64,000 nt of DNA from Azorinus chamasolen. Lineage: Eukaryota > Mollusca > Bivalvia > Cardiida > Solecurtidae. Positions 1 through 64,000 of this stretch are shown here, one piece after another. The notes under the pieces are model-generated. The model worked only from the letters and a program-made list of their open reading frames with translations, was not told where the DNA came from and searched no databases. Every line of letters starts with the position of its first letter. Position 1 is the first letter of the stretch. The translations under genes and the position numbers were made by a program. The stretch is taken from NCBI GenBank assembly GCA_963576725.1, contig OY755236.1, positions 72,014,379 through 72,078,378 of the forward strand, read 5' to 3'.

Positions 1-212
1 AATGAGCTATGCTGAATTTGCATAAAACATGCTACTTCCCAATTAACTGTGTATTAACAATGTCATTCAAGAGCTAATGTGCTATTAATTGTTAATCAGT
101 CTTAATTATATTTTTGACACAGTAAAACCTGTCTACAGTGACCTTCAAAAAGAAGTCTATTTCTGGCTTTTTATGACAGGTGCTTGCTGATACACATTAC
201 GTTCATCCTGTA

Positions 213-450
213 TTAACCCTTTCCTTCATATAAATGCCCTAATTTGCAAACAGAGAAGACCCAGATCAGATAGATCCTATAGGAACAATCTTATCAGGTC
301 TGCTCGATTCGCTTATGGTATAATATAGATCTGATTTTACAGTTTCTGCCCAAGCCAAAATATCCTGCATTCATAATTATGGCATCATAAAAATTCAGAA
401 AACAAATATTCATTATTCCCTACATGAATATTAAACAGGGAAAGGGTTAA
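213..450. mobile_element. MITE family A (TTAA ends)
   Basis: TTAACCCTTTCCTTCATAT at the left, CAGGGAAAGGGTTAA at the right. The hairpin AGACCCAGATCAGATAG... is decayed. The right half has the typical ATAGATCTGATTTTACAGTT stretch. Confidence 0.8.
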
Positions 451-473
451 GCAACCACTTGCTCCTGTAGACC

Positions 474-690
474 CTTTTGTTTATCGCTTTCCTTCAAATA
501 AACAGGTTTTCATGCATATGCAACAGAGTAGACCCAGATCAGACAGCTCCTATATGATCAGGGTCTACTATATTTGCTAATTGAATTTGAAAGATCTGTT
601 TCTCTACTTACTAAAATGGCTACAATATTTCATTATTTTCTCCATGAATATTTTGTAGGTATTGAAATTTGGAATAAACATAGGACATGG
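474..690. mobile_element. MITE family A, damaged
   Basis: CAACAGAGTAGACCCAGATC and ATCAGGGTCTACTATATTTG hairpin, right end ACATGGAAAGGGTTA. The left end is weak. The ORF at 574 lies wholly inside it. Confidence 0.65.
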
Positions 691-1108
691 AAAGGGTTAT
701 TCATTATACAGTCGCTATTGGCAGGCACTATTGTAGTACCATTTTCAGCTTTATCAGCATTTTATGCCCACATTCAACATTTCCAGCGACAAATGCTAGT
801 AATGGAATGATGATAGCTGTGTTGCCCTAACTTTCTGGACAAACGAAGGCGAAATAGTGCAGACACAGATCAAACAGTTTCTGAAGGAGCTGTTTGTTAA
901 ATCCAGGTCTACACTATTTGCTACTATGTCAGTTTAAGGTAATTACATGATTATGATCATGGTGCCAAACTGAATTATACAGTTTTACAAAAGGGTGGCG
1001 AGCTGGTGATCCAAATACTTAGGGTAATGAGATTCTGAATGTCTGACATACACAATTCTCTGGCAAATTTAATCCTTTCATACCGTATGGAATGAACACT
1101 TTGCAGCT

Positions 1109-1339
1109 TTAACCCATTACCTCATAGGCTATTTTTAGATATAAACTCTTTGAATTAATCTAAAGAAAAGGAGCATGAATTAGAGAAAAGGAAATTTTTT
1201 AAGAATTTTGTAGTTTGAAACCATTGTGATAAATAGAGCATTTGCTCCTATAGGAGCAAATGCTCTATTTATCACAATGGTTTCAAAAAGTGACTTTTAC
1301 AGAGTCATCAAAAGTCGTCAATATGAGGGAAAGGGTTAA
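1109..1339. mobile_element. MITE family B (reference copy)
   Basis: TTAA at 1109-1112 and 1336-1339, ends CCCATTACCTCATAGGCT and TATGAGGGAAAGGG. Central palindrome GAAACCATTGTGATAAATAG ... apex GCTCCTATAGGAGC, arms about 34 bp, apparently perfect. Confidence 0.88.
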
Positions 1340-1639
1340 AGGATTAACAAATTTGGACTACACATAAGATCTGGTGTACAAATGTGTAAAATTAACTTAA
1401 TGTAGCCTTATATTTTAAGAGCACTTTCTAATATGTATTCCATGAACCATTTCTAATTTGTGTTTGAAGTGGAAAAACTATATTTTTCTCCAATCTGACT
1501 TTGGATGAAAAACTTGTAAGCAAGCAATGTAGCCCTGATCAAAGGGCTTCTTTTTCTGTCGTAACATGACCGAAATACTGTTAAAATGATGTAAAATCCG
1601 ATAAAAACCCAACCAAACCTTTTTCTGTGTCCTTTAATC

Positions 1640-1850
1640 ACTACACTCCCTAGAGGGCTCCTTTTGGCTCCCTCTGATCTGGGAATACACTATCTACAAG
1701 AGGAGGAGCCTTCTGAAACACTCTGATCTGGGACTAGACTGCCTAGAGGGCTTCTTCTGGACCTTTCTATCTGGGACTACACTGCCTACAGTGCTCCTTC
1801 TGATCTGTAATTAAACTGCCAAGGGAGCTCCTATTGGACACTGCCAATGT
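1640..1850. repeat. Degenerate tandem repeat, about 47 bp
   Basis: CTCTGATCTGGGAATACACT, CTCTGATCTGGGACTAGACT and TATCTGGGACTACACTGC follow each other with GGGCTCCTTCTGG-like links. Related to the arm of the family A hairpin. Confidence 0.6.
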
Positions 1851-2050
1851 CCCTATTTAGAGAACATAAACTTTCCCGTTTGGTTTAATTAACCCTTACC
1901 TCATGTATATTCTTTTAACATCATGAACATTTATTATACTGCATGGACTCCACTATCAAACAATGATAGATCGTTCCACAAAGAAAATAAATTCAGCATT
2001 CAAAGGGATAATACTGTGGGCAGTATATTCTTGAGCAATACCCAACAATA

Positions 2051-3387
2051 CGAGGGGTGTTCCAAAAATAATGTCACTTGCATCGGTGCTCATATAGCGG
2101 AAGTGCTTTTGTTCATTTTAATTTGCTCTGCCCTTCAAAATACTCTCCGCCAGCCAGAATACACCTTTTTAGCCGGTCAATCCATTTTTGGAAGCATATT
2201 CATACTCTTCAATGGGGACACCCATCAGACACTGATAAACAGCAGATCCAAGGGCATTTCTCGAATTGTATCTCCTTCCAGATAAATGATATTTAAGTTT
2301 TGGAAAGAGAAAATAGTCGCAGGGGGCCAAGTCTGGCGAATACGGAGGGTGCGGAAGGACGGTAACCTTCTCTGACTCCAAAAAGTCAGTCACAATACGT
2401 GCCTCGTGAGCGGGTGCATTATCATGCAAAAGTCGGACATACTTAAGTCCTGTTTTGGGGCGGCTACTTTTGTAGTAGTTCTTCAATTTTCTCAGAACAA
2501 CGTTTTTATAGAACTTGCCTGTGACCGTTCTGCCTTTTGGCACCGGGATTTGAATAGCTGGACCCTTATTAGTGAAAAAAATAGCATACAAAACCTTCTT
2601 TACCGTTCGTATTCGTTTGGCAATACTTGGGCGTCTGGCATTTTTAGTGGCCCATATTCGGTTGGAAACCTTCCGCTTTGGTTCAAAATAATACACCCAG
2701 GTCTCATCACCAGTGACTATATTATCAAAAGCCTTTTTACTATATTTTGGGTACATTTTGAGAAGTTTTTTTGCCATTGTTACACGTGTCTTCTTTTGCT
2801 CATCCGTTAACAAATGGGGTATCCATCTTGCATTTATCTTTCTAACTTTTAGGTGTTTCTTCAAAATTGCATGAACTCTTGCTAACGACAAGTTTGTCAT
2901 TCGAGCCAATTGTCTTACGGTGAATCGAGCATCAGTTTTGAGGATATTTCGGATTTTTTCTATGTTACCTTTGGTCGTAGTTGTTGCAGGACGACCTGGG
3001 CGAGCAGCATCTTTCAGTTGCTGCTGCCCAGCACTAAATTTAGCTACCCACCTACAAACAGTCCTGTGGGACATTTGGCCCTCCCCATAAATGTCACACA
3101 CCTCGCGGTGAATATCTACAGCCTTTATGACGAGTAATGACCTACCTTTTATATAGGCCCTAATTTCAAGAACATTTTCAGCTCGTTTTCCTGTCATTTT
3201 GTGTATAGTCTAACGAATAGGCTATGAAACGATGTACACTGTACCGAGGCAAGTGAACGTGTGGACGAGATATTTACCTGTGTCACGAGCCAGTGATCAC
3301 TCAATCGACACGAGGTGGTTTTGTGCATGAATTGCACGATTTCCGCGAAATAAAGCACAGATGACATTATTTTTGGAACACCCCTCA
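2051..3387 (-). mobile_element. mariner-type DNA transposon, nearly intact
   Basis: A 1337-bp element flanked by TA (2049-2050 and 3388-3389). The ends are inverted repeats of about 27 bp starting GAGGGGTGTTCCAAAAATAA, with only a few mismatches. The length, TA target and DD34D transposase are those of mariner. It sits inside a 103-bp satellite: the left flank (2010-2050) and the right flank (3388 on) are the two halves of one repeat unit. Near-identity of the two ends suggests a recent insertion. Confidence 0.93.
2113..3197 (-). pseudogene. mariner transposase, one frameshift near the C-terminus
   Basis: Cut-and-paste transposase. An open frame of 342 codons runs from the Met at 3197 to a stop at 2169. 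It has the N-terminal paired HTH region (SHRTVCRWVAKF, then PGRPAT), and the three acidic residues in TGDETWVYYFEP, HDNAPAH and PHPPYSPDLAPCDYF. The second and third Asp have 34 residues between them, so this is DD34D. The family is normally about 345-355 residues. After YAS (near 2193) the frame shifts by one base. The usual C-terminal block (W-I-D-R-L-K-R-C, G-G-E-Y-F-E-G) is intact in the next frame to a stop at 2113-2115. A single-base deletion therefore removes the last 25 or so residues. Catalytic residues are kept; activity is uncertain. Confidence 0.92.
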
Positions 3388-3962
3388 TATCAAAGACAAC
3401 ACAATGTACTGTGGGCAGCATACTCTTGAGAGCCAACCCCAATTATATCAATGACAACACGATGATATCAATGACGGCACAATGTACTGTGGGTAGCATA
3501 CTCTTGAGCCACACCCAATGATACCAATGACAACAATGTGTACTGTTGGCTGCATACTCTTGAGCCACACCCAATGACAACACAATGTACTGTGGGTAGC
3601 ATACTCTTGAGCCACACCCAATGATACCAATGACAACAATATGTACTGTTGGCTGCATACTCCTGAGCCACACCCAATGACAACACAATGTACTGTGGGT
3701 AGCATACTCTTGAGCCACACCCAATGATACCAATGACAACAATATGTACTGTTGGCTGCATACTCTTGAGCCACACCCAATGACAACACAATGTACTGTG
3801 GGTAGCATACTCTTGAGCCACACCCAATGATACCAATGACAACAATATGTACTGTTGGCTACATACTCTTGGGCCACACCCAATGATATTAATGACAACA
3901 CAATGTACTGTGGGCTTGAGCCACACCAAATGATATCAATGACAACATAATGTCTGATGCTT
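3388..3962. repeat. 103-bp satellite made of two half-units; mariner insertion site
   Basis: ATGTACTGTGGG recurs at 3482, 3585, 3688 and 3791, spacing 103. Each unit has two related halves (TGTACTGTGGGTAGC and TGTACTGTTGGCTGC, each followed by ATACTCTTGAGCCACACCCA). The left end of the array (2010-2050) lies across the mariner. Four long minus-strand ORFs here are read-through. Confidence 0.9.
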
Positions 3963-4087
3963 AGCCTATGTTAAACTATGCTTCTTGCAGGCAAACCTTG
4001 TTTACTTCATAAGTGCTGGGTCAATGAAGCGTTATTGGCTTTCTGAATGCCAGAAACAATAATTTCTCTATATTAAATAGATTTAAC

Positions 4088-4284
4088 CATTTACTCCATT
4101 AATATGCCTATCTCACCTTTGCAAACAGAGTAGACCCAGATCAGACAGCTCATGCTAGTATAGAAGAATTCTGAACCTTTCAGACAGATCAGACCCTGAT
4201 CAGATGGCTCCTATAGGTGCCGTCCGATCTGGGTCTACTTTGTTTGCAAATGCGTGAAACGCGTTTATATGAAGGAAAGGGTTA
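4088..4284. mobile_element. MITE family A
   Basis: TTAACCATTTACTCC start, GAAGGAAAGGGTTAA end. Hairpin arms GCAAACAGAGTAGACCCAGA and TCTGGGTCTACTTTGTTTGC, with a duplicated apex segment in the middle. Confidence 0.8.
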
Positions 4285-4554
4285 AAGGATAAGGAGTAAG
4301 GGGATAGGGCTAAACTTCAACAATAAAAGCAGATTACAATTTTAGAAGTGTAATTTTAAACCACATTCACAACTATGTCTCCTATCTCACATGAAATGTC
4401 ATTCTGTTGTGTTGAAAATTGTGCAGTTGACACTAAGTAAATTTCGCCTGCCAAAATTGTCATCTGCTACAATTTTCAAAGATTTTTTCTTTCATTTCTT
4501 TTCAAAAGCAGTATCAAAGGGTCACAAAGATTTATCCAGATGAGACACCAAGTT

Positions 4555-4650
4555 ATTCAGCATCACATCTGGATCCAAACTGTTCTCATATGGATCCAAA
4601 CTGTTCTCATCTGGATCTAAATTGTTCTCATCTGGATCCAAACTGTTTGT
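4555..4650. repeat. 24-bp tandem repeat, four units
   Basis: CATCTGGATCCAAACTGTTC recurs at 24-bp spacing. The same GGATCCAAACTGTT occurs as a hairpin arm in family D MITEs (33006, 41641). Confidence 0.75.
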
Positions 4651-4839
4651 GAATGTAACCAAGTCACTGCTAGCATACAACCTCTCTAAACCGGACATTA
4701 AATTTAATATAAATATCAGTCTTGAAGACAGGTGGCAGCTTAATGTAGGGTGAAAGGCCACTGTCTATTTCACTTTGATAGAAGACTATCTATGAAGCAA
4801 GATTCCTATGAAGTGTGCTCAAATTCCATTCTGTAATTA

Positions 4840-5084
4840 AACCCTTTATTCCATGAATATTAATGTAAGCTAATGAATATTAATTAGATTATTTCTAATA
4901 ATAGCATATGAACACAGCACACTTTGGCTCAGACAGAAACTGTAGAATTAGATCTACATGTATATCATACCATTAATAAACAGTACAGATCCTAATAAGA
5001 CAGTTCTTATGGGAGCAGTCTGATCTGGGTTTACTCTGCAATGCCGAATGGTTTAAAAGGTGTAAAAAAGCAGAAAAGGGTTAA
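4840..5084. mobile_element. MITE family A
   Basis: AAACCCTTTATTCCATGAAT at the left, AGAAAAGGGTTAA at the right, with the hairpin right arm GATCTGGGTTTACTCTGC. Confidence 0.75.
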
Positions 5085-5417
5085 GAATGTGGTTTGTGAT
5101 CAAATCTATTCTTTTTATCGCATATCAGCATCCTCATTTTTTTTAAAGTTACCTTCCTAAACAATAAATGCAATGACAAAGACGCCACATCCCAAAGCTA
5201 CCAGAGATGTGAGTCTACAGTGTGTTCATACTCTAGAGTGCCCTAATTTTAGTGACACTTTCACATTACTAACAATACCTGTATGTAAAATATTTCATCA
5301 TTCATATAGCCTTTATTTTATATATGCTCTATTGTCAGTAAAGCAAAATATAAGAGGACACTGCTTTACTCATTTAACCCATTCCCTGTTGAATATTCAT
5401 GTAAGAAATAATACATA

Positions 5418-5664
5418 TTAACCCTTTCCCTGTTCTGTGTTTATGACATATTTCAATTCTACTGCATATTCGTTGAAAAATAGTAATAATGAAATATGGA
5501 AGGTGGAATATTGTAATCATTTTAGAAAGTAAAGATACATATCTTTTAAATTCCATTAGCAAACAGAGCAGACCCTGATTAGACGGCTCCTATAGGAGCC
5601 ATCTGATCTGGGTCTACTCTGTTTGCAAATGCGTGAAAACACGTTTATATGAGGGAAAGGTTAA
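5418..5664. mobile_element. MITE family A1, 60 bp downstream of an RGS exon
   Basis: TTAA at 5418-5421 and 5661-5664, ends CCCTTTCCCTGTTC and GAGGGAAAGG, apex GGCTCCTATAGGAGCC. It lies in the intron just after the donor of RGS exon 5726-5807. Confidence 0.88.
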
Positions 5665-5725
5665 ATATGAATCTTTAAGAAATAATAACATCACGAATAT
5701 ATAGATTAGTGAAATTTGTACTTAC

Positions 5726-5807
5726 AGGTGGTCGGTGTACTCTCCAAAAGGCTCTCTCCTGCAGGTCATGGACAAGTTTGTCATCCCTCTTCATTCCCTT
5801 CACTTGT
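5726..5807 (-). CDS. RGS (R7) exon: QERAFWRVHRPP block
   Basis: This 82-bp exon has acceptor ttctttcag and donor GTAAGT. Only one frame is open: the first A completes a Lys codon, then come QVKGMKRDDKLVHD and LQERAFWRVHRPP, ending in phase 0. RGS7 has SQERAFWDVHRPVPG and RGS9 CQEKAYWLVHRCPPG at this place, just before the GGL domain, so the family call rests largely on this exon. The next exon should begin with Gly and lead into the GGL domain. No such exon was found between 1 and 5725, so it is expected outside the window. Confidence 0.9.
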
Positions 5808-6494
5808 CTGAAAGAACAATAAAACATATTAAATATAAACTCAGTTTTTAAAGTAAAAAACTCTCTAGGTCAGAATTCTAGTAGAAGAATTTTTATACTT
5901 TTATACGTAGATAACTCCTCTATGTAACTATTGTTAAATAGTGAACAAAATCAATGTGATGTACATCTAGAGTTTATAGAAATCATTTGTAGAACTTTCA
6001 TTAACATACACTGAAATCATTGTACAAACTTATAGGCTAGAAAGACATTTGGTACAAGTACAGGGTCAGAGAACTCCTAAATCAATCTCTAAATACTGAA
6101 AACAATTATGTCATGCACATCTACACTTAACAGAGACCATGTGTATAAATTTTCATTGAAATATGTAGAAGTAGTTTGTGCCATTAAGCTCACAAGAACT
6201 CCTACATAAGAGTAAACATATCATCTCAGTTCACGGGCAAGCAACTCCATATAGCTTGGAGAGAAAAGAAGTAAAATTGTGCCAGGCACAACAAAACCCC
6301 ATGGCAATCAAGTATACTAAGTTTCATTGCAATGCCATGTTATGCGTGAAAATGGTATGCGCCACCGACCGATTAACAAATGGACTAGATGACTCCTATA
6401 TATCTCCAAAACTTAGTTTGTGTGGGTATAATTAGACTTATCACTGAAATGTAATTAACAATCTAATTGCATGAAACAACTTAATAAACAGCGT

Positions 6495-6664
6495 ACGGTA
6501 AAACCCTTCTAGACTGGAGGATGCATAATGCAGAATAGAAGAGATGCAAAAAGCTCTCAACGGAACTTTCTGCATGACTTTCACCCTGCATTTAGCTGCC
6601 ATCTGTCTTACAGACCAGCATTTATACGAATTAAAATATCTGGATTAGAGAAGGTTCACTGTAT
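6495..6664. mobile_element. MITE family C, degenerate
   Basis: TACGGTAAAACCCTTCTAGA at the left and AGAAGGTTCACTGTATA at the right; the inner palindrome is partly lost. The ORF at 6528 is inside it. Confidence 0.6.
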
Positions 6665-6814
6665 ACCCAGATCCGAGGAGCTGCACTGTTTGTCATTCAA
6701 AGAAATAAGTACTGCCCAGAACGGAACCTTTAGCATTTAGCATGCTACTGACTGATCCATTATTACCTTTGGACCAAATTAGATGCCAGTAACTTGGTAT
6801 CACATCAGGATAGC

Positions 6815-7055
6815 CCTTTATTTAAAAAATACTCCTTTTTATGCCTTTGCAAACAGAGTAGACCCAGATCAGATGGCTCCTGCAGGAGCTGTCTGATCAG
6901 GGTCTGCTCTGTTTGCAAAGGCATATAATACAGATCTTATTCTTCAGTTTCTACCACGGTCAAACATTTCTGTGTCCATGTGCTATTATAACAATTAATC
7001 TAATTAATATTCATGGTGTAATTATTTCTTGCATGAATATCCATGGAGTAAAGGG
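6815..7055. mobile_element. MITE family A
   Basis: CCCTTTATTT start, ATCCATGGAGTAAAGGGTTA end, hairpin GCAAACAGAGTAGACCCAGA / GTCTGCTCTGTTTGC with apex GCTCCTGCAGGAGC. Confidence 0.82.
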
Positions 7056-7289
7056 TTAACACTGATGACAAACCACTCTCAAATCTTATTCACAAGACAG
7101 TGTTCATCAACGACAATATGCTCAGCAGGTTACAGGTTAAGTAGACCCATAAGTAGACGACAATTATTTGTCCTACTGCTAAGCTTCACAAATACATGTA
7201 TGAGTCTCCAATGGGAAAACCGTGAATGATACAAGAGCTGTCACAGTGTTATGAATGGATTATGTTATAAAACCTCTTTGCACTAAAGA

Positions 7290-7436
7290 TACTACAACTT
7301 TGCCAACAGAGTAGACCCAGATCAGATGTTCCTTTAGGAGCCGTCTGTGATGAAGCCCAGTTTGATCTATTTGCTTATGAAATAATACAGGTTTTATCAC
7401 AGCCAAAATTTCGTTTTCACAGTCATGTCATCATAA
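7290..7436. mobile_element. MITE family A, left half, cut by a family G element
   Basis: GCCAACAGAGTAGACCCAGA, then TTTTATCACAGCCAAAATTT and CATGTCATCATAA, which is the standard family A right-half text up to the point where ACAAGAGGGCC begins. Confidence 0.65.
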
Positions 7437-7720
7437 ACAAGAGGGCCATGATGGCCCTGATAACGCTCACCAATCAGAGAAGATATTCAGTTTTCACTAA
7501 ATATTTCTATGAAAAAATGGGCATCCCTGGGTCAGGGCCAATTTTGACCCCAGGGGCATAATCTATATCACAATTGTAGAGGACCTGAATATGATGCTAT
7601 GTGCCAAATATGAAAGCTGAGAACCTTCAAGTTTCAGAGGAGGAGATTTTCAAAGTTTTCACTATTATGTTTCTACATGTATTGAAAACAGACTACCACA
7701 AACAATTTCATGAAGTTTGG
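7437..7720 (+). mobile_element. Tandem-core element, family G, partial
   Basis: Begins ACAAGAGGGCCATGATGGCC in the middle of a family A MITE (7300-7436) and has one core unit. No 3' hairpin was found before the minisatellite that follows, so the right part is missing. Confidence 0.65.
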
Positions 7721-7824
7721 TGAAGATCATATTTTATGTCCATCTCTAAATTCCTATCACCAAAACACAAATGACTGAATGTTTTCAGTGAATGCAATAA
7801 CTTTCATTATCTTAAATTGTTAAT

Positions 7825-9718
7825 TTATTTGCTCATTCACTCAACTTACATGTAACTTTCCTTTTTGCTTATAATTCACTATTACTTAACTTATAATTCA
7901 CTATTACTTTACTTGTAATTCACTAATACTTTACTTATAATGCACTATTACTTTACTTATAATTCACTATTACTTTACTTATAATTCACTTCTTTGACTT
8001 ATAAATAACTCTCTTATCATCTTTTCAGATTACTTAGATATATTTTTTCTTGTTTTTAACCTTGTTTATTGCTAATAATGCTTGCTCTTCAGAATTTCTC
8101 ATTACTTACCTTACTAGCAGCTAGCTTACCAGTTTACTTTGTTACTTACAATGCTTGCTTATCAGTCGTTCTTGTTACTTAATTTACATGCTCATCAGCT
8201 GTTCTTGCTTTTTATGATGCTTGCTTGTCAGCTTTTCTGTTACTTACTTTATTTGCTCATCAGTTTTTCTTGCTACTTACAATGCTTGCTTATCAGTTTT
8301 TCTTGTAACTTATTTTACTTGCTCATCACCTTATTTTATCACTTATAATGCTTGCTTATCAGTTTTTCTTGTTACTCACTTTACATGTACATCAGTTGTT
8401 CTTGTTACTTACTTTTTTTTTACATGCATGCATCAGATTTTCTTGTTATTTACTTTACTGGTTAATTAGCTTTTCTTCCAACTTACTGAACTTGCTTACC
8501 AGCTTTCCTTGTTACTTATGGTGCTTGCTCATCAGCTTTCCCTGTTACTTATTATGCGTGTTCATCAGCTTTTCATGTTACTTTACTTGCTTATCAGCTT
8601 TTCTTGTTACTTACAATGCTTGCTCATCAGCTTTTCTTGTTACTTACAATGCTTGCTCATCAGCTTTACTTGTTACTTACAATGCTTGCTCATCAGCTTT
8701 TTTTGTTTAACTTATGGTGCTTGCTCATTAGCTTTTATTGTTACTTACAGTGCTTGCTCATCAGCTTTACTTGTTACTTACAATGCTTGCTCATCAGCTT
8801 TTCTTGTTACTTACAATGCTTGCTCATCAGCTTTTTTTGTTTAACTTATGGTGCTTGCTCATTAGCTTTTATTGTTACTTACAGTGCTTGCTTATCAGCT
8901 TTCCATGTTACTTATGGTGCTTGCTTATCAGCTTTCCATGTTACTTATGGTGCTTGCTTATCAGCTTTCCATGTTACTTATGGTGCTTGCTCATTAGCTT
9001 TTCTTGTTACTTATGGTGCTTGCTCATCAGCTTTCCCTGTTACTTATAATGCTTGTTCATCAGCTTCTCTTTTTACTTACTTTACTTGCACATCAGCTTT
9101 TTCTTTTTACTTACAATGCTTGCTCATCAGCTTTTCTTTATCCCTACAATATATGCTCTTCATCTTTTCTTTCTTTACTCTTCAGCCCTATGTGTGACTT
9201 ACTTTACTTGATCATCAGTTCTTCTTGTACCTTACATAACTTACTTATTAGCTTTCCTGTAACTTACTTCATTTACTTCTTTTTGTTACTTACTTCACTA
9301 AAGTCTTACTCATTAGCTTTTCTTGTTACTTCGCTTAATCCTTTGTTTTCCTTGTAACGTACTAATTAGTTTTTCTTGATATTTATTCGTTAATATTTAA
9401 CATAGCTTTTCTTGTTACATACTTTACTTATTCATTAGCTGTTAGGGTACGTACAATGCTTGCTCATCAGTTATCCTTGAAACTTACTTCACTAACTCAT
9501 TAGCTTTTCTATTTACTTATTTCACTTATTCACTAACTTTTCTTGTTATTTCACACACTCGTTGACTTTTCTTTAACTTACCTCAGTCACGTACTAGCCT
9601 TTTCCTGTTACTTAATTCACTTACTAATTAGCTTTCCTTGTTTCACTTACTAATAAGTCTTTCTTAGTTCATTATGCGTTAGTGTTTCTTGTTACTTACT
9701 TAACTTGTTCATCAGCCT
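7825..9718. repeat. 33-bp minisatellite derived from an exon/5' splice-site junction
   Basis: Roughly 50 units of 33 bp, most regular at 8500-9060. On the minus strand the unit is GCTGATGAGCAAGCATT followed by GTAAGTAACAAGAAAA. The unit at the right edge is the end of RGS exon 9700-9776 with its real donor: GCTGATGAACAAGTTAA then GTAAGTAACAAGAAA. A higher-order repeat of about 134 bp is seen at 8605-8870. 33 is a multiple of three, so all the long ORFs here are artefacts. The 7860-8000 part has a 22-bp variant period (TTATAATTCACTATTACTT). Confidence 0.9.
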
Positions 9719-9776
9719 GACATCTCACAAACCCAATTTTATCACAGAACACAATCTGCAACTTGTTGAGAGCACT
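9700..9776 (-). CDS. RGS (R7) exon: R7H/DHEX, SALNKLQ...QADEQV
   Basis: This 77-bp exon has acceptor tttctgtttcag and donor GTAAGTAAC. It starts in phase 0, reads SALNKLQIVFCDKIGFV then RCQADEQV, and leaves two bases (AA) that the first base of the next exon turns into Lys. It aligns without gaps to the family segment with SLARLQ, F, K-W-E/D-F and MQAxxQ. The Trp that the vertebrate members keep is Ile here (KIGF). The exon sits between a family C MITE that begins 58 bp upstream of the acceptor and a 33-bp minisatellite that starts at the donor. The last 18 bases of the exon are the coding half of the repeat unit. Confidence 0.82.
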
Positions 9777-9833
9777 CTGAAACAGAAAGCAGATATAAGT
9801 GACTTCAAATGCTCACTTTGTTTTTGTTTATAT

Positions 9834-10022
9834 ACTGTAAACCTCCTCTAAAATGGAATTCTAGAATAGCAGAATTTAGATACTTTTAGGCATGGCAGGT
9901 GGTTGCTTAATGAGGGGAGAAGTCATGCAGAAAGCTCCTAGGAGTTTTCTGCATGACTTTCAACCTGCATTAAGACTGATATCTATACTAAATTGAGTGT
10001 CCGGTTTAGAGGGTTTTTACTG
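9834..10022. mobile_element. MITE family C next to the acceptor of RGS exon 9700-9776
   Basis: Left end ACTGTAAACCTCCTCTAAAA (slightly altered), right end GGTTTAGAGGGTTTTTACTG with TA. Palindrome AAGTCATGCAGAAAGCTCC / AGGAGTTTTCTGCATGACTT. Confidence 0.75.
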
Positions 10023-10057
10023 TATCACTATAGACTTATAAATGGCACAATGAGTTT

Positions 10058-10281
10058 TATTAACCCTTTACCTCATAAATATTCATGCAAGAAGTAAAAC
10101 CCACATGAGTATTTGCTAAATATTTTTCATGATATATGCACACAGGATATTTTGACTTTGGCAGAAGTTGTAGAATGAGATGCTGTAAGCAAACAGAACA
10201 GATCCTGAGCAGGAACCATCTGATCTGGTTCTACTCTGTTTTCAAAAGCATTAAAAGGTGTTGACATCAGGTAAAAGGGTT
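10058..10281. mobile_element. MITE family A
   Basis: TTAACCCTTTACCTCATAAA start, GTAAAAGGGTTAA end, hairpin AGATCCTGAGCAGGAACC / GATCTGGTTCTACTCTGTTT. Confidence 0.78.
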
Positions 10282-11415
10282 AACCTTTCGAATGCTGAAT
10301 TTTCAATGTTGGCCCATCAATCTTAACTTGATGGCCCATCATTGATTAACATGAGATTCTCATCTACAATCATTCTTTTCATGTGTTTACTGTGAAGTTT
10401 CATGTGAAGATTGGACAAAAAAATGTGACCACTAGATTGTTCACAAGGTTTTTCTTATTGACCTAGTTTTTGACCTCACATGACCCACCTTCAAACTCGT
10501 CTGAGATTTTATCAAAACAATCATTCTGATTAAGTTTCATGAAAATTGGGCCGAAAATGTGACCTCTAGAGTGTTCACAAGGTTATTCTACATGACCTGG
10601 TGATCTAGTCTGTCACCCAACATGACCCATTTTCAAACCTGTCCAAGATTTTATCAGGACAATCATTCTTACAGTTTCATGAAGATTGGGCTGAAAATCA
10701 TTCTTACAGTTTCATGAAGATTGGGCTGAAAATAAGACCTCAGGAGTGTTCACAAGGTTATTCTACTGTTTAACTTGGTGACCTAGTTTTTTACCCCACA
10801 TGCCCCACTTTCGAACTCGTCCAAGACTTCATCAGGACAATCATTCTGACAATGTTTCATGAAGATTGGGCTGAAAATGTGACCTCTAGAGTGTTCACAA
10901 GGTTTGTCTACTGTTTGACCTGGTGACCTAGTTTTCGACCCCACATGACCCACTTTAGAACTCGACTGAGATTTCATTAGGACAATCATTCTGACCAAGT
11001 TTCATGAAGATTGGGCTGAAAATGTGACCTCCAGTGTTCACAAGGTTATTCTACTATTTGACCTGGTGATCTAGTTTTTTACCCAACATGACCCACTTTC
11101 GAACTCGTCAGGTTTTATCTGGACAATCATAATTCTGACCAAGTTTCATGAAGATTGGGTTGAAAATGTGACCTCTAGAGTGTTCACAAGGTTATTCCAT
11201 TATTTGACCTGGTGACCTAGTTTTTGACCCAACTTGATCCACTTTCGAACTCGTCTGAGATTTTATCAAGACAATCATTCTGACAAAGTTTCATGAAGTT
11301 AGACTAAAATTGTAACCACTAGGGTGTTCACAAGGAAATTGTTGACGACGCACGCCCGACATTCAAGTCTCCCAAAAGTTCACTCTGAGCTGTGCTCAGG
11401 TGAGCTAAAAAGTCA
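10282..11415 (+). mobile_element. Tandem-core element, family F
   Basis: About seven core repeats of about 145-160 bp (GTGTTCACAAGG; TTTCATGAAGATTGGGCT; GACCTGGTGACCTAGTTTTT), ending in the 3' hairpin CTCTGAGCTGTGCTCAGGTG and AGCTAAAAA. The usual ACAAGAGGGCC start is absent. Confidence 0.75.
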
Positions 11416-12132
11416 ACAGTTTTGAAAGAAATAGGGATTCTTCTGGATACAAACTGATTGAAATGCAATCTATGATTCACCCATAGCAACTAAATGCTGA
11501 AGCATTTCAGTGCAATACATAAGTGACTAATGTCCTTTTGAGGAAATAGGTTCCTATGGTTTTGGCCCCAAACACATTATAATATAAATGCCTGGGGGTG
11601 TAAAAATCGATGAATCAAGATGGTTTTCACAGAGACACAAGATCATATAATATGTGAAGTGTACAAACTTTCATCAAAATCCATACATAAACCTGGGAGG
11701 AGGAGAAGGTAAAAATACGGATTCCAGTATAACACCCTCCCCACCCCCTTTTTCTCGTTGCTGGGGGAATAATTAAGTTAATGAATATCCACGAAGTTAT
11801 CGTTTTTGCAAAAATATTCTTCAGGGCAAGGTTTACACTAGATAATATTATATTGTATAGACATGGGTCACACTAGATATATGATTGTGCAAGTTTGTTG
11901 TCAACCTAGGCAATTCATTTGATCATACTGCTTCCAATTTCAGCTGAAAATAATTGCTCCTGCCATACTATGCAACAGGTTTTTCAGTGATTGCATAACA
12001 AGTATTTGACATTCATATGACTGTCATACGACTGTCACACTGTAGCAGAATGACTTCTGATGATCTCTGAAGCCTTGTATAATCACAGACATACAGTGAG
12101 TGACCAGTGTGGTACAACTAATGAACAAGACC
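11416..12132. other. Stretch without a gene
   Basis: Possible 3' remnant of a tandem-core repeat (11420-11760: AAATCCATACATAAACC, CCCACCCCC...) and AT-rich sequence. No exon seen. Confidence 0.5.
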
Positions 12133-12345
12133 TTAACCCATACAATGTGGGAAAGGAGTCTCTAATGTTATTTGCAAACAGTGTAGACCCAGATGAAAGG
12201 GCTCCTAAATTGGAGCCCTTTCATCAGGGTCTACACTGTTTGCCATGTAACAATTTCCTTTAAAAAATTCCTAAATATTCACCGTAAGCTTGACCTGTTT
12301 GAATTTTAGAATAGGCCACTTGGAAATTCAGCATTGTAGAGGTTA
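12133..12345. mobile_element. MITE family D
   Basis: Starts TTAACCCATACAATGTGGG. Hairpin GCAAACAGTGTAGACCCAGA ... apex GGGCTCCTAAATTGGAGCCC ... TCAGGGTCTACACTGTTTGC. A second copy is at 62780. Confidence 0.78.
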
Positions 12346-12575
12346 AATAAATGTATATGTGCGTGGCAGCTTTATCAAAGAGCTGGTTAAAGATGATCAT
12401 CATGTAGCTGTCATAGGATAGTCAAATGGCAATCTGAAGACCATATGCATGACTGCTCTATGATCATGCCCAACTGTGTACAAATACTAATTGTAAGGTA
12501 TCAACTTGGGTAGACTTTGGTGATTACAAGCAAGTCTATAAGGTATCACTAGGGGCCCTCACTACCTCAGTAGTA

Positions 12576-12779
12576 CAGTAAAACCTCTCTATAACGGCCA
12601 CTAAATTACATCAATTAATTTGGGTTAAAGGCAGGTGGTTGCTTAAAGCAAGGTGAAAGTAAAACAGAATGCTCCTATAGGAACATTCTGTTTAACTTTC
12701 ACCTTGCTTTAAGCAGCCACCTGCCCTAAATACCAACTAATTAACACAATTTAGTGGCCATTATATAAAGGTTTTACTG
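12576..12779. mobile_element. MITE family C (reference copy)
   Basis: TA at 12574-12575 and 12780-12781, ends CAGTAAAACCTCTCTATAAC and GGTTTTACTG. Internal inverted repeat of about 70 bp (GCAGGTGGTTGCTTAAAGCA...) with apex GCTCCTATAGGAAC. Confidence 0.88.
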
Positions 12780-13049
12780 TATAGTATACGCCTCTTTAGG
12801 AGGAGGTCAAGAGTTTGAATTGCGGTGAAGGCTCACATAAATTATACGTATATGAAATACCTGGGTTAATATCCAATATCTACGCTAACCATTTCAATGT
12901 TGCATTATTCAAATGGACTATTCCAATATATATATTGTTTGTGAAACACTATGCTCCCGATATGGCCTTTGACCTAGATACATGTATATGACCTTGACCT
13001 TAATAAGTCACACCTAAAATGTTTGCCTCCATAACTTGCACAGGCATGC

Positions 13050-13244
13050 AAACTTTGAAGTATGTATGTACAATAGTGACGTAGACCCAGGATCTGTTCC
13101 ATTTGCTTATGATATAATAATTATAGATATGATTCTACAGTTTTTGTCATGGCCAAAACGTTCTGTGCCCATGCGCTTAAGCAATCTAATTGATATTGAT
13201 GATGTAATTATTTCTTACATAAATATTCATGCAGTAAAGAGTTA
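13050..13244. mobile_element. MITE family A, left part lost
   Basis: GTAGACCCAGGATCTGTTCC, then ATTCTACAGTTTTTGTCATG, ending CATGCAGTAAAGAGTTAA. The ORF at 13036 is inside it. Confidence 0.65.
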
Positions 13245-13420
13245 AATATAATTTTTGACTGACAACCAATGAAGTTGCAGCTAGGTTTTTGTGCATGTTC
13301 AGATCATGGAATCAGTTGTACAACTTCTAAATACTAGAGGTTTTTGTCACAAAAACGGATGTCTCCCCTCTAATAAAAACAATAATAGCTAATAACTCCA
13401 AAAATACTGATACCAGATTT

Positions 13421-15066
13421 ATGGCTCTTGTGCATGACACTTACTTTCATCATAGGGTATTAATTAGGAATCAAATTGACAGTCAGTGCAAAAATGAAGA
13501 TATATTCCATATTCCACTCATTACTGATGAATACATACAAACTATTCTTGACAAAATTGATATAGGTAAAGCAACTGGCTTAGATGGAATAAGCGCAAAA
13601 TTCTTACAAATCAGCAGCAGTGTTATTTCAAAGCCTCTTCAAAAAATTATCAATCTCAGTATCAGACACAGCAAATACCCTAGTCTATTCAAAAGAGCTA
13701 AAGTTACACCAATCTTTAAAAATGGTTCTAAGTCTGAAAAAAATAACTACAGACCAATCTCAATTCTACCCGTTATATCAAAAGTTATTGAAAAACATGT
13801 ATGTGATCATTTTAAACAGTTTCTTGAGAAGCACAAATTACTGCATTTACATCAGTCTGGCTTTCGGTCAAATCATTCTTGTGAGACTGCTCTTACCTGT
13901 ATTGTAGATAACTGGATAGGTGCCATTAATGATAACAAAGTTGTAGGTACAATTTTTCTGGACCTCACAAAAGCTTTTGATCTAGTTAATCACTCGTTAC
14001 TTATTGAAAAATTGGCTTGCTACAATATGTCATCATCTTCACTGAAATGGTTTGAGTCATATTTAATGGACAGATCCCAGAAAGTTAATTTCTCTGGTCA
14101 ACTCTCAGAATCTCTAAATATTTTATCTGGAGTCCCACAAGGCTCTGTGTTAGGTCCATTGTTGTTTATCATATACATTAATGACCTTCCCTTGCACCTG
14201 AATAATTCAAATACAAATATGTTTGCTGATGATACTTCCCTTACTATAGATGGAGAGACAATTGAATCTGTTCAGGATTTAATGCAAAGTGAGCTTGTAA
14301 CTGTAGAAAATTGGTGTAAAGACAATGCAATGTTACTCAATACACAGAAGACGAAAGCCATGTTCATATCTTCATCTCACCATGTGTTAAATAAAGTAAA
14401 GTCATCAAATGAGAAACTTCAGTTGAATGATATTTATATAGAATACAGTGAAATAGAAAAACTTCTTGGAGTTCAAGTAGATAATGGGCTGAAATGGAGA
14501 GAGCATATTGAAAAGACCCTTAAAAAATGTAATTCCAATCTTTATTTACTTTTAAGGATAAAACAGTTTCTTTATATACATACAAGAAAACTGTTTTTTA
14601 ATGCTTAATTCTGCCCCACTTAGACTATTGTTGTACGATTTGGGGTAATTGTTCGCAAGAGCTTCAAAATCGGGTAATAAAATTCCAGAAAAGAGCTGCT
14701 CGCATAATTTTGGATAAGGATTTTGATGCACCATCTGAGACACTATTTCAGGAACTGCATTGGATGACTTTTCCAGAAAGAGTTAACTACAAGAAGGCAA
14801 TCTTTGTTTACAAATCTCTTCATTGTGAAAATTTCCCAGATTATATGCTTACAAAATTCCAGCTTTCATCCAATGGCAGAAATCTTAGATCAGCAACAAA
14901 CGGAAACCTGAAAGTGCCCAAACCTAAGACAGAGTTTTTTCGCAAGTCTCTATCATACTCTGGACCAAAACTTTGGAATACCCTTCCAATTCTGATAAGA
15001 AACTCTGATACTCTGAGTACCTTTAAAAAATCATATCTTCAGTGGAAGTTCTCTGGTAATGCCTAA
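13421..15066 (+). pseudogene. LINE reverse transcriptase, frameshifted
   Basis: Target-primed reverse transcriptase remnant. The first open frame (13421-14608) has the RT blocks in order: KATGLDGISAKFL, the fingers motif NYRPISILPVISK, SGFRSNHSCETAL, D-L-T-K-A-F-D, GVPQGSVLGPLLF and the catalytic FADDTSL. A one-base loss at about 14605 ends this frame; the thumb and C-terminal region continue in the next frame to 15066 (HLDYCCTIWGN, FQKRAARIIL, SYSGPKLWNTLP). There is no endonuclease domain, so it is 5'-truncated. The first 11 codons (MALVHDTYFHH) are not LINE: they come from the family H repeat it landed in, so the apparent start is chimeric. CR1/L2 or Jockey type; the clade is not certain. 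Confidence 0.88.
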
Positions 15067-15532
15067 ATGTTTATGATGTATATATGTATAATTTTTCCCC
15101 CTCATTATTTGTGTTAACTCTTTCCCTGTTCTATGTTTATTCCAAATTTCAATATCCACTGAATATTGATAGGGAAAAAACCCCAGTTATAATGAAATAT
15201 GGAAGGTGGAACATTGTAGCCATTTAAGAAAGTAAAGACATTCAAATTCTACTAGCAAACAGAGCAGGCCATGATCAGATGGCTCCTACAGGAGCTGTCT
15301 GATCTGGGTCTAGTGTGTTTGCAAATGTGTGAAAGTGCATTTATATGAAGGAAAGGGTTAACTAATTTTTGAATGCTATTCTGTGTATAATGTATAATTT
15401 CTAAACTTTTGTTCTTCTAGATCGATGTATGTTTATATATATAATGTATTGAGGCCCACATGGAAGATTGGGCTTACCTAAATGTGTAGCCTCGTTAAAT
15501 AAAGTCATTATTATTATTATTATTATTATTAT
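13454..15532 (+). mobile_element. 5'-truncated LINE with (ATT)n tail
   Basis: A non-LTR retrotransposon fragment carrying reverse transcriptase and ending in a 3' UTR with AATAAA followed by an ATT microsatellite tail (15506-15532), as in CR1/L2/Jockey-like LINEs. The left flank ends ...TTCATCAT and the right flank starts ATCATGCTC; both belong to one unit of the family H repeat, so the element split that unit and made a short duplication (about ATCAT). A MITE (15114-15361) is inserted in the 3' UTR. Confidence 0.85.
15114..15361 (+). mobile_element. MITE family A1, inside the LINE 3' UTR
   Basis: Bounded by TTAA at 15114-15117 and 15358-15361, with ends CTCTTTCCCT and AGGAAAGGG. It contains the family hairpin (GCAAACAGAGCAG ... 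GTTTGC). About 250 bp, the same size and layout as copies at 5418 and 45581. TTAA targets and CCCTTT-like ends point to a piggyBac-type mobiliser. Confidence 0.85.
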
Positions 15533-16622
15533 CATGCTCTTTCCAAAAATAAAATGTCATTCCAATAGCATCAGTCGAACAGGAGTTATTAATTGGCCCA
15601 AAAATGTAACAAAGGGCAATAACTCCAAAAGTATTGAAGCCAGAATTATGGCCCTTGTTCATGACACTTTCTCTCATCATGCTCTTTCCATGTATGAAGT
15701 TTCAATACGATGGCAAGAGCCATGTAGGAGTTATCGTCCGGACAAGAAAGAATTAAACAAATGTACAAGGGGCAATAACTCTAAATTTATTGAAGCTAGA
15801 GTTAAGAATCTTATGCATGACACTTTCTCTTATCATGATCGTTCCATGTATCAAGTTTCACTCCAATGGCATGTGTCACATAGGAGTAATCATCCGGACA
15901 AAAAATTGTGATTTTTTTTACAAAGGGCAATAACTCCAATATTAGTGCAGCGAGAGTTATGGACTTTGTGCATGACGCTTCCTCTCGTTATGATCTTTCC
16001 ATATATGAAGTTTCAATCCAATGGCATGAGCCATATAGAAGTTATCGTCCAGACAAAAAAGTGTGAATTTTTTTACAAAGGGCAATAACTCCAATATAAG
16101 TGAAGCCAGAGTTATGTACCTTCTGCATGACACTTCCTCTCATTATGCTCTTTCCATATATGAAGTTTCAATCAACTGGCATCAGGCATATTGAAGTTAT
16201 TGTCCGGACAAAAAATTATGATATTTTTTACAAAGGGCAATAACTCCAATATTAGTGAAGCCAGAGTTATGGACCTTGTGCATGACACTTCCTCTCGTCA
16301 TGATCTTTTTATATATGAAGTTTCAATCCAATGGCATAAGCCATATAGGAGTTATCGTCCGGACAAAAAAGTGTGATTTTTTTTACAAAGGGCAATAACT
16401 CCAATATTAGTGAAGCCAGAGTTATGGACCCTGTGCATGACACTTCCTCTCATTATACTCTTTCCATATATGAAGTTTCAATCAACTGGCATCAGGCATA
16501 TTGAAGTTATCGTCCGGACAAAAAGTGTGACGGACAGACGGACGGACGGACAGACAGACAGACAGACAACTCTCACGAAAACAATATGTCTCCCCCATAT
16601 AAATATGGGGGGAGACATAATT

Positions 16623-18104
16623 ATCCAGAAATCCCAGAAACAACAAACAATTATCCATGATTTGTCACTTAACTTATCAAAGAATGACCATGACCAGGTA
16701 ATAACGGACAATCCTGTCAAATCCAGCTGTAAGACCTAGCGTTATTAGAGGGGCTTTAGTGAACTAAGTTCAAGGCTGATATATGAAGGGGGCTGCTCAA
16801 TGCAGAACAAAGTAATCTACAAAGCTCCTTTGGAGCTCTCTGCAATTATTTTTGTCTTCCATTAAGCTACTACCTATCAACAAAAACCCAACTCATGCTT
16901 AACTGTTAACACTGTTTCAAGTGTTTGACCTTGGGTCTTGGTCAAACACTTGTGTAAGTGTTCTGCATAATAGGCAATTATTATGCTGGCTCTGCGCTTA
17001 CGACTTCATTTGCTAATCAGCTTGACATACATAAGGAGAGCTAAGATGATAATAAGAACAAGAGGACAATGATGGTCCTATATCGCTTACCTGAGTATCA
17101 CTATGATGATAATGTCTTATACTGAATTTTCTTTAAATGTATGGTTAAGTAAATAATTACACATATTCTATCTTAATCTTAATGCAATTTGCATTAGAAA
17201 AGCAAGGAATTTACTATGTAACACAATTATATACCGGTGGCATTTGTTTTTTAACCCTTTCCCTCATTGAAAGGCATTTAAATATGTTAATTCTTTGCAA
17301 TATCAGAGGAAGTGTGGTTATTATCATATAATGTGGTTATAATATATGTGGTTATATCATATTTAGTATTTACGAATTCCAGGATAGGTCCCATGCCCTC
17401 AGAATATGTTTAAGAAGATTTGATTTTCAACCCACATCGTTGACTCAATTTTCATCTTATATCATTTCGAACAAAGGCAGCAATCAGCCATGTTTTAAGA
17501 TTGCATTGTTTGCTTGATTAGATAATATTTATTTTTTCTATCATCTTTAGCCCATTCAATTTCCAGGATTGGTCCTATACGTTCAGCATACATATATCAT
17601 TCTTTTAGCATGTTTAATAGATCTGTTGCATCCATAATTTATGATAAAATGTGTGTCAGTTTGAATGTTATTACGTATCATCAACATTATGACAAAATAA
17701 ATATGGATGCCAGGGTAAAGATTTACAGCTTCCTTGCAATAATTCAATAATTCATCCCATGCTTGCACCAGTCTTTTTCTAGTTTCCATGTAAGTATTTT
17801 TGTCAGTTCTGTCATTCTAAAATTCCTGATTTTCATATCATAATTCATTTTGATTTTGCAACTTGTCTGAACTCAAAATTGTCATTAGTTTGCCCATATT
17901 TCGGACATATAGTCAGGGATAGGGTTTAATGGGCAGATCAATTGTAAAATGATCCCATAATTCATTGAGTAGTTTTTCTGAAAAACGAGAGCACCGCATG
18001 TGATGGTTTCAACACGACAATGAGGATGACAACGTGGATGCCGGAGTTACGAAAATAACTTGTATCTTTTTCTTTGAAAAACAGACCAGCTAAAAACAAG
18101 GGCA
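16623..18104. other. Stretch without a gene
   Basis: Contains a decayed family C-like palindrome (16740-16890), an isolated 5' end ACAAGAGGACAATGATGGTCC at 17069 without a core, a decayed GAGCACCGCATG element (17980-18100) and otherwise AT-rich sequence with no supported exon. Confidence 0.6.
17728..17858. repeat. Dispersed repeat, two copies (other at 24238-24372)
   Basis: TTCCTTGCAATAATTCAATA, ATGCTTGCACCAGTCTTTTT and AGTATTTTTGTCAGTTCTGT are shared in order by the two places, over about 125 bp. No coding potential or termini recognised. Confidence 0.7.
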
Positions 18105-18288
18105 TGTTGTATTGCTATGCAAGACATGAGTCCCCCACCGGACTGAAAAAAAACCTCCACTCTCCCCACCCCAACCACCCATGGTGTGGTTGACCATGGT
18201 ATATACATGACCACCTGAATGGTATAAGTACCTACTTTCATACATTGAATCAGTAAATAAAAAGTTATTGTCCCTACAAGAAAATATG
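18105..18288 (+). mobile_element. 5' end of a family H-like tandem-core element
   Basis: GACATGAGTCCCCCACCGG at 18123 is nearly inverse to the 3' end at 20590-20612 (ACCGGTGGGTGACTAATA). This is the start of the element whose core resumes at 19774; the family F element at 18289-19773 interrupts it. Confidence 0.6.
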
Positions 18289-19773
18289 AACAAGAGGGCC
18301 AAGATGGCCCTTAATCGCTCACCTGATTACCATAGATTTAAGATTTTTGCAGGGTAGCCCATGGGTAGGGTCAATATTGACTTCAGGGACAATATATGAA
18401 CAATGTTGATAGTGGACTATGAGCAGTGGATCATGAGCAGTGGTTCTGCAGAACAAGATTTTCAAAGATTTAGTATATTGATTTTATCAAAACAATGATT
18501 CTGACCAATGAATGTGCCCTCTAAAGTAATTTTTCTAAGATTTGACCTAGTGACCTACTTTTTATTCCCACTCAACCCATGATCACACTCAACCTTGATA
18601 TCACCAAGACAAACACTCTGAGCAAGTTTGAGGAAGACTGGGCTAAAATGTGGCCACTAGAGTGTAAACTAGATTTCTCTAAGAAATGACCCAGTGACCT
18701 ACTTTTTGACCTCACATAACCCACTTTCAAACTTGTCCAAAATTTTATTAGGACAATCATTCTGACCAATTTTCATGAAGATTTGGCTATAAATGTGACC
18801 TCTAGAGTGTTCACAAGGTTTTCGTACTATTTGACCTAGTGACCTAGTTTTTAACCCCACATAATCCACTTTCAAACCCATTTGAGATTTTATCAAGACA
18901 ATCATTATGATTAAGTTTCATGAAGATTGGACTAAAATTAAGATCACTAGAGTGTTCACAAGGTTTTTCTACTGTTTGACCTAGTGACCTAGTTTTTAAC
19001 TACACTTGACCCATTTTCGAACTCGTCCGAGATTTTATCAAGACATTCGTTCTGACCAAGTTTCATGAAAATTGGACAAAAATTGTGACCACTAGAGTGT
19101 TCACAAGGTTTTTCTACTGTTTGACCTAGTGACCTAGTTTTTAACTCCACTTGACCCACTTTCGTAATCGTCCGAGATTTAATCAAGTCATTTATTCTGA
19201 CCAAGTTTCATGAAGATTGCACAAAAATTGTGACCGCTAGAGTGTTCACAAAGTTTTACTACTGTTTGACCTTGTGACCTAGTTTTTAACTCCAATTGAC
19301 CCACTTTCGACCTCGTCCGAGATTTTATCAAGACATTCATTCTGACCAAGTTTCATGAAGATTGGACTAAAATTGTGACCACTAGAGTGTTCAGAAGGTT
19401 TTTCTACTGTTTGACCTAGTGACCTAGTTTTTTACCCCACATAACCCATTTTTCAAACTCCTCCGAGATTTTATCAAGACAATCATTCTGACCAAGTTTC
19501 ATGAAAATTGGGCTAAAAATGTGACCTGTAGAGGGTTCACAAGGTTTTCCTACTATTTGACCTAGTGACCTATTTTTTAACCCAACTTGACCCACTTTCG
19601 AACTCGTCCGAGATTTTATCAAGACATTCATTCTGACCAAGTTTCATGAAGATTAGACTACAATTGTGACCACTAGAGTGTTCACAAGCAAATTGTTGAC
19701 GACACACAACGCACGACGGACATTCAAGTCTCCCAAAAGCTCACCCTGAGCTTTGCTCAGGTGAGCTAAAAAG
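18289..19773 (+). mobile_element. Tandem-core element, family F, full length
   Basis: Starts ACAAGAGGGCCAAGATGGCC then ATCGCTCACCTGA, has about eight core repeats (18550-19680), a GACGACACACAACGCACGAC spacer and the 3' hairpin CACCCTGAGCTTTGCTCAGG with TGAGCTAAAAA. GCTCACCTGA near the start is inverted at the 3' end, a subterminal inverted repeat. Confidence 0.82.
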
Positions 19774-20612
19774 GGGAGTAACTCCAAAAATATTAATGCT
19801 AGAGTTATTGCCCTTGTGCATGAGACTACATCTCATCATGCTTGTTCCATATGAGAAGTTTCAAATCAATTGAACCAGTACATAAAGAGTTATTAACTGG
19901 ACAAGAAAATATGAAAAGGGGAATAACTCCAAAGATATAGATGCTAGAGTTATGGCCCTTGTGCATGACACTACCCCTCATCATGCTAGTTACATATGTG
20001 AAGTTTCAAATGAATTGAACCGGTAGATAAAGAGTTATTGTCCGGACAAAAAAATATGTAAAAGGGGAATAACTCCAAAAATATTGATGTTAGAGTTATG
20101 GCCCTTGTGCATGACACTACTCCTCATCATGCTTCTTCAATGTGTGAAGTTATGAAATTGGCTAACTTTGTAGGAGATATGGCCCGGACACGAAGCGTGA
20201 CAGACCGACTGACAAGAAAATATGAAAAAGGGGAATAACTCCAAAAATATTGATGCTAGAATTATGGCCCTTGTGCATGACAATACCCTTCATCATGATT
20301 GTTCCATATGTGAAGTTTCAAATCAATTGAACCAGTAGATAAAAAGTTATTGTCCGGACAAAAAAATATGTAAAAGGGGAATAACTCCAAAAATATTGAT
20401 GCTAGAGTTATGGCCCTTGTGCATGACACTAGCCCTCATCATGCTTCTTCAATGTGTGAAGTTATAATGAATTTGGCATAACTTAGTAGGAGATATGGCC
20501 CGGACAAGAAGCGTGACAGACGGATGGACAGACGGCCGGCCGGACAGACAGACGGACTGGCGGAATCGAGCAAACCTATAGTCCCCCAACCGGTAACCGG
20601 TGGGTGACTAAT
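19774..20612 (+). mobile_element. Tandem-core element, family H-like, right part
   Basis: Five units of about 150 bp (GGGGAATAACTCCAAAAATA; GCCCTTGTGCATGACA), then CAGACGGCCGGCCGGACAGA and a hairpin CCCCCAACCGGTAACCGGTG with GGTGACTAATA. The matching left end is at 18105-18288, on the other side of the family F insert. Confidence 0.75.
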
Positions 20613-21296
20613 AACTACTATTTTAATGAATAAGAAATGTCTGACATGTACGGATGTTTCATTGAACTCTTTGCACGCTAGCCACCAAACTGTGATTACC
20701 TATGCAAACAGTTTGAATTCAGATGAGACGCCGCATAATGTTGCATGTCATGTGTCATGTCATTTTCAAGAGTTTGACAATTCACCAGAGTGAAACCAGC
20801 AAAAAGTTCCTGAAAAAACATCTAAAATGGTGCCATTGCTTGTCAAACTGAAGGAAGTAGTCCTGAGCAATGGACAACAAGAAGATTTTAAGTCCCAATG
20901 ATGGCAGAGGTAAGTAGTTGTTGTTTACATCATCGTCCATTATAAAAGGTAGAGTCCGTAACATATTTCATGCTTCCAGTATGCAAGGACTCTGTACCTG
21001 CAAAACTTAATTCCTTTCAATTTCTGATATCTGCCTTGTTGAATTATTGTTGCCAAACATGTAATATAGTGAAATTGACCCAAAGTTTGTTTTGACTGAG
21101 AAGACCTGTTACATTTGAAAAACAATTTGTAAATTGAATATATGATACATGGCTTTAATGTCTCATATTTTATATCAAACAAAGAAATAGTTATTCCATT
21201 AATTGGGGATGGGTTATTTGTACAGAATACTGACCATAAATATGCCTGTTTACTTATAGCAATTAGTTTTAAATGAATATAATTGTACTTGCTAGT

Positions 21297-22432
21297 AATG
21301 TTACGGACACTACAGGGTATACTTCACTTACTTTTTGTTGAGTCCACTTGTCGTGAGCTCAAATTAGTTGCCAAGATGGCTGCAGGGTTTACGTATGTGA
21401 CCATCTGTGAATCCATGAGTGATCAAAAGTACTCAAATTTAATTTCATATGGAGGGCTTAGTGCTAAATTGGATAATTTTATAGGCAACTTTTGACACTT
21501 AAGCCCTCGATTATCATTTATATGGTCTACATGTTTGCATTGAGCCCAACATGAAGGTAGCAATTTTTATGCAAGGCAATGTATTATATTTTGCAGAGGA
21601 CAGCAGAAAACCATCACTGTGATTAAAGAAAACTGATGTTAGAGAGGCTGAAAAACATGACAATGAGGCCAAGAAGCAAATGGAGAAAACCAGGCTGAGA
21701 TTTAAAGCGCGTAGAAATCACTAGAAAAAAAGAAAACTCAGAAAAGTATTCAGTGTTGAAAAAGACTGACAAAGACAGGAAAAGGAAGGAAAGAATGAAA
21801 ATTAAGCAGATGGTTTCCTCAGATCCAGATCTGAAAGCTTCCCTAAGAAGAAAAGAGGCAGAAGAAATGCAAAGATATCGACAGAGAAAAAAGCTTAAAG
21901 TAGTTAAACGCTTAAACTTGTTACTTCAGACCCAAATAAAAGTGCAAAGCAGAAATTTAAGATTGCAAGAGAAAAGCAGATTCTTTGATACAGAAAAAGA
22001 AAAGAAGCTGTAAAGTAAACACAACACTGGAGAATACGTATTAAGCTAAGAGAAGCATTCTCGTGTAGTGTCCGTAACTGTATGGAATTCCATTATTTTG
22101 GATGCAAAAAGCATATCCTGCCCATTTCAAACAGTTGAAAGTGATTTGCATATTAGACTAGCATTCATGCTAGCAAACTAATGTGTTTTTAATATTGAAA
22201 TTTGTGGTAGACAAATGTTATGCTTAAAGTTTCTAGTTAAATTTGTTTCAGTTTTGAGACTGTTTGCAGAAAGGTATATTTTTTTCATTTTGAATCACAT
22301 ATCAACCAGATTACATTTTCATTACTTTGTTTACTTTCCATTTTTGAAGTTTCTGAGTAAGCATTAATAAAAGAACAATGTTTTGAACAAATTAATTGTT
22401 GTTATATGTCTCTTGTAGTGTCCGTAACAGAC
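21297..22432. mobile_element. Degenerate DNA transposon with GTTACGGACACTAC ends
   Basis: GTTACGGACACTACA at 21299 and its inverse TGTAGTGTCCGTAAC ending at 22430 could be inverted repeats. Another inverse copy is at 22067-22081 and a variant (GTAGAGTCCGTAAC) near 20950. Between them is a lysine/arginine-rich open frame (21753-22013: KKTDKDRKRKERMKIKQ, then RKEAEEMQRYRQRKK) that may be the start of a decayed transposase or host-derived coiled coil. No target duplication was found. Confidence 0.4.
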
Positions 22433-22742
22433 AGGTGACCTGTACTTCAAAATTACTATAAAAATGTATTTGAAAAAGCTGCTAAATCGAAACAAGCATG
22501 GATTTGAATGGCCAAAATATTGACCTTTTGATACCCTGAGTTTCAAAATGCTACATGAAAGTTCATTTTTTCATCCTGGTGGGACACTTGTGTGCCAAAT
22601 ACCTTGTTTTAGCCGTTGGCACTTTGTGTCAGGTGAGCTAACTAGGTGCCCAACGGCAACATGTTGAGCCACAGCACAGACAAAATCCACATTGAAACAT
22701 AATGACTCCATATTGATCATTTGATCACCTGAGTCAATTGTC

Positions 22743-23294
22743 ATGTGGGTATATAAGTATATAGTTTATAAAATATATGATAAAAGACATGATTTTGATT
22801 TTAATATTGTAAATTTCCCTCATCTTGACGGAGATGTTCCCCATGCCCCATCTTATGGGGTTTATAGATCTCAACTTATTCGTTTTGCTAGAGCTTGTTC
22901 ATCTATCGACGATTTTAACAGTCGAAATCTCATTTTAACTGAAAAGCTGCTTAAGCAAGGATATAGATACCATAAACTAAGAAAAACATTCTCTAAATTT
23001 TACTATCGAAATCTCTCACTTATTGGCAAGTACCAATGTAATCTCAGGGCGCTTCTGCGACACGGTATTTCACATCCTGAATTTTATGGTGATGTGATTT
23101 ACAAACTTCGTAAAATTATTGGACATACCCATTTTCTCACTTTGTTCATCAAATATGTTAAAAGATTCATTAAAAAGGGATATGATCCTATAGTACTACA
23201 ACATACTGCATGTTTGGTTGTCAACCCTTTTACAGTTGGCAATCACGCTGGCCTCTTTGCATGTACGCCAACAAGAAAGGTTAAGTCTCTATGA
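22743..23294 (+). CDS. Retroelement C-terminal ORF fragment (YDKRxDFDF family)
   Basis: An open frame of 183 codons reading KIYDKRHDFDFNIVNFPHL, DGDVPHAPSYGVY, SQLIRFARACS and then LLKQGYRYHKLRKTFSKFYY, ending near HTACLVVNPFTVGNHAGLF. I recognise this block as the C-terminal part of reverse-transcriptase proteins repeated in many cnidarian, mollusc and amphioxus genomes, where it follows the RT domain. I cannot assign the clade. The RT domain itself is absent, so this is a 5'-truncated copy; the first codons before KIYDKR are probably flanking sequence. No frameshift is seen in the block. It is not a host gene. Confidence 0.65.
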   Translation: MWVYKYIVYKIYDKRHDFDFNIVNFPHLDGDVPHAPSYGVYRSQLIRFARACSSIDDFNSRNLILTEKLLKQGYRYHKLRKTFSKFYYRNLSLIGKYQCNLRALLRHGISHPEFYGDVIYKLRKIIGHTHFLTLFIKYVKRFIKKGYDPIVLQHTACLVVNPFTVGNHAGLFACTPTRKVKSL

Positions 23295-23825
23295 AGGCGA
23301 TCTCTTAAATCCAGAAATGGAATGAGAACGTCAGATATCTGTACTATTTCATTTTTGTCGTACCCTTTATTACTTTTCTACTGTTAGTCTGTTTGCAGCT
23401 CAATCATTGGGTACACTAGCGATAGGTGGATACAGTTTGTTCACTTAAATGTTTTCGTTATACATGCACTTTGTCACTGTATTTGCCATCGCCGTTGTTG
23501 TTGATTAGTCGGAGAGGGGATACGTTTATTTACACTGTTTGTCTTTTAGGGTGGGGATGGAATAAGTTGGGTGCCCAAAAACCGGTTTAACACCCCCCCC
23601 CCCCCCCCCCCCCCCAGGTGACTTTTGTCACTGACCGTTCCAAGGCGGTACTTCCATCTTCCCCCTATTGTATGTTTGTTTTGTCTTTGTGCGTCTCTTG
23701 ATGTTTTTATAGTTATGTACATTTGCTGTTTCCTTGTGTTGCTGTTCGGGCGGCTGTTTGTTCTGTATGTGGTGTTTCCTGCATGACTCATTCTTGTACT
23801 TTTATATCTAGGCATAGGATAACCT
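22760..23825 (+). mobile_element. 5'-truncated retroelement with poly-C 3' region
   Basis: Holds the ORF above plus about 530 bp of likely 3' UTR. This contains a run of 23 C (23593-23615) after ACCGGTTTAACA and a G/T-rich stretch to about 23825. I recall similar ACCGGTTTAAC-polyC tails next to this ORF type in bivalves. The left limit (just before the KIYDKR codons) is approximate. Confidence 0.5.
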
Positions 23826-24847
23826 AGAATATTTCTACAATATCATTTTGAAATCAGGAACACTTCCCAAGTATTAAAATTTGGCCAGGTGTCAGAGGAA
23901 ATGCCTGACACAAAAACAGACAGGGACTAATGCAAATCTATTTGCCCTCCCCCTTTTAAGTGGTAGTGGCATAAAATGGCATGACCCAAAACTGAATGGA
24001 CAGATGCACATACACACAACTCAAGCACAATGACCATGCCAATAACTGAAATGTTAGTTAAACTCAGATTCAGGCTCAATCTAATCAAATGGTTTCTAAC
24101 AAAACTTATATTATCATCCTGAGAAAAAAGGTTAAGAAAAAAATGAAAGCTTCTGATGACAATGTCTCAATTCATGAAAACGTTTCACCTGAAAACAGTT
24201 TGATTCCAGTTTTGAAAATGTTTTCTATCCTAAGGGACAGTTTCCTTGCAATAATTCAATAATTTATCCTATGCTTGCACCAGTCTTTTTCTAGTTTCTA
24301 TATAAGTATTTTTGTCAGTTCTGTCATTCTAAACTTACTGATTTTTAGATCATAATTCTGTTTGATTTTACAACTGGTCCGACTAAGGGACAGGTTTTCT
24401 TCTTGCAAGAACAGTTCTCATGACAGTTAATGTCCTGAACTCAGTGGAATTAACCTTTTGTATGCTGAATTGTAATATTTGGTTCCTATATGAATGAAAT
24501 TTTCCAACAGAATATAATTTTTAATGCCAAACAAAGCAGACACTGATCTGATTGGGGTATACACCATTTTCAAAAGACTGATTTATTTGCTAAAGTATCT
24601 TAAATGTTAAATCATCTAAAGTCACCAAAATACAAAGTATTGTTCAGAGCAATAGATGATGGTGCATTTTCAAATACTAAAGTCATCATTTCTACGAGAC
24701 AATCACAACATTGGATTTGGTGGAGAAATAAAAGAGCTTGAAAATGAAACTGTTCAAATTTACAGTAACTCTTATCTGATGGGTCCTAAATAGGGTTGGA
24801 TGTCATTACCCAGTACCAGAACTGGACCGAGATTCATTTTGAAAAAC
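23826..24847. other. Stretch without a gene
   Basis: AT-rich sequence holding the second copy of the dispersed repeat (24238-24372). A weak MITE-like piece is at 24450-24560. No exon or RNA gene was found. Confidence 0.55.
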
Positions 24848-25167
24848 AAGATGTGTTTGTGAAACACTATGCCCCGACAAATTTGACCTTTGACCCTGAA
24901 ATATGACCATGACCTTTCACCTCTCAAAATGTGCAGCTTCAAGAGATACACATGCATGCCAAATATCAAGTGTCTATCTCAACTGGTTCAAAAGTTACGG
25001 CCAATATTACAGTTAGTGATTTGACCTATATATTTGACCTCTGACCTTGACGTCACCCCTCAAAATGTGTGCTTTATGAGATACATATGCATTGCAAATA
25101 TCAAGTCTCTATTCTGTACTGGCTCAATGTTAAAGTTGGTGACAAACAAACAAACAGACAGGGCTGT
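24848..25167 (+). mobile_element. Tandem-core element, family J, truncated
   Basis: Starts ACAAGATGTGTTTGTGAAAC, then ACTATGCCCC and two core units rich in GACCTTTGACC. It ends at GACAAACAAACAAACAGACA, where the mariner fragment begins; the 3' hairpin is missing. Confidence 0.7.
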
Positions 25168-25413
25168 GTAATTCGCTGATCTGCCATAATCATATCATGG
25201 ATTTCATTGATGGTGTCCTTTGATGTGACAGTTGGTGGCCTGCCAGGACGGGGGTAATCTTCAAGACTCTCTCTACCGCGTTTAAATTCAGCGGCCCATT
25301 TTTCACCATGCTATAACATGGGGCATGCTCCCCTTATGTAGCTACCATGGCCTCATGAATCTCCTTAGGTGATAAGCCTTTGAGGTCACGGACTTATCCG
25401 GAATCACCCCTCG
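25168..25413 (-). pseudogene. mariner fragment of a second lineage (N-terminal part)
   Basis: The right end has an inverted-repeat-like terminus (GAGGGGTGATTCCGGATAAG on the minus strand) next to TA at 25414-25415. Behind it, in broken frames, are KEIHEAMVAT, a stop, GEHAPCYSMVK, then AAEFKRGRESLEDYPRPGRP and TVTSKDTINEIHDMIMADQ. These are the HTH and linker of a mariner transposase, clearly different from the copy at 2051-3387. It is cut at about 25168, where a tandem-core element (family J) begins. There is no catalytic domain. Confidence 0.8.
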
Positions 25414-25419
25414 TATAAG

Positions 25420-25622
25420 CCTTTTAACGTCTTTGCAAACAGAGCAGACCAATATCAAACAGCTCCAAGAGGAGCCTTCTGAGTAAGGTCTGCTCTGATT
25501 GCTTATTAAATAAATACCGGTCAGATACTAATTTTTTGCCATAGCCTAAAATTCCCGTTTTTATATGACACTATATAAATTGTCATTGTTTCTTATATTA
25601 ATATTCATGGTGTAAAGGGTTA
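25420..25622. mobile_element. MITE family A next to the mariner fragment
   Basis: GCAAACAGAGCAGACC and AAGGTCTGCTCTGATTGC hairpin, right end ATGGTGTAAAGGGTTAA. Confidence 0.72.
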
Positions 25623-25867
25623 ACATTAATATCATCGTAGTTCAAGCAAACAATGCATTTAAAATTGTGGTTGAAATGCCTATCCTTCTTCCCAGACTGT
25701 CTAGCTCCATTATAGCAGGTCCTTGACAGATGTGGCTGCAAATCACTAAAAGATGCATGGCAGTGGTAACAATGCACTAGTATCTATCCCTGTCATGGCT
25801 TACCAGTACTCGAATTACTCCAAGTATTAACCCTTTCCCTCATATGAACGTCACACATTTGCAAGTA

Positions 25868-26071
25868 CAGTAGAACCCCTCTAAACCGGACGATCAAATT
25901 AGTATCAATATCGATTTTAAAGACTGGTGGCAGCTTAATGCAGGGTGAAAGTCATACAGAAAGCTCCTCTAGGAGCTTTCTGTATGACTTCCACCCTGCA
26001 TTAAGCAGCCACCTGCCTAAACATATCTAAATTCTTCTCTACTAGAATTCCGGTTTAGAGGGGTTTTACTG
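25868..26071 (+). mobile_element. MITE family C (Tigger/pogo-like), inside a family A copy
   Basis: Ends CAGTAGAACCCCTCTAAACC and its inverse, TA at 25866-25867 and 26072-26073. Long internal inverted repeat with apex GCTCCTCTAGGAGC. It splits a family A MITE whose left end is at about 25829. Confidence 0.85.
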
Positions 26072-26274
26072 TACTATGCTACTATATCAGTCTAATTCAA
26101 AGTTATCAAAATATTGTTCCAAAACTGACTTATTCATGCAGCTTTACAAACTGATGGAGACAGAGATTCAGCACGGAAATCTCTTTATGGGAAATTGGGT
26201 AGCAGACAAAACTTAAAGTACAACAGCCTTTCAGACAGCTTCTGGGCACTACTTGACATTTACCGACAGGTTGA

Positions 26275-26485
26275 TAACCCTTTACCGGATGAATATTCAT
26301 TTAAGATAATATAATGACCATGAATATTAATGAACTGATAGTATCCTATTATGGACAAGGAAAACTTTGGAGGCCATGATGGCAAATACTGCAGAATCAT
26401 ATCTATTTTATTTCATAAGCAGAGAGCTGTCTGATCTGGCTCTACTCTGTTTGCAAAAGATGTGTGTATCGGGTAAAGGCTTACA
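26275..26485. mobile_element. MITE family A
   Basis: AACCCTTTACCGGATGAATA start and GATCTGGCTCTACTCTGTTT with GGGTAAAGG near the end. Confidence 0.65.
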
Positions 26486-26631
26486 TTTGAGATGCATGTC
26501 CAATCGATAGATATATCAAGCACATTTCAGCCTATTATCCCTTTGAATGTTCCTACAGGAGCTGTCTGATCTAGGTCTGCTCTGTTTGCTTAAAAATAAT
26601 ATAGATCGGATTCTGCAGCTTCTGCCATGTT

Positions 26632-28204
26632 AACAAGAGTACCGCATACGGTACATAATACGCCCACTTGCAAACTTTCTCCAATTCAACATGCCTTATA
26701 AGTGTTGACATTTTCTAATCTGTGCTTCAGATCTTGATTTCCATATTAAGGTGGTACTATTTTTTTAAAAAATGAAGTGAATATCTTATTAAATAAAAAA
26801 GTTACAGCTAATCCTCATTTTTGCAGATTTTTGTAAAGTGCAACGGCCATAACTCTGTAAAGACAAACTGAATGAACCTCAAAATAAACTCAGCTTCAAA
26901 TTTTGTTGCTTAAAACATTTGTGTTAAGTTGTTAAGTTTCATTTATATCAACCGACAAACTAAATATTTACCGACTAACAAAGCAACAAACACACAAAGT
27001 TCAAGGACCATAACATTAGAATAAAATGACATATCAAAACCCCCGCAATATATATGAAAATTCACATTAAGGTTTAACCATATAAAAAAATTGAAGCAAA
27101 TATAATTTTAAATGAAAAAGTTATGGCCATCCTCATATTTGCATAGATTTGCATTATTTTTTTAAGTGCAAGGGCCATAACTCCGAAACATTTAATCAAA
27201 TGATCCTATGACTCGACTTAGCTTTAGGTCTAGATGCATTAAACATGTGTATGAAGTTTCAAAAATATCTGTCAAATAGTTTTCCCAGAAAACAGCGGAC
27301 AAACTATTTGCATATTTTTCAAGGACAAGGGCCATAACTCTGAAATGAAAAATCAAATGAACCTCAGAATCAACCCAGCTTCAGATCTTGATGCATTAAA
27401 CATTTGTGTGAAGTTTCATTAATATCTGTCATATAGTTTTCCCAGAAAACAGCAGACAAACTATTTGCTTGTATTTGCATTATTTTTCAAGTAAAAGGGC
27501 CATAACTCCGAAACGACAAATCAAATGAGCCTCAGAATCGACTTAGCTTCAGACCTTGATGCATTAAACATTTGTGTGAAGTTTCATTAATATCTGTCAA
27601 ATAGTTTTCCCAGAAAACAGCGGACTAACTATTTGCATATTTTTAAGGACAAGGGCCACAACTCCGAAACGACAAATCAAATGAACCTCAGAATCATTTC
27701 AGCTTCAGATCTTGATGCATTAAACATTTGTGTGAAGTTTCATTAATATCTGTCAAATAATTTTCCCAGAAAACAGCGGACAAACTATTTGCATGTATTT
27801 GCATTATTTTTTTAAGTAAAAGGGCCATAACTCCGAAATGACAAATCAAATGAACCTCAGAATCGACTCAGCTTCAGATCTTGATGCATTAAACATTTGT
27901 GTGAAGTTTCATTAATATCTCTCAAATAGTTTTCCCAGAAAACAGCGGACAAACTATTTGCATATTATTTAAGGACAAGGGCCATAACTCCGAAATGACA
28001 AATCAAATGAACCTCAGAATCAACTCAGCTTCAGATCTTCATGCATTTAACATTTGTGTGAAGTTTCATTAATATCTGTCTAATAGTTTTCCCAGAAAAC
28101 AGCGGACAAACAAAATGTTGACGGACGAACGAACGAACGAACGGACGGACGGACGGACAGGGCCACGACAATATACGACCACCTTTATTAGGTGGGCGTA
28201 TAAA
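26632..28204 (+). mobile_element. Tandem-core element, family I, full length
   Basis: Starts ACAAGAGTACCGCATACGGT and ATACGCCCACTT, carries about seven core units of alternating about 153 and 170 bp (CAAATGAACCTCAGAATC; TTTTCCCAGAAAACAGC), a GAACGGACGGACGGACGGAC spacer and a 3' hairpin CCACCTTTATTAGGTGG followed by GCGTATAAAA. Family A MITE halves flank it (26540-26631, 28205-28237). Confidence 0.82.
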
Positions 28205-28237
28205 AAACTTTCCTTGGTCAGGATGCCATTATAACCT

Positions 28238-28696
28238 TAACCCATTACCTCATAGGCTATTTTTTTTGGGGGGACGCTAACATTTTTTAAGACCCTTGAT
28301 CAAAAGCCCCTTGGCTCCAAAATGACCAGGTGATCAATAGCCCCCTGATGGAAAATGCAAGGTCATCAAAAGCCCCCTGATTGAAAAATCCCCTTGGTAT
28401 TAAAGCACAACAGAACTTTCATGTTTGAAAAAAGTCATGTTTAATCAGATTCTAGTTGGGTTTGATTCTGTGACTGAGTCTACACTCTATATTTAGAGAC
28501 AACCTCTTTGAATAAATCTACCAAAAAGAAGCATTAACTAGAGAAAAGTAAAATTTTAGAATTTTGTAGTTTGAAACCATTGTGATAAATAGAGCATTTG
28601 CTCCTATAGGAGCAAATGCTCTATTTATCACAATGGTTTCATTAGGTGACTTTTACAGAGGCGTAGAAAGGCGTATTTATGGAGGAAAGGGTTAAG
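28238..28696. mobile_element. MITE family B with an internal insert
   Basis: TTAACCCATTACCTCATAGG start, GGAGGAAAGGGTTAA end, intact palindrome (GCATTTGCTCCTATAGGAGC). About 200 bp of unrelated text (28268-28488, GATCAAAAGCCCCTTGG repeated) interrupts the left part. Confidence 0.82.
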
Positions 28697-28762
28697 CTAA
28701 CCAATATTCATACATTCGTTATTTCTAATATGAATACACATGAATTAAATTACATAATTACA

Positions 28763-28973
28763 TTAACCCGTTACTCCATAAATATATCTTTCTACACCTG
28801 TGCAAAAAGAGTGGACCCAGATAAGATGACTCCTGTTTGTAATATAGATATCATTCTAGTTTCTGCCATGGGCAAAACTTCCTGTGTCCATGATTGTGCT
28901 ATTATAACAATTAATCAAATTAATATTAATGATGTCATTTTTTTTACATGAATATTCATGGAGTACAGGGTTA
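28763..28973. mobile_element. MITE family A, hairpin right arm deleted
   Basis: TTAACCCGTTACTCCATAAA start, CATGGAGTACAGGGTTAA end. AGAGTGGACCCAGATAAGAT is present but its partner arm is missing. Confidence 0.75.
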
Positions 28974-29030
28974 AATTGCATTAGATACAAATTATGAAAT
29001 ATTGACCATTTAGATGATTTCTGGTCTAAT

Positions 29031-29265
29031 TTAACCCATTCCCGCATAGGCTATTTTTAGATCCAACCTCTTTGATTAAATCTACCAAAAAGGAGCATTA
29101 ACTAGAGAAAAGGAATTTTTCAGAATTGTGTAGTTTTGAAACCATTGTGATGAATAGAGCATTTGCTTCTGTAGAGCAAATTAATGCTTTATTTATCACA
29201 ATGGTTTCACAAAGTGACTTTTACAGAAGCATCAAAAGGCGTCAATATGAGGGAATGGATTAACA
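29031..29265. mobile_element. MITE family B
   Basis: TTAACCCATTCCCGCATAGG start, TATGAGGGAATGGATTAA end, palindrome slightly damaged at the apex. Confidence 0.83.
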
Positions 29266-29307
29266 AGGGTATCATTATTTCTGGTAGCCTCCTTGGACAT
29301 TATGAAC

Positions 29308-29434
29308 TTAACCCATTCTTCTTTGAAACCATACACAGTTCAAAACTTTTCTCTCTTTTCTTTGTAAATGCTCCTTTTCAGTAGATTTGTTCAAAGAGGT
29401 TGGATCTAAAAATAGCCTATGAGGGAATGGGCTA
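29308..29434. mobile_element. MITE family B, inverted and internally deleted
   Basis: TTAACCCATTCTTCTTTGAA at the left and AAAAATAGCCTATGAGGGAA with TGGGCTA at the right. The palindrome is missing. Confidence 0.7.
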
Positions 29435-29559
29435 GAAAAAAATTATATGTTTATCTTTAAACCTTATAAGCAATTGATGTCTGTCTAAATGAAGATTTTT
29501 TCTTTTGTATTTTTGTTTAATTACATTCTGAGTGTCAAACAGTTTGACTCCTAATTCAA

Positions 29560-29978
29560 TTACCTCATAGGCTATTTTTAGATCCAACCTCTTTAAATAA
29601 ATCTACTGAAAAGGAGCATTAACTAGAACAAGAGCACCGCAAGCGGGTGCAACACTCGTCTGTCGTCATTGTCAAGATGAACATGCATACCAAAAATGAA
29701 GGTTGTAAATGAAAAATTGAAGAAGTTATGGTCAATGTTAAGATACGATGACATCGACAACGCGGACACCGGAGTTATGACATGTACAATAGCTCGTGAT
29801 TTCTTCGAAACAGACAAGCTAAAAAAGGAAATTTTAGAATTGTGTAGCTTAGAAACCATTGTGATAAATAGAGCATTAATTTTGTTCCTATGGAGCAAAT
29901 GCTCTATTATCACAATGGTTTAAAAAATTGAATTTTTTCAGAGGTGTCAAAAGGCATCAGTATGAGGGAATGGATTAA
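29560..29978. mobile_element. MITE family B, split by a small ACAAGAGC element
   Basis: CAATTACCTCATAGGCT at the left, TATGAGGGAATGGATTAA at the right, palindrome at 29855-29920 with an extended apex. The insert is at 29627-29826. Confidence 0.78.
29627..29826 (+). mobile_element. Small ACAAGAGCACCGC element inside a family B MITE
   Basis: Starts ACAAGAGCACCGCAAGCGGG, ends ACAGACAAGCTAAAA. A related stretch is at 17980-18100 (GAGCACCGCATG ... CAGACCAGCTAAAAAC). It splits the family B copy at 29560-29978. Confidence 0.6.
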
Positions 29979-30104
29979 ATAAGAAGCCTTTTTACTCAAG
30001 TCTAATTTTGGATTAAAACTGCTGGCAAAATTTATCTGTAGCATACAGACTAAACACAGTACTGCTGATTCACATGCCCACAGTACCTGACATTTTAGCC
30101 GGGC

Positions 30105-30265
30105 CTTTACTCCATGAATATTAATGCAAGATCTTTGTATGTATGAATATGAATTAGCTAAGTATTTATTATAGCATATTTATGATAAAGAACAAACTAC
30201 ACACTTAGACCTATATTATTCCATAAGCAAACAGAGCAGACCCTGATCAGATGACTCCTATCTGC
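30105..30265. mobile_element. MITE family A, partial
   Basis: GCCTTTACTCCATGAATATT, then GCAAACAGAGCAGACCCTGA. The right part is deleted. Confidence 0.55.
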
Positions 30266-30586
30266 AAAGGCATGTACCTATGGTATAATTAGGGCTAAGG
30301 TGCTGTTGGGTCCCATATTAACCTTTAGCCTGCTGAGCAAATTATTTTATCTGAATTTTTCACCTTCTACATTTTAAAAAAAAAAGCCATAATCAATTTA
30401 TCTACCAAAATGCAATCAGAGTGTCAAACAGTTTGGATCCTGTTTGGATTTTTGGCCATGGCCTGGCCATGGATCTACAGTGTGCAGTATGTAGAGATGT
30501 ATGATCAGGACCATCTCTGCTTGCTGTTGAAATAATATAGATCTGATTCTAAAAAATCTAGGATGCTCAAAATGCTGCTGTTCAAT

Positions 30587-30815
30587 TTACCCCATTCCTC
30601 CATACGCTATTTTTAGACCCGACCTCTTTGAATAAATTTACCCAAAAAGAGCATTTAGTTGGGAAAAGGAAAATTTTACAATTGTGTAGTTTTGAAACCA
30701 TTGTGATAAATAGAGCATTTGCTCCATAGGAGCAAATGCTCTATTTATCACAATGGTTTCATTAAGTGACTTTTACAGAGGCGTAGAAATGCCTATTTAT
30801 GGAGAAAAGGGTTAA
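30587..30815. mobile_element. MITE family B, duplicated with its right flank
   Basis: CCCCATTCCTCCATACGCT start, TGGAGAAAAGGGTTAA end, intact palindrome. The right flank AGACGGTTCTTGAACACAAG is also found after the copy at 31192-31434. Confidence 0.82.
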
Positions 30816-30962
30816 AAGACGGTTCTTGAACACAAGATTATTTTACCTGGGTCAGAACTTTGGAATGATATCTTTATATATTTCCATAAGGAAACAAAGC
30901 CATCTGAACTGGGTCTACTCTGTTTGCAAAGGCATGAAAAGGTGCTTATATTGGATTTTTTT

Positions 30963-31130
30963 TTAACTCTTTACTCCACGAATATTCATGTATCAACTAA
31001 TGACATCATCAATATTAATTAGATTAAAGAAATTATAGAATCATATCTATATTATACCATACAGGAGACATCTGATCTGGGTCTACTCTGTTTGTAAAGG
31101 CATAGAAAAGTGTAATTATGGAGTAAAGGT
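30963..31130. mobile_element. MITE family A, partial
   Basis: TTAACTCTTTACTCCACGAA start, ATCTGATCTGGGTCTACTCT and TTATGGAGTAAAGG near the end; the left hairpin arm is missing. Confidence 0.65.
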
Positions 31131-31191
31131 ATTTTGGTAATGGCTGCATCTTGTATGTGGCATTTCATGCTAGACTTTAGTATTGTTTTCA

Positions 31192-31434
31192 TTAACCCAT
31201 TCCTCCATAGGCTATTTTTAGACCTAACCTCTTTGAACGAATCTACCGAAAAGGAGCATTAACTAGAGAAAAAGGATTTTTTTTAGAATTTTGTAATTTG
31301 AAACTATTGTGATAAAAAGAGCATTTGATCTTAATATAGGAGCAAATGCTCTATTTATCACAATGGTTTCATTAAGTGACTTTTACAGAGGCGTAGAAAT
31401 GCCTATTTAAAGTATTTATTGAGAAAAGGGTTAA
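31192..31434. mobile_element. MITE family B, duplicated with its right flank
   Basis: TTAA at both ends, palindrome GCATTTGATCTTAATATAGG... with a changed apex. Followed by the same 35-bp flank as the copy at 30587. Confidence 0.83.
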
Positions 31435-31929
31435 AGACGGTTCTTGAACACAAGATTATTTTACCTGGGTCAGATTGAAAGGCGTAGATTAAGGGCGTTT
31501 TTATGGAGGAAAGAGTTAATAAAGTATAGAGTTGAGGTATACTTTTCTCTAATAAGGCTGTTTAACAGTTTGATTCTTGGTGAGCTGCTGAATTACTCTA
31601 TGTCTCATCTGGATCCAGGATGTCTTTATCATGTCTTTATCATGATCAGAAATTCACCACAGGCGAGCAACAACTGAATTTTCTCAACGGTATAAGTATT
31701 GGAAAATACTGAGAACATGAATGAGACTATTTTTCATTCATAACATCAAAAAGACTCCTGAGAGAATTTTTTAGATTCTGCCATTATTTTATTGGGAATA
31801 ATGTTCTGCATTAACGCAAGTTTTCAATACCCTCTGCTTCGAATTTACTTTGAGAAATTGAATTAAATTCAATGTTTAGCACCAAAAATATTACTGGCCA
31901 ATCCTATGATCAATATTCAAGCTAAATGA

Positions 31930-32115
31930 ATTTTAACCCCTGCAATATGGGGAATATAATAACTGGCACTAAACTTCCTGGAGGAAGCCCCTGATCAGGG
32001 TCTGCACTGTTTGACATTTCATAATTCTTTGCAGTGAAATTCATCTTTTACTACAGAATGGATTTTACTCAATGATAGACCATTCCACTTTGGAAATTCA
32101 GCATTCAGAGGATTA
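31930..32115. mobile_element. MITE family D, partial
   Basis: TTTTAACCCCTGCAATATGG start, CTGATCAGGGTCTGCACTGT and TTTGACATTTC, GGAAATTCAGCATTCAGAGG end, matching the D copies at 12133 and 62780. Confidence 0.55.
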
Positions 32116-32576
32116 ATAAAGTTTTGGACCAAGGAAATATCTCAGTTTGCCAATGTTTTTCTTGCACAATAGAACTAAAAGCTAAACGACCTTCAAAACA
32201 GCACAGAGCTGAAGTATCCTTATAGACTACACAAAACCCGGACTGATTTTGTATGCAGGAAACAAGTGTGCTGGTATTTGAGAACACTGCAGATCCTGAT
32301 CACAGGGTTTCCACTGGTTCCTAGGACTACTCTGATCAGAATCTGTACTGTTTGGCACTCAAGTCCTCCAGTAAACTCAAACCTTTCCTTCAAATATATG
32401 CCTTTTCATACATTTGCAAACAGAGTAGACCCAGATAAGACGACTTCTTAGTAGGAGCTGCCTGATCAGGGTCTGCTCTGTTTACTAATGGAATTTTATA
32501 GATCTGTTTCCTTAGTTTATTAATTTGGCTACAATGGTCTACCATCCATATTTGGATATGGGTCTAATGCCTCTCT

Positions 32577-32895
32577 TTAACCTTTCCCTGTTCTATATTT
32601 AGTCCAAATGTCAATACCCACAGTATATTCATGGACAAGGGTTATTAACCCTTTCTCTGATATAAACGTGTTTTCACGCATTTGCAAACAGAGTAGACCC
32701 AGATCAGATGGCTCCTCTAGGATCAGGATCAGGGTCTGCTCTGTTTGCTGATGGAATTTGAAAGATCTGTTTATTTCCTTTCTAAAATGGCTAAAAAGTT
32801 TCACCTTCCATATTTCATCTTATAGGAGCCATCTGATCTGGGTCTACTCTGTTTGCAAATGCTTGAAAATGCCTTTATATAAAGGAAAAGGTTAA
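32577..32895. mobile_element. Two overlapping MITE family A copies
   Basis: Outer ends TTAACCTTTCCCTGTTCTAT and AAAGGAAAAGGTTAA. A second copy begins TTAACCCTTTCTCTGATATA at 32645 and holds the GTAGACCCAGATCAGATGGC hairpin. One looks inserted in the other. Confidence 0.65.
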
Positions 32896-33098
32896 CTCTG
32901 CTAGAAAGTGATTATTCATCAGCAACAATTAGCGCCTGCTTCAATTCTTAAAATAAAAATTACTCTCATTACCTTGCAAAAAGTATGGTCAGAGTGTCAA
33001 ACAGTTTGGATCCTGATGAGACGCCGCATTATGCGGCGTCTCATCTGGATCCAAACTGTTTGCATAAGTCATCACGCTTTCAGCGTGCAAAGAGTTAA
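32895..33098. mobile_element. MITE family D2 (GAGACGCCGC hairpin)
   Basis: TTAACTCTGC at the left, AGCGTGCAAAGAGTTAA at the right. Perfect hairpin AAACAGTTTGGATCC, GATGAGACGCCGCATTATGC, GGCGTCTCATCTGG. Confidence 0.82.
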
Positions 33099-33899
33099 TA
33101 ATAGTACCAGAAAAGCAAGCTAGTTACAAATTGAACAAAGTCCTACTAAGCGGTATGATTTATTTGCAAATCTGATATTTCCGAAAATTAACTCATCTTT
33201 CTTGTAAAAGTGTATTAATGTGAATGCTACAATCTCTAAGGACCAATTTTAGCTAACATTGAATGATTATTCTCTTCAGAGATATTCTACTTGACCCTAC
33301 AAATGCTGATTTTTCAAAGTGAAAAAGTCCATCATTGTACAATAGCAGAGTGGTCTTAGCATAAAAGAATGAAAGGATTTTAGAAGGCTATATAGTGTAG
33401 ACCTTGATCACAGAAATTCTCCCTAGTAAACCTTTTAATCTAGGTCTTCACTGTTTGCAAATGCAAGTTTACTCGTTTCCAGCATTCAGATGGATAGTAC
33501 CCACGCGACCAATTTGCTCACCTCTTCTTTACATTTCTTGATACAAAAGCTACCTGAACAGTTCATTTTAATTCAGATAAGAATAAAACAAAGAGCAAAA
33601 ACTAAAATCTTCAACAGATTTACAACGAAATATTTAATGACTGAAATTATCTATATACATGTACATTTGTCAGAGAAATTACTAATTAATGAAGATGAAA
33701 AAGAAAATTGAAAGCTACTTAGTCCATTCTGCTTACATGCCTGTATTCTTACAATGCTACATCAATCTATGGTAAAACCTCCTATGAGAAAATGGGTTAA
33801 TCTGTAGTAATTTACAAAACTATTATTGTGCCCATAGATGGATTCCCCTCCCCCACCTTCCACCATTGACATGAAATAAGAGAAGTGCCTGACAACTCT

Positions 33900-34083
33900 T
33901 AAACCCTTTATTCCATGAAAAATTCATGCACATGAACACAGGAAATTTTGCATGACAGATACTGTAGAATCATATCATAAGCAAACAGAGCAGACCCTGG
34001 TCAGACGGCTCCTACAGGAGCCATTTGATCTGGGTCTCCTGTTTGCATAGGTGTAGAAAAGCGTATTCATGGAGTAAGGAATT
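33900..34083. mobile_element. MITE family A
   Basis: AACCCTTTATTCCATGAA start, TTCATGGAGTAAGGAATTA end, apex ACGGCTCCTACAGGAGCC. Confidence 0.78.
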
Positions 34084-34327
34084 ACATAGTTTCACCGGTC
34101 AAAATTTATATAACGACTAAAACCAAGGTGCACAACTTTATATCCCAATAAAATATTTATGAAGTTTGATGACAATAAGTTAAGAAGCAGTGCAGGCCAC
34201 AAATGCCATACTTTTGACAAAGTAAAGGGTCATAACACTGGCACTACAAGCAAAAATCTAAAACCAACGGTCCTGCAGATCATAATTATAATCAAACTTA
34301 TTGTAGGTCCTAATTTATGATAGTTGC

Positions 34328-34519
34328 GGTAAAACCCCTCTAAACTGGAATTCTAGAAGAGAAGAATTTAGATACATTATAGGCAGGTGGCTACTTAATG
34401 CAGGGTGAAAGTTATGCTGACTTTCTGCAAGACTTTCACCCTGCATTAAGTTGCCACCAGTCCTGTCTCCACGACAGATATTTATACTAAATTGAACACG
34501 CTTTTCAAAGGGTTTTACT
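34328..34519. mobile_element. MITE family C
   Basis: GGTAAAACCCCTCTAAACTG at the left, AAGGGTTTTACTA at the right, internal palindrome GCAGGGTGAAAGT / ACTTTCACCCTGC. Confidence 0.78.
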
Positions 34520-34540
34520 ACACTATTAGCATACCGTATT

Positions 34541-35288
34541 TCACCTTATAGAAGTGCCATCCCTAATAGTAGCTCCCCCTATGATATACGCTTGGGAATG
34601 CCATCGGGGTCACTTTCAACTTACCCCACCCACCTCACCTTACCTCAAGCCCAAAAGTTGGCAAAGAAAAAAAAATTCATTGCATCATTACTTATTTTAT
34701 GATTAAACACCGAAACAAGATCAATCTTAGCCATTGTATCTGACCGTTAACCGCTATCAAATCAGTAATTGATTCATTGATTCAACGTTTCGATCCACAC
34801 AATGGCTTTATTTAGGGCAACAGATTTCGGTTTGGTATAAAACTCTGCCAGCTTTGGTCAATATTTTGTCTACAAACAGTTTGGAATCATAGGGGCCTCA
34901 TACTGCTTCATGGGAGTCTATATTATATGCTATACAATAATAGTAAGTAAAAACTCCAATGAAGCGTTTTGAACGAAATATCCCTGTTCTATCAAATCAA
35001 TACCATGACGACGGTGATTATTTTACCAAAACAAAATTTGCCAAGAAATTAGAGTTTGTCAATAACAATAACAATCGAAGTTATACACATTTACTTGTAA
35101 AAACAAAAAGAAGAAACTCTAAGTCACAATATATCAATACAATGATAGTTATAACAAATAAGTTGGCCATAAGTCTCTTCAACATTGTTGATGGCGGGGA
35201 TAAAAACGATTTTTTGGTATGAAATAAAAGCGCCCTGTTAGCGTTTTTCATGGCACCCCAGTGCTTTTAATAGGTGATATATGGTAGC
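34541..35288. mobile_element. Unclassified TIR transposon, non-autonomous
   Basis: TACCGTATTTCACCTTATAG at the left and, inverted, TACCATATATCACCTATTAA at the right (ends at 35288). Next to the ends lie AGTAGCTCCCCC and AAAGCGCCC-like stretches. The small ORF inside (34959-35222) has no recognisable domain. Confidence 0.55.
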
Positions 35289-35595
35289 CAAAACAGCCAA
35301 ATAGTGAGAATTTGGGCTAACTATGTATGACAGAAATTATCTTTAGTTCTAATATAAGACGATCACAACATCCAGTTGCAGTTAGGACTGTTACTTTGTC
35401 AAAATGACAAAGTCAGAGGTCATGTTAGAGCTCACGAAAATTTCTGTCATACGATCTTACATTAAAGGCCCCCAGGTGCACATCATTCTTATCCCAGTTT
35501 CTATCTCAATAAGTATGTGTATGAAGTTTAATGACTATAGGACAATTTGTACAGGAGCAGTACATGCCACAAACTTGCCATTTTTAAATGCCTGA

Positions 35596-35806
35596 ACTCT
35601 TTCCACACTAGTAGTCAAACTGTGATTACCTATGCAAACAGTTTGGGTCCAGATGAGACATCACATAATGTAACATCTCATCAGGATCCAAAAGGTTTGA
35701 CACTTTGATCATATTTTTGCAAAGAAATGAGAGAAATTTTATTTTAAGAATTGAAGCAGACGACAATTGCTGCATATGAACATTTGTATAGCGTGCAAAG
35801 AGTTAA
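35596..35806. mobile_element. MITE family D2
   Basis: GAACTCTTTCCACACTAGTA start, AGCGTGCAAAGAGTTAA end. Hairpin AAACAGTTTGGGTCCAGATG / CATCTCATCAGGATCC. A fragment of the same family lies at 20668-20765. Confidence 0.75.
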
Positions 35807-35937
35807 TTTCTGTAATAATATTATCTTCAAGTATCGCTTAAACATTTTAGTTCTGTTTTTGAAAATGAATTGTTTGCAGATCTGTTTGGGCATAATGTTT
35901 GATGTTTATGTGAAATATGAAAAAGTATCACAACAAT

Positions 35938-36152
35938 TAACCCATTCCATCATACTGACAACTTTTGACGACTCTGTAAATGTCACATTGTGAAACCATT
36001 GTGATAAATAGAGCATTTGCTCCTATATTTATCACAATGGTTTCAGCCTACAAAATTCTAAAAATGTTCCTTTTCTCTAATTAATGCTCCTTTTCGGTTG
36101 ATTTATTCAAAGAGGTTACATCTAAAAATAGCCTATGAGGTAATGGGTTAAA
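35938..36152. mobile_element. MITE family B, inverted
   Basis: TTAACCCATTCCATCATACT start, AAAATAGCCTATGAGGTAAT and GGGTTAA end, palindrome with a shortened apex. Confidence 0.82.
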
Positions 36153-36711
36153 TATGTGTTAATCCATTGAGTATGCACTGATAAAGTTAGACAAACTCAC
36201 ATTGAAATATTAAAACGAGACAGTCATAAAAAATTGCAAAAGAATTTATTATCATTCCAGTCAAGTTTAAATTTTCAAACAGTCATCAGTAATCAGTCAT
36301 CAGTAATCGCTTGAAGCCAGACAAAAGCAGACCACCAGCAGTCAATTTATAGCCGATATGCATGCATTAAAATAGTTTGGGTACCTCAAAATATTAATTT
36401 TTAGCCCTGTGTTTTCTAGAAAAGTTTGATACATACAACTGTCATAAGCATCTGTAGTTACTAAGATTTAAAATGTCCAACATACAAAAGTGCTTCTCAG
36501 GACAGGGCAATTATGGAAAATGAATGTTAATCCTCAATCTAATGCACATGTACATTAATGAAGAGTGGAGCTTACCATTATTCAATAGGGATGACTTGCA
36601 CAATGTTGTGAAAATAAATGACATAGTTCATAGTATGACATCAATCTCTCCCATAGGAACTGTTTGATCTGGATCAACTCTGTTTGCAAATGCATGAAAA
36701 GGCATTTAACC

Positions 36712-36931
36712 CTTTCCAGTTTCCTCCAGAAATACGCCTTTCTACGCCACTGTAAATGTCATTTCTTGAAACCATATTGATAAATAGAGCATTTGCTCCT
36801 ATCACAATGGTTTCAAAACTAAACAGTTCTAACATTTTCCTTTTCTCTAGTAAATGCTCCTTTTCAGTAGATTTTTTATAGAGGTTGGGTCTAAAAAATA
36901 AACTATGAAGTAATGGGGGGGGGGGGGGTTA
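36712..36931. mobile_element. MITE family B, inverted, with G14 at its end
   Basis: Starts AACCCTTTCCAG, palindrome GCATTTGCTCCTATCACAAT (apex deleted), right end TAAACTATGAAGTAAT and a run of 14 G (36915-36928) before TTAA. Confidence 0.75.
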
Positions 36932-37399
36932 ATTAATGATAATCATGATCAAAAGTGATATATACACATACTGAGATAGAAGAATTGCTGAGATAGCATA
37001 GGTTCAGTTGCAAAATAAAGCAGATGACAGCTTCAGCAGAAAAACTATTTCCTCTGAGTACTAGGGAATTATTTTGTATGAAGCATTTCGACTAACCCTT
37101 TGAATGCTGAATACTGAAAGCAGAAATTGCCCATCACTGTTTAATAGTCTAGTCCATTCAGTAATAACAGCTGAACATTTTAAGTGACAAACAATACAGA
37201 CCCTGATCAAAAGGTTCCATTTGCAAATGACAGCTAACCCATTTAAAGGGCTTATACTTGCAAACACTGTCTATTCTCACAAAAGGTCTTTCGTCTTTTC
37301 TGACTCATAAGTAACTTATAATTTCTTGCATGCCTATCTACTATTGTCAGGTGTCCTCAGAATATTGATATCTTATTCAAATTCAAGACACCCACCCCC

Positions 37400-37629
37400 A
37401 AACCCTTCTACTCCATAAATACACCTTTTTACGCCTAGTTTGCGAACAGAATAGACTCAGATTAAACAGAGCTGTCAGATCAGGATCTCCTCTGTTTGCT
37501 TATGATATAATATAGATATGACCCCACAGTTTCTGCCATGGCCAAACATTTCTGTGTCTTGTGCTATTATAACTGTAACAATTAATCTAATTACTATTCA
37601 AGATGAATATTCATGGAGTAAAGGGTTAA
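37400..37629. mobile_element. MITE family A
   Basis: AACCCTTCTACTCCATAAAT start, TTCATGGAGTAAAGGGTTAA end, eroded hairpin GCGAACAGAATAGACTCAGA / GATCTCCTCTGTTTGC. Confidence 0.78.
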
Positions 37630-37716
37630 CAAAAATGACCAGTTTGACATAATTTGAATCCTCTTTGACATTTCATTTTGATTAAAAATATGTGCAAAGG
37701 TTATACAAGTAACATA

Positions 37717-37908
37717 CAGTAAAATCTCGATTACTGAACACTAAATATGTATCATTATTGATCTTTAAGACAGGTGGCAGCTTAATTAAGCAGGGTGAAG
37801 TCACGCAGAAAGCTTCTCTTGGAGCTTTCTCCATGACTTCCACCATGCATTAGGCAGCCACCTGCCTAAAATGGTCTACACTCTTCTATACAAATCGAGA
37901 TTTTACTG
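37717..37908. mobile_element. MITE family C
   Basis: TA at 37715-37716 and 37909-37910, ends CAGTAAAATCTCGATTACTG and ATCGAGATTTTACTG, apex AAGCTTCTCTTGGAGCTT. Confidence 0.83.
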
Positions 37909-38184
37909 TATATATTGTTAGCATGCAATGCATTGGAACATCAGCCCTAAAACACTAAGAGCATGATCATTTTATATCTGCCATGAATAATGACAGGACA
38001 GACACTAGTTTTTATCCAATTTTAACCGTCTCCTAAGTGCCAAATTCAATTTCATCACCAGCCAAATGCACAGTATAATCAATACCACACATCCCCCTCT
38101 CCAAATAGTTCAGGCATACGACAATATAATACAACTTCTCTTAAGCAACCACTAACTTTAAACTAGGAGTCTAATTCCCAGTCT

Positions 38185-38403
38185 TTAACCATTTACATAA
38201 TGACTTTTTATGCCTTTGTAAACACAGTTGACCCAGATCAGACAGCTCCTGTAGGACACACATGTCTAATCAAATGTGGCTCTGCTTGTTTACATGTTAC
38301 AAAACTAATTATCTACTGTTTGACATATCTTACAATTCAATACAATAATTAATTAACATTCATAATGGACAGTCTTACATAAATATTCATCAAGTAAATG
38401 GTT
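38185..38403. mobile_element. MITE family A
   Basis: TTAACCATTTACATAATGAC start, CATCAAGTAAATGGTTA end, damaged hairpin GACCCAGATCAGACAGCTCC. Confidence 0.7.
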
Positions 38404-38544
38404 ATACCTAGTGTTTGCTTAATGCAATCAAGGTCTGCTCTGTTTGCCTATGGAATAATATATATCTTATCCTACAGGTTGTGCCATGGTCAACATTTCC
38501 TCATTCAAGATGCCATTATAAAAGTTCAGCTACTTTAATCCTTT

Positions 38545-39075
38545 ACTCAACAAGGTCAAAGATGTTTGTAAAACATGTATACCCCCAGACTCGCTGACCT
38601 TTGAACCTCAGAAACAATTGGGGTCATCTAGTGGTCATGACTAATCACAACAGCAAGTTTGAAGATACTAAGCCAAACCCTTGAGTAGTTATTGATCTGA
38701 AACCATTTCACCAGTTAAGTCATGGTGACCTTGACCTTTGACCTAGTGATCTCAAAAACAATAGGGGTCATCTAGTGGTCATGACCAATCACCACATCAG
38801 GTTTTAAGATCCTAAGCCAGACCCTTGAGCAGTTATTGATCGGAAACAATTTCACCAGTTCAGATCATGGTGACATTTGACCTAGTGACCTGAAAAACAA
38901 TAGGGTCATCTAGTGGTCATGACCAACCTCGACAGCAAGTTTGAAGATCCTACGCCATGTCGTTTATCAGTTATTGATCGGATATCGTTTGATCTATTGA
39001 CAAACAGACAGACAGACTGACATGTGCATGATTTGCACTATACCCTCACTTTTTTCGAAAGGGGGATATAATAAA
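38545..39075 (+). mobile_element. Tandem-core element, family E
   Basis: AGATGTTTGTAAAACATGTA and TACCCCCAGAC at the left, three core units (GACCTTTGACCTAGTGA; GGGGTCATCTAGTGGTCATG) of about 145 bp, ACAGACAGACAGACTGACAT spacer, end AAAGGGGGATATAATAAA, inverse to the TATACCCCC near the start. Confidence 0.75.
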
Positions 39076-39261
39076 TACACATTTCTACATCTTTGCAAAC
39101 ACAAGTAAACCCAGCCAGATCAGACGACTTCTACAAAAAAAGACGACTCCTACAGGAGTCGTCTGATCAGGGTCTGCTCTGTTTGTTATGAAATATTATA
39201 GCTATAATTCTAGTTTCTATCGTGGCCAAACATTCCTGTGTGCATATGCCAATATAAAAAT
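39060..39261. mobile_element. MITE family A, left part, cut by family M element
   Basis: GCAAACACAAGTAAACCCAG, a duplicated apex (GACGACTCCTACAGGAGTCG), GGTCTGCTCTGTTTG and CATATGCCAATATAAAAATT up to the start of family M. Confidence 0.7.
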
Positions 39262-40015
39262 TAACAAGAAATGTCGACACGACATCAAACCGGGTTTTCC
39301 TTCACTATTAACTGGTGATTTCTAAGTTCAAAGGGGTATAACTCCCAGAACAAGAAATGTGTCACAGTACGTGACAAATGCCCCCAAAGCAAAGCACTGA
39401 CAATATGCGTTTTGTAAGCAGGCCTGCAATATGCAACTGCAAAATGAAAGTAAAGATTGCATAGTAAGACCACAATTTGAACTCAAGTAACCCCAAATGA
39501 CAATCTTTTTTTCATATTTGAGGTCAAAGGTCAAGGTCATGGCCACATGACCAACAAAAAGTATGCAACATTCTACAATCCGAAGATAAACTCATACACC
39601 ATATTTAGTGATCCTAGCTGATTCGGTGTAGGGATGACAAGCTTTTTTGTAAATGAAGTCAAAGGTCAAGGTCATGGTCACACTGACCTATTAATAGTAT
39701 GCGACACTCTGCTATCCCAAGATCTACTCACAAACCATATTTGGTGATCCTAGCTGAAGTAGTGTAGAAGATATGCTCCGGACAAGCCTTTTTTTAAAAT
39801 GAGGTCAAAGGTCAAGGTCACATTAACCTATAACTAGTATGTGATCCCAAGACGAACTCACACACCACATTTGGTGATCCTAGTTGATTCAGTGTAGGAG
39901 GTCACATTAACCTAAAATTAGTACGCAAAACACTCCGCCAACCCAAGACGAACTCACATGCCATATTTGGCGATCCTAGCTGATTCAGTATAGGAGGTAT
40001 CTTGCTGCTACTTAT
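39262..40015 (+). mobile_element. Tandem-core element, family M, 3' end unclear
   Basis: Starts ACAAGAAATGTCGACACGAC in the middle of a family A MITE (left half 39060-39261). Three to four core units with AGGTCAAAGGTCAAGGTCA and TTTGGTGATCCTAGCTGATT. The right limit is where the units stop; no hairpin was identified. Confidence 0.65.
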
Positions 40016-40081
40016 TAGAATCACCTCTCAGAAGATTTTTATAGATCAATATGCATCTTATCTACAGCACTGAGTACTTGT

Positions 40082-40322
40082 TAACCCATTCCCACATAGG
40101 TTATTTTCAGATCCAACCTCTTTGAATGAATCTACCAAAATGGAGCATTAACTAGTAAAGAAGGATTTTTTTTAGAATTTTGTAGTTTTGAAACAATTGT
40201 GATAAATAAAGCATTAAGATTTTGCTCCTATGGAGCATAATTATACTCTATTTATCACAATGGTTTCAAGAAGTGACTATTGCAGAGGTATAGAAAGGCA
40301 TATTTATGGAGGAAAGGGTTAA
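40082..40322. mobile_element. MITE family B
   Basis: TTAACCCATTCCCACATAGG start, TATGGAGGAAAGGGTTAA end, palindrome with several changes. Confidence 0.83.
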
Positions 40323-41039
40323 CAGCACTCTAGTGACTATTCATTTCCAAATCTGTATGTGGATTTTGCTGTAAACATCCATATACAACTGATAATTGTA
40401 AAACACTACCCTTACCGTAATGAATGCTTTTGAAAACATGTATGTATTACTCATTTGATGACTATAGAAGCTGTTCCATCTGTTTGATATTGTGTCATGG
40501 GGGAGACAGGTAAATCATACAAACAAAAGTTTAATTCTTTACCCGATAATCCCACCATTTTATTCCTTGCAACAAGAGTAGATCCATATCAAACAGCTTC
40601 TCTATGAACTGTCTGATCTGGCTCTGCTATTTGCTTATTCATTTCAGATCTCATTCTATCGTGCAACGTCATCGAATACAGTCACTTCCTACTAGCATAA
40701 TATTTTCCAAGTTGACACTGTATTTTGTGAGGTATAGTGCATGTGTACTGACCTGACTAGAATGCAAGTTTGGTTCAGCCAAGAGGAAAAAAACAGAAGG
40801 ACGAAAAAGGCATAATTAAAAATAAACATCAAATTAACACATTTTCTCACCTTTGTCTCAACTATCTGTTCATATAAAAGGATTAAATCAAGTTTGTTTA
40901 TGTTGTAAAAGTCGATGACGTCGCTGCATGCCAATATGACGTCAGGTATTACGTACTTACATGTATTTTCATTCAGGGGACGAAACCGCTTTAGCAATCT
41001 TTCTTTTTCTTCATTTTCTCCACTTTTCTTGGAGTTGTA
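40323..41039. other. Stretch without a gene
   Basis: A decayed family A-like piece (40530-40640) and a minus-strand ORF (40692-40997) of 101 codons with no recognisable domain. Otherwise nothing that I can support. Confidence 0.55.
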
Positions 41040-41196
41040 TGATAAAAGAATTACTATGCTAGTAGTTTGGAAGTTCAGCTGTATTTTGGCTCGTCAGAAA
41101 AGTAGTTAAATGCTCGCCAAGGCTCGCATTTAACAACTTTTCTAACTCGCCAAAATACAGCTGAACTTCCAAACTACTAGCATAGTAATTCTTATC
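41040..41196. repeat. Foldback hairpin, arms about 68 bp
   Basis: Left arm AGAATTACTATGCTAGTAG and TTTGGAAGTTCAGCTG; right arm CAGCTGAACTTCCAAA and CTACTAGCATAGTAATTCT. A few mismatches, loop around 41120. It could be a foldback MITE. Confidence 0.85.
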
Positions 41197-41456
41197 TCTA
41201 CCGTTTGCAAAGGTATTGAATTTCCTTATTTGCTATTTCTAATTCAAGAATTAAATTTATAGTGGGCATAGTCTTGTAGAATACTCATCAGGTAAAGGAT
41301 TGAAATCAGAAAAATCCGAAAGGATTTAAATTGTTTGGCTCTTGCAAAATATACATACTTTAGTCTACCACTAACACAAATAGTGCATACTCTGATCTGA
41401 ACCAAATTTCTTATATTAAGGCTGATCTGCATTTACACAGTTCATGATATTCATAC

Positions 41457-41645
41457 ATGTTAGTTTGCAACATTCATACAGTTTGCAATGTTCATATTGT
41501 TTGCAATGTTCATACAGTTTGCAACATACAGTTTGCAACATTCATACAGTTTGCAATGTTCATACTGTTTGCAACATTCAGACAGTTTGCAACATTCACA
41601 CTGTTTGCAACATTCATAGTATTTGCAACATTCATATCAGGATCC
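41457..41645. repeat. 18-bp minisatellite, left block
   Basis: GTTTGCAACATTCATACA and GTTTGCAATGTTCATACT alternate at 18-19 bp. Continues at 41968 beyond a LINE-like tail. Confidence 0.85.
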
Positions 41646-41649
41646 AAAC

Positions 41650-41967
41650 TGTCAGAATACGAGCCTTATTTGGCAGCGAAATGTCGAGTCACCATTCAAT
41701 GAATATCTTGGCTTTCCCCCTATTTCGACTTCTCTCTTTCCTTCCTTACTTAGTTGCTTTCTTTCTTTTCTATCTTTCTTTCAGTGTTTAAGCATACATG
41801 TATATCTAGTAGTTTATGTCTCCAACCACCAGTAACCTTATCAATAACCTTATTAATTATCATGATTGTACTTTGTCATAGTGTATGATTATTGTGTGTA
41901 TTGCATTTCCTCTTGTTGCACTTCAGTGCCTGAGATGTAATAAAGTTCAGTTCAGTTCAGTTCAGTT
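41650..41967 (+). mobile_element. Likely LINE/SINE 3' end with (GTTCA)n tail
   Basis: Ends TGAGATGTAATAAA then GTTCAGTTCAGTTCAGTTC, a polyadenylation-like signal plus short-repeat tail. It separates two blocks of the same 18-bp minisatellite, so it looks inserted. No coding region. Confidence 0.55.
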
Positions 41968-42635
41968 CTGTTTGCAACATGCATACAGTTTGCAACATTC
42001 ATACAGTTTGCAATGTTCATATTGTTTGCAACACTCATTATTGTTTGCAATGTTCATACTGTTTGCAACATTCATTACTGTTTGCAATGTTCATACTGTT
42101 TGCAACACTCATTACTGTTTGCAATGTTCATATTGTTTGCAACATTCATACAGTTTGCAATGTTCATACTGTTTGCAACATTCATACAGTTTGCAATGTT
42201 CATACTGTTTGCAACATGCATACAGTTTGCAACATTCATACAGTTTGCAATGTTCATATTGTTTGCAACACTCATTATTGTTTGCAATGTTCATACTGTT
42301 TGCAACACTCATTATTGTTTGCAATGTTCATATTGTTTGCAACACTCATTATTGTTTGCAATGTTCATACTGTTTGCAACATCCATTACTGTTTGCAATG
42401 TTCATACTGTTTGCAACATTCATTACTGTTTGCAATGTTCATACTGTTTGCAATATTCATACAGTTTGCAATGTTCATATTGTTTGCAATGTTCATACAG
42501 TTTGCAACATTCATACTGTTTGCAACATTCATACAGTTTGCAATGTTCATACAGTTTGCAACATTCATACTGTTTGCAACATTCTTACTGTTTGCAATGT
42601 TCATACTGTTTGCAATATTCATACACAGAGTTTGC
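41968..42635. repeat. 18-bp minisatellite, main block (about 36 units)
   Basis: Units GTTTGCAATGTTCATACT, GTTTGCAACATTCATACA and 19-bp variants with CATTATT. Six overlapping ORFs in all frames are artefacts of this array. Confidence 0.9.
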
Positions 42636-42640
42636 AATAA

Positions 42641-42808
42641 ATTAGAACCCCTCAAAACTGGAAGTCTAGTTAAAAAGAATTAAGATATTTTTAGGCAGGT
42701 GACTGCTTAATGCAGGGTGCATGTCTTTCACCCTGTTTTATGCTGCAACCTGTCTCCAAGACCGATACTTACACTAAACTGAAAATCCAGTTTAGAGGCG
42801 TTTTACTG
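42641..42808. mobile_element. MITE family C next to the 18-bp minisatellite
   Basis: TTAGAACCCCTCAAAACTGG start, AGTTTAGAGGCGTTTTACTG end. The inner part of the palindrome is deleted. Confidence 0.72.
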
Positions 42809-43431
42809 TATTCATATATCATACACTGTTTGCAATATTCAAGCACGCTTTTCCAATGATGCACTTTATTTCATTCAGGAAATTAATTAAAGTTTTTCAC
42901 AAGATCATTCATTCAAACTTCTGCAAAAGTTATTGTACAGAGAATAATCCAATAGTCTCAGAGCCTGTAATTGAAGCGACTCAATGACAGGATGACTGTC
43001 ACAGGGAAAATCGATAGCAGTGCACTTTTGGAGAGTATCTCATATGTTTTATTACTGATCTTCTCTGCTAAAAACAACTCATATTGGTTGATGTAAACTA
43101 TACTTAGGCTGAAAGGTGGAAGGATAATTTGGCACTTGATCAATAACATATCTGTGTACAAATTCTAACTCTTTGAAAGCACAAAACAACTTATATGGCA
43201 TAGCATAGACCAATATCAAAGGGCTCCTAAGGGAGCCCTCCAAACTGGGTCTGCATTTTGTCATTTAACCCTTGCCCTCAAATAAACGCCTTTTCAAATA
43301 TTTGCAAACAACGCCATCTGATCAGGATTTGCTGTGTTTGTTTATGACATGATATAGATCTGACTAGTACCACTGTATCTATCAAAGCAAAAAAATTACT
43401 TGAAAATTTTACAATATTAAATTTCAGCATA

Positions 43432-43681
43432 TTAACCCTTTGCTTGCTGAATTTTAAAATACATTTCTCCTTCTTTACCCATGCCCTGTTGTATAATTAC
43501 ATATATCTTCACTGTGTACAAGTATTTCGCTGTGCAATCACTGCTGTGGAGTGCACTGGTTGCACAATCAACTTGTAAATAGTGCAGACCCTGATGAGAC
43601 AGCTCCTGCAGGAGCTGTCTCATCTGGGTCTTCACTATTTACAGGTAGGTATATTGACGCGAATAGCAAGCGAAGGGTTAA
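43432..43681. mobile_element. MITE family E1 (near-identical twin at 51977)
   Basis: TTAA ends, CCCTTTGCTTGCTGAATTTT and ATAGCAAGCGAAGGG, hairpin GTAAATAGTGCAGACCCTGA ... apex GCTCCTGCAGGAGC. Only about ten to twelve differences in 250 bp from the copy at 51977-52226. Confidence 0.87.
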
Positions 43682-43784
43682 TGATGACATTGTATCTTAT
43701 ATGAATGTTCTATAGGGAAAGAGTTTGATTCCTCAAGTAAATTCAATCATTTCACACTGAATGAACTCTTATTGATAAACTTCT

Positions 43785-44010
43785 TTAACCCATTACCTTA
43801 TAGGCTATTATTAGATACAACCTATTTGAATAAATCTACCGATGCTCTATTTATCACAATAGTTTCACAAAGTGACTTTTACAGAGTTGTCAAAAGTCGT
43901 CAATATGAGGGAATGGGTTAAAGGGCTTATACTTGCAAATACTGTCTATTCTCACAAAAGGTCTTTTGTCTTTGTCGTCAAAAGTCGTCAATATGAGGGA
44001 ATGGGTTAAA
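43785..44010. mobile_element. MITE family B, truncated, with repeated right end
   Basis: TTAACCCATTACCTTATAGG start. The left arm of the palindrome is missing; AAAAGTCGTCAATATGAGGG plus AATGGGTTAA occurs at 43889-43921 and again at 43978-44008. The 54 bp between match a stretch at 37240-37295. Confidence 0.7.
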
Positions 44011-44045
44011 CTGAATCCCATATTCCAAGGGTTAAAATGTCTTAC

Positions 44046-44110
44046 CTGTTCATACTCTTCAAGACCATGTTTCTGTTTGTTTCGTTGACTTCGCTTCAAG
44101 AGGTATATAA
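44046..44110 (-). CDS. RGS (R7) exon: R7H/DHEX, IIYLLKR...LEEYEQ
   Basis: This 65-bp exon has acceptor ctttcag and donor GTAAG. The first two bases complete an Ile codon from the previous exon. The rest reads IYLLKRSQRNKQKHGLEEYE and Q, ending in phase 0. The vertebrate family has Y-A-V/I-YLxKR at the start and, in RGS9, LEEYE near the end, with the same spacing. This helical linker (R7H/DHEX) packs between the DEP domain and Gbeta5. The intron that follows is about 34 kb, by far the largest in the locus, and begins with a truncated family B MITE whose end is partly duplicated (43889-44010). Confidence 0.87.
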
Positions 44111-44362
44111 CTGAAAGAAACATAGCAATGAATATAATTATGTCATATCTAAATCTTTCTAAAAAGCAAGAGTAATATTCAATGATGAAAGGCTGGGCAA
44201 CAGATATGTATTCAAATACTGATATCATTCTTTCTCCACTAAACCCTATGATGTGAACATCTCAAAGAGACAAGTTGTCGCAGTCTTGCCGATGAGAAGG
44301 AGACATCTTCAAAAATTTCAAGGTAAAGGCAAAAAACCTATTTGCTCTGAGTAAAAGAACCC

Positions 44363-44812
44363 AAATACTCATGCATATCTATATAATTTCATAAGCAAAC
44401 AGAGCACACCCTGATCAGACGGCTCCTATAGGAGCTGTCTGATCTAGGTCTACTGTTTGCAAAGGCATATAAAGGCGTATTTATGGAGGAAAGTGTTGTT
44501 GTTTTTTTTATCGGGTTTTATATCGTTTTAACAGTATTTCAGTCATATCACGACGTCCAGCTAATTACAGGCGGAGGAAGACCCCAGATGTTATTCTGTG
44601 TACAGAACAAATTGCATTGTTTCATGCACAGAAGAACATCCGAGTAGAACCATCAACCTACCACAAGCCAGCTGAAAGGCTTCCTTACATGAAAATTCCA
44701 AATGCCCAGACCGGTATTCGAACCCACAGCTGTGAGGGGCTAAGCGATTGTCAGTCGAAGACCATAACCACTCGGTCATGGAGGCCCCTATGGAGGAAAG
44801 GGTTAAAAAAGG
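44363..44812. mobile_element. MITE family A split by a SINE
   Basis: GCAAACAGAGCACACCCTGA / GATCTAGGTCTACTGTTTGC with apex GGCTCCTATAGGAGC. Right end TATGGAGGAAAG, SINE, then TATGGAGGAAAGGGTTAA. Confidence 0.82.
44494..44788 (-). mobile_element. tRNA-derived SINE with 12-bp target duplication
   Basis: On the minus strand it starts GGGGCCTCCATGACCGAGTG, with an A-box-like GACCGAGTGG and B-box-like GGTTCGAAT, as in a tRNA-Leu/Ser head. It ends in a conserved-looking GACGTCGTGATATGACTG tail and ...AACCCGATAAAAAA. Flanked by perfect 12-bp direct repeats TATGGAGGAAAG (44482-44493, 44789-44800). It resembles the mollusc Meta-domain type SINEs. It is inserted in the terminal part of a family A MITE (about 44363-44812). 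Confidence 0.88.
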
Positions 44813-45238
44813 TACTCTACTCTACTAAACTATCGCAATCTGTAACTATGTAGGATCTATTCAAATGGACTTCGAAAAGCCTAAATCTGGTTAGTTTCAA
44901 TACTGCAAGGAGTCAAAATTAATATATATTAGTTGACTTGAAAATATGCTTAACTTTGTTTTTTTAACTGTTCCCCTTAGACTAAACCCTTTCCTTCATT
45001 TAAAGGCCTTTTCATGCATTTGCAAAACAGAGAAGACCCAGATCTGAAGGTTTCTACTCTGTTAGAATAATATAGATCTGATTTTACAGTTTTTACTAAT
45101 ACAGTGAAACCTCGGAAATCCGAACCCCTTCCGGACCAAATGAAAAGTTCGGATTTCTGAGGATTTCGGATTTCTGAGGTTTCTCATATAGTTAAATGTT
45201 TCGACCACAATTATGCTATCTAAATAAGGTTGATGTGA

Positions 45239-45427
45239 TCAAAATGTTGATTGCTGATATTGCATGACATTAAAGGGTAGATTTTGCTCACAAAGTATTT
45301 GCAATGGACTTATTTCTTTAAAGCTTTCTACTTTGAAGAAGCAACACCAATGTAAATAATAGTTGAACTGAACTTTAATGTCAAGGGTTAAGTCAACCCG
45401 TCTACGCTTACTCGGCGGTTCAGACAT
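45239..45427 (-). pseudogene. Tigger/CENP-B-like transposase N-terminal remnant
   Basis: Starts at a Met at 45427 and keeps about 19 residues of basic CENP-B/pogo-type N-terminus (SKRRRVDLTLDIK). The following residues do not continue the helix-turn-helix, so the frame is a relic of a deleted autonomous element. Role by family: DNA binding of a DDE transposase; no function is expected here. Confidence 0.5.
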
Positions 45428-45580
45428 GATCGTGATCTTAACTAGAACTTTTCTTTACGATGTAGAATATAGCCTAGAATGAGCGAGAATGGTGAACAAT
45501 TTGAGAAACTGCATCATTTATTACATTTGGAACAATTAGGGATTACTCGCGACCTTAGTTTGCAAAATTACCAAACGAGA

Positions 45581-45830
45581 TTAACCCTTTCCCTGTTCTA
45601 TGTTTATTTCAAATTTCAATACCTACTGAATATTCAAGGACAAACTAATTATAATGAAATATGGAAAGTGAAACATTGAAGCCATTTTAGAAAGTAAAGA
45701 AACAGATCTATCAAATTCCAATAGCATACAGAGCAGACCCTGATCAGACAGCTCCTCTAGGAGCTGTCTGATCTGAGTCTACTCTGTTTGCAAATGCGTG
45801 AAAACACGTTTATATGAGGGAGAGGGTTAA
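45581..45830 (+). mobile_element. MITE family A1, inside the Tigger element
   Basis: TTAA at both ends (45581-45584, 45827-45830), ends CCCTTTCCCTGTTC and GAGGGAGAGGG, hairpin around GACAGCTCCTCTAGGAGC. Same length as the copies at 5418 and 15114. Confidence 0.88.
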
Positions 45831-46679
45831 AGATTTTTTTTGTCAGTCAGCCCACCGTGTGTAAAACAAAAGTCGCCGCACAAAAGAGACCGCTCTTTAT
45901 TCCACAAAATTATGACATAATTTGGACATTAAAGAGGTCTTACTGCAGTCGATCGCCACAGCCCGTCTTTTAATCCATTTAAATCAACAGCCGCATCAAA
46001 CACCTAATGATTCTTCGAAGATAATTGGGGCTTAAACAAACACCAGTTGACACGACTACCGCACACGCTTTATCGTGTGTATGTACCGTGTAGAGTTGTG
46101 GTAACATAGCCGCTAAAAATAGACGCGCATGCCAGCCCAAACATTCTCAGGTACAGTAAGCGTTCGGAATTCCGGGTTACATTTAAGCGCAATTAAACAA
46201 TTTCGGACGAAAAAATCGTTCGGAATTCGGAATTCTGAGTTTCCGGATTTCTGAAACTTTCCCGTAGTTAAAATAAGAAGAAAAAAATCGGGACCAAACG
46301 GAACGTTCGGAATTCCGCGGATTTCGGAATTCCGGAGCTCCGGAATTCCGAGGTTTCACTGTACCAAAAACTGCTGTGTATATTTGCTAATATAAACATT
46401 CAGCCAACAAATACTCAAGATGCCATTGCTGTTTGCATGAATATCATACTTAATTCAGAAGGAAACGTTTACTACAAGATTTACTAAACCCTTTGACTGT
46501 TGAATTTTCAGATTTAATTCACTGCATTCAGTTTCATAGAATTAAATTTGATAGAAAATGTTGAATGACAAACAAGGTAGACCTTCATCAAAGGGTTTCT
46601 CAAGCAGCCATCAGATCTAAGTCTGCACCCTCTGCAAGCATCACTTTACTCACTTGCCACATTAAGACTAATTCACTGA

Positions 46680-47470
46680 CTTCTGTTATGCCTGGCATCC
46701 ACTACAACGCCGAAGTCTTGCAGAATAAAATTTGCTCATTTCAGGAACTATTCCGAATCCGTTTTGTCTTCGAGTCATTCTGCATGCACTCTGCATGAAT
46801 TTGGGGAGTGGCTTATGAAGCGTTGCAGAACAGACAACGAAGCGAGGCAGAAGCATACCGAAACCTTGAGAATAACCTCCCAAATGGTTTCCTGTCTTGC
46901 AAAAAGGTTGTGGTAGGGTTGCAGAACATGCTGAAAGGGTGTTGAATCGTTGCAGAAAGAATGTGGAAGGGTTGCCGATCTGAGAGTATGGGAATATAAT
47001 GATGCCGCATTTTTGTGTTTTGGAGAGAAAAAGATGTCTCTTCTCTGGAAATGCTTTCGGCAATCTGATGACCGCAATTTTTAAGAGATACATGTATAAG
47101 TTTTGCTGACATCAGCGTCTTCCAAGATGATTTTGAATCGTTCATAATACATTTGGCATATCTTCCTCGTAGATTCGGTATCCTTTCCATGTCTTTGGAT
47201 GACCGCTCTTTTTAAGAGATACATGTATAAGTTTTGCTGACATCAGTGTCTTCCAAGATGATTTTGAATCGTTCATAATACATTTGGCATGTCTTCTTCG
47301 TAGATTCAGCATCCTTTCCATGTCTTTGGGAAGCCTTTCGCATTGATTCGACTTTATACGGGAACCACTCGGGATGGATGAGATCCCAAAGCCTTGCAGA
47401 ATGCTCCCAAAACTACTCCAAAGCTACTGCGAAGGGTTCCAGAAAAGATGCATACCAAGTATGGAAGTAT
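46680..47470. repeat. Unclassified repeat with a 136-bp tandem duplication
   Basis: AAGAGATACATGTATAAGTT ... GTCTTTGGATGACCGC is present twice (about 47080-47215 and 47216-47335). Left of it, GTTGCAGAA-type words recur. Three minus-strand ORFs overlap here but none has a recognisable domain. Confidence 0.6.
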
Positions 47471-47499
47471 ATGCATTTAAAGACTTTTGCAAAGTAGAT

Positions 47500-48124
47500 C
47501 AAAGGTCAAGGTCAAGGTCAGACTGGCCCTGATATTGCTCACCAGACAACAGAGGAGAAGATTTTCTATTGAAAACTGGCTACCCCTGGGGCGGGCCAAT
47601 TTGACCCCAGTGGCATAATTTATATAACTTTTGTAGAGGACGACCTAAATATGACGCTATGTGCCAAATATGAAAGCTGAGAACCTTCCAGTTTCAGGAG
47701 AAGATTTTCAAAGTTTTCACTATATGTTTCTATTGAAAACAGGCCTCCCCTGGGGCGGGCCAATTTTGACCCCAGGGGCATAATTTATATAACTTTTGTA
47801 GAGGACCTGAACATGATGCTATGTGCCAAATATGAAAGCTAAGAACCTCCTAGTTTCAGAGTAGAAGATTTTCAAAGTTTTCACTATCTGTTTCTATAGA
47901 AAACAAGGCACTCTTGGGGCATGGCCAATTTTGACCCCAGGGGCATAATTTATATACCTTTTGTTAAGGGCCTACAGATGATGCTATGTGCCAAAGATGA
48001 AAGCTGAGAACCCTGTAGATTCAGAGGAGAAGATTCTTAAAGGTTCAAATTGTTGACAACTGACGACGGACGACAGGCGATCACAAAAGCTCACCCTGAG
48101 CACTTTGTGCTTCGGTGAGTTAAA
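47500..48124 (+). mobile_element. Tandem-core element, family G
   Basis: Three core repeats (about 47560, 47740, 47900) with the same core as 48343-48952, ending in CTCACCCTGAGCACTTTG and GGTGAGTTAAAA. The left end (after 47500) lacks the ACAAGA start and may be truncated. Confidence 0.7.
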
Positions 48125-48342
48125 AAAAATGACGAGTAACTAACTTGTTTCAGATGATGTGTAGTCAGTATGTCTTAACCCTTTCCATGATTAAGATGTC
48201 TTTTGAGTCCTTTTCAAACATAGTAGATCCAGATCAGACGGCTCCTGTGTCTGCCCTGTTTACTTATAAAACAATAAAGATCTGATTCTACAGTTTCTGT
48301 TATGGCCAAAATTTCCATTGTTCATTGGCTATTATAAACAAG

Positions 48343-48952
48343 AGGACAATGATGGCCCTAATATCGCTCACTAATCACTATGTTTCTATAGAAAACTGGC
48401 CACTCCTGATGAAGGGGCCAATTTTGACTCCAGGGGTATAATTTATATAACTTTTGTAGAGGACCTGAATATATTGCTATGTGCCAAATATGAAAGCTGA
48501 GAACTTTCCAGTTTCAGGAGAAGATTTTTCAAAGTTTTCTCTATATCTTTCTATTGAAAACTGGCCACCCCTGGGGCAGGGCCAATTTTGACCCCAGGGG
48601 CATATTTATATAATTTTTGTAGAGGACCTGAACATGATGCTATGTGCCAAATATGAAAGCTGAGAATCTTCCAGTTTCAGAGAAGAAGATTTTCAAAGTT
48701 TTATTATGTTTCTATAAAAAACAAGGCACCCCTGGGGCTGGGCCAATTTTGACCCCAGAAGCATAATTTATATAACTTTTGTAGAGGACCTACAGATGAT
48801 GCTATTTGCCAAAGATGAAAGATTCAGAGGAGAAGATTTTTCAAGGTTCAAATTGTTGACGCGAGATGACGGACGACGCACACTGCACGACGACAGACAT
48901 CAGGCGATCATAAAAGCTCACCCTGAGCACCTATACTCTGGTGAGCTAGAAC
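48343..48952 (+). mobile_element. Tandem-core element, family G
   Basis: Starts ACAAGAGGACAATGATGGCC and TCGCTCAC, has two to three core repeats of about 165-175 bp (CCAATTTTGACCCCAGGGGC; GATGCTATGTGCCAAA), and ends in the hairpin CTCACCCTGAGC...GGTGAGCT. It lies inside a family A MITE (48176-49549), which shows both element ends. Confidence 0.75.
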
Positions 48953-49003
48953 ATTAGCTAATTATTATTAATGATGTCATTATTTTATGACATTAATATT
49001 AAT

Positions 49004-49525
49004 TGAGTAGGTGGAGAGGTGGTCTAGTGGTAACAATCGGTCAATCTGTCAATCCGGAGGTCCGGGGTTCAAATCCCGGACCGCTCGGAAAATTTCAGAG
49101 TTGCTTTTCTGTGTCTCCCACCCACACGGAGTCTGAGAAAAACTGTATGTGAAGCTTGAAGTGCCCGAAAAGTAGTCAACAGCCCATATCGACTTGTGAC
49201 ATGGCTTGTCACAATGAGTCCGAAAGTGCATAGCCCGATTGAAAAAGAGCTGTGTACGTGCGATAAAGTGCAGAGTAGATTCCACCAGCATATGAAGAGG
49301 CAGTCTATTCGAACATGGGTGTGAAAGCACTCGGAGAACCATGTCTAGGATTGACAACTCGGAGAGAAAACCGTGGAGACGAAATCACGTGTAACCATAT
49401 ATACAACGCTGAGTATGAGGAGGCAAGAAACGAGTACGACTCATAGCGGTGAGCCAGCGGAGGTGAGTGTGGGCGACGGGCGAAACTCGGACATGAATAC
49501 GCCGCAGACAGGGGAAAAAAAATTA
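49004..49525 (+). mobile_element. tRNA-derived SINE (long body)
   Basis: Head with a Pol III A box (TGGTCTAGTGG) and B box (GTTCAAATC) and a partly paired acceptor (GAGAGGT / ACCGCTC), then a body of about 430 bp ending in an A-rich tail (49515-49525). Direct repeats AATATTAAT at 48995-49003 and 49526-49534. It sits in the 3' part of a family A MITE, just downstream of RGS exon 49608-49659. Confidence 0.75.
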
Positions 49526-49607
49526 AATATTAATGGAGTAAAGGGTTAAAAGAACAAGTTAGCAAGATGGCTAATTCCAGTCAAAACGAAACAAAATTAA
49601 CACTTAC

Positions 49608-49659
49608 TGTATTTTTCATTTGTAAGCTTCAGATTCTTTGACGGCCAGTAGTAAGGACA
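49608..49659 (-). CDS. RGS (R7) exon: DEP/R7H junction, CPYYWPS
   Basis: This 52-bp exon lies between acceptor ttattgcag and donor GTAAGT. It starts in phase 0 directly after the LYRFQ end of the DEP exon and encodes CPYYWPSKNLKLTNEKY plus one leftover base. The family has TPYFWPS at exactly this place after YRFQ, so the order and spacing agree. The leftover base (A) is completed by TT of the next exon to give Ile. The exon is too short to appear as an ORF. A SINE at 49004-49525 ends less than 100 bp downstream on the gene strand. Confidence is high because homology, phase and both splice sites agree. Confidence 0.87.
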
Positions 49660-50769
49660 CTGCAATAAGAAAAGTCATAACATAAACCCTTTACTTGATA
49701 ATAATGACCACTATAAACACTGTACTCTATGACTATTTATGCAAGAAACAAGTAATTAGAGCATTGAAAGCAATAACAAAGTCCCCTATCGACTGAGTTT
49801 TAATTCCAAATACTCCGTAAAAAATCAACTTAGCGTAACAAATTCAAAATCAGTAACTCATTATCATAAAGGTACATACCAAATATAACGTCAATATCTG
49901 CTAGAATCCAGAAAACCTAAAATTTCCTGAGAAATTAACGTAGCATAACAAAATTCAAACTTATTATAATATAGCTAAATACCAAACCAAAGTGTGGTTG
50001 ACTGACTGACAGATGGATGGATGGACAGTGCAAACTAAATGGGGACTAAAGGGGGCTAAATTAATGTTAGAATAATATTCATTTTTCTTACATGAATATT
50101 CACGGAGTATAGGGTTAACACACTGAAACAGAGATGGCTTTTTAGTAGTCACTTTTGGCAGGTTTTATTGTAACATACTATCAGTAGATTTTGATTGAAA
50201 AGTGTAAACCCTGTCAGGACACCAAGAAGACTGATCTAGGTCTATACTATTGGCCTAAGTTTGTGTGGCAGAATTTTTAGGGCATTCAAAGTATACACTC
50301 CCATTATGAGGTAAAGAAATGAAAGAATTTAATTAAAGAATGAGAGATATATTGATTTAGCCAAGGACATTTAACTGCCTTTTCAAAGACATTTTGTCAC
50401 TTTCTCACTTTGTTTTATTTCCACTTTAGCCTCGTTATTACCTTTGTCTGGATATAGTTTGTGATTCCCTTTACAATTTGGATGAAGGTAAAACTCTGAG
50501 TAACTCAATATCTCATCACAGTCCACCTGGCTCTGAGGTTATATAACACTTCTGAGTTTGAGTCTTGAGTTCATTTCTCAAATATCTGATTGCCAGTGAT
50601 TGATCAGATTTTCAGCAAGCTCAAAATCTGACCAATCAGATGCTTGAGATTGAGCACAGACAAACAGAAAGATGCAGCTTGAGCCCTGTTTGACACTCTG
50701 GTTGTATTTTGTAAACCAACATAGTTTATTTCACCTCCCACTAGTTTCTGGCCTTTTCATTGGATAAGT

Positions 50770-51273
50770 GCAGTCAACGATTTTTTTCCCTATATAACTG
50801 GTACCCTAAAACGGACCCTGTCACAATTTGAAACGGACCTTCACAATTTACAAGCAGGGTCCGTCGGACCCATCTATCTATCATTCACAATTCACAAAGC
50901 TGTTCAATTATTTCACAATTGGTCTTTTACTTTGTACTTACACCGATTTTTTTACCAATATTTACATCGCTATATTCCGCTTTGCAAAGTTTTGTATCTC
51001 AAACGGTTTCTCGGGATAAAGTCCGAGGTATTCGAATTTCGTATCGCTTTTCTTGCACGTCTCGGACACTTTTACAAGAATATGAATAAAACGTATGCGT
51101 CTCGGTCCACAAATTTATATTCGGCCGAAAATTCTTTCAAAAGGTGATTCACAATTTTTGTAAAAACACCGATACTTTTTTCACAATTTTTACCAAAACG
51201 ACGCTAATTTTTCACAATTCAAGGGGTACCGGACCCATTCACAATCCCAGGAAAAAAATCGCTGGCAGTCATG
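50770..51273. mobile_element. Unclassified TIR element (CAACGATTTTTTTCC ends)
   Basis: GCAGTCAACGATTTTTTTCC at the left and its imperfect inverse GGAAAAAAATCGCTGGCAG at the right. Inside, TTCACAATTT recurs many times and GGTACC and GGACCC lie near each end. No coding domain. Confidence 0.55.
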
Positions 51274-51278
51274 TGGCG

Positions 51279-51675
51279 ACCCTCTATATTTCTAAAGAGG
51301 GTCAGTAGCTGATCTACCATTGACAAACTGCAACAAAATGCCAGCCATTCAAGACAGTTCGTCTTTTAATCATTATTTTAATCCACAACATTAGCTATTT
51401 TAAAAGAAAATATTCACTAAATATAACCGATTGGCGCATTTTAATTAACCTTTTTGTTTGCTTGGCCGTGTTTTTTGGGTTACATAAAATTGTGATGCGC
51501 AACTCTGTATATTAACAATGGCGTCATTTTAACGTTAACGTCATTTCCGTAATTATAACAAACAATTAATAAATGTCAATATCTTTGTCAAAATAAGTGA
51601 TAAAAAGTGGTCGATGAAATAAATCACCCCCTATTCATCCTACAGACCCCCTATATTTCCGTAGTGGGTCAGTAA
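51279..51675. repeat. Two short GACCC hairpins 365 bp apart
   Basis: GACCCTCTATATTTCTAAAG with AGGGTC (51279) and GACCCCCTATATTTCCGTAG with TGGGTC (51645) are similar hairpins followed by AGTA. They may mark the ends of one unclassified element. Confidence 0.4.
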
Positions 51676-51976
51676 CAAACACAATAACTAATAATATCTG
51701 CTTGTTCTGAAAACTGAATTAGAATTTCTGCTATTGACAATTTGCCCAACATGATAAATGTTCAAGAAACAACATACACCTATAATTGAGTTTTCTGTCT
51801 GCATTTCTATCAACCTTGCAATATGTTAGACTTACAAATTGTCTGGTTTTCCAACAAATTATTCTTACAGAGATTGTGTTTGGCCAAAAACTTCAAACAC
51901 TGCAGGGATACAGTAAATCACACTAATGCAGTCACACAATTTATTAACATAGGAGTCTGCAAAAGCAGGTGCAGGT

Positions 51977-52226
51977 TTAACTCTTCACTTCCTGAATTTT
52001 AAAATACATTTCTCCTTCTTTACCCATGCCCTGTTGTATAATTACATATATCTTCACTGTGTACAAGTATTTCGCTGTGCAATCACTGCTGTGGAGTGCA
52101 CTGGTTGCACAACCAACTTGTAAATAGTGCAGACCCTGATGAGACAGCTTCTGCAGGAGCTGTCTCATCTGGGTCTTCACTATTTACAGGTAAGTATATT
52201 GACGTGAATAGCAAGCGAAGGGTTAG
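51977..52226. mobile_element. MITE family E1 (near-identical twin of 43432)
   Basis: Same sequence as 43432-43681 with few substitutions, mostly at the ends (TTAACTCTTCACTTCC; GAAGGGTTAG). The right TTAA has become TTAG. Confidence 0.87.
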
Positions 52227-52299
52227 TGCAGGGCAAAAACTAATGCAGAAAGCTCATGTAGGAACTATGCATAACTGTTTTCCTGCGTTAAGCCACTAC

Positions 52300-52405
52300 A
52301 GTAAAACCTCTCTATAACGGCCACTAAATTGTGTTAATTGGTTGGGTGTTCATGGCAGGTGAATGCTTAAAGCAATATGAAAGTAAAACAGAACGCTCCT
52401 ATAGG
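52300..52405. mobile_element. MITE family C, left half
   Basis: CAGTAAAACCTCTCTATAAC start to CAGAACGCTCCTATAGG, then cut off by a family A copy. Confidence 0.72.
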
Positions 52406-52854
52406 CCTTTGCAATCAGAGTAGATCAAGATCAGATGGGTCCTCTAGGAACCATCAGATCAGGGTCTGCTCTATTTGCTTATGAAACTAGAAAACTGACT
52501 CGGTCAGAGAGAGAGAGCCCTGTAATCAAGGGCAGATAACTCTAGACATAGGCATCTTCCTCTGAGGATACTAAGCATATGCCCCTGATATGAAACCAAT
52601 ATGTGAAGTACTGTTTGAGCTATCGCGTTGCATCAAGTGTTGACGGAAGGATAAACGGACAGACAGAAAATGTGATTTCTATTGGGCTCCAGCATTTTCA
52701 ATACCAATTGCAGGGCCTGCATTATAATAGACTTGACTCTACATTTTCTTCCAATACCAAAAAAGCCTGGGTATATATGCCATTATAAAATTCATCTAAT
52801 AAACATTTATGATACCATTATTCCTTACATGAATATCCAACCGGGAAAGAGTTA
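52406..52854. mobile_element. MITE family A with an internal insert
   Basis: GCAATCAGAGTAGATCAAGA / CAGGGTCTGCTCTATTTGC hairpin, an unrelated segment 52495-52690 (GGGCAGATAACTCTAGACAT; ACGGACAGACAGAAAATGTG), then the right half to CCGGGAAAGAGTTAA. Confidence 0.65.
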
Positions 52855-52922
52855 AACAAAGATAAGATGCTGAGTAATGAGTTATCTCAACTATCTCAAG
52901 GATCCAAATGTTTGACAACCTG

Positions 52923-53115
52923 ATTAACCCATTACCTCATAGGCTATTTTTAGATCCAACCTCTTTGAATAAATCTACCGAAAAGGATCATTAACTAGAG
53001 AAACGGAACAATTTAGAATTTTTTAGTTTGAAACCATTGTGTGCATCTATTTATCACAATGGTTTCACAAAGTGACTTTTACAGAGTCGTCAAAAGTCGT
53101 CAATATGGGGGAATT
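52923..53115. mobile_element. MITE family B, partly deleted
   Basis: TTAACCCATTACCTCATAGG start; the left arm of the palindrome is reduced to ACCATTGTG. Ends near ATATGGGGGAAT. Confidence 0.75.
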
Positions 53116-53250
53116 GAATAGAAATAGAAGAAAGTCATCTTAAAAATCTGAATGAGACGACATTTTCCATCAACAAAAATACGCTCAGTGCTCTGCAAGC
53201 TAAAGGTTAAAATGTGTAATACTAAAGGTCAGATGGTCATGATATCTCAC

Positions 53251-53411
53251 CTGGAATCTGTAGAGCACGGACTTGTCATCCTTCGCAACAAACGACTTTA
53301 GATCCACTGGGTAGATGTACCCATACATACACAAGAAAGTGGCCAGCTGGATGGCTTCTAATGTGTCCTTCTCACAGATTCTGTCCGACAGCCAGGCTAT
53401 CAATTCACTAC
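53251..53411 (-). CDS. RGS (R7) exon: DEP domain part
   Basis: This 161-bp exon has acceptor ttttcag and donor GTGAGA. It begins with two bases that complete a split codon and ends in phase 0. It encodes 53 residues starting SELIAWLSDRI, with LEAIQLATF, GYIYPVDL and ending SVLYRFQ. This is the second half of a DEP domain as in R7 RGS proteins, where the equivalent segments are GSDVLQW..., GYIYP and LYRFQ. In the family the DEP domain binds the membrane anchors R9AP/R7BP and contacts Gbeta5 or receptors. A MITE of family B ends at 53496, only 85 bp from the acceptor, so the upstream intron side carries a large hairpin close to the splice site. Identification is strong from motif order and from the next exon continuing the match. 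Confidence 0.88.
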
Positions 53412-53495
53412 CTGAAAAATATACAGAAACTGGTATCCATAAGGCATGGATGTTCCCTCTTCTACACAAACATGAAACTTGCCATTCAGACTGCC

Positions 53496-53724
53496 TTAAC
53501 CCATTCCCACTTAAGCTATTTTTAGACCCAACCTCTTTGAATAAATCTACCAAAAAGGAGCATTAACTAGAGAAAAGGAAAAGTTTAGAATTGTGTAGTT
53601 TTGAAACCATTGTGATAAATAGAGCATTTGCTCCTATGGGGCAAATGCTCTATTTATCACAATGGTTTCATAAAGTGACTTTTACAGAAGCGTCAAAAGG
53701 CGTCAATATGCAGGAATGGGTTAA
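53496..53724. mobile_element. MITE family B, 85 bp from the DEP exon
   Basis: TTAA at 53496-53499 and 53721-53724. Palindrome almost perfect with apex GCTCCTATGGGGC. On the gene strand it lies just upstream of the DEP exon acceptor. Confidence 0.87.
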
Positions 53725-53799
53725 TGTTGACAAAGTCAAGGACTCAAGGACCACAACTCTGGTGTTACCAGTCCAATATAGTGCTTAACTTCTTATCCA

Positions 53800-54213
53800 A
53801 ACAAGATGCGTTTGTGAAACACTATGCCCCACTCCCAGTTTGACCTTTGACCCTGAACGATGACTTTGACATATCACCCCTCAAAATGTGCAGCTTCATG
53901 AGATACACATGCATGCAAAATATCAAGTCTCCATCTCTACTGGTTCAAAAGTTATGGCCAATATTAAAGTCAGTAATTTGACCTATATATTTGACCTCTC
54001 ACCTTGAAGGTTGACCTTGACATGTCATCCCTCAAAATGTGTGGCTTTATGAGATACATATGCATGCCAAATATCAAGTCTCTATCTGTACTGGCTCAAA
54101 AGTTATGACTAATGTTAAAGATGGTGACAAACAGGCAGACAGACAGGGTAAAAATAATATTGGCCCCCCCCCCCCCCTTAGATCTATCAGGGGGGGGGGG
54201 GGGCATAATAAAA
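53800..54213 (+). mobile_element. Tandem-core element, family J, full length
   Basis: Starts ACAAGATGCGTTTGTGAAAC with ACTATGCCCC, two core units, an ACAGGCAGACAGACAGGG spacer and a 3' hairpin made of 14 C (54164-54177), 12 bases and 14 G (54190-54203), then CATAATAAAA. The ATGCCCC near the start is inverted in the G run plus CAT. Confidence 0.75.
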
Positions 54214-54360
54214 ATTGTAAGAAGTGTGACTGCCCTGGGTCTACTGCTAAAGCAACAGTGTGCACCGCAATATATAAGTATGAATGGAAACAAACTTGCC
54301 ATATCAAATATCTTAATTTTGACCAAGTCATGGACCACAGAACTGCACTCAATTAGTATA

Positions 54361-54520
54361 GTAGAACCCCTCTGAACCGGACATTCAATTTAGTATAAAT
54401 ATCAGTCTTGGAAACAGGTGGCAGCTTAATGCAGGGTGAAAGTAATGCAGAAAGCTCCTCTAGGACCTGCATTAAGCAGTCACCTGCCTAAATGTATCTT
54501 AATTCTTCTTCACTTTGACT
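54361..54520. mobile_element. MITE family C, right end lost
   Basis: GTAGAACCCCTCTGAACCGG start, GCAGCTTAATGCAGGGTGAA, apex GCTCCTCTAGGACC, then CACCTGCCTAAATGTATCTT without the terminal GGTTTTACTG. Confidence 0.7.
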
Positions 54521-54879
54521 ACATCAAGGTCTAGAAACTTTGGTGTTACTGGCTCAAAACAAAGGCAATCCCAGAAGCACTTACAATATGTGCATGCCAA
54601 CAATTTTTTCATTATGGCCCACAAGAACAAAATATGCATGTAAACGATCCAAATAGCAAAACAAGAGACATGGCAATACCATGAGATTCTCTCACAACCT
54701 TGACATGTGTATCTATTTTTTTTAACAGAGACTTTGACTTCAACTCCCAAATGCAAGCTAAGTTCTCTCCATGCAAACTATCTGTAAACTAAGCCGGGCA
54801 ACATAATTTGTCTTTCTTTAACAATTATTTGTCCTGAAATTGTTTTTGTAATTTTAGAGGCAAACTAGAAAATTTTCCA

Positions 54880-55345
54880 TGTAAAAATTTCAAAGTCCAA
54901 TCACTCTGCAGAAAATCATCGAATCGGAACAGGAATAAGATATGCACAACTAGACATGGTGCTGATCAATCCTATGAAGTTTCATTAAAATGCGACCAGC
55001 GGTTTTGGAGAAACCGTGCCGCAAAAATTGTCCATGTAAAAATTCAAAGTCCCATAACTATGCAGAAAATCATCAAACCAGGACAGGAATAAGATTTGCA
55101 CAACTAGTTATAGTGCTGATCAATCCTATGAAGTTTCATGAAAATCTGATTAAAGGTTTTAGAGAAACCGCGCAGACAAAAATTTCCATGTAAAAATTCA
55201 AAGTCCCATAACTCTGTAGAAAATCATTGACCCGGAACATGAGTTAGATATGCACAATTACGCATGCTGCTGATCAATCCTATGAAGTTTCATGAAAATC
55301 CAACCAAAGATTTTGGAGAAAATGCGCGGACAAATTAAAATCAGA
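54880..55345 (+). repeat. Tandem core, family L (three units, about 153 bp)
   Basis: CATGTAAAAATT, CAAAGTCC, ATAACTCTGCAGAAAATCAT and CCTATGAAGTTTCATGAAAA recur at about 54880, 55033 and 55187. No clear ends. Confidence 0.7.
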
Positions 55346-55985
55346 CAGAAGCAATGACCTCAAAATCAATTGGGAATCCTCCGCTAGTCATGTCCAAGCA
55401 GCCTATCAAGTTTGACAATTATGTATGCCTTTGCGTTCCACTATTATTGAACAGCAATTATTTATATGTTCAAGGTCAGATTGACCTAGACTTTCGATCC
55501 ATCAAGCTCCAAAACTATAAGGAATCGTATACTGATCATGGTCCAATGATTTTTTGGGACCTTAGGCCAAACTGTTCTCTAGTAATTGATCAGAAACTAT
55601 TTTTATACAAAGTTCATTGTGACACCTTAGACCAAATGACCTCACAATCAATTGGTGTCATCTGCTAGTCACGGCCAAGAAGCATACACCTTTTGAAGAT
55701 CATGTGCATTTGCGTGCCACTGTAAGTGAGTGGAAATGATATTCCTGTAACCCTGTTCAAGATCAGAGTGACCTTGACTTTGACAACCATGCCCCAATAC
55801 ATTAGGGACATCTATTGATCATGTCCTACCTCTCTACCAAGTTTCAGGATCACTGGTCAAAGTGTTTTCTATTTATTTATCAGAAAAAATTTGGTCTACT
55901 GACAGACCAACTGACATGGGCAAAGCAATATACACACCTTCCTTGAAGAGGGAAGGGAGGGGAGGATAAAAAAAAAAGTAAAGTA
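55346..55985 (+). repeat. Tandem core, family N (about four units)
   Basis: Units with ATGACCTCAAAATCAATTGG, GCTAGTCATGTCCAAG and CAAGGTCAGATTGACCTAGA. The right end has a purine-rich GAAGAGGGAAGGGAGGGGAG and ATAAAAAA, resembling the 3' ends of families E and J. Confidence 0.6.
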
Positions 55986-56395
55986 TGACTGCAGATGGAC
56001 ACATTGATGTCTGGACAGACAGTGCCATGACATAATATGTCCCATTTATCGATAGGCCTACAAAACCTAATGCTTGTTGCCAATACCAGTTATGAATAAC
56101 AAAAATATGAATCAATACAAGACATCATCCTCAAATAACTAATCCTATAAGGCATACAAATTAATTGCAACCAGCAGCTGTGTTCAATAGGTGCCATGTT
56201 TGCTTCATAAACCTTTAACCTTCCGTGAAATTTTTTATTTATGTATTTATGAAAAAAACGTCACCTTCAATTTTCAGAGTTTTCTCCATCTTTTAAAAAA
56301 TCATGATCATAAAGTATGCATCCTGATGTAATCGTAAATTTATCAGACCTGATCATGATCACAATCAAAGATGACACAGTGCCAATAATTTAATT

Positions 56396-56680
56396 AACAC
56401 TTGTCCTCATAAATGTTTTTTTTACATCTTTGCAAACAGAGTAGACCAAGATCATATGCCTTCTGATCAGGTCTGCTCTGTTTGCTCATGACATGAGAAA
56501 AATTGGATTCTACATTTTACATTACAAAAATTCAGCCAACACATATTGAGGGCTTGGTGCAATACTATTCTAACTCCTTCACTTTGTGAAGTTGTGAAGG
56601 AGTTAGAATAGTTTTGCACCAAGCCCTCGATATGCATAGTGTCATTACTTCTTACAAGAATAGTGAACAGGTAAAGGGTT
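56396..56680. mobile_element. MITE family A with a foldback inside
   Basis: TTAACACTTGTCCTCATAAA start, GAACAGGTAAAGGGTTAA end, hairpin GCAAACAGAGTAGACCAAGA / CAGGTCTGCTCTGTTTGC. The foldback at 56545-56632 interrupts the right half. Confidence 0.75.
56545..56632. repeat. Foldback hairpin inside a family A MITE, arms about 38 bp
   Basis: GAGGGCTTGGTGCAA...CTAACTCCTTCAC and GTGAAGGAGTTAG...TTGCACCAAGCCCTC, almost perfect, loop of about nine bases. The flanks rejoin as a family A MITE (56396-56680). Confidence 0.85.
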
Positions 56681-56699
56681 AAATGAGTGAACTGAATGA

Positions 56700-58030
56700 A
56701 AACAAGAGGGCCAAGATGGCCCTTAATTGCTCATTGGATTACCATAGATTTAAGACTATAGCTGGGTAGTCCCAGGATGGGGCCAATATTGACCTAAGGG
56801 AACAATGTTGATAGTGGATCATGAGCAGTGATCCTGGAGAACAATGTTTTCAAAGATTTAGAATATGGATTTTATCAAGACAATCATTCTGACCAATGAA
56901 GATTGTGCTAAAAATGTAACCTCTAGAGTGATTTTTCTAAGATTTGACCATGTGACCTACCTTGCCCCGACCATGATCGAACTCAATCTTTATATCACCA
57001 AGAAAACATTCTAAGCGAGTTTGAGGAAGATTGGGCTACAAATGTGGGCACTGGGGTGTAAACATTTTTTTTTCTAAGATATGACCTAGTGACATACTTT
57101 ATGGCCCCACTTAACCCACTTTCAAACTCTTCCAAGATTTTGTCAGGACTAAGGTTCATGAAGACTGGGCTAAAATGTGACCTCTAGCGTGTTCACAAGG
57201 GTTTCCTACTATTTGACCTAGTTTTTGACCTCACCTGACCCACTTTGAACTCATTCAAGATTTCATCAAGACAATCATTCTAAGTTGCATGAAGATTGGA
57301 CAAAAAAATGTGACCTCTAGAGTGTTCACAAGGTTTTTCTACTATTTGACCTTGTGACCCAGTTTATAACCCAACATGAATCACTTTCGAACTTATCTAA
57401 GATTCCATGAAGAAAATCATTCTGACCTAGTTTTAGACTCCATTTGACCCACTTTCAAACTCGTCTGAGATTTTATCAAAACAATCATTCTGATAAAGTT
57501 TCATGAAGATTGGACAGAAAATGTGATATCCAGAGTGTTCACAAGGTTTTTCTACTATTTGACCTCATGACCTAGTTTTTGACACCATATGACCCACTTT
57601 CGAACTCATCCAAGGTTTTATCAGGACAATCATTCTGACAAAGATTCATGAGGATTTGGCCACAAATGTGACCTAAGAATGTTCACTAAGTTTTTCTACT
57701 GTTTGACCTGGTGACCTAGTTTTTGACCCCACATGAATAACTTTCAAACTTGTCCGAGATTTCATTAGGACAATCATTCTGATAAAGTTTCATGAAGATT
57801 GGGCTGAAAATGTGACCTCTAAATTGTTCACAAGGTTTTCCTACTATATGACCTCGTTTTTGACCCCACATGACCCACCTTCAACCTCGTCCGAGATTTT
57901 GTCAAGACAATCATTCTGACCAAGTTTCATGAAGATTGGAATAAAATTGTGACCACTAGAGTGTTGACGACAGACGACACACGACGGACATTCAAATCTC
58001 CCAAAAGCTCACCCTGAATAAGTTAAAAAT
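56700..58030 (+). mobile_element. Tandem-core element, family F
   Basis: Same 5' end as 18289 (ACAAGAGGGCCAAGATGGCC), about seven to eight core repeats, then GACGACAGACGACACACGAC and a damaged 3' hairpin (CTCACCCTGAATAAGTTAAA). Confidence 0.8.
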
Positions 58031-58108
58031 TAAGCAGATGAAGGTTTGAGCTGACAGCAATATTCAAAGCAGGTCAAAGGTTAGACTAGCTCAAAGCTGT
58101 ACCAATAC

Positions 58109-58143
58109 CTGTTTTGAAGTGATTGTAAAGAGGAATCTGTTGG
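58109..58143 (-). CDS. Candidate upstream RGS exon (DEP start)
   Basis: A possible 35-bp exon between acceptor tgtgttcag and a weak donor GTATTG. In the frame that leaves one base (G) for the DEP exon it reads QQIPLYNHFKT, then split Gly, giving ...HFKTG followed by SELIAW. A DEP domain usually has F-x-G-S/T-D/E before its WL motif, so this would supply the missing glycine. Against it: the exon is very short, the donor is weak and I see no exon further upstream that supplies the preceding residues in phase. The frame stays open for about 17 codons upstream, so the true start could differ. Confidence 0.35.
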
Positions 58144-58486
58144 CTGAACACAAAACACCATCTTTCCAACATGAATCCAATAAAGCATCATTACTCTAAT
58201 GAAATTCTCCAGCTGGGATCAGATATTTCCTACCAAGTGAGTTTATAGTAATCAACTCTTTCACACTATGTAAAAACTTCCATCTGAAAATATTGTAATC
58301 TGCTTAGATTCTGACAAAAATATTTTTCAGCCTCTCTTTTACGGTTTGCAATGATCATTACATGCTGAAAGGGTTCATTTTGGATGGTGCTTATTCAAAT
58401 ACTAAACTTGTCATTTCTCCACAGTATGTTATTACCACTCCTTACAATCATCACATGCTTAAGGCTTTTCTTGAATGTAATTCATT

Positions 58487-58725
58487 AACCCTCTTTTCCA
58501 TAAATATGCCTTTATAAGCCTTTGCAAAACAGAGTAGACCCTGAACAGATAGCTCATACAGGAGCCGTCTGATTAGGCCAGGGTCTGCTCTGTTTGTGTC
58601 TGATATGGTATAGATCTGATTCTATAGTTTCTACTTCAGTAAAAACATCATGTGTTAACCTGCCATTTTAAAAATTAAATTATGATCATGTCATCATTTC
58701 TAATATGAGTATTCACAGAGTAATT
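58487..58725. mobile_element. MITE family A
   Basis: TTAACCCTCTTTTCCATAAA start, GCAAAACAGAGTAGACCCTG / CAGGGTCTGCTCTGTTTG hairpin, right end GAGTATTCACAGAGTAA. Confidence 0.75.
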
Positions 58726-58749
58726 TTACATAATCCTTCTCTGATGTCT

Positions 58750-58866
58750 TCCATTAAGTCTGTTTGTTAGCATAAACAAACAGATCAAAAACTAGAACTA
58801 TCACTAAAGGTGATGAAAGCTCTATAATGATTAGTTTAGAAATGACAGTCAAAAAAAATAAAGTGT

Positions 58867-58907
<41 letters not shown>

Positions 58908-59700
58908 TAAGTGATCCCTAAGTGACACACTGCCTCTCGGCAGGTGACACAAAAATGAAGGAGAAGTTTGTGACACCAACTCCCCATGTTACAAGCCAAA
59001 ATGACAAAAAATACTCAAAGTTCAGGGGGAGATAATTCTGCAATGGCTAGCAGTAAACACATGAAAATTGTGTCTTGCACATCTACCATTCATGGTTATT
59101 ATGTATACCAAATATAAACTGAATAACTTTCAGATTGAAGGAGGAGTTCGCGACACCAGCTACTCATGTTTCATGCAAAAATGACAAAAAAACTCAAAGT
59201 TCAGGGGGAGATAATTCTGCAATGGCCAGCAGTAAACACATGAAAAATGCGTCTTGCACATCTACCATTCGTGGTTATTACGTATACTAAATATAAATTC
59301 AGTAACTTTAAAACTGAAAGAGAAGTTCACAACACCAACTACTCATGTTTCATGCAAAAATACTCAAAGTTCAGGGGGAGATAATTCTGCAATGGCCAGC
59401 AGTAAACACATGCAAATTGTGTCTTGCACATCTACCATTTATGGTAACTTTAAAACTGAAAGAGGAGTTTGCGACACTAACTACTCATGTTTCATGCAAA
59501 AATGACAAAAAATACTCAAAGTTCAGGGGGAGATAATTCTGCAATGGCCAGCAGTAAACACACGAAAATTGTGTCTTGCACATCTACCATTCGTGGTTAT
59601 TATGTATACCAAATATAAATTCAGTAACTTTAAAACTGAAAGAGGAGTTTGCGACACCAACTACCCATGCTCAAATGCAGATGGATCGAGTCCCTACTGC
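58750..59700 (+). repeat. Tandem core, family K (four units) with hairpin
   Basis: AGTTCAGGGGGAGATAATTC recurs at 59020, 59199, 59369 and 59521 (spacing 179, 170, 152). Left of it is a GACAGACAGAC tract (58866-58906) and a hairpin-like GTGACACACTGCCTCTCGGC with AGGTGACAC, so two elements may abut here. The ORFs in it are repeat read-through. Confidence 0.65.
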
Positions 59701-60043
59701 CAAACCAACTGCGCGATCAACCGACTGCCAGATGGTGATTCCAGTATACCCCCTAAAACAAGTTTGCGGGGTTATAAATATTACTGCCATACTGTGAAGT
59801 CATATGGAATCAATCAGAATACCTCAGGGAATTAATCAAATGTGTCTAGTTGTTATGATTGACAAAACGAATATGAATATATCTAAAACGTTGAACAACA
59901 TCAGCAACATAGGTACTTCAATATCAATTTTTTAGCAATCTGAAGTGATATTTATTGTAAGTTATTTCCACATCTTAATACTTTTTGTTAAACAAACCAT
60001 AATTTTTCATTTTTAAAATGTGTCATTTATACACATAGTTGTA

Positions 60044-60204
60044 CAGTAAGACCTCTCATAATGGCCATTAAATTGCATTAATTAGTTGGTATTTAGGGCA
60101 GGTGGCTGCTTAAAGCAAGGTGAAAGTAAAACAGAATGCTCCTACCTGTCTTTAACACATACTACTTGATGTAATTTAGTGGTTGTTATAGAGAGGTTTA
60201 TCTG
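60044..60204. mobile_element. MITE family C, palindrome partly deleted
   Basis: TA at 60042-60043 and 60205-60206, ends CAGTAAGACCTCTCATAATG and AGAGAGGTTTATCTG. Confidence 0.78.
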
Positions 60205-60697
60205 TAGTGTATTTAGTAAGGCCATCCTTGAATTGAGATAATGGATGCATAACTATGTGCTAGAAAGTGTAAATAAAAATATAATTATATGATTGCACAC
60301 CACAGACTAGTATCTAGAAACGAATTTGACATATTGTATACGAAGTAATTTTGACATCTGCTCATTTGTCATCTGCAAATTTTTTAAAAACTATTGATTT
60401 TCTTTCTGATTTCTGTTTGCAGAAATTGAGACTGAGTGACAATCAGTTTGGATCTCAGATCATGCCTGTGTTTGGTGGGACATGATCTGGATCCAAACTG
60501 CATATTAGTCAGAAATAGCAGGAGAATGTGCAACAAGTATGCAAAGATTTAACAGGTTGGTCAGGATTCCAATTCACAAATATTTACTCAGGCTTATGAG
60601 ACTCTAGAATATTCTAAAATATGTGTGATTGGCTCAAGGCTTCTACCATTGAAACAACAGCACAGATATCCCCTTCAAAACAGCACTAATGGGTAAT

Positions 60698-60960
60698 TAA
60701 CCCTTTCACTCCTCAATTTTCAGAGTGGAAAACCCCAGCAGTGTTTTACTAGAGACTCTACTCAGTATGAGAGACTTAAACTTGCTAGAAAATTGAGAAT
60801 GACAAACAGTGCAGACACTGATCTGAGAGCTTCTCCAAGAGCCCTCTGACCAGGGTCTGCACCGTTTGCCAATAACAATGCATGCGTGTCCCGAGTTGAA
60901 AGGTATACAGAATATCCCTATTCCAGTAATCAATGATGAGGTCAGAATGTTCACCATTTA
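60698..60960. mobile_element. MITE of the D/E type, right end uncertain
   Basis: TTAACCCTTTCACTCCTCAA start, hairpin GACAAACAGTGCAGACACTG / CAGGGTCTGCACCGTTTGCC with apex GCTTCTCCAAGAGC. Confidence 0.6.
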
Positions 60961-61230
60961 TACAGTAGTTTTTATTAGTCTAGACCATACAAAGTGCTAG
61001 TTTACTAACATTCAAGACGCAAACAAATTGATAAAAAATGTATCACCATCATTGATGATCTTGGTTTGTTTTGTATCATGCTCACATATGTTTGTTAAAA
61101 TCTTTTTGTGACCTTGACCTACTATATAACCTTGAATATGAATAGGGTGCAAGCCTCATGAATGGGAACATGCCTACAGTTTGGTGAATCTGTATTCAAG
61201 GGTTTGGTCTGTATGATGTTCACTAGCTGT

Positions 61231-61448
61231 TTAACCCATTACCTCATAGGCTATTTTTAGACCAAACCTCTTTCAATGAGTCTACCAAAAAGGAGCATTT
61301 ACTAGAGAAAAGGATTTTTTTTAGAATTTTGTAGTTTGAAACCATTGTGATGCTCCTATAAGGAGCAAATGCTCTATTTATTACAATGGTTTCAAGAAGT
61401 GGTTATTACAGAAGAATAGAAAGGCGTATTTATGGAGGAAAGGGTTAA
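61231..61448. mobile_element. MITE family B
   Basis: TTAACCCATTACCTCATAGG start, TATGGAGGAAAGGGTTAA end; the left palindrome arm is deleted (ACCATTGTGATGCTCC). Confidence 0.82.
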
Positions 61449-62120
61449 GCCTGTACATCATGAATATTCATGAAAGAAATAATGGCATCATGAACATCAA
61501 TTAGATCAATTTTTATAATTTGGGACATGTGTACATGAATGTTTGGCCATGGAAAAAAACTGTAATGTAATCATAATGTTTCTTTCAGGAGCTGCCTCCT
61601 CTGACCTAGACCTTTTGACTCTCGACTTTCATTATGGGGATCAAGAATGCAAGTGTTCTTTGTGTGCCATAGTTTGTTTTGTATCTTATTTACTATTTTT
61701 CTTTACATGATCAGTCCCCGAGACCTATGACCTCACAAATCAATATGGAGGAATGTGTTATCACAGAATTGTTTGATGATTCTTATTGCCATGGTGTGTT
61801 CATGTATTGTGTTCACAAGGTGTAAATGGACAGGGTTTTTTTTCTCATTTGCATTATCTGTCTCCTGTGGCAATGACCTTATCCTATGACCTTGAATATT
61901 GAAGGAGTGCAATGTCTAAAAATATCAAGCAGCATGCCTGGTTTGATAATTTTCCTGGAAAACCTGGTTAATAATAATAATAATCATGGGTTAATGGGTT
62001 AATATTCATAAAGTGATAAACACTTACATGAATATTCATGAAGTAAAGATTAAATAATTTTTTTAGCAAGGCCTATAGAGCTGTCATTTCATAAATGGAG
62101 CCTGAATCTGCCATACTTAC

Positions 62121-62201
62121 TGTCCAGTCTGTTCAAAATGAAGGGTGTGCTTTGAAGAGCAGAATTTCCCATGGCAACAATTGCTGACCCATATTCAACA
62201 G
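62121..62201 (-). CDS. Candidate exon, unrecognised product
   Basis: An 81-bp open segment with acceptor attatacag and consensus donor GTAAGTATG. In the open frame it reads VEYGSAIVAMGNSALQ then STPFILNRLD, with two bases at the start and one at the end belonging to split codons. Composition looks coding and the sequence belongs to no repeat seen elsewhere in the window. I do not recognise the protein and it does not match the R7 RGS region expected before the DEP exon. It could be an exon of the same gene encoding a lineage-specific N-terminus, an exon of another minus-strand gene, or chance. Confidence 0.3.
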
Positions 62202-62381
62202 CTGTATAATGAATGGTCTATATTTCCATGTACTAGAAAACCCTGCACTGTAAGTTTTGTTCTTATCTTCCTGATAATTTATTGATGCTACAACACTGAA
62301 GGTGAGAGTGCCTACTATTGATTTAGCCTACAACCTCTAACATGCTATCAACTCACTGACCAACAGCTTTTAAGTTTTTTA

Positions 62382-62632
62382 CCCCTTCCTTTATGCAAAC
62401 TCTTTTTTCACACCTTTTTAAACAGAATAGACACAGATCAGATGGTGCCTATAGGAGCTCTCTGATCAGGGTCTGCTCTGTTTGCTTTTGGAATTAAATA
62501 GATCCTATTGTAAGGTTTCTACCAATACCAAAACAAGCTGTGTACTTATGCCATCATAAAAGTTCAGCTAATAAATAGTCATCATGTCATTAGTTCTTAC
62601 TTGAATATTTGAATATTCAACAGGGAAAAGGT
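62382..62632. mobile_element. MITE family A
   Basis: CCCTTCCTTTATGCAAACTC start, CAACAGGGAAAAGG end, hairpin AGACACAGATCAGATGGTGC / GATCAGGGTCTGCTCTGTTT. Confidence 0.75.
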
Positions 62633-62779
62633 AAGTAAGAGTTTGAATAAAGATCTCAACAGACAGCAATCAAGTATTGCACCCCTCCCCATCCCACCCC
62701 ACCCCACCCCAGTATCAGCTGGAAACAAAACATTGAACATGGCAATTTCAGACATAATGTTTTGTATGAAGGTATCTTT

Positions 62780-62985
62780 AACCCTTACAGTATGGGGCAA
62801 AAGTGACTAATGTCTTTTGCAAACAGTGTAGACCCAAATGAGAGAGCTCCTAGAGGAGTCCTCTCATTAGGGTCTGCACTGTCTGTCATGTTACACTTTT
62901 CTTTTGAAAAATCCCTACACATTTACGTTTGACCCGTTTGAATTTTCGAATAGTCCATTTGAAAATTTAGCGTTGTAAGGATTAA
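62780..62985. mobile_element. MITE family D
   Basis: TTAACCCTTACAGTATGGGG start, hairpin GCAAACAGTGTAGACCCAAA / TTAGGGTCTGCACTGTCTG with apex GCTCCTAGAGGAG, end TTAGCGTTGTAAGGATTAA. Confidence 0.8.
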
Positions 62986-63146
62986 GTGCCAGTAAATTGT
63001 GGTTTTGTGTAACAGTTTTTTCTGCCAAGGTATTTTAAACAGTATGTGTTTGTCAGAACTCAGGCAGGTGGAGAGCTATTTTCTACTGCTATTAGGACAA
63101 AAAAATTAATGTATTTATAGCAGTATGAATATCATTTTGAAATAAA

Positions 63147-64000
63147 CAAGAGATGTTTGTAAAACATGTATACCCCCCAGACCCCCTGACCTTTGATCTA
63201 GTGACCTCAACTACAGAGGTCATCTAGCGGTCACGACTAATCACCACAGCAACTTTGAAGATCCTAAGCCAAACCACTGATCATTTATTGATCTGAAAAC
63301 ATTTCACAAGTTAAGGTCATGGTGACCTTGACCTTTGACCTAGTGACCTCAACAACTATAGGGGTCATCTAGTGGTCACGACCAACTACCACAGCAAGTT
63401 TGAAGGTCCCGAACCAAACCATTGAGCAGTTATTATATGGAAACCATTTCATTAGTTAAGGTCATGACCTTGACCTTTGACCTAGTGACCTCAAAATAAA
63501 TAGGGGTCATCTAGTTGTCATGACCATTGACCAATCACCACAGCAAATTTGAAGATCCTAAGCCAAACCCTTGAGCAGTTATTGATCGTAAACCATTTCA
63601 CCAGTTAAGGTCATGGTGACCTTGACCTTTGACCTAGTGACCTCAAAAACAACAGGGCTCATCTAGTTGTCATGACCAACCACCTAAGCAAATTTGAAGA
63701 TCCTAAGCCAAACCCTTGAGCAGTTATTGATCAGAAACCATTTTACCAGTTAAGGTCATGGTGACCTTGACCTTTGACCTAGTGACCTCAAAACCAATAG
63801 GGGTCATCCGGTTGTCATGGCAAACTACCGCAGCAAGTTTGAAGATTCTAAGCCAAACCCTTGAGCAGTTATTGATCAGAAACCATTTTATCAGTTAAGG
63901 TCATGGTGACCTTGACCTTTGACCTAGTGACCTCAAAAACAATAGGGGTCATCCAGTGGTCATGGCCAACCATCACAGCAAGTTTGAAGATTCTAAGCCA
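63147..64000 (+). mobile_element. Tandem-core element, family E, runs off the window
   Basis: Starts ACAAGAGATGTTTGTAAAAC with ATGTATACCCCCC, then at least five core units spaced 142-152 bp (GACCTTG at 63324, 63466, 63618, 63763, 63908). The 3' end is outside the window. Confidence 0.8.

Follow-up and report, generated by a model that had tools for sequence, protein, structure and literature searches.

The minisatellite of the human gene IFI6 (6-16, G1P3) spans an exon-intron boundary, where about 26 copies of a 12-bp unit are arranged with the reading frame kept. In intron gain by tandem duplication, a new intron arises from a duplicated exon segment that bears AGGT. Multiple splice donors are a feature of the IFI6 minisatellite (Turri, Cuin and Porter 1995, Nucleic Acids Res 23:1854), and a second source describes two downstream repeat units as serving as donors (PMC4526556). 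In human genes located in segmental duplications, alternative splicing can arise from tandem repeats at exon-intron boundaries, which may also form new introns; the units measure 30 bp on average, are present in 4 units on average and lie in coding exons in half of the cases (PMC2812944). Intron gain by tandem genomic duplication is treated in two further studies (PMC4974935, PMC3443670); passages of an article on earthworm metallothionein (PMC12783039) and of a review (PMC12771815) had no bearing on junction-derived arrays.

The locus considered here lies in the bivalve Azorinus chamasolen, within a window of 64,000 nucleotides, the term denoting the whole stretch of DNA that was analysed. 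With a probability of roughly 0.8, it holds a mostly silent minisatellite that was born in place from an exon/5′ splice-site junction of an R7-type RGS gene. Both this array and that of IFI6 are minisatellites within a gene whose units carry splice donors. A minisatellite with multiple splice donors is therefore not unprecedented, although a first-pass annotation knew of no described case. Unlike IFI6, the RGS array has a 33-bp unit in about 57 copies, its donors are predicted, and any downstream donor would lead to an immediate stop; it is also set apart by the clear record of its birth. In contrast to the boundary repeats of segmental duplications, the RGS copies lie in an old intron and contain hardly any acceptor-like sites. 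With intron gain by tandem duplication the array shares a tandemly duplicated segment that carries splice-site sequence, but it adds no intron. Such a gain has the duplicate supply both donor and acceptor, and in the array a single YAG site among 28 has at least 60% pyrimidine in the preceding 15 nt.

The host of the array is, judging by its exons, an R7-type RGS gene on the minus strand. As in RGS7 and RGS9 of the R7 family, exons for the DEP, DHEX, GGL and RGS domains follow one another in this order on one strand, and the exons found cover about 146 kb. When joined, the exons in the window match the solved structures of human RGS7 (E 1.7e-29) and RGS9 (E 3.3e-24). In order of transcription they are as follows.

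53251..53411, minus strand: DEP-domain exon, its putative 5′ limit placed at an AG
49608..49659, minus strand: exon of the RGS gene, CPYYWPSKNLKLTNEKY
44046..44110, minus strand: exon of the RGS gene, IYLLKRSQRNKQKHGLEEYEQ
9700..9776, minus strand: 77-nt exon assigned by homology, C-terminal part of DHEX, starting in phase 0 and ending in phase 2 (GTTAA/GTAAGT, the slash marking the splice site here and below)
5726..5807, minus strand: next exon after the junction exon, QVKGMKRDDKLVHDLQERAFWRVHRPP, completing the split K codon

An upstream candidate for the N-terminal exon (locus L004) is weak (E 0.009, with a piece of RGS7 as query), and the downstream GGL and RGS exons (loci L008, L009 and L010) gave best E values per exon of 1.2e-8, 8.9e-14, 0.006 and 2.2e-8. 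With an N-terminal exon likely upstream and the GGL and RGS exons downstream, the gene seems complete, and the shared order and strand suggest that the distant exons are spliced into one transcript. A Pfam scan of minus-strand frames, covering positions up to 43000 and a single frame for 28001-43000, returned one weak HTH match in addition to DHEX and domains of transposase type; a search of a phage collection gave no match. At 2169-3209 of the window (minus strand) an open frame of 346 codons with mariner-type transposase domains (HTH_48, DDE_3) may represent an intact element, and at 13331-15066 (plus strand) two open frames resemble the reverse transcriptase of non-LTR retrotransposons, a label given by reading.

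The exon at 9776-9700 is preceded by TTTCAG, ends in GTTAA and is followed by GTAAGTAAC, so that it is bordered by AG and GT and its intron begins at 9699 (GTAAGTAACAAGAAA). Its end splits a lysine codon, whose last base comes from the exon at 5807-5726. The translation, SALNKLQIVFCDKIGFVRCQADEQVK, falls within the alignment to RGS7 and RGS9 and to the homologues P0001-P0005, and the E and Q of its ADEQ are conserved in all five aligned homologues. At the exon end RGS7 has the residues QAEAQAK and RGS9 has QAKEQYR. P0002 alone matches the exon, at 46% (E 0.058).

The array lies across the end of this exon and the first part of the intron.

9684..9716, minus strand: junction unit of 17 coding and 16 intron bases, from which the repeat probably descends, 27/33 identical to the core consensus
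7825..9699, minus strand: intronic minisatellite with a 33-bp unit and 57 units by cyclic alignment, most uniform in its core (8140-9169) and decayed at both ends
8632..8899, minus strand: two adjacent four-unit blocks of 134 bp, 131/134 identical
7864..7990, minus strand: sub-array of 22-bp period at the far end (Tandem Repeats Finder), possibly derived from the 33-bp unit

Coordinates and letters of both junction and array proved to be as the first-pass annotation had described them, and its estimate of about 50 units compares with the 58 units that cyclic alignment of 9716-7825 yields, namely the junction unit and 57 intronic ones. The unit length lies within the 10-100 bp of a tandem array. 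At least 24 of the 33 positions match the core consensus in 38 of the 57 intronic units; mean likeness to this consensus is 90% for units in 9169-8600 and 67-68% in the two end stretches. The paired blocks at 8632..8899, which Tandem Repeats Finder also detects as a 134-bp period, are, from their near identity, a recent block duplication. Read from its units, the array has the pattern of a minisatellite that is still turning over in the middle and decaying at its edges. It is purine-rich, and when its antisense reading frame was compared with predicted proteins, none of the 8000 candidates scored reached E 0.001. Another minisatellite in the window (41968-42624) consists of 36 copies of an 18-bp unit, CTGTTTGCAACATTCATA, and its plus strand contains long open frames.

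The consensus of 30 core units (GCTGATGAGCAAGCATTGTAAGTAACAAGAAAA) and the junction (GCTGATGAACAAGTTAAGTAAGTAACAAGAAAC) are identical at 27 of 33 positions, divided into 12/17 in the exon part and 15/16 in the intron part. This agrees with the earlier description of the unit as the last 17-18 coding bases joined to the donor and the first intron bases. Outside the array, the best ungapped site in the window reaches 19/33 on the minus strand and 23/33 on the plus strand. An alignment of the junction with the intron that follows it scores 24, and none of 200 dinucleotide shuffles exceeds 18; the junction so passes the comparison with shuffled sequence on which that description had been staked. 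Four other junctions of the same gene are unremarkable in the same test, where 40, 194, 58 and 165 of 200 shuffles did as well. Tested without its intron half, the 9700 junction scores 13, and none of 200 shuffles goes above 12; at the other four junctions the exon half alone was equalled by as few as 6 of 200 shuffles, at 44046, and 6 of 62,107 positions outside the array match the exon half of the consensus at 12/17 or better. Since the exon half alone is modest evidence, the case rests on both halves jointly.

A fit to the 33-bp profile, scored piecewise with 100 shuffles per piece, gave z 7.2 for the junction unit (17 exon and 16 intron bases) and z 4.3 to 55 for each of six stretches from 9683 to 8000. 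The fit is weak at 7999-7825, which includes the 22-bp period (z 3.8, with 1 of 100 shuffles as good), and is absent from the remainder of exon 9700-9776 and from 7824-7600. The array thus spans the exon-intron boundary, the exon being a predicted one known from homology and from a paralogue.

The sense strand of the array contains 25 copies of GTAAGT, of which one is the real donor and 24 are extra, compared with none on the antisense strand and 14 on the remaining minus strand of the window; 500 dinucleotide shuffles of the array gave a mean of 3.2 and a maximum of 9. An in-register GT is present in 31 of the 57 intronic units and the consensus donor GTAAGT in 20 of 57. Scored with a weight matrix of human frequencies, the real donor TAA/GTAAGT reaches a modest 3.90, and the highest-scoring decoys are the following.

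8104..8109, minus strand: strongest decoy donor, AAG/GTAAGT, score 8.58 with the human-frequency matrix
9576..9581, minus strand: second strong decoy donor, GAG/GTAAGT, score 7.78 with the same matrix, 118 nt into the intron

The proposal that many units keep a strong donor and that the intron starts with dozens of decoys holds as to the presence of many decoys but calls for moderation as to dozens of strong ones: the extra GTAAGT motifs number 24, the 20 units just counted keep GTAAGT, and 14 decoys score at least as high as a real donor that is itself modest. By pairing energy with the 5′ end of U1, 9 decoys equal or beat the real donor. The commonest form of the unit, CATT/GTAAGT (8 units), has a poor base ahead of the site, and CACC/ATAAGT (7 units) has lost G+1. 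Reading past the exon into the intron adds a stop soon after the true junction, as the first-pass annotation had foreseen: the frame runs through ADEQVK and then meets TAA, and therefore every decoy would yield one identical truncated protein. Because the purine-rich array offers hardly any acceptor-like sites, decoys could mainly just lengthen the exon.

These motifs lead to the strongest of the alternatives, in which the array is functional: the extra 5′ splice sites would compete for U1 and retain or redirect splicing, and array length would, by way of transcripts that stop at once, tune the amount of full-length RGS protein. The number of extra donors, the 14 that rival the real one in the human-frequency matrix and the uniform stop after ADEQVK all speak for it, as does IFI6, whose repeat donors are described as used (PMC4526556). 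So does the conservation of donor positions +2 to +6, which are kept better than any other block of the unit, with a mean of 0.935 compared with 0.82-0.84 at positions 1-13 and 24-33 and 0.55 at positions 14-17; a single amplified unit variant enters these figures many times over, and TAAGT may serve as an anchor for the alignment. Against it, G+1 is among the least-kept G positions. It is retained in 33/55 units, similarly to positions 4 (36/55) and 7 (31/52), and five other consensus G positions are better kept (41/56, 42/54, 50/57, 50/55 and 46/56). Selection against decoys was considered as a reading of this loss and set aside, given that two other G positions are lost about as often and that one amplified variant is counted repeatedly. 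The conservation data pull in opposite directions and make no clear case for selection on the donors.

Further points also weigh against functional decoys. Close triplets of GTAAGT, counted genome-wide as overlapping matches and not as arrays, number 16,266, and the reversed pattern gives 23,636. Repeats that bear donors are thus not favoured across the genome, and a special enrichment of donor-bearing arrays was rejected. The predicted accessibility of GUAAGU is slightly under the local mean (0.149 vs 0.203), an uninformative estimate, and the paralogue described below has no array. No sign of function emerged from the sequence, and a functional decoy array is consequently unlikely; the recurrent recruitment of U1, the altered splicing and the varying copy number that the first-pass annotation envisaged are hypothetical. 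A shade less probable still is its most specific form, in which the intron would act as a copy-number-dependent splicing rheostat, with about two dozen decoys holding U1 and diverting part of the RGS pre-mRNA to the form with the immediate stop.

Donor-like motifs were also noticed in repeats elsewhere in the genome. At G000:C1:7373466-7373987 the unit of a 28-bp minisatellite combines a donor-like CTG/GTAAGT with an acceptor-like TTCTTTCAG. At G000:C1:10469269-10469868 (locus L032) a repeat of about 37 bp has AAAG/GTAAGT in several units and starts near CACTAAG/GTAAGT; it could be a second junction-derived array and is a candidate for one.

An artefact of the assembly or of the gene model, giving a wrong array length or an exon that is not used, is improbable. 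The array length comes from one assembly and the exon is predicted, but the exon agrees in phase with its neighbours on either side and completes a conserved domain, and the unit sequences differ among themselves, which shows that the array is no simple stutter.

Likeness alone gives no direction to the copying, since the unit and the junction are one sequence, and to this extent an array that existed first, with the exon end later moved into the repeat, would look the same. The homologues and the paralogue decide against this order of events, which is very improbable and was rejected. RGS7, RGS9, P0001, P0002 and P0003 all align without a gap from exon 9700-9776 into the next exon, and at the exon end P0004 stops while P0005 diverges into unrelated residues. 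The window gene lies on contig C2, and a second, more RGS7-like R7 gene on contig C1 provides the paralogous exon.

G000:C1:110093955-110094113, minus strand: paralogous exon of the second R7 gene, RGS7-like, corresponding as one exon to two exons of the window gene

Its predicted end, GCTCAAGCAAA followed by GTATGT (GCAAA/GTATGT), corresponds in place and phase to that at 9700, and no repeat signal was found across the 1,495 bases downstream of it. The junction is therefore older than the array, its place being kept in the homologues and a matching exon end being present, with no array, in the paralogue. Copying from exon to array is strongly indicated by these comparisons, and most likely the array arose where it now lies.

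An origin of the array from a dispersed satellite or mobile element resembling the junction by chance, in a genome rich in minisatellites (51 Tandem Repeats Finder rows, some overlapping, in 64 kb), is just as improbable and was rejected within 3 mismatches by a pattern search of the 1.72-Gb genome (137 contigs), in which all 16 matches to the unit, 15 array units and the junction, fell at the array locus, with none elsewhere and none for the reversed control. The pattern caught just these 15 units and the junction, so more diverged copies elsewhere would escape it; in all 18 neighbouring 10-kb stretches there was no ungapped match of 22/33 or better. The first-pass annotation's claim of amplification in place and in the orientation of the gene is borne out by this restriction to one locus, within 3 mismatches, and by the priority of the junction.

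Birth in place from the junction, followed by mostly silent expansion, would have proceeded as follows. A 33-bp segment across the old exon/5′ splice-site junction would have been duplicated head to tail, with the copy placed at the start of the intron that it borders, and slippage or unequal exchange may then have expanded it to about 57 units. The first copy, which serves as the actual exon end and donor, would for that reason stay intact. The remaining copies, being intronic, would be free to drift, with recent block duplications presumably keeping the core uniform. The extra donors are probably silent for the most part: the real site stands first beside the exon, and many copies lack G+1 or carry a poor preceding base, which makes silence the most likely outcome. 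With two decoys far outscoring the real donor, this silence is not guaranteed. Leaky use of a decoy would produce a transcript whose reading halts after ADEQVK, short of the GGL and RGS domains; the mis-spliced RNA would probably be degraded.

It is unusually clear what the parent sequence was, in which direction copying ran and that the array is confined to a single locus, and the locus therefore offers a natural experiment on how one donor comes to be chosen by the spliceosome from about two dozen near-copies. The RGS array also illustrates the birth of a minisatellite from functional sequence and the decay of its copies once selection is lifted. If the decoys were used, the length of the array would act as an inherited control on a signalling gene; were the intron indeed a rheostat, individuals with differing array lengths would make differing amounts of a G-protein regulator.
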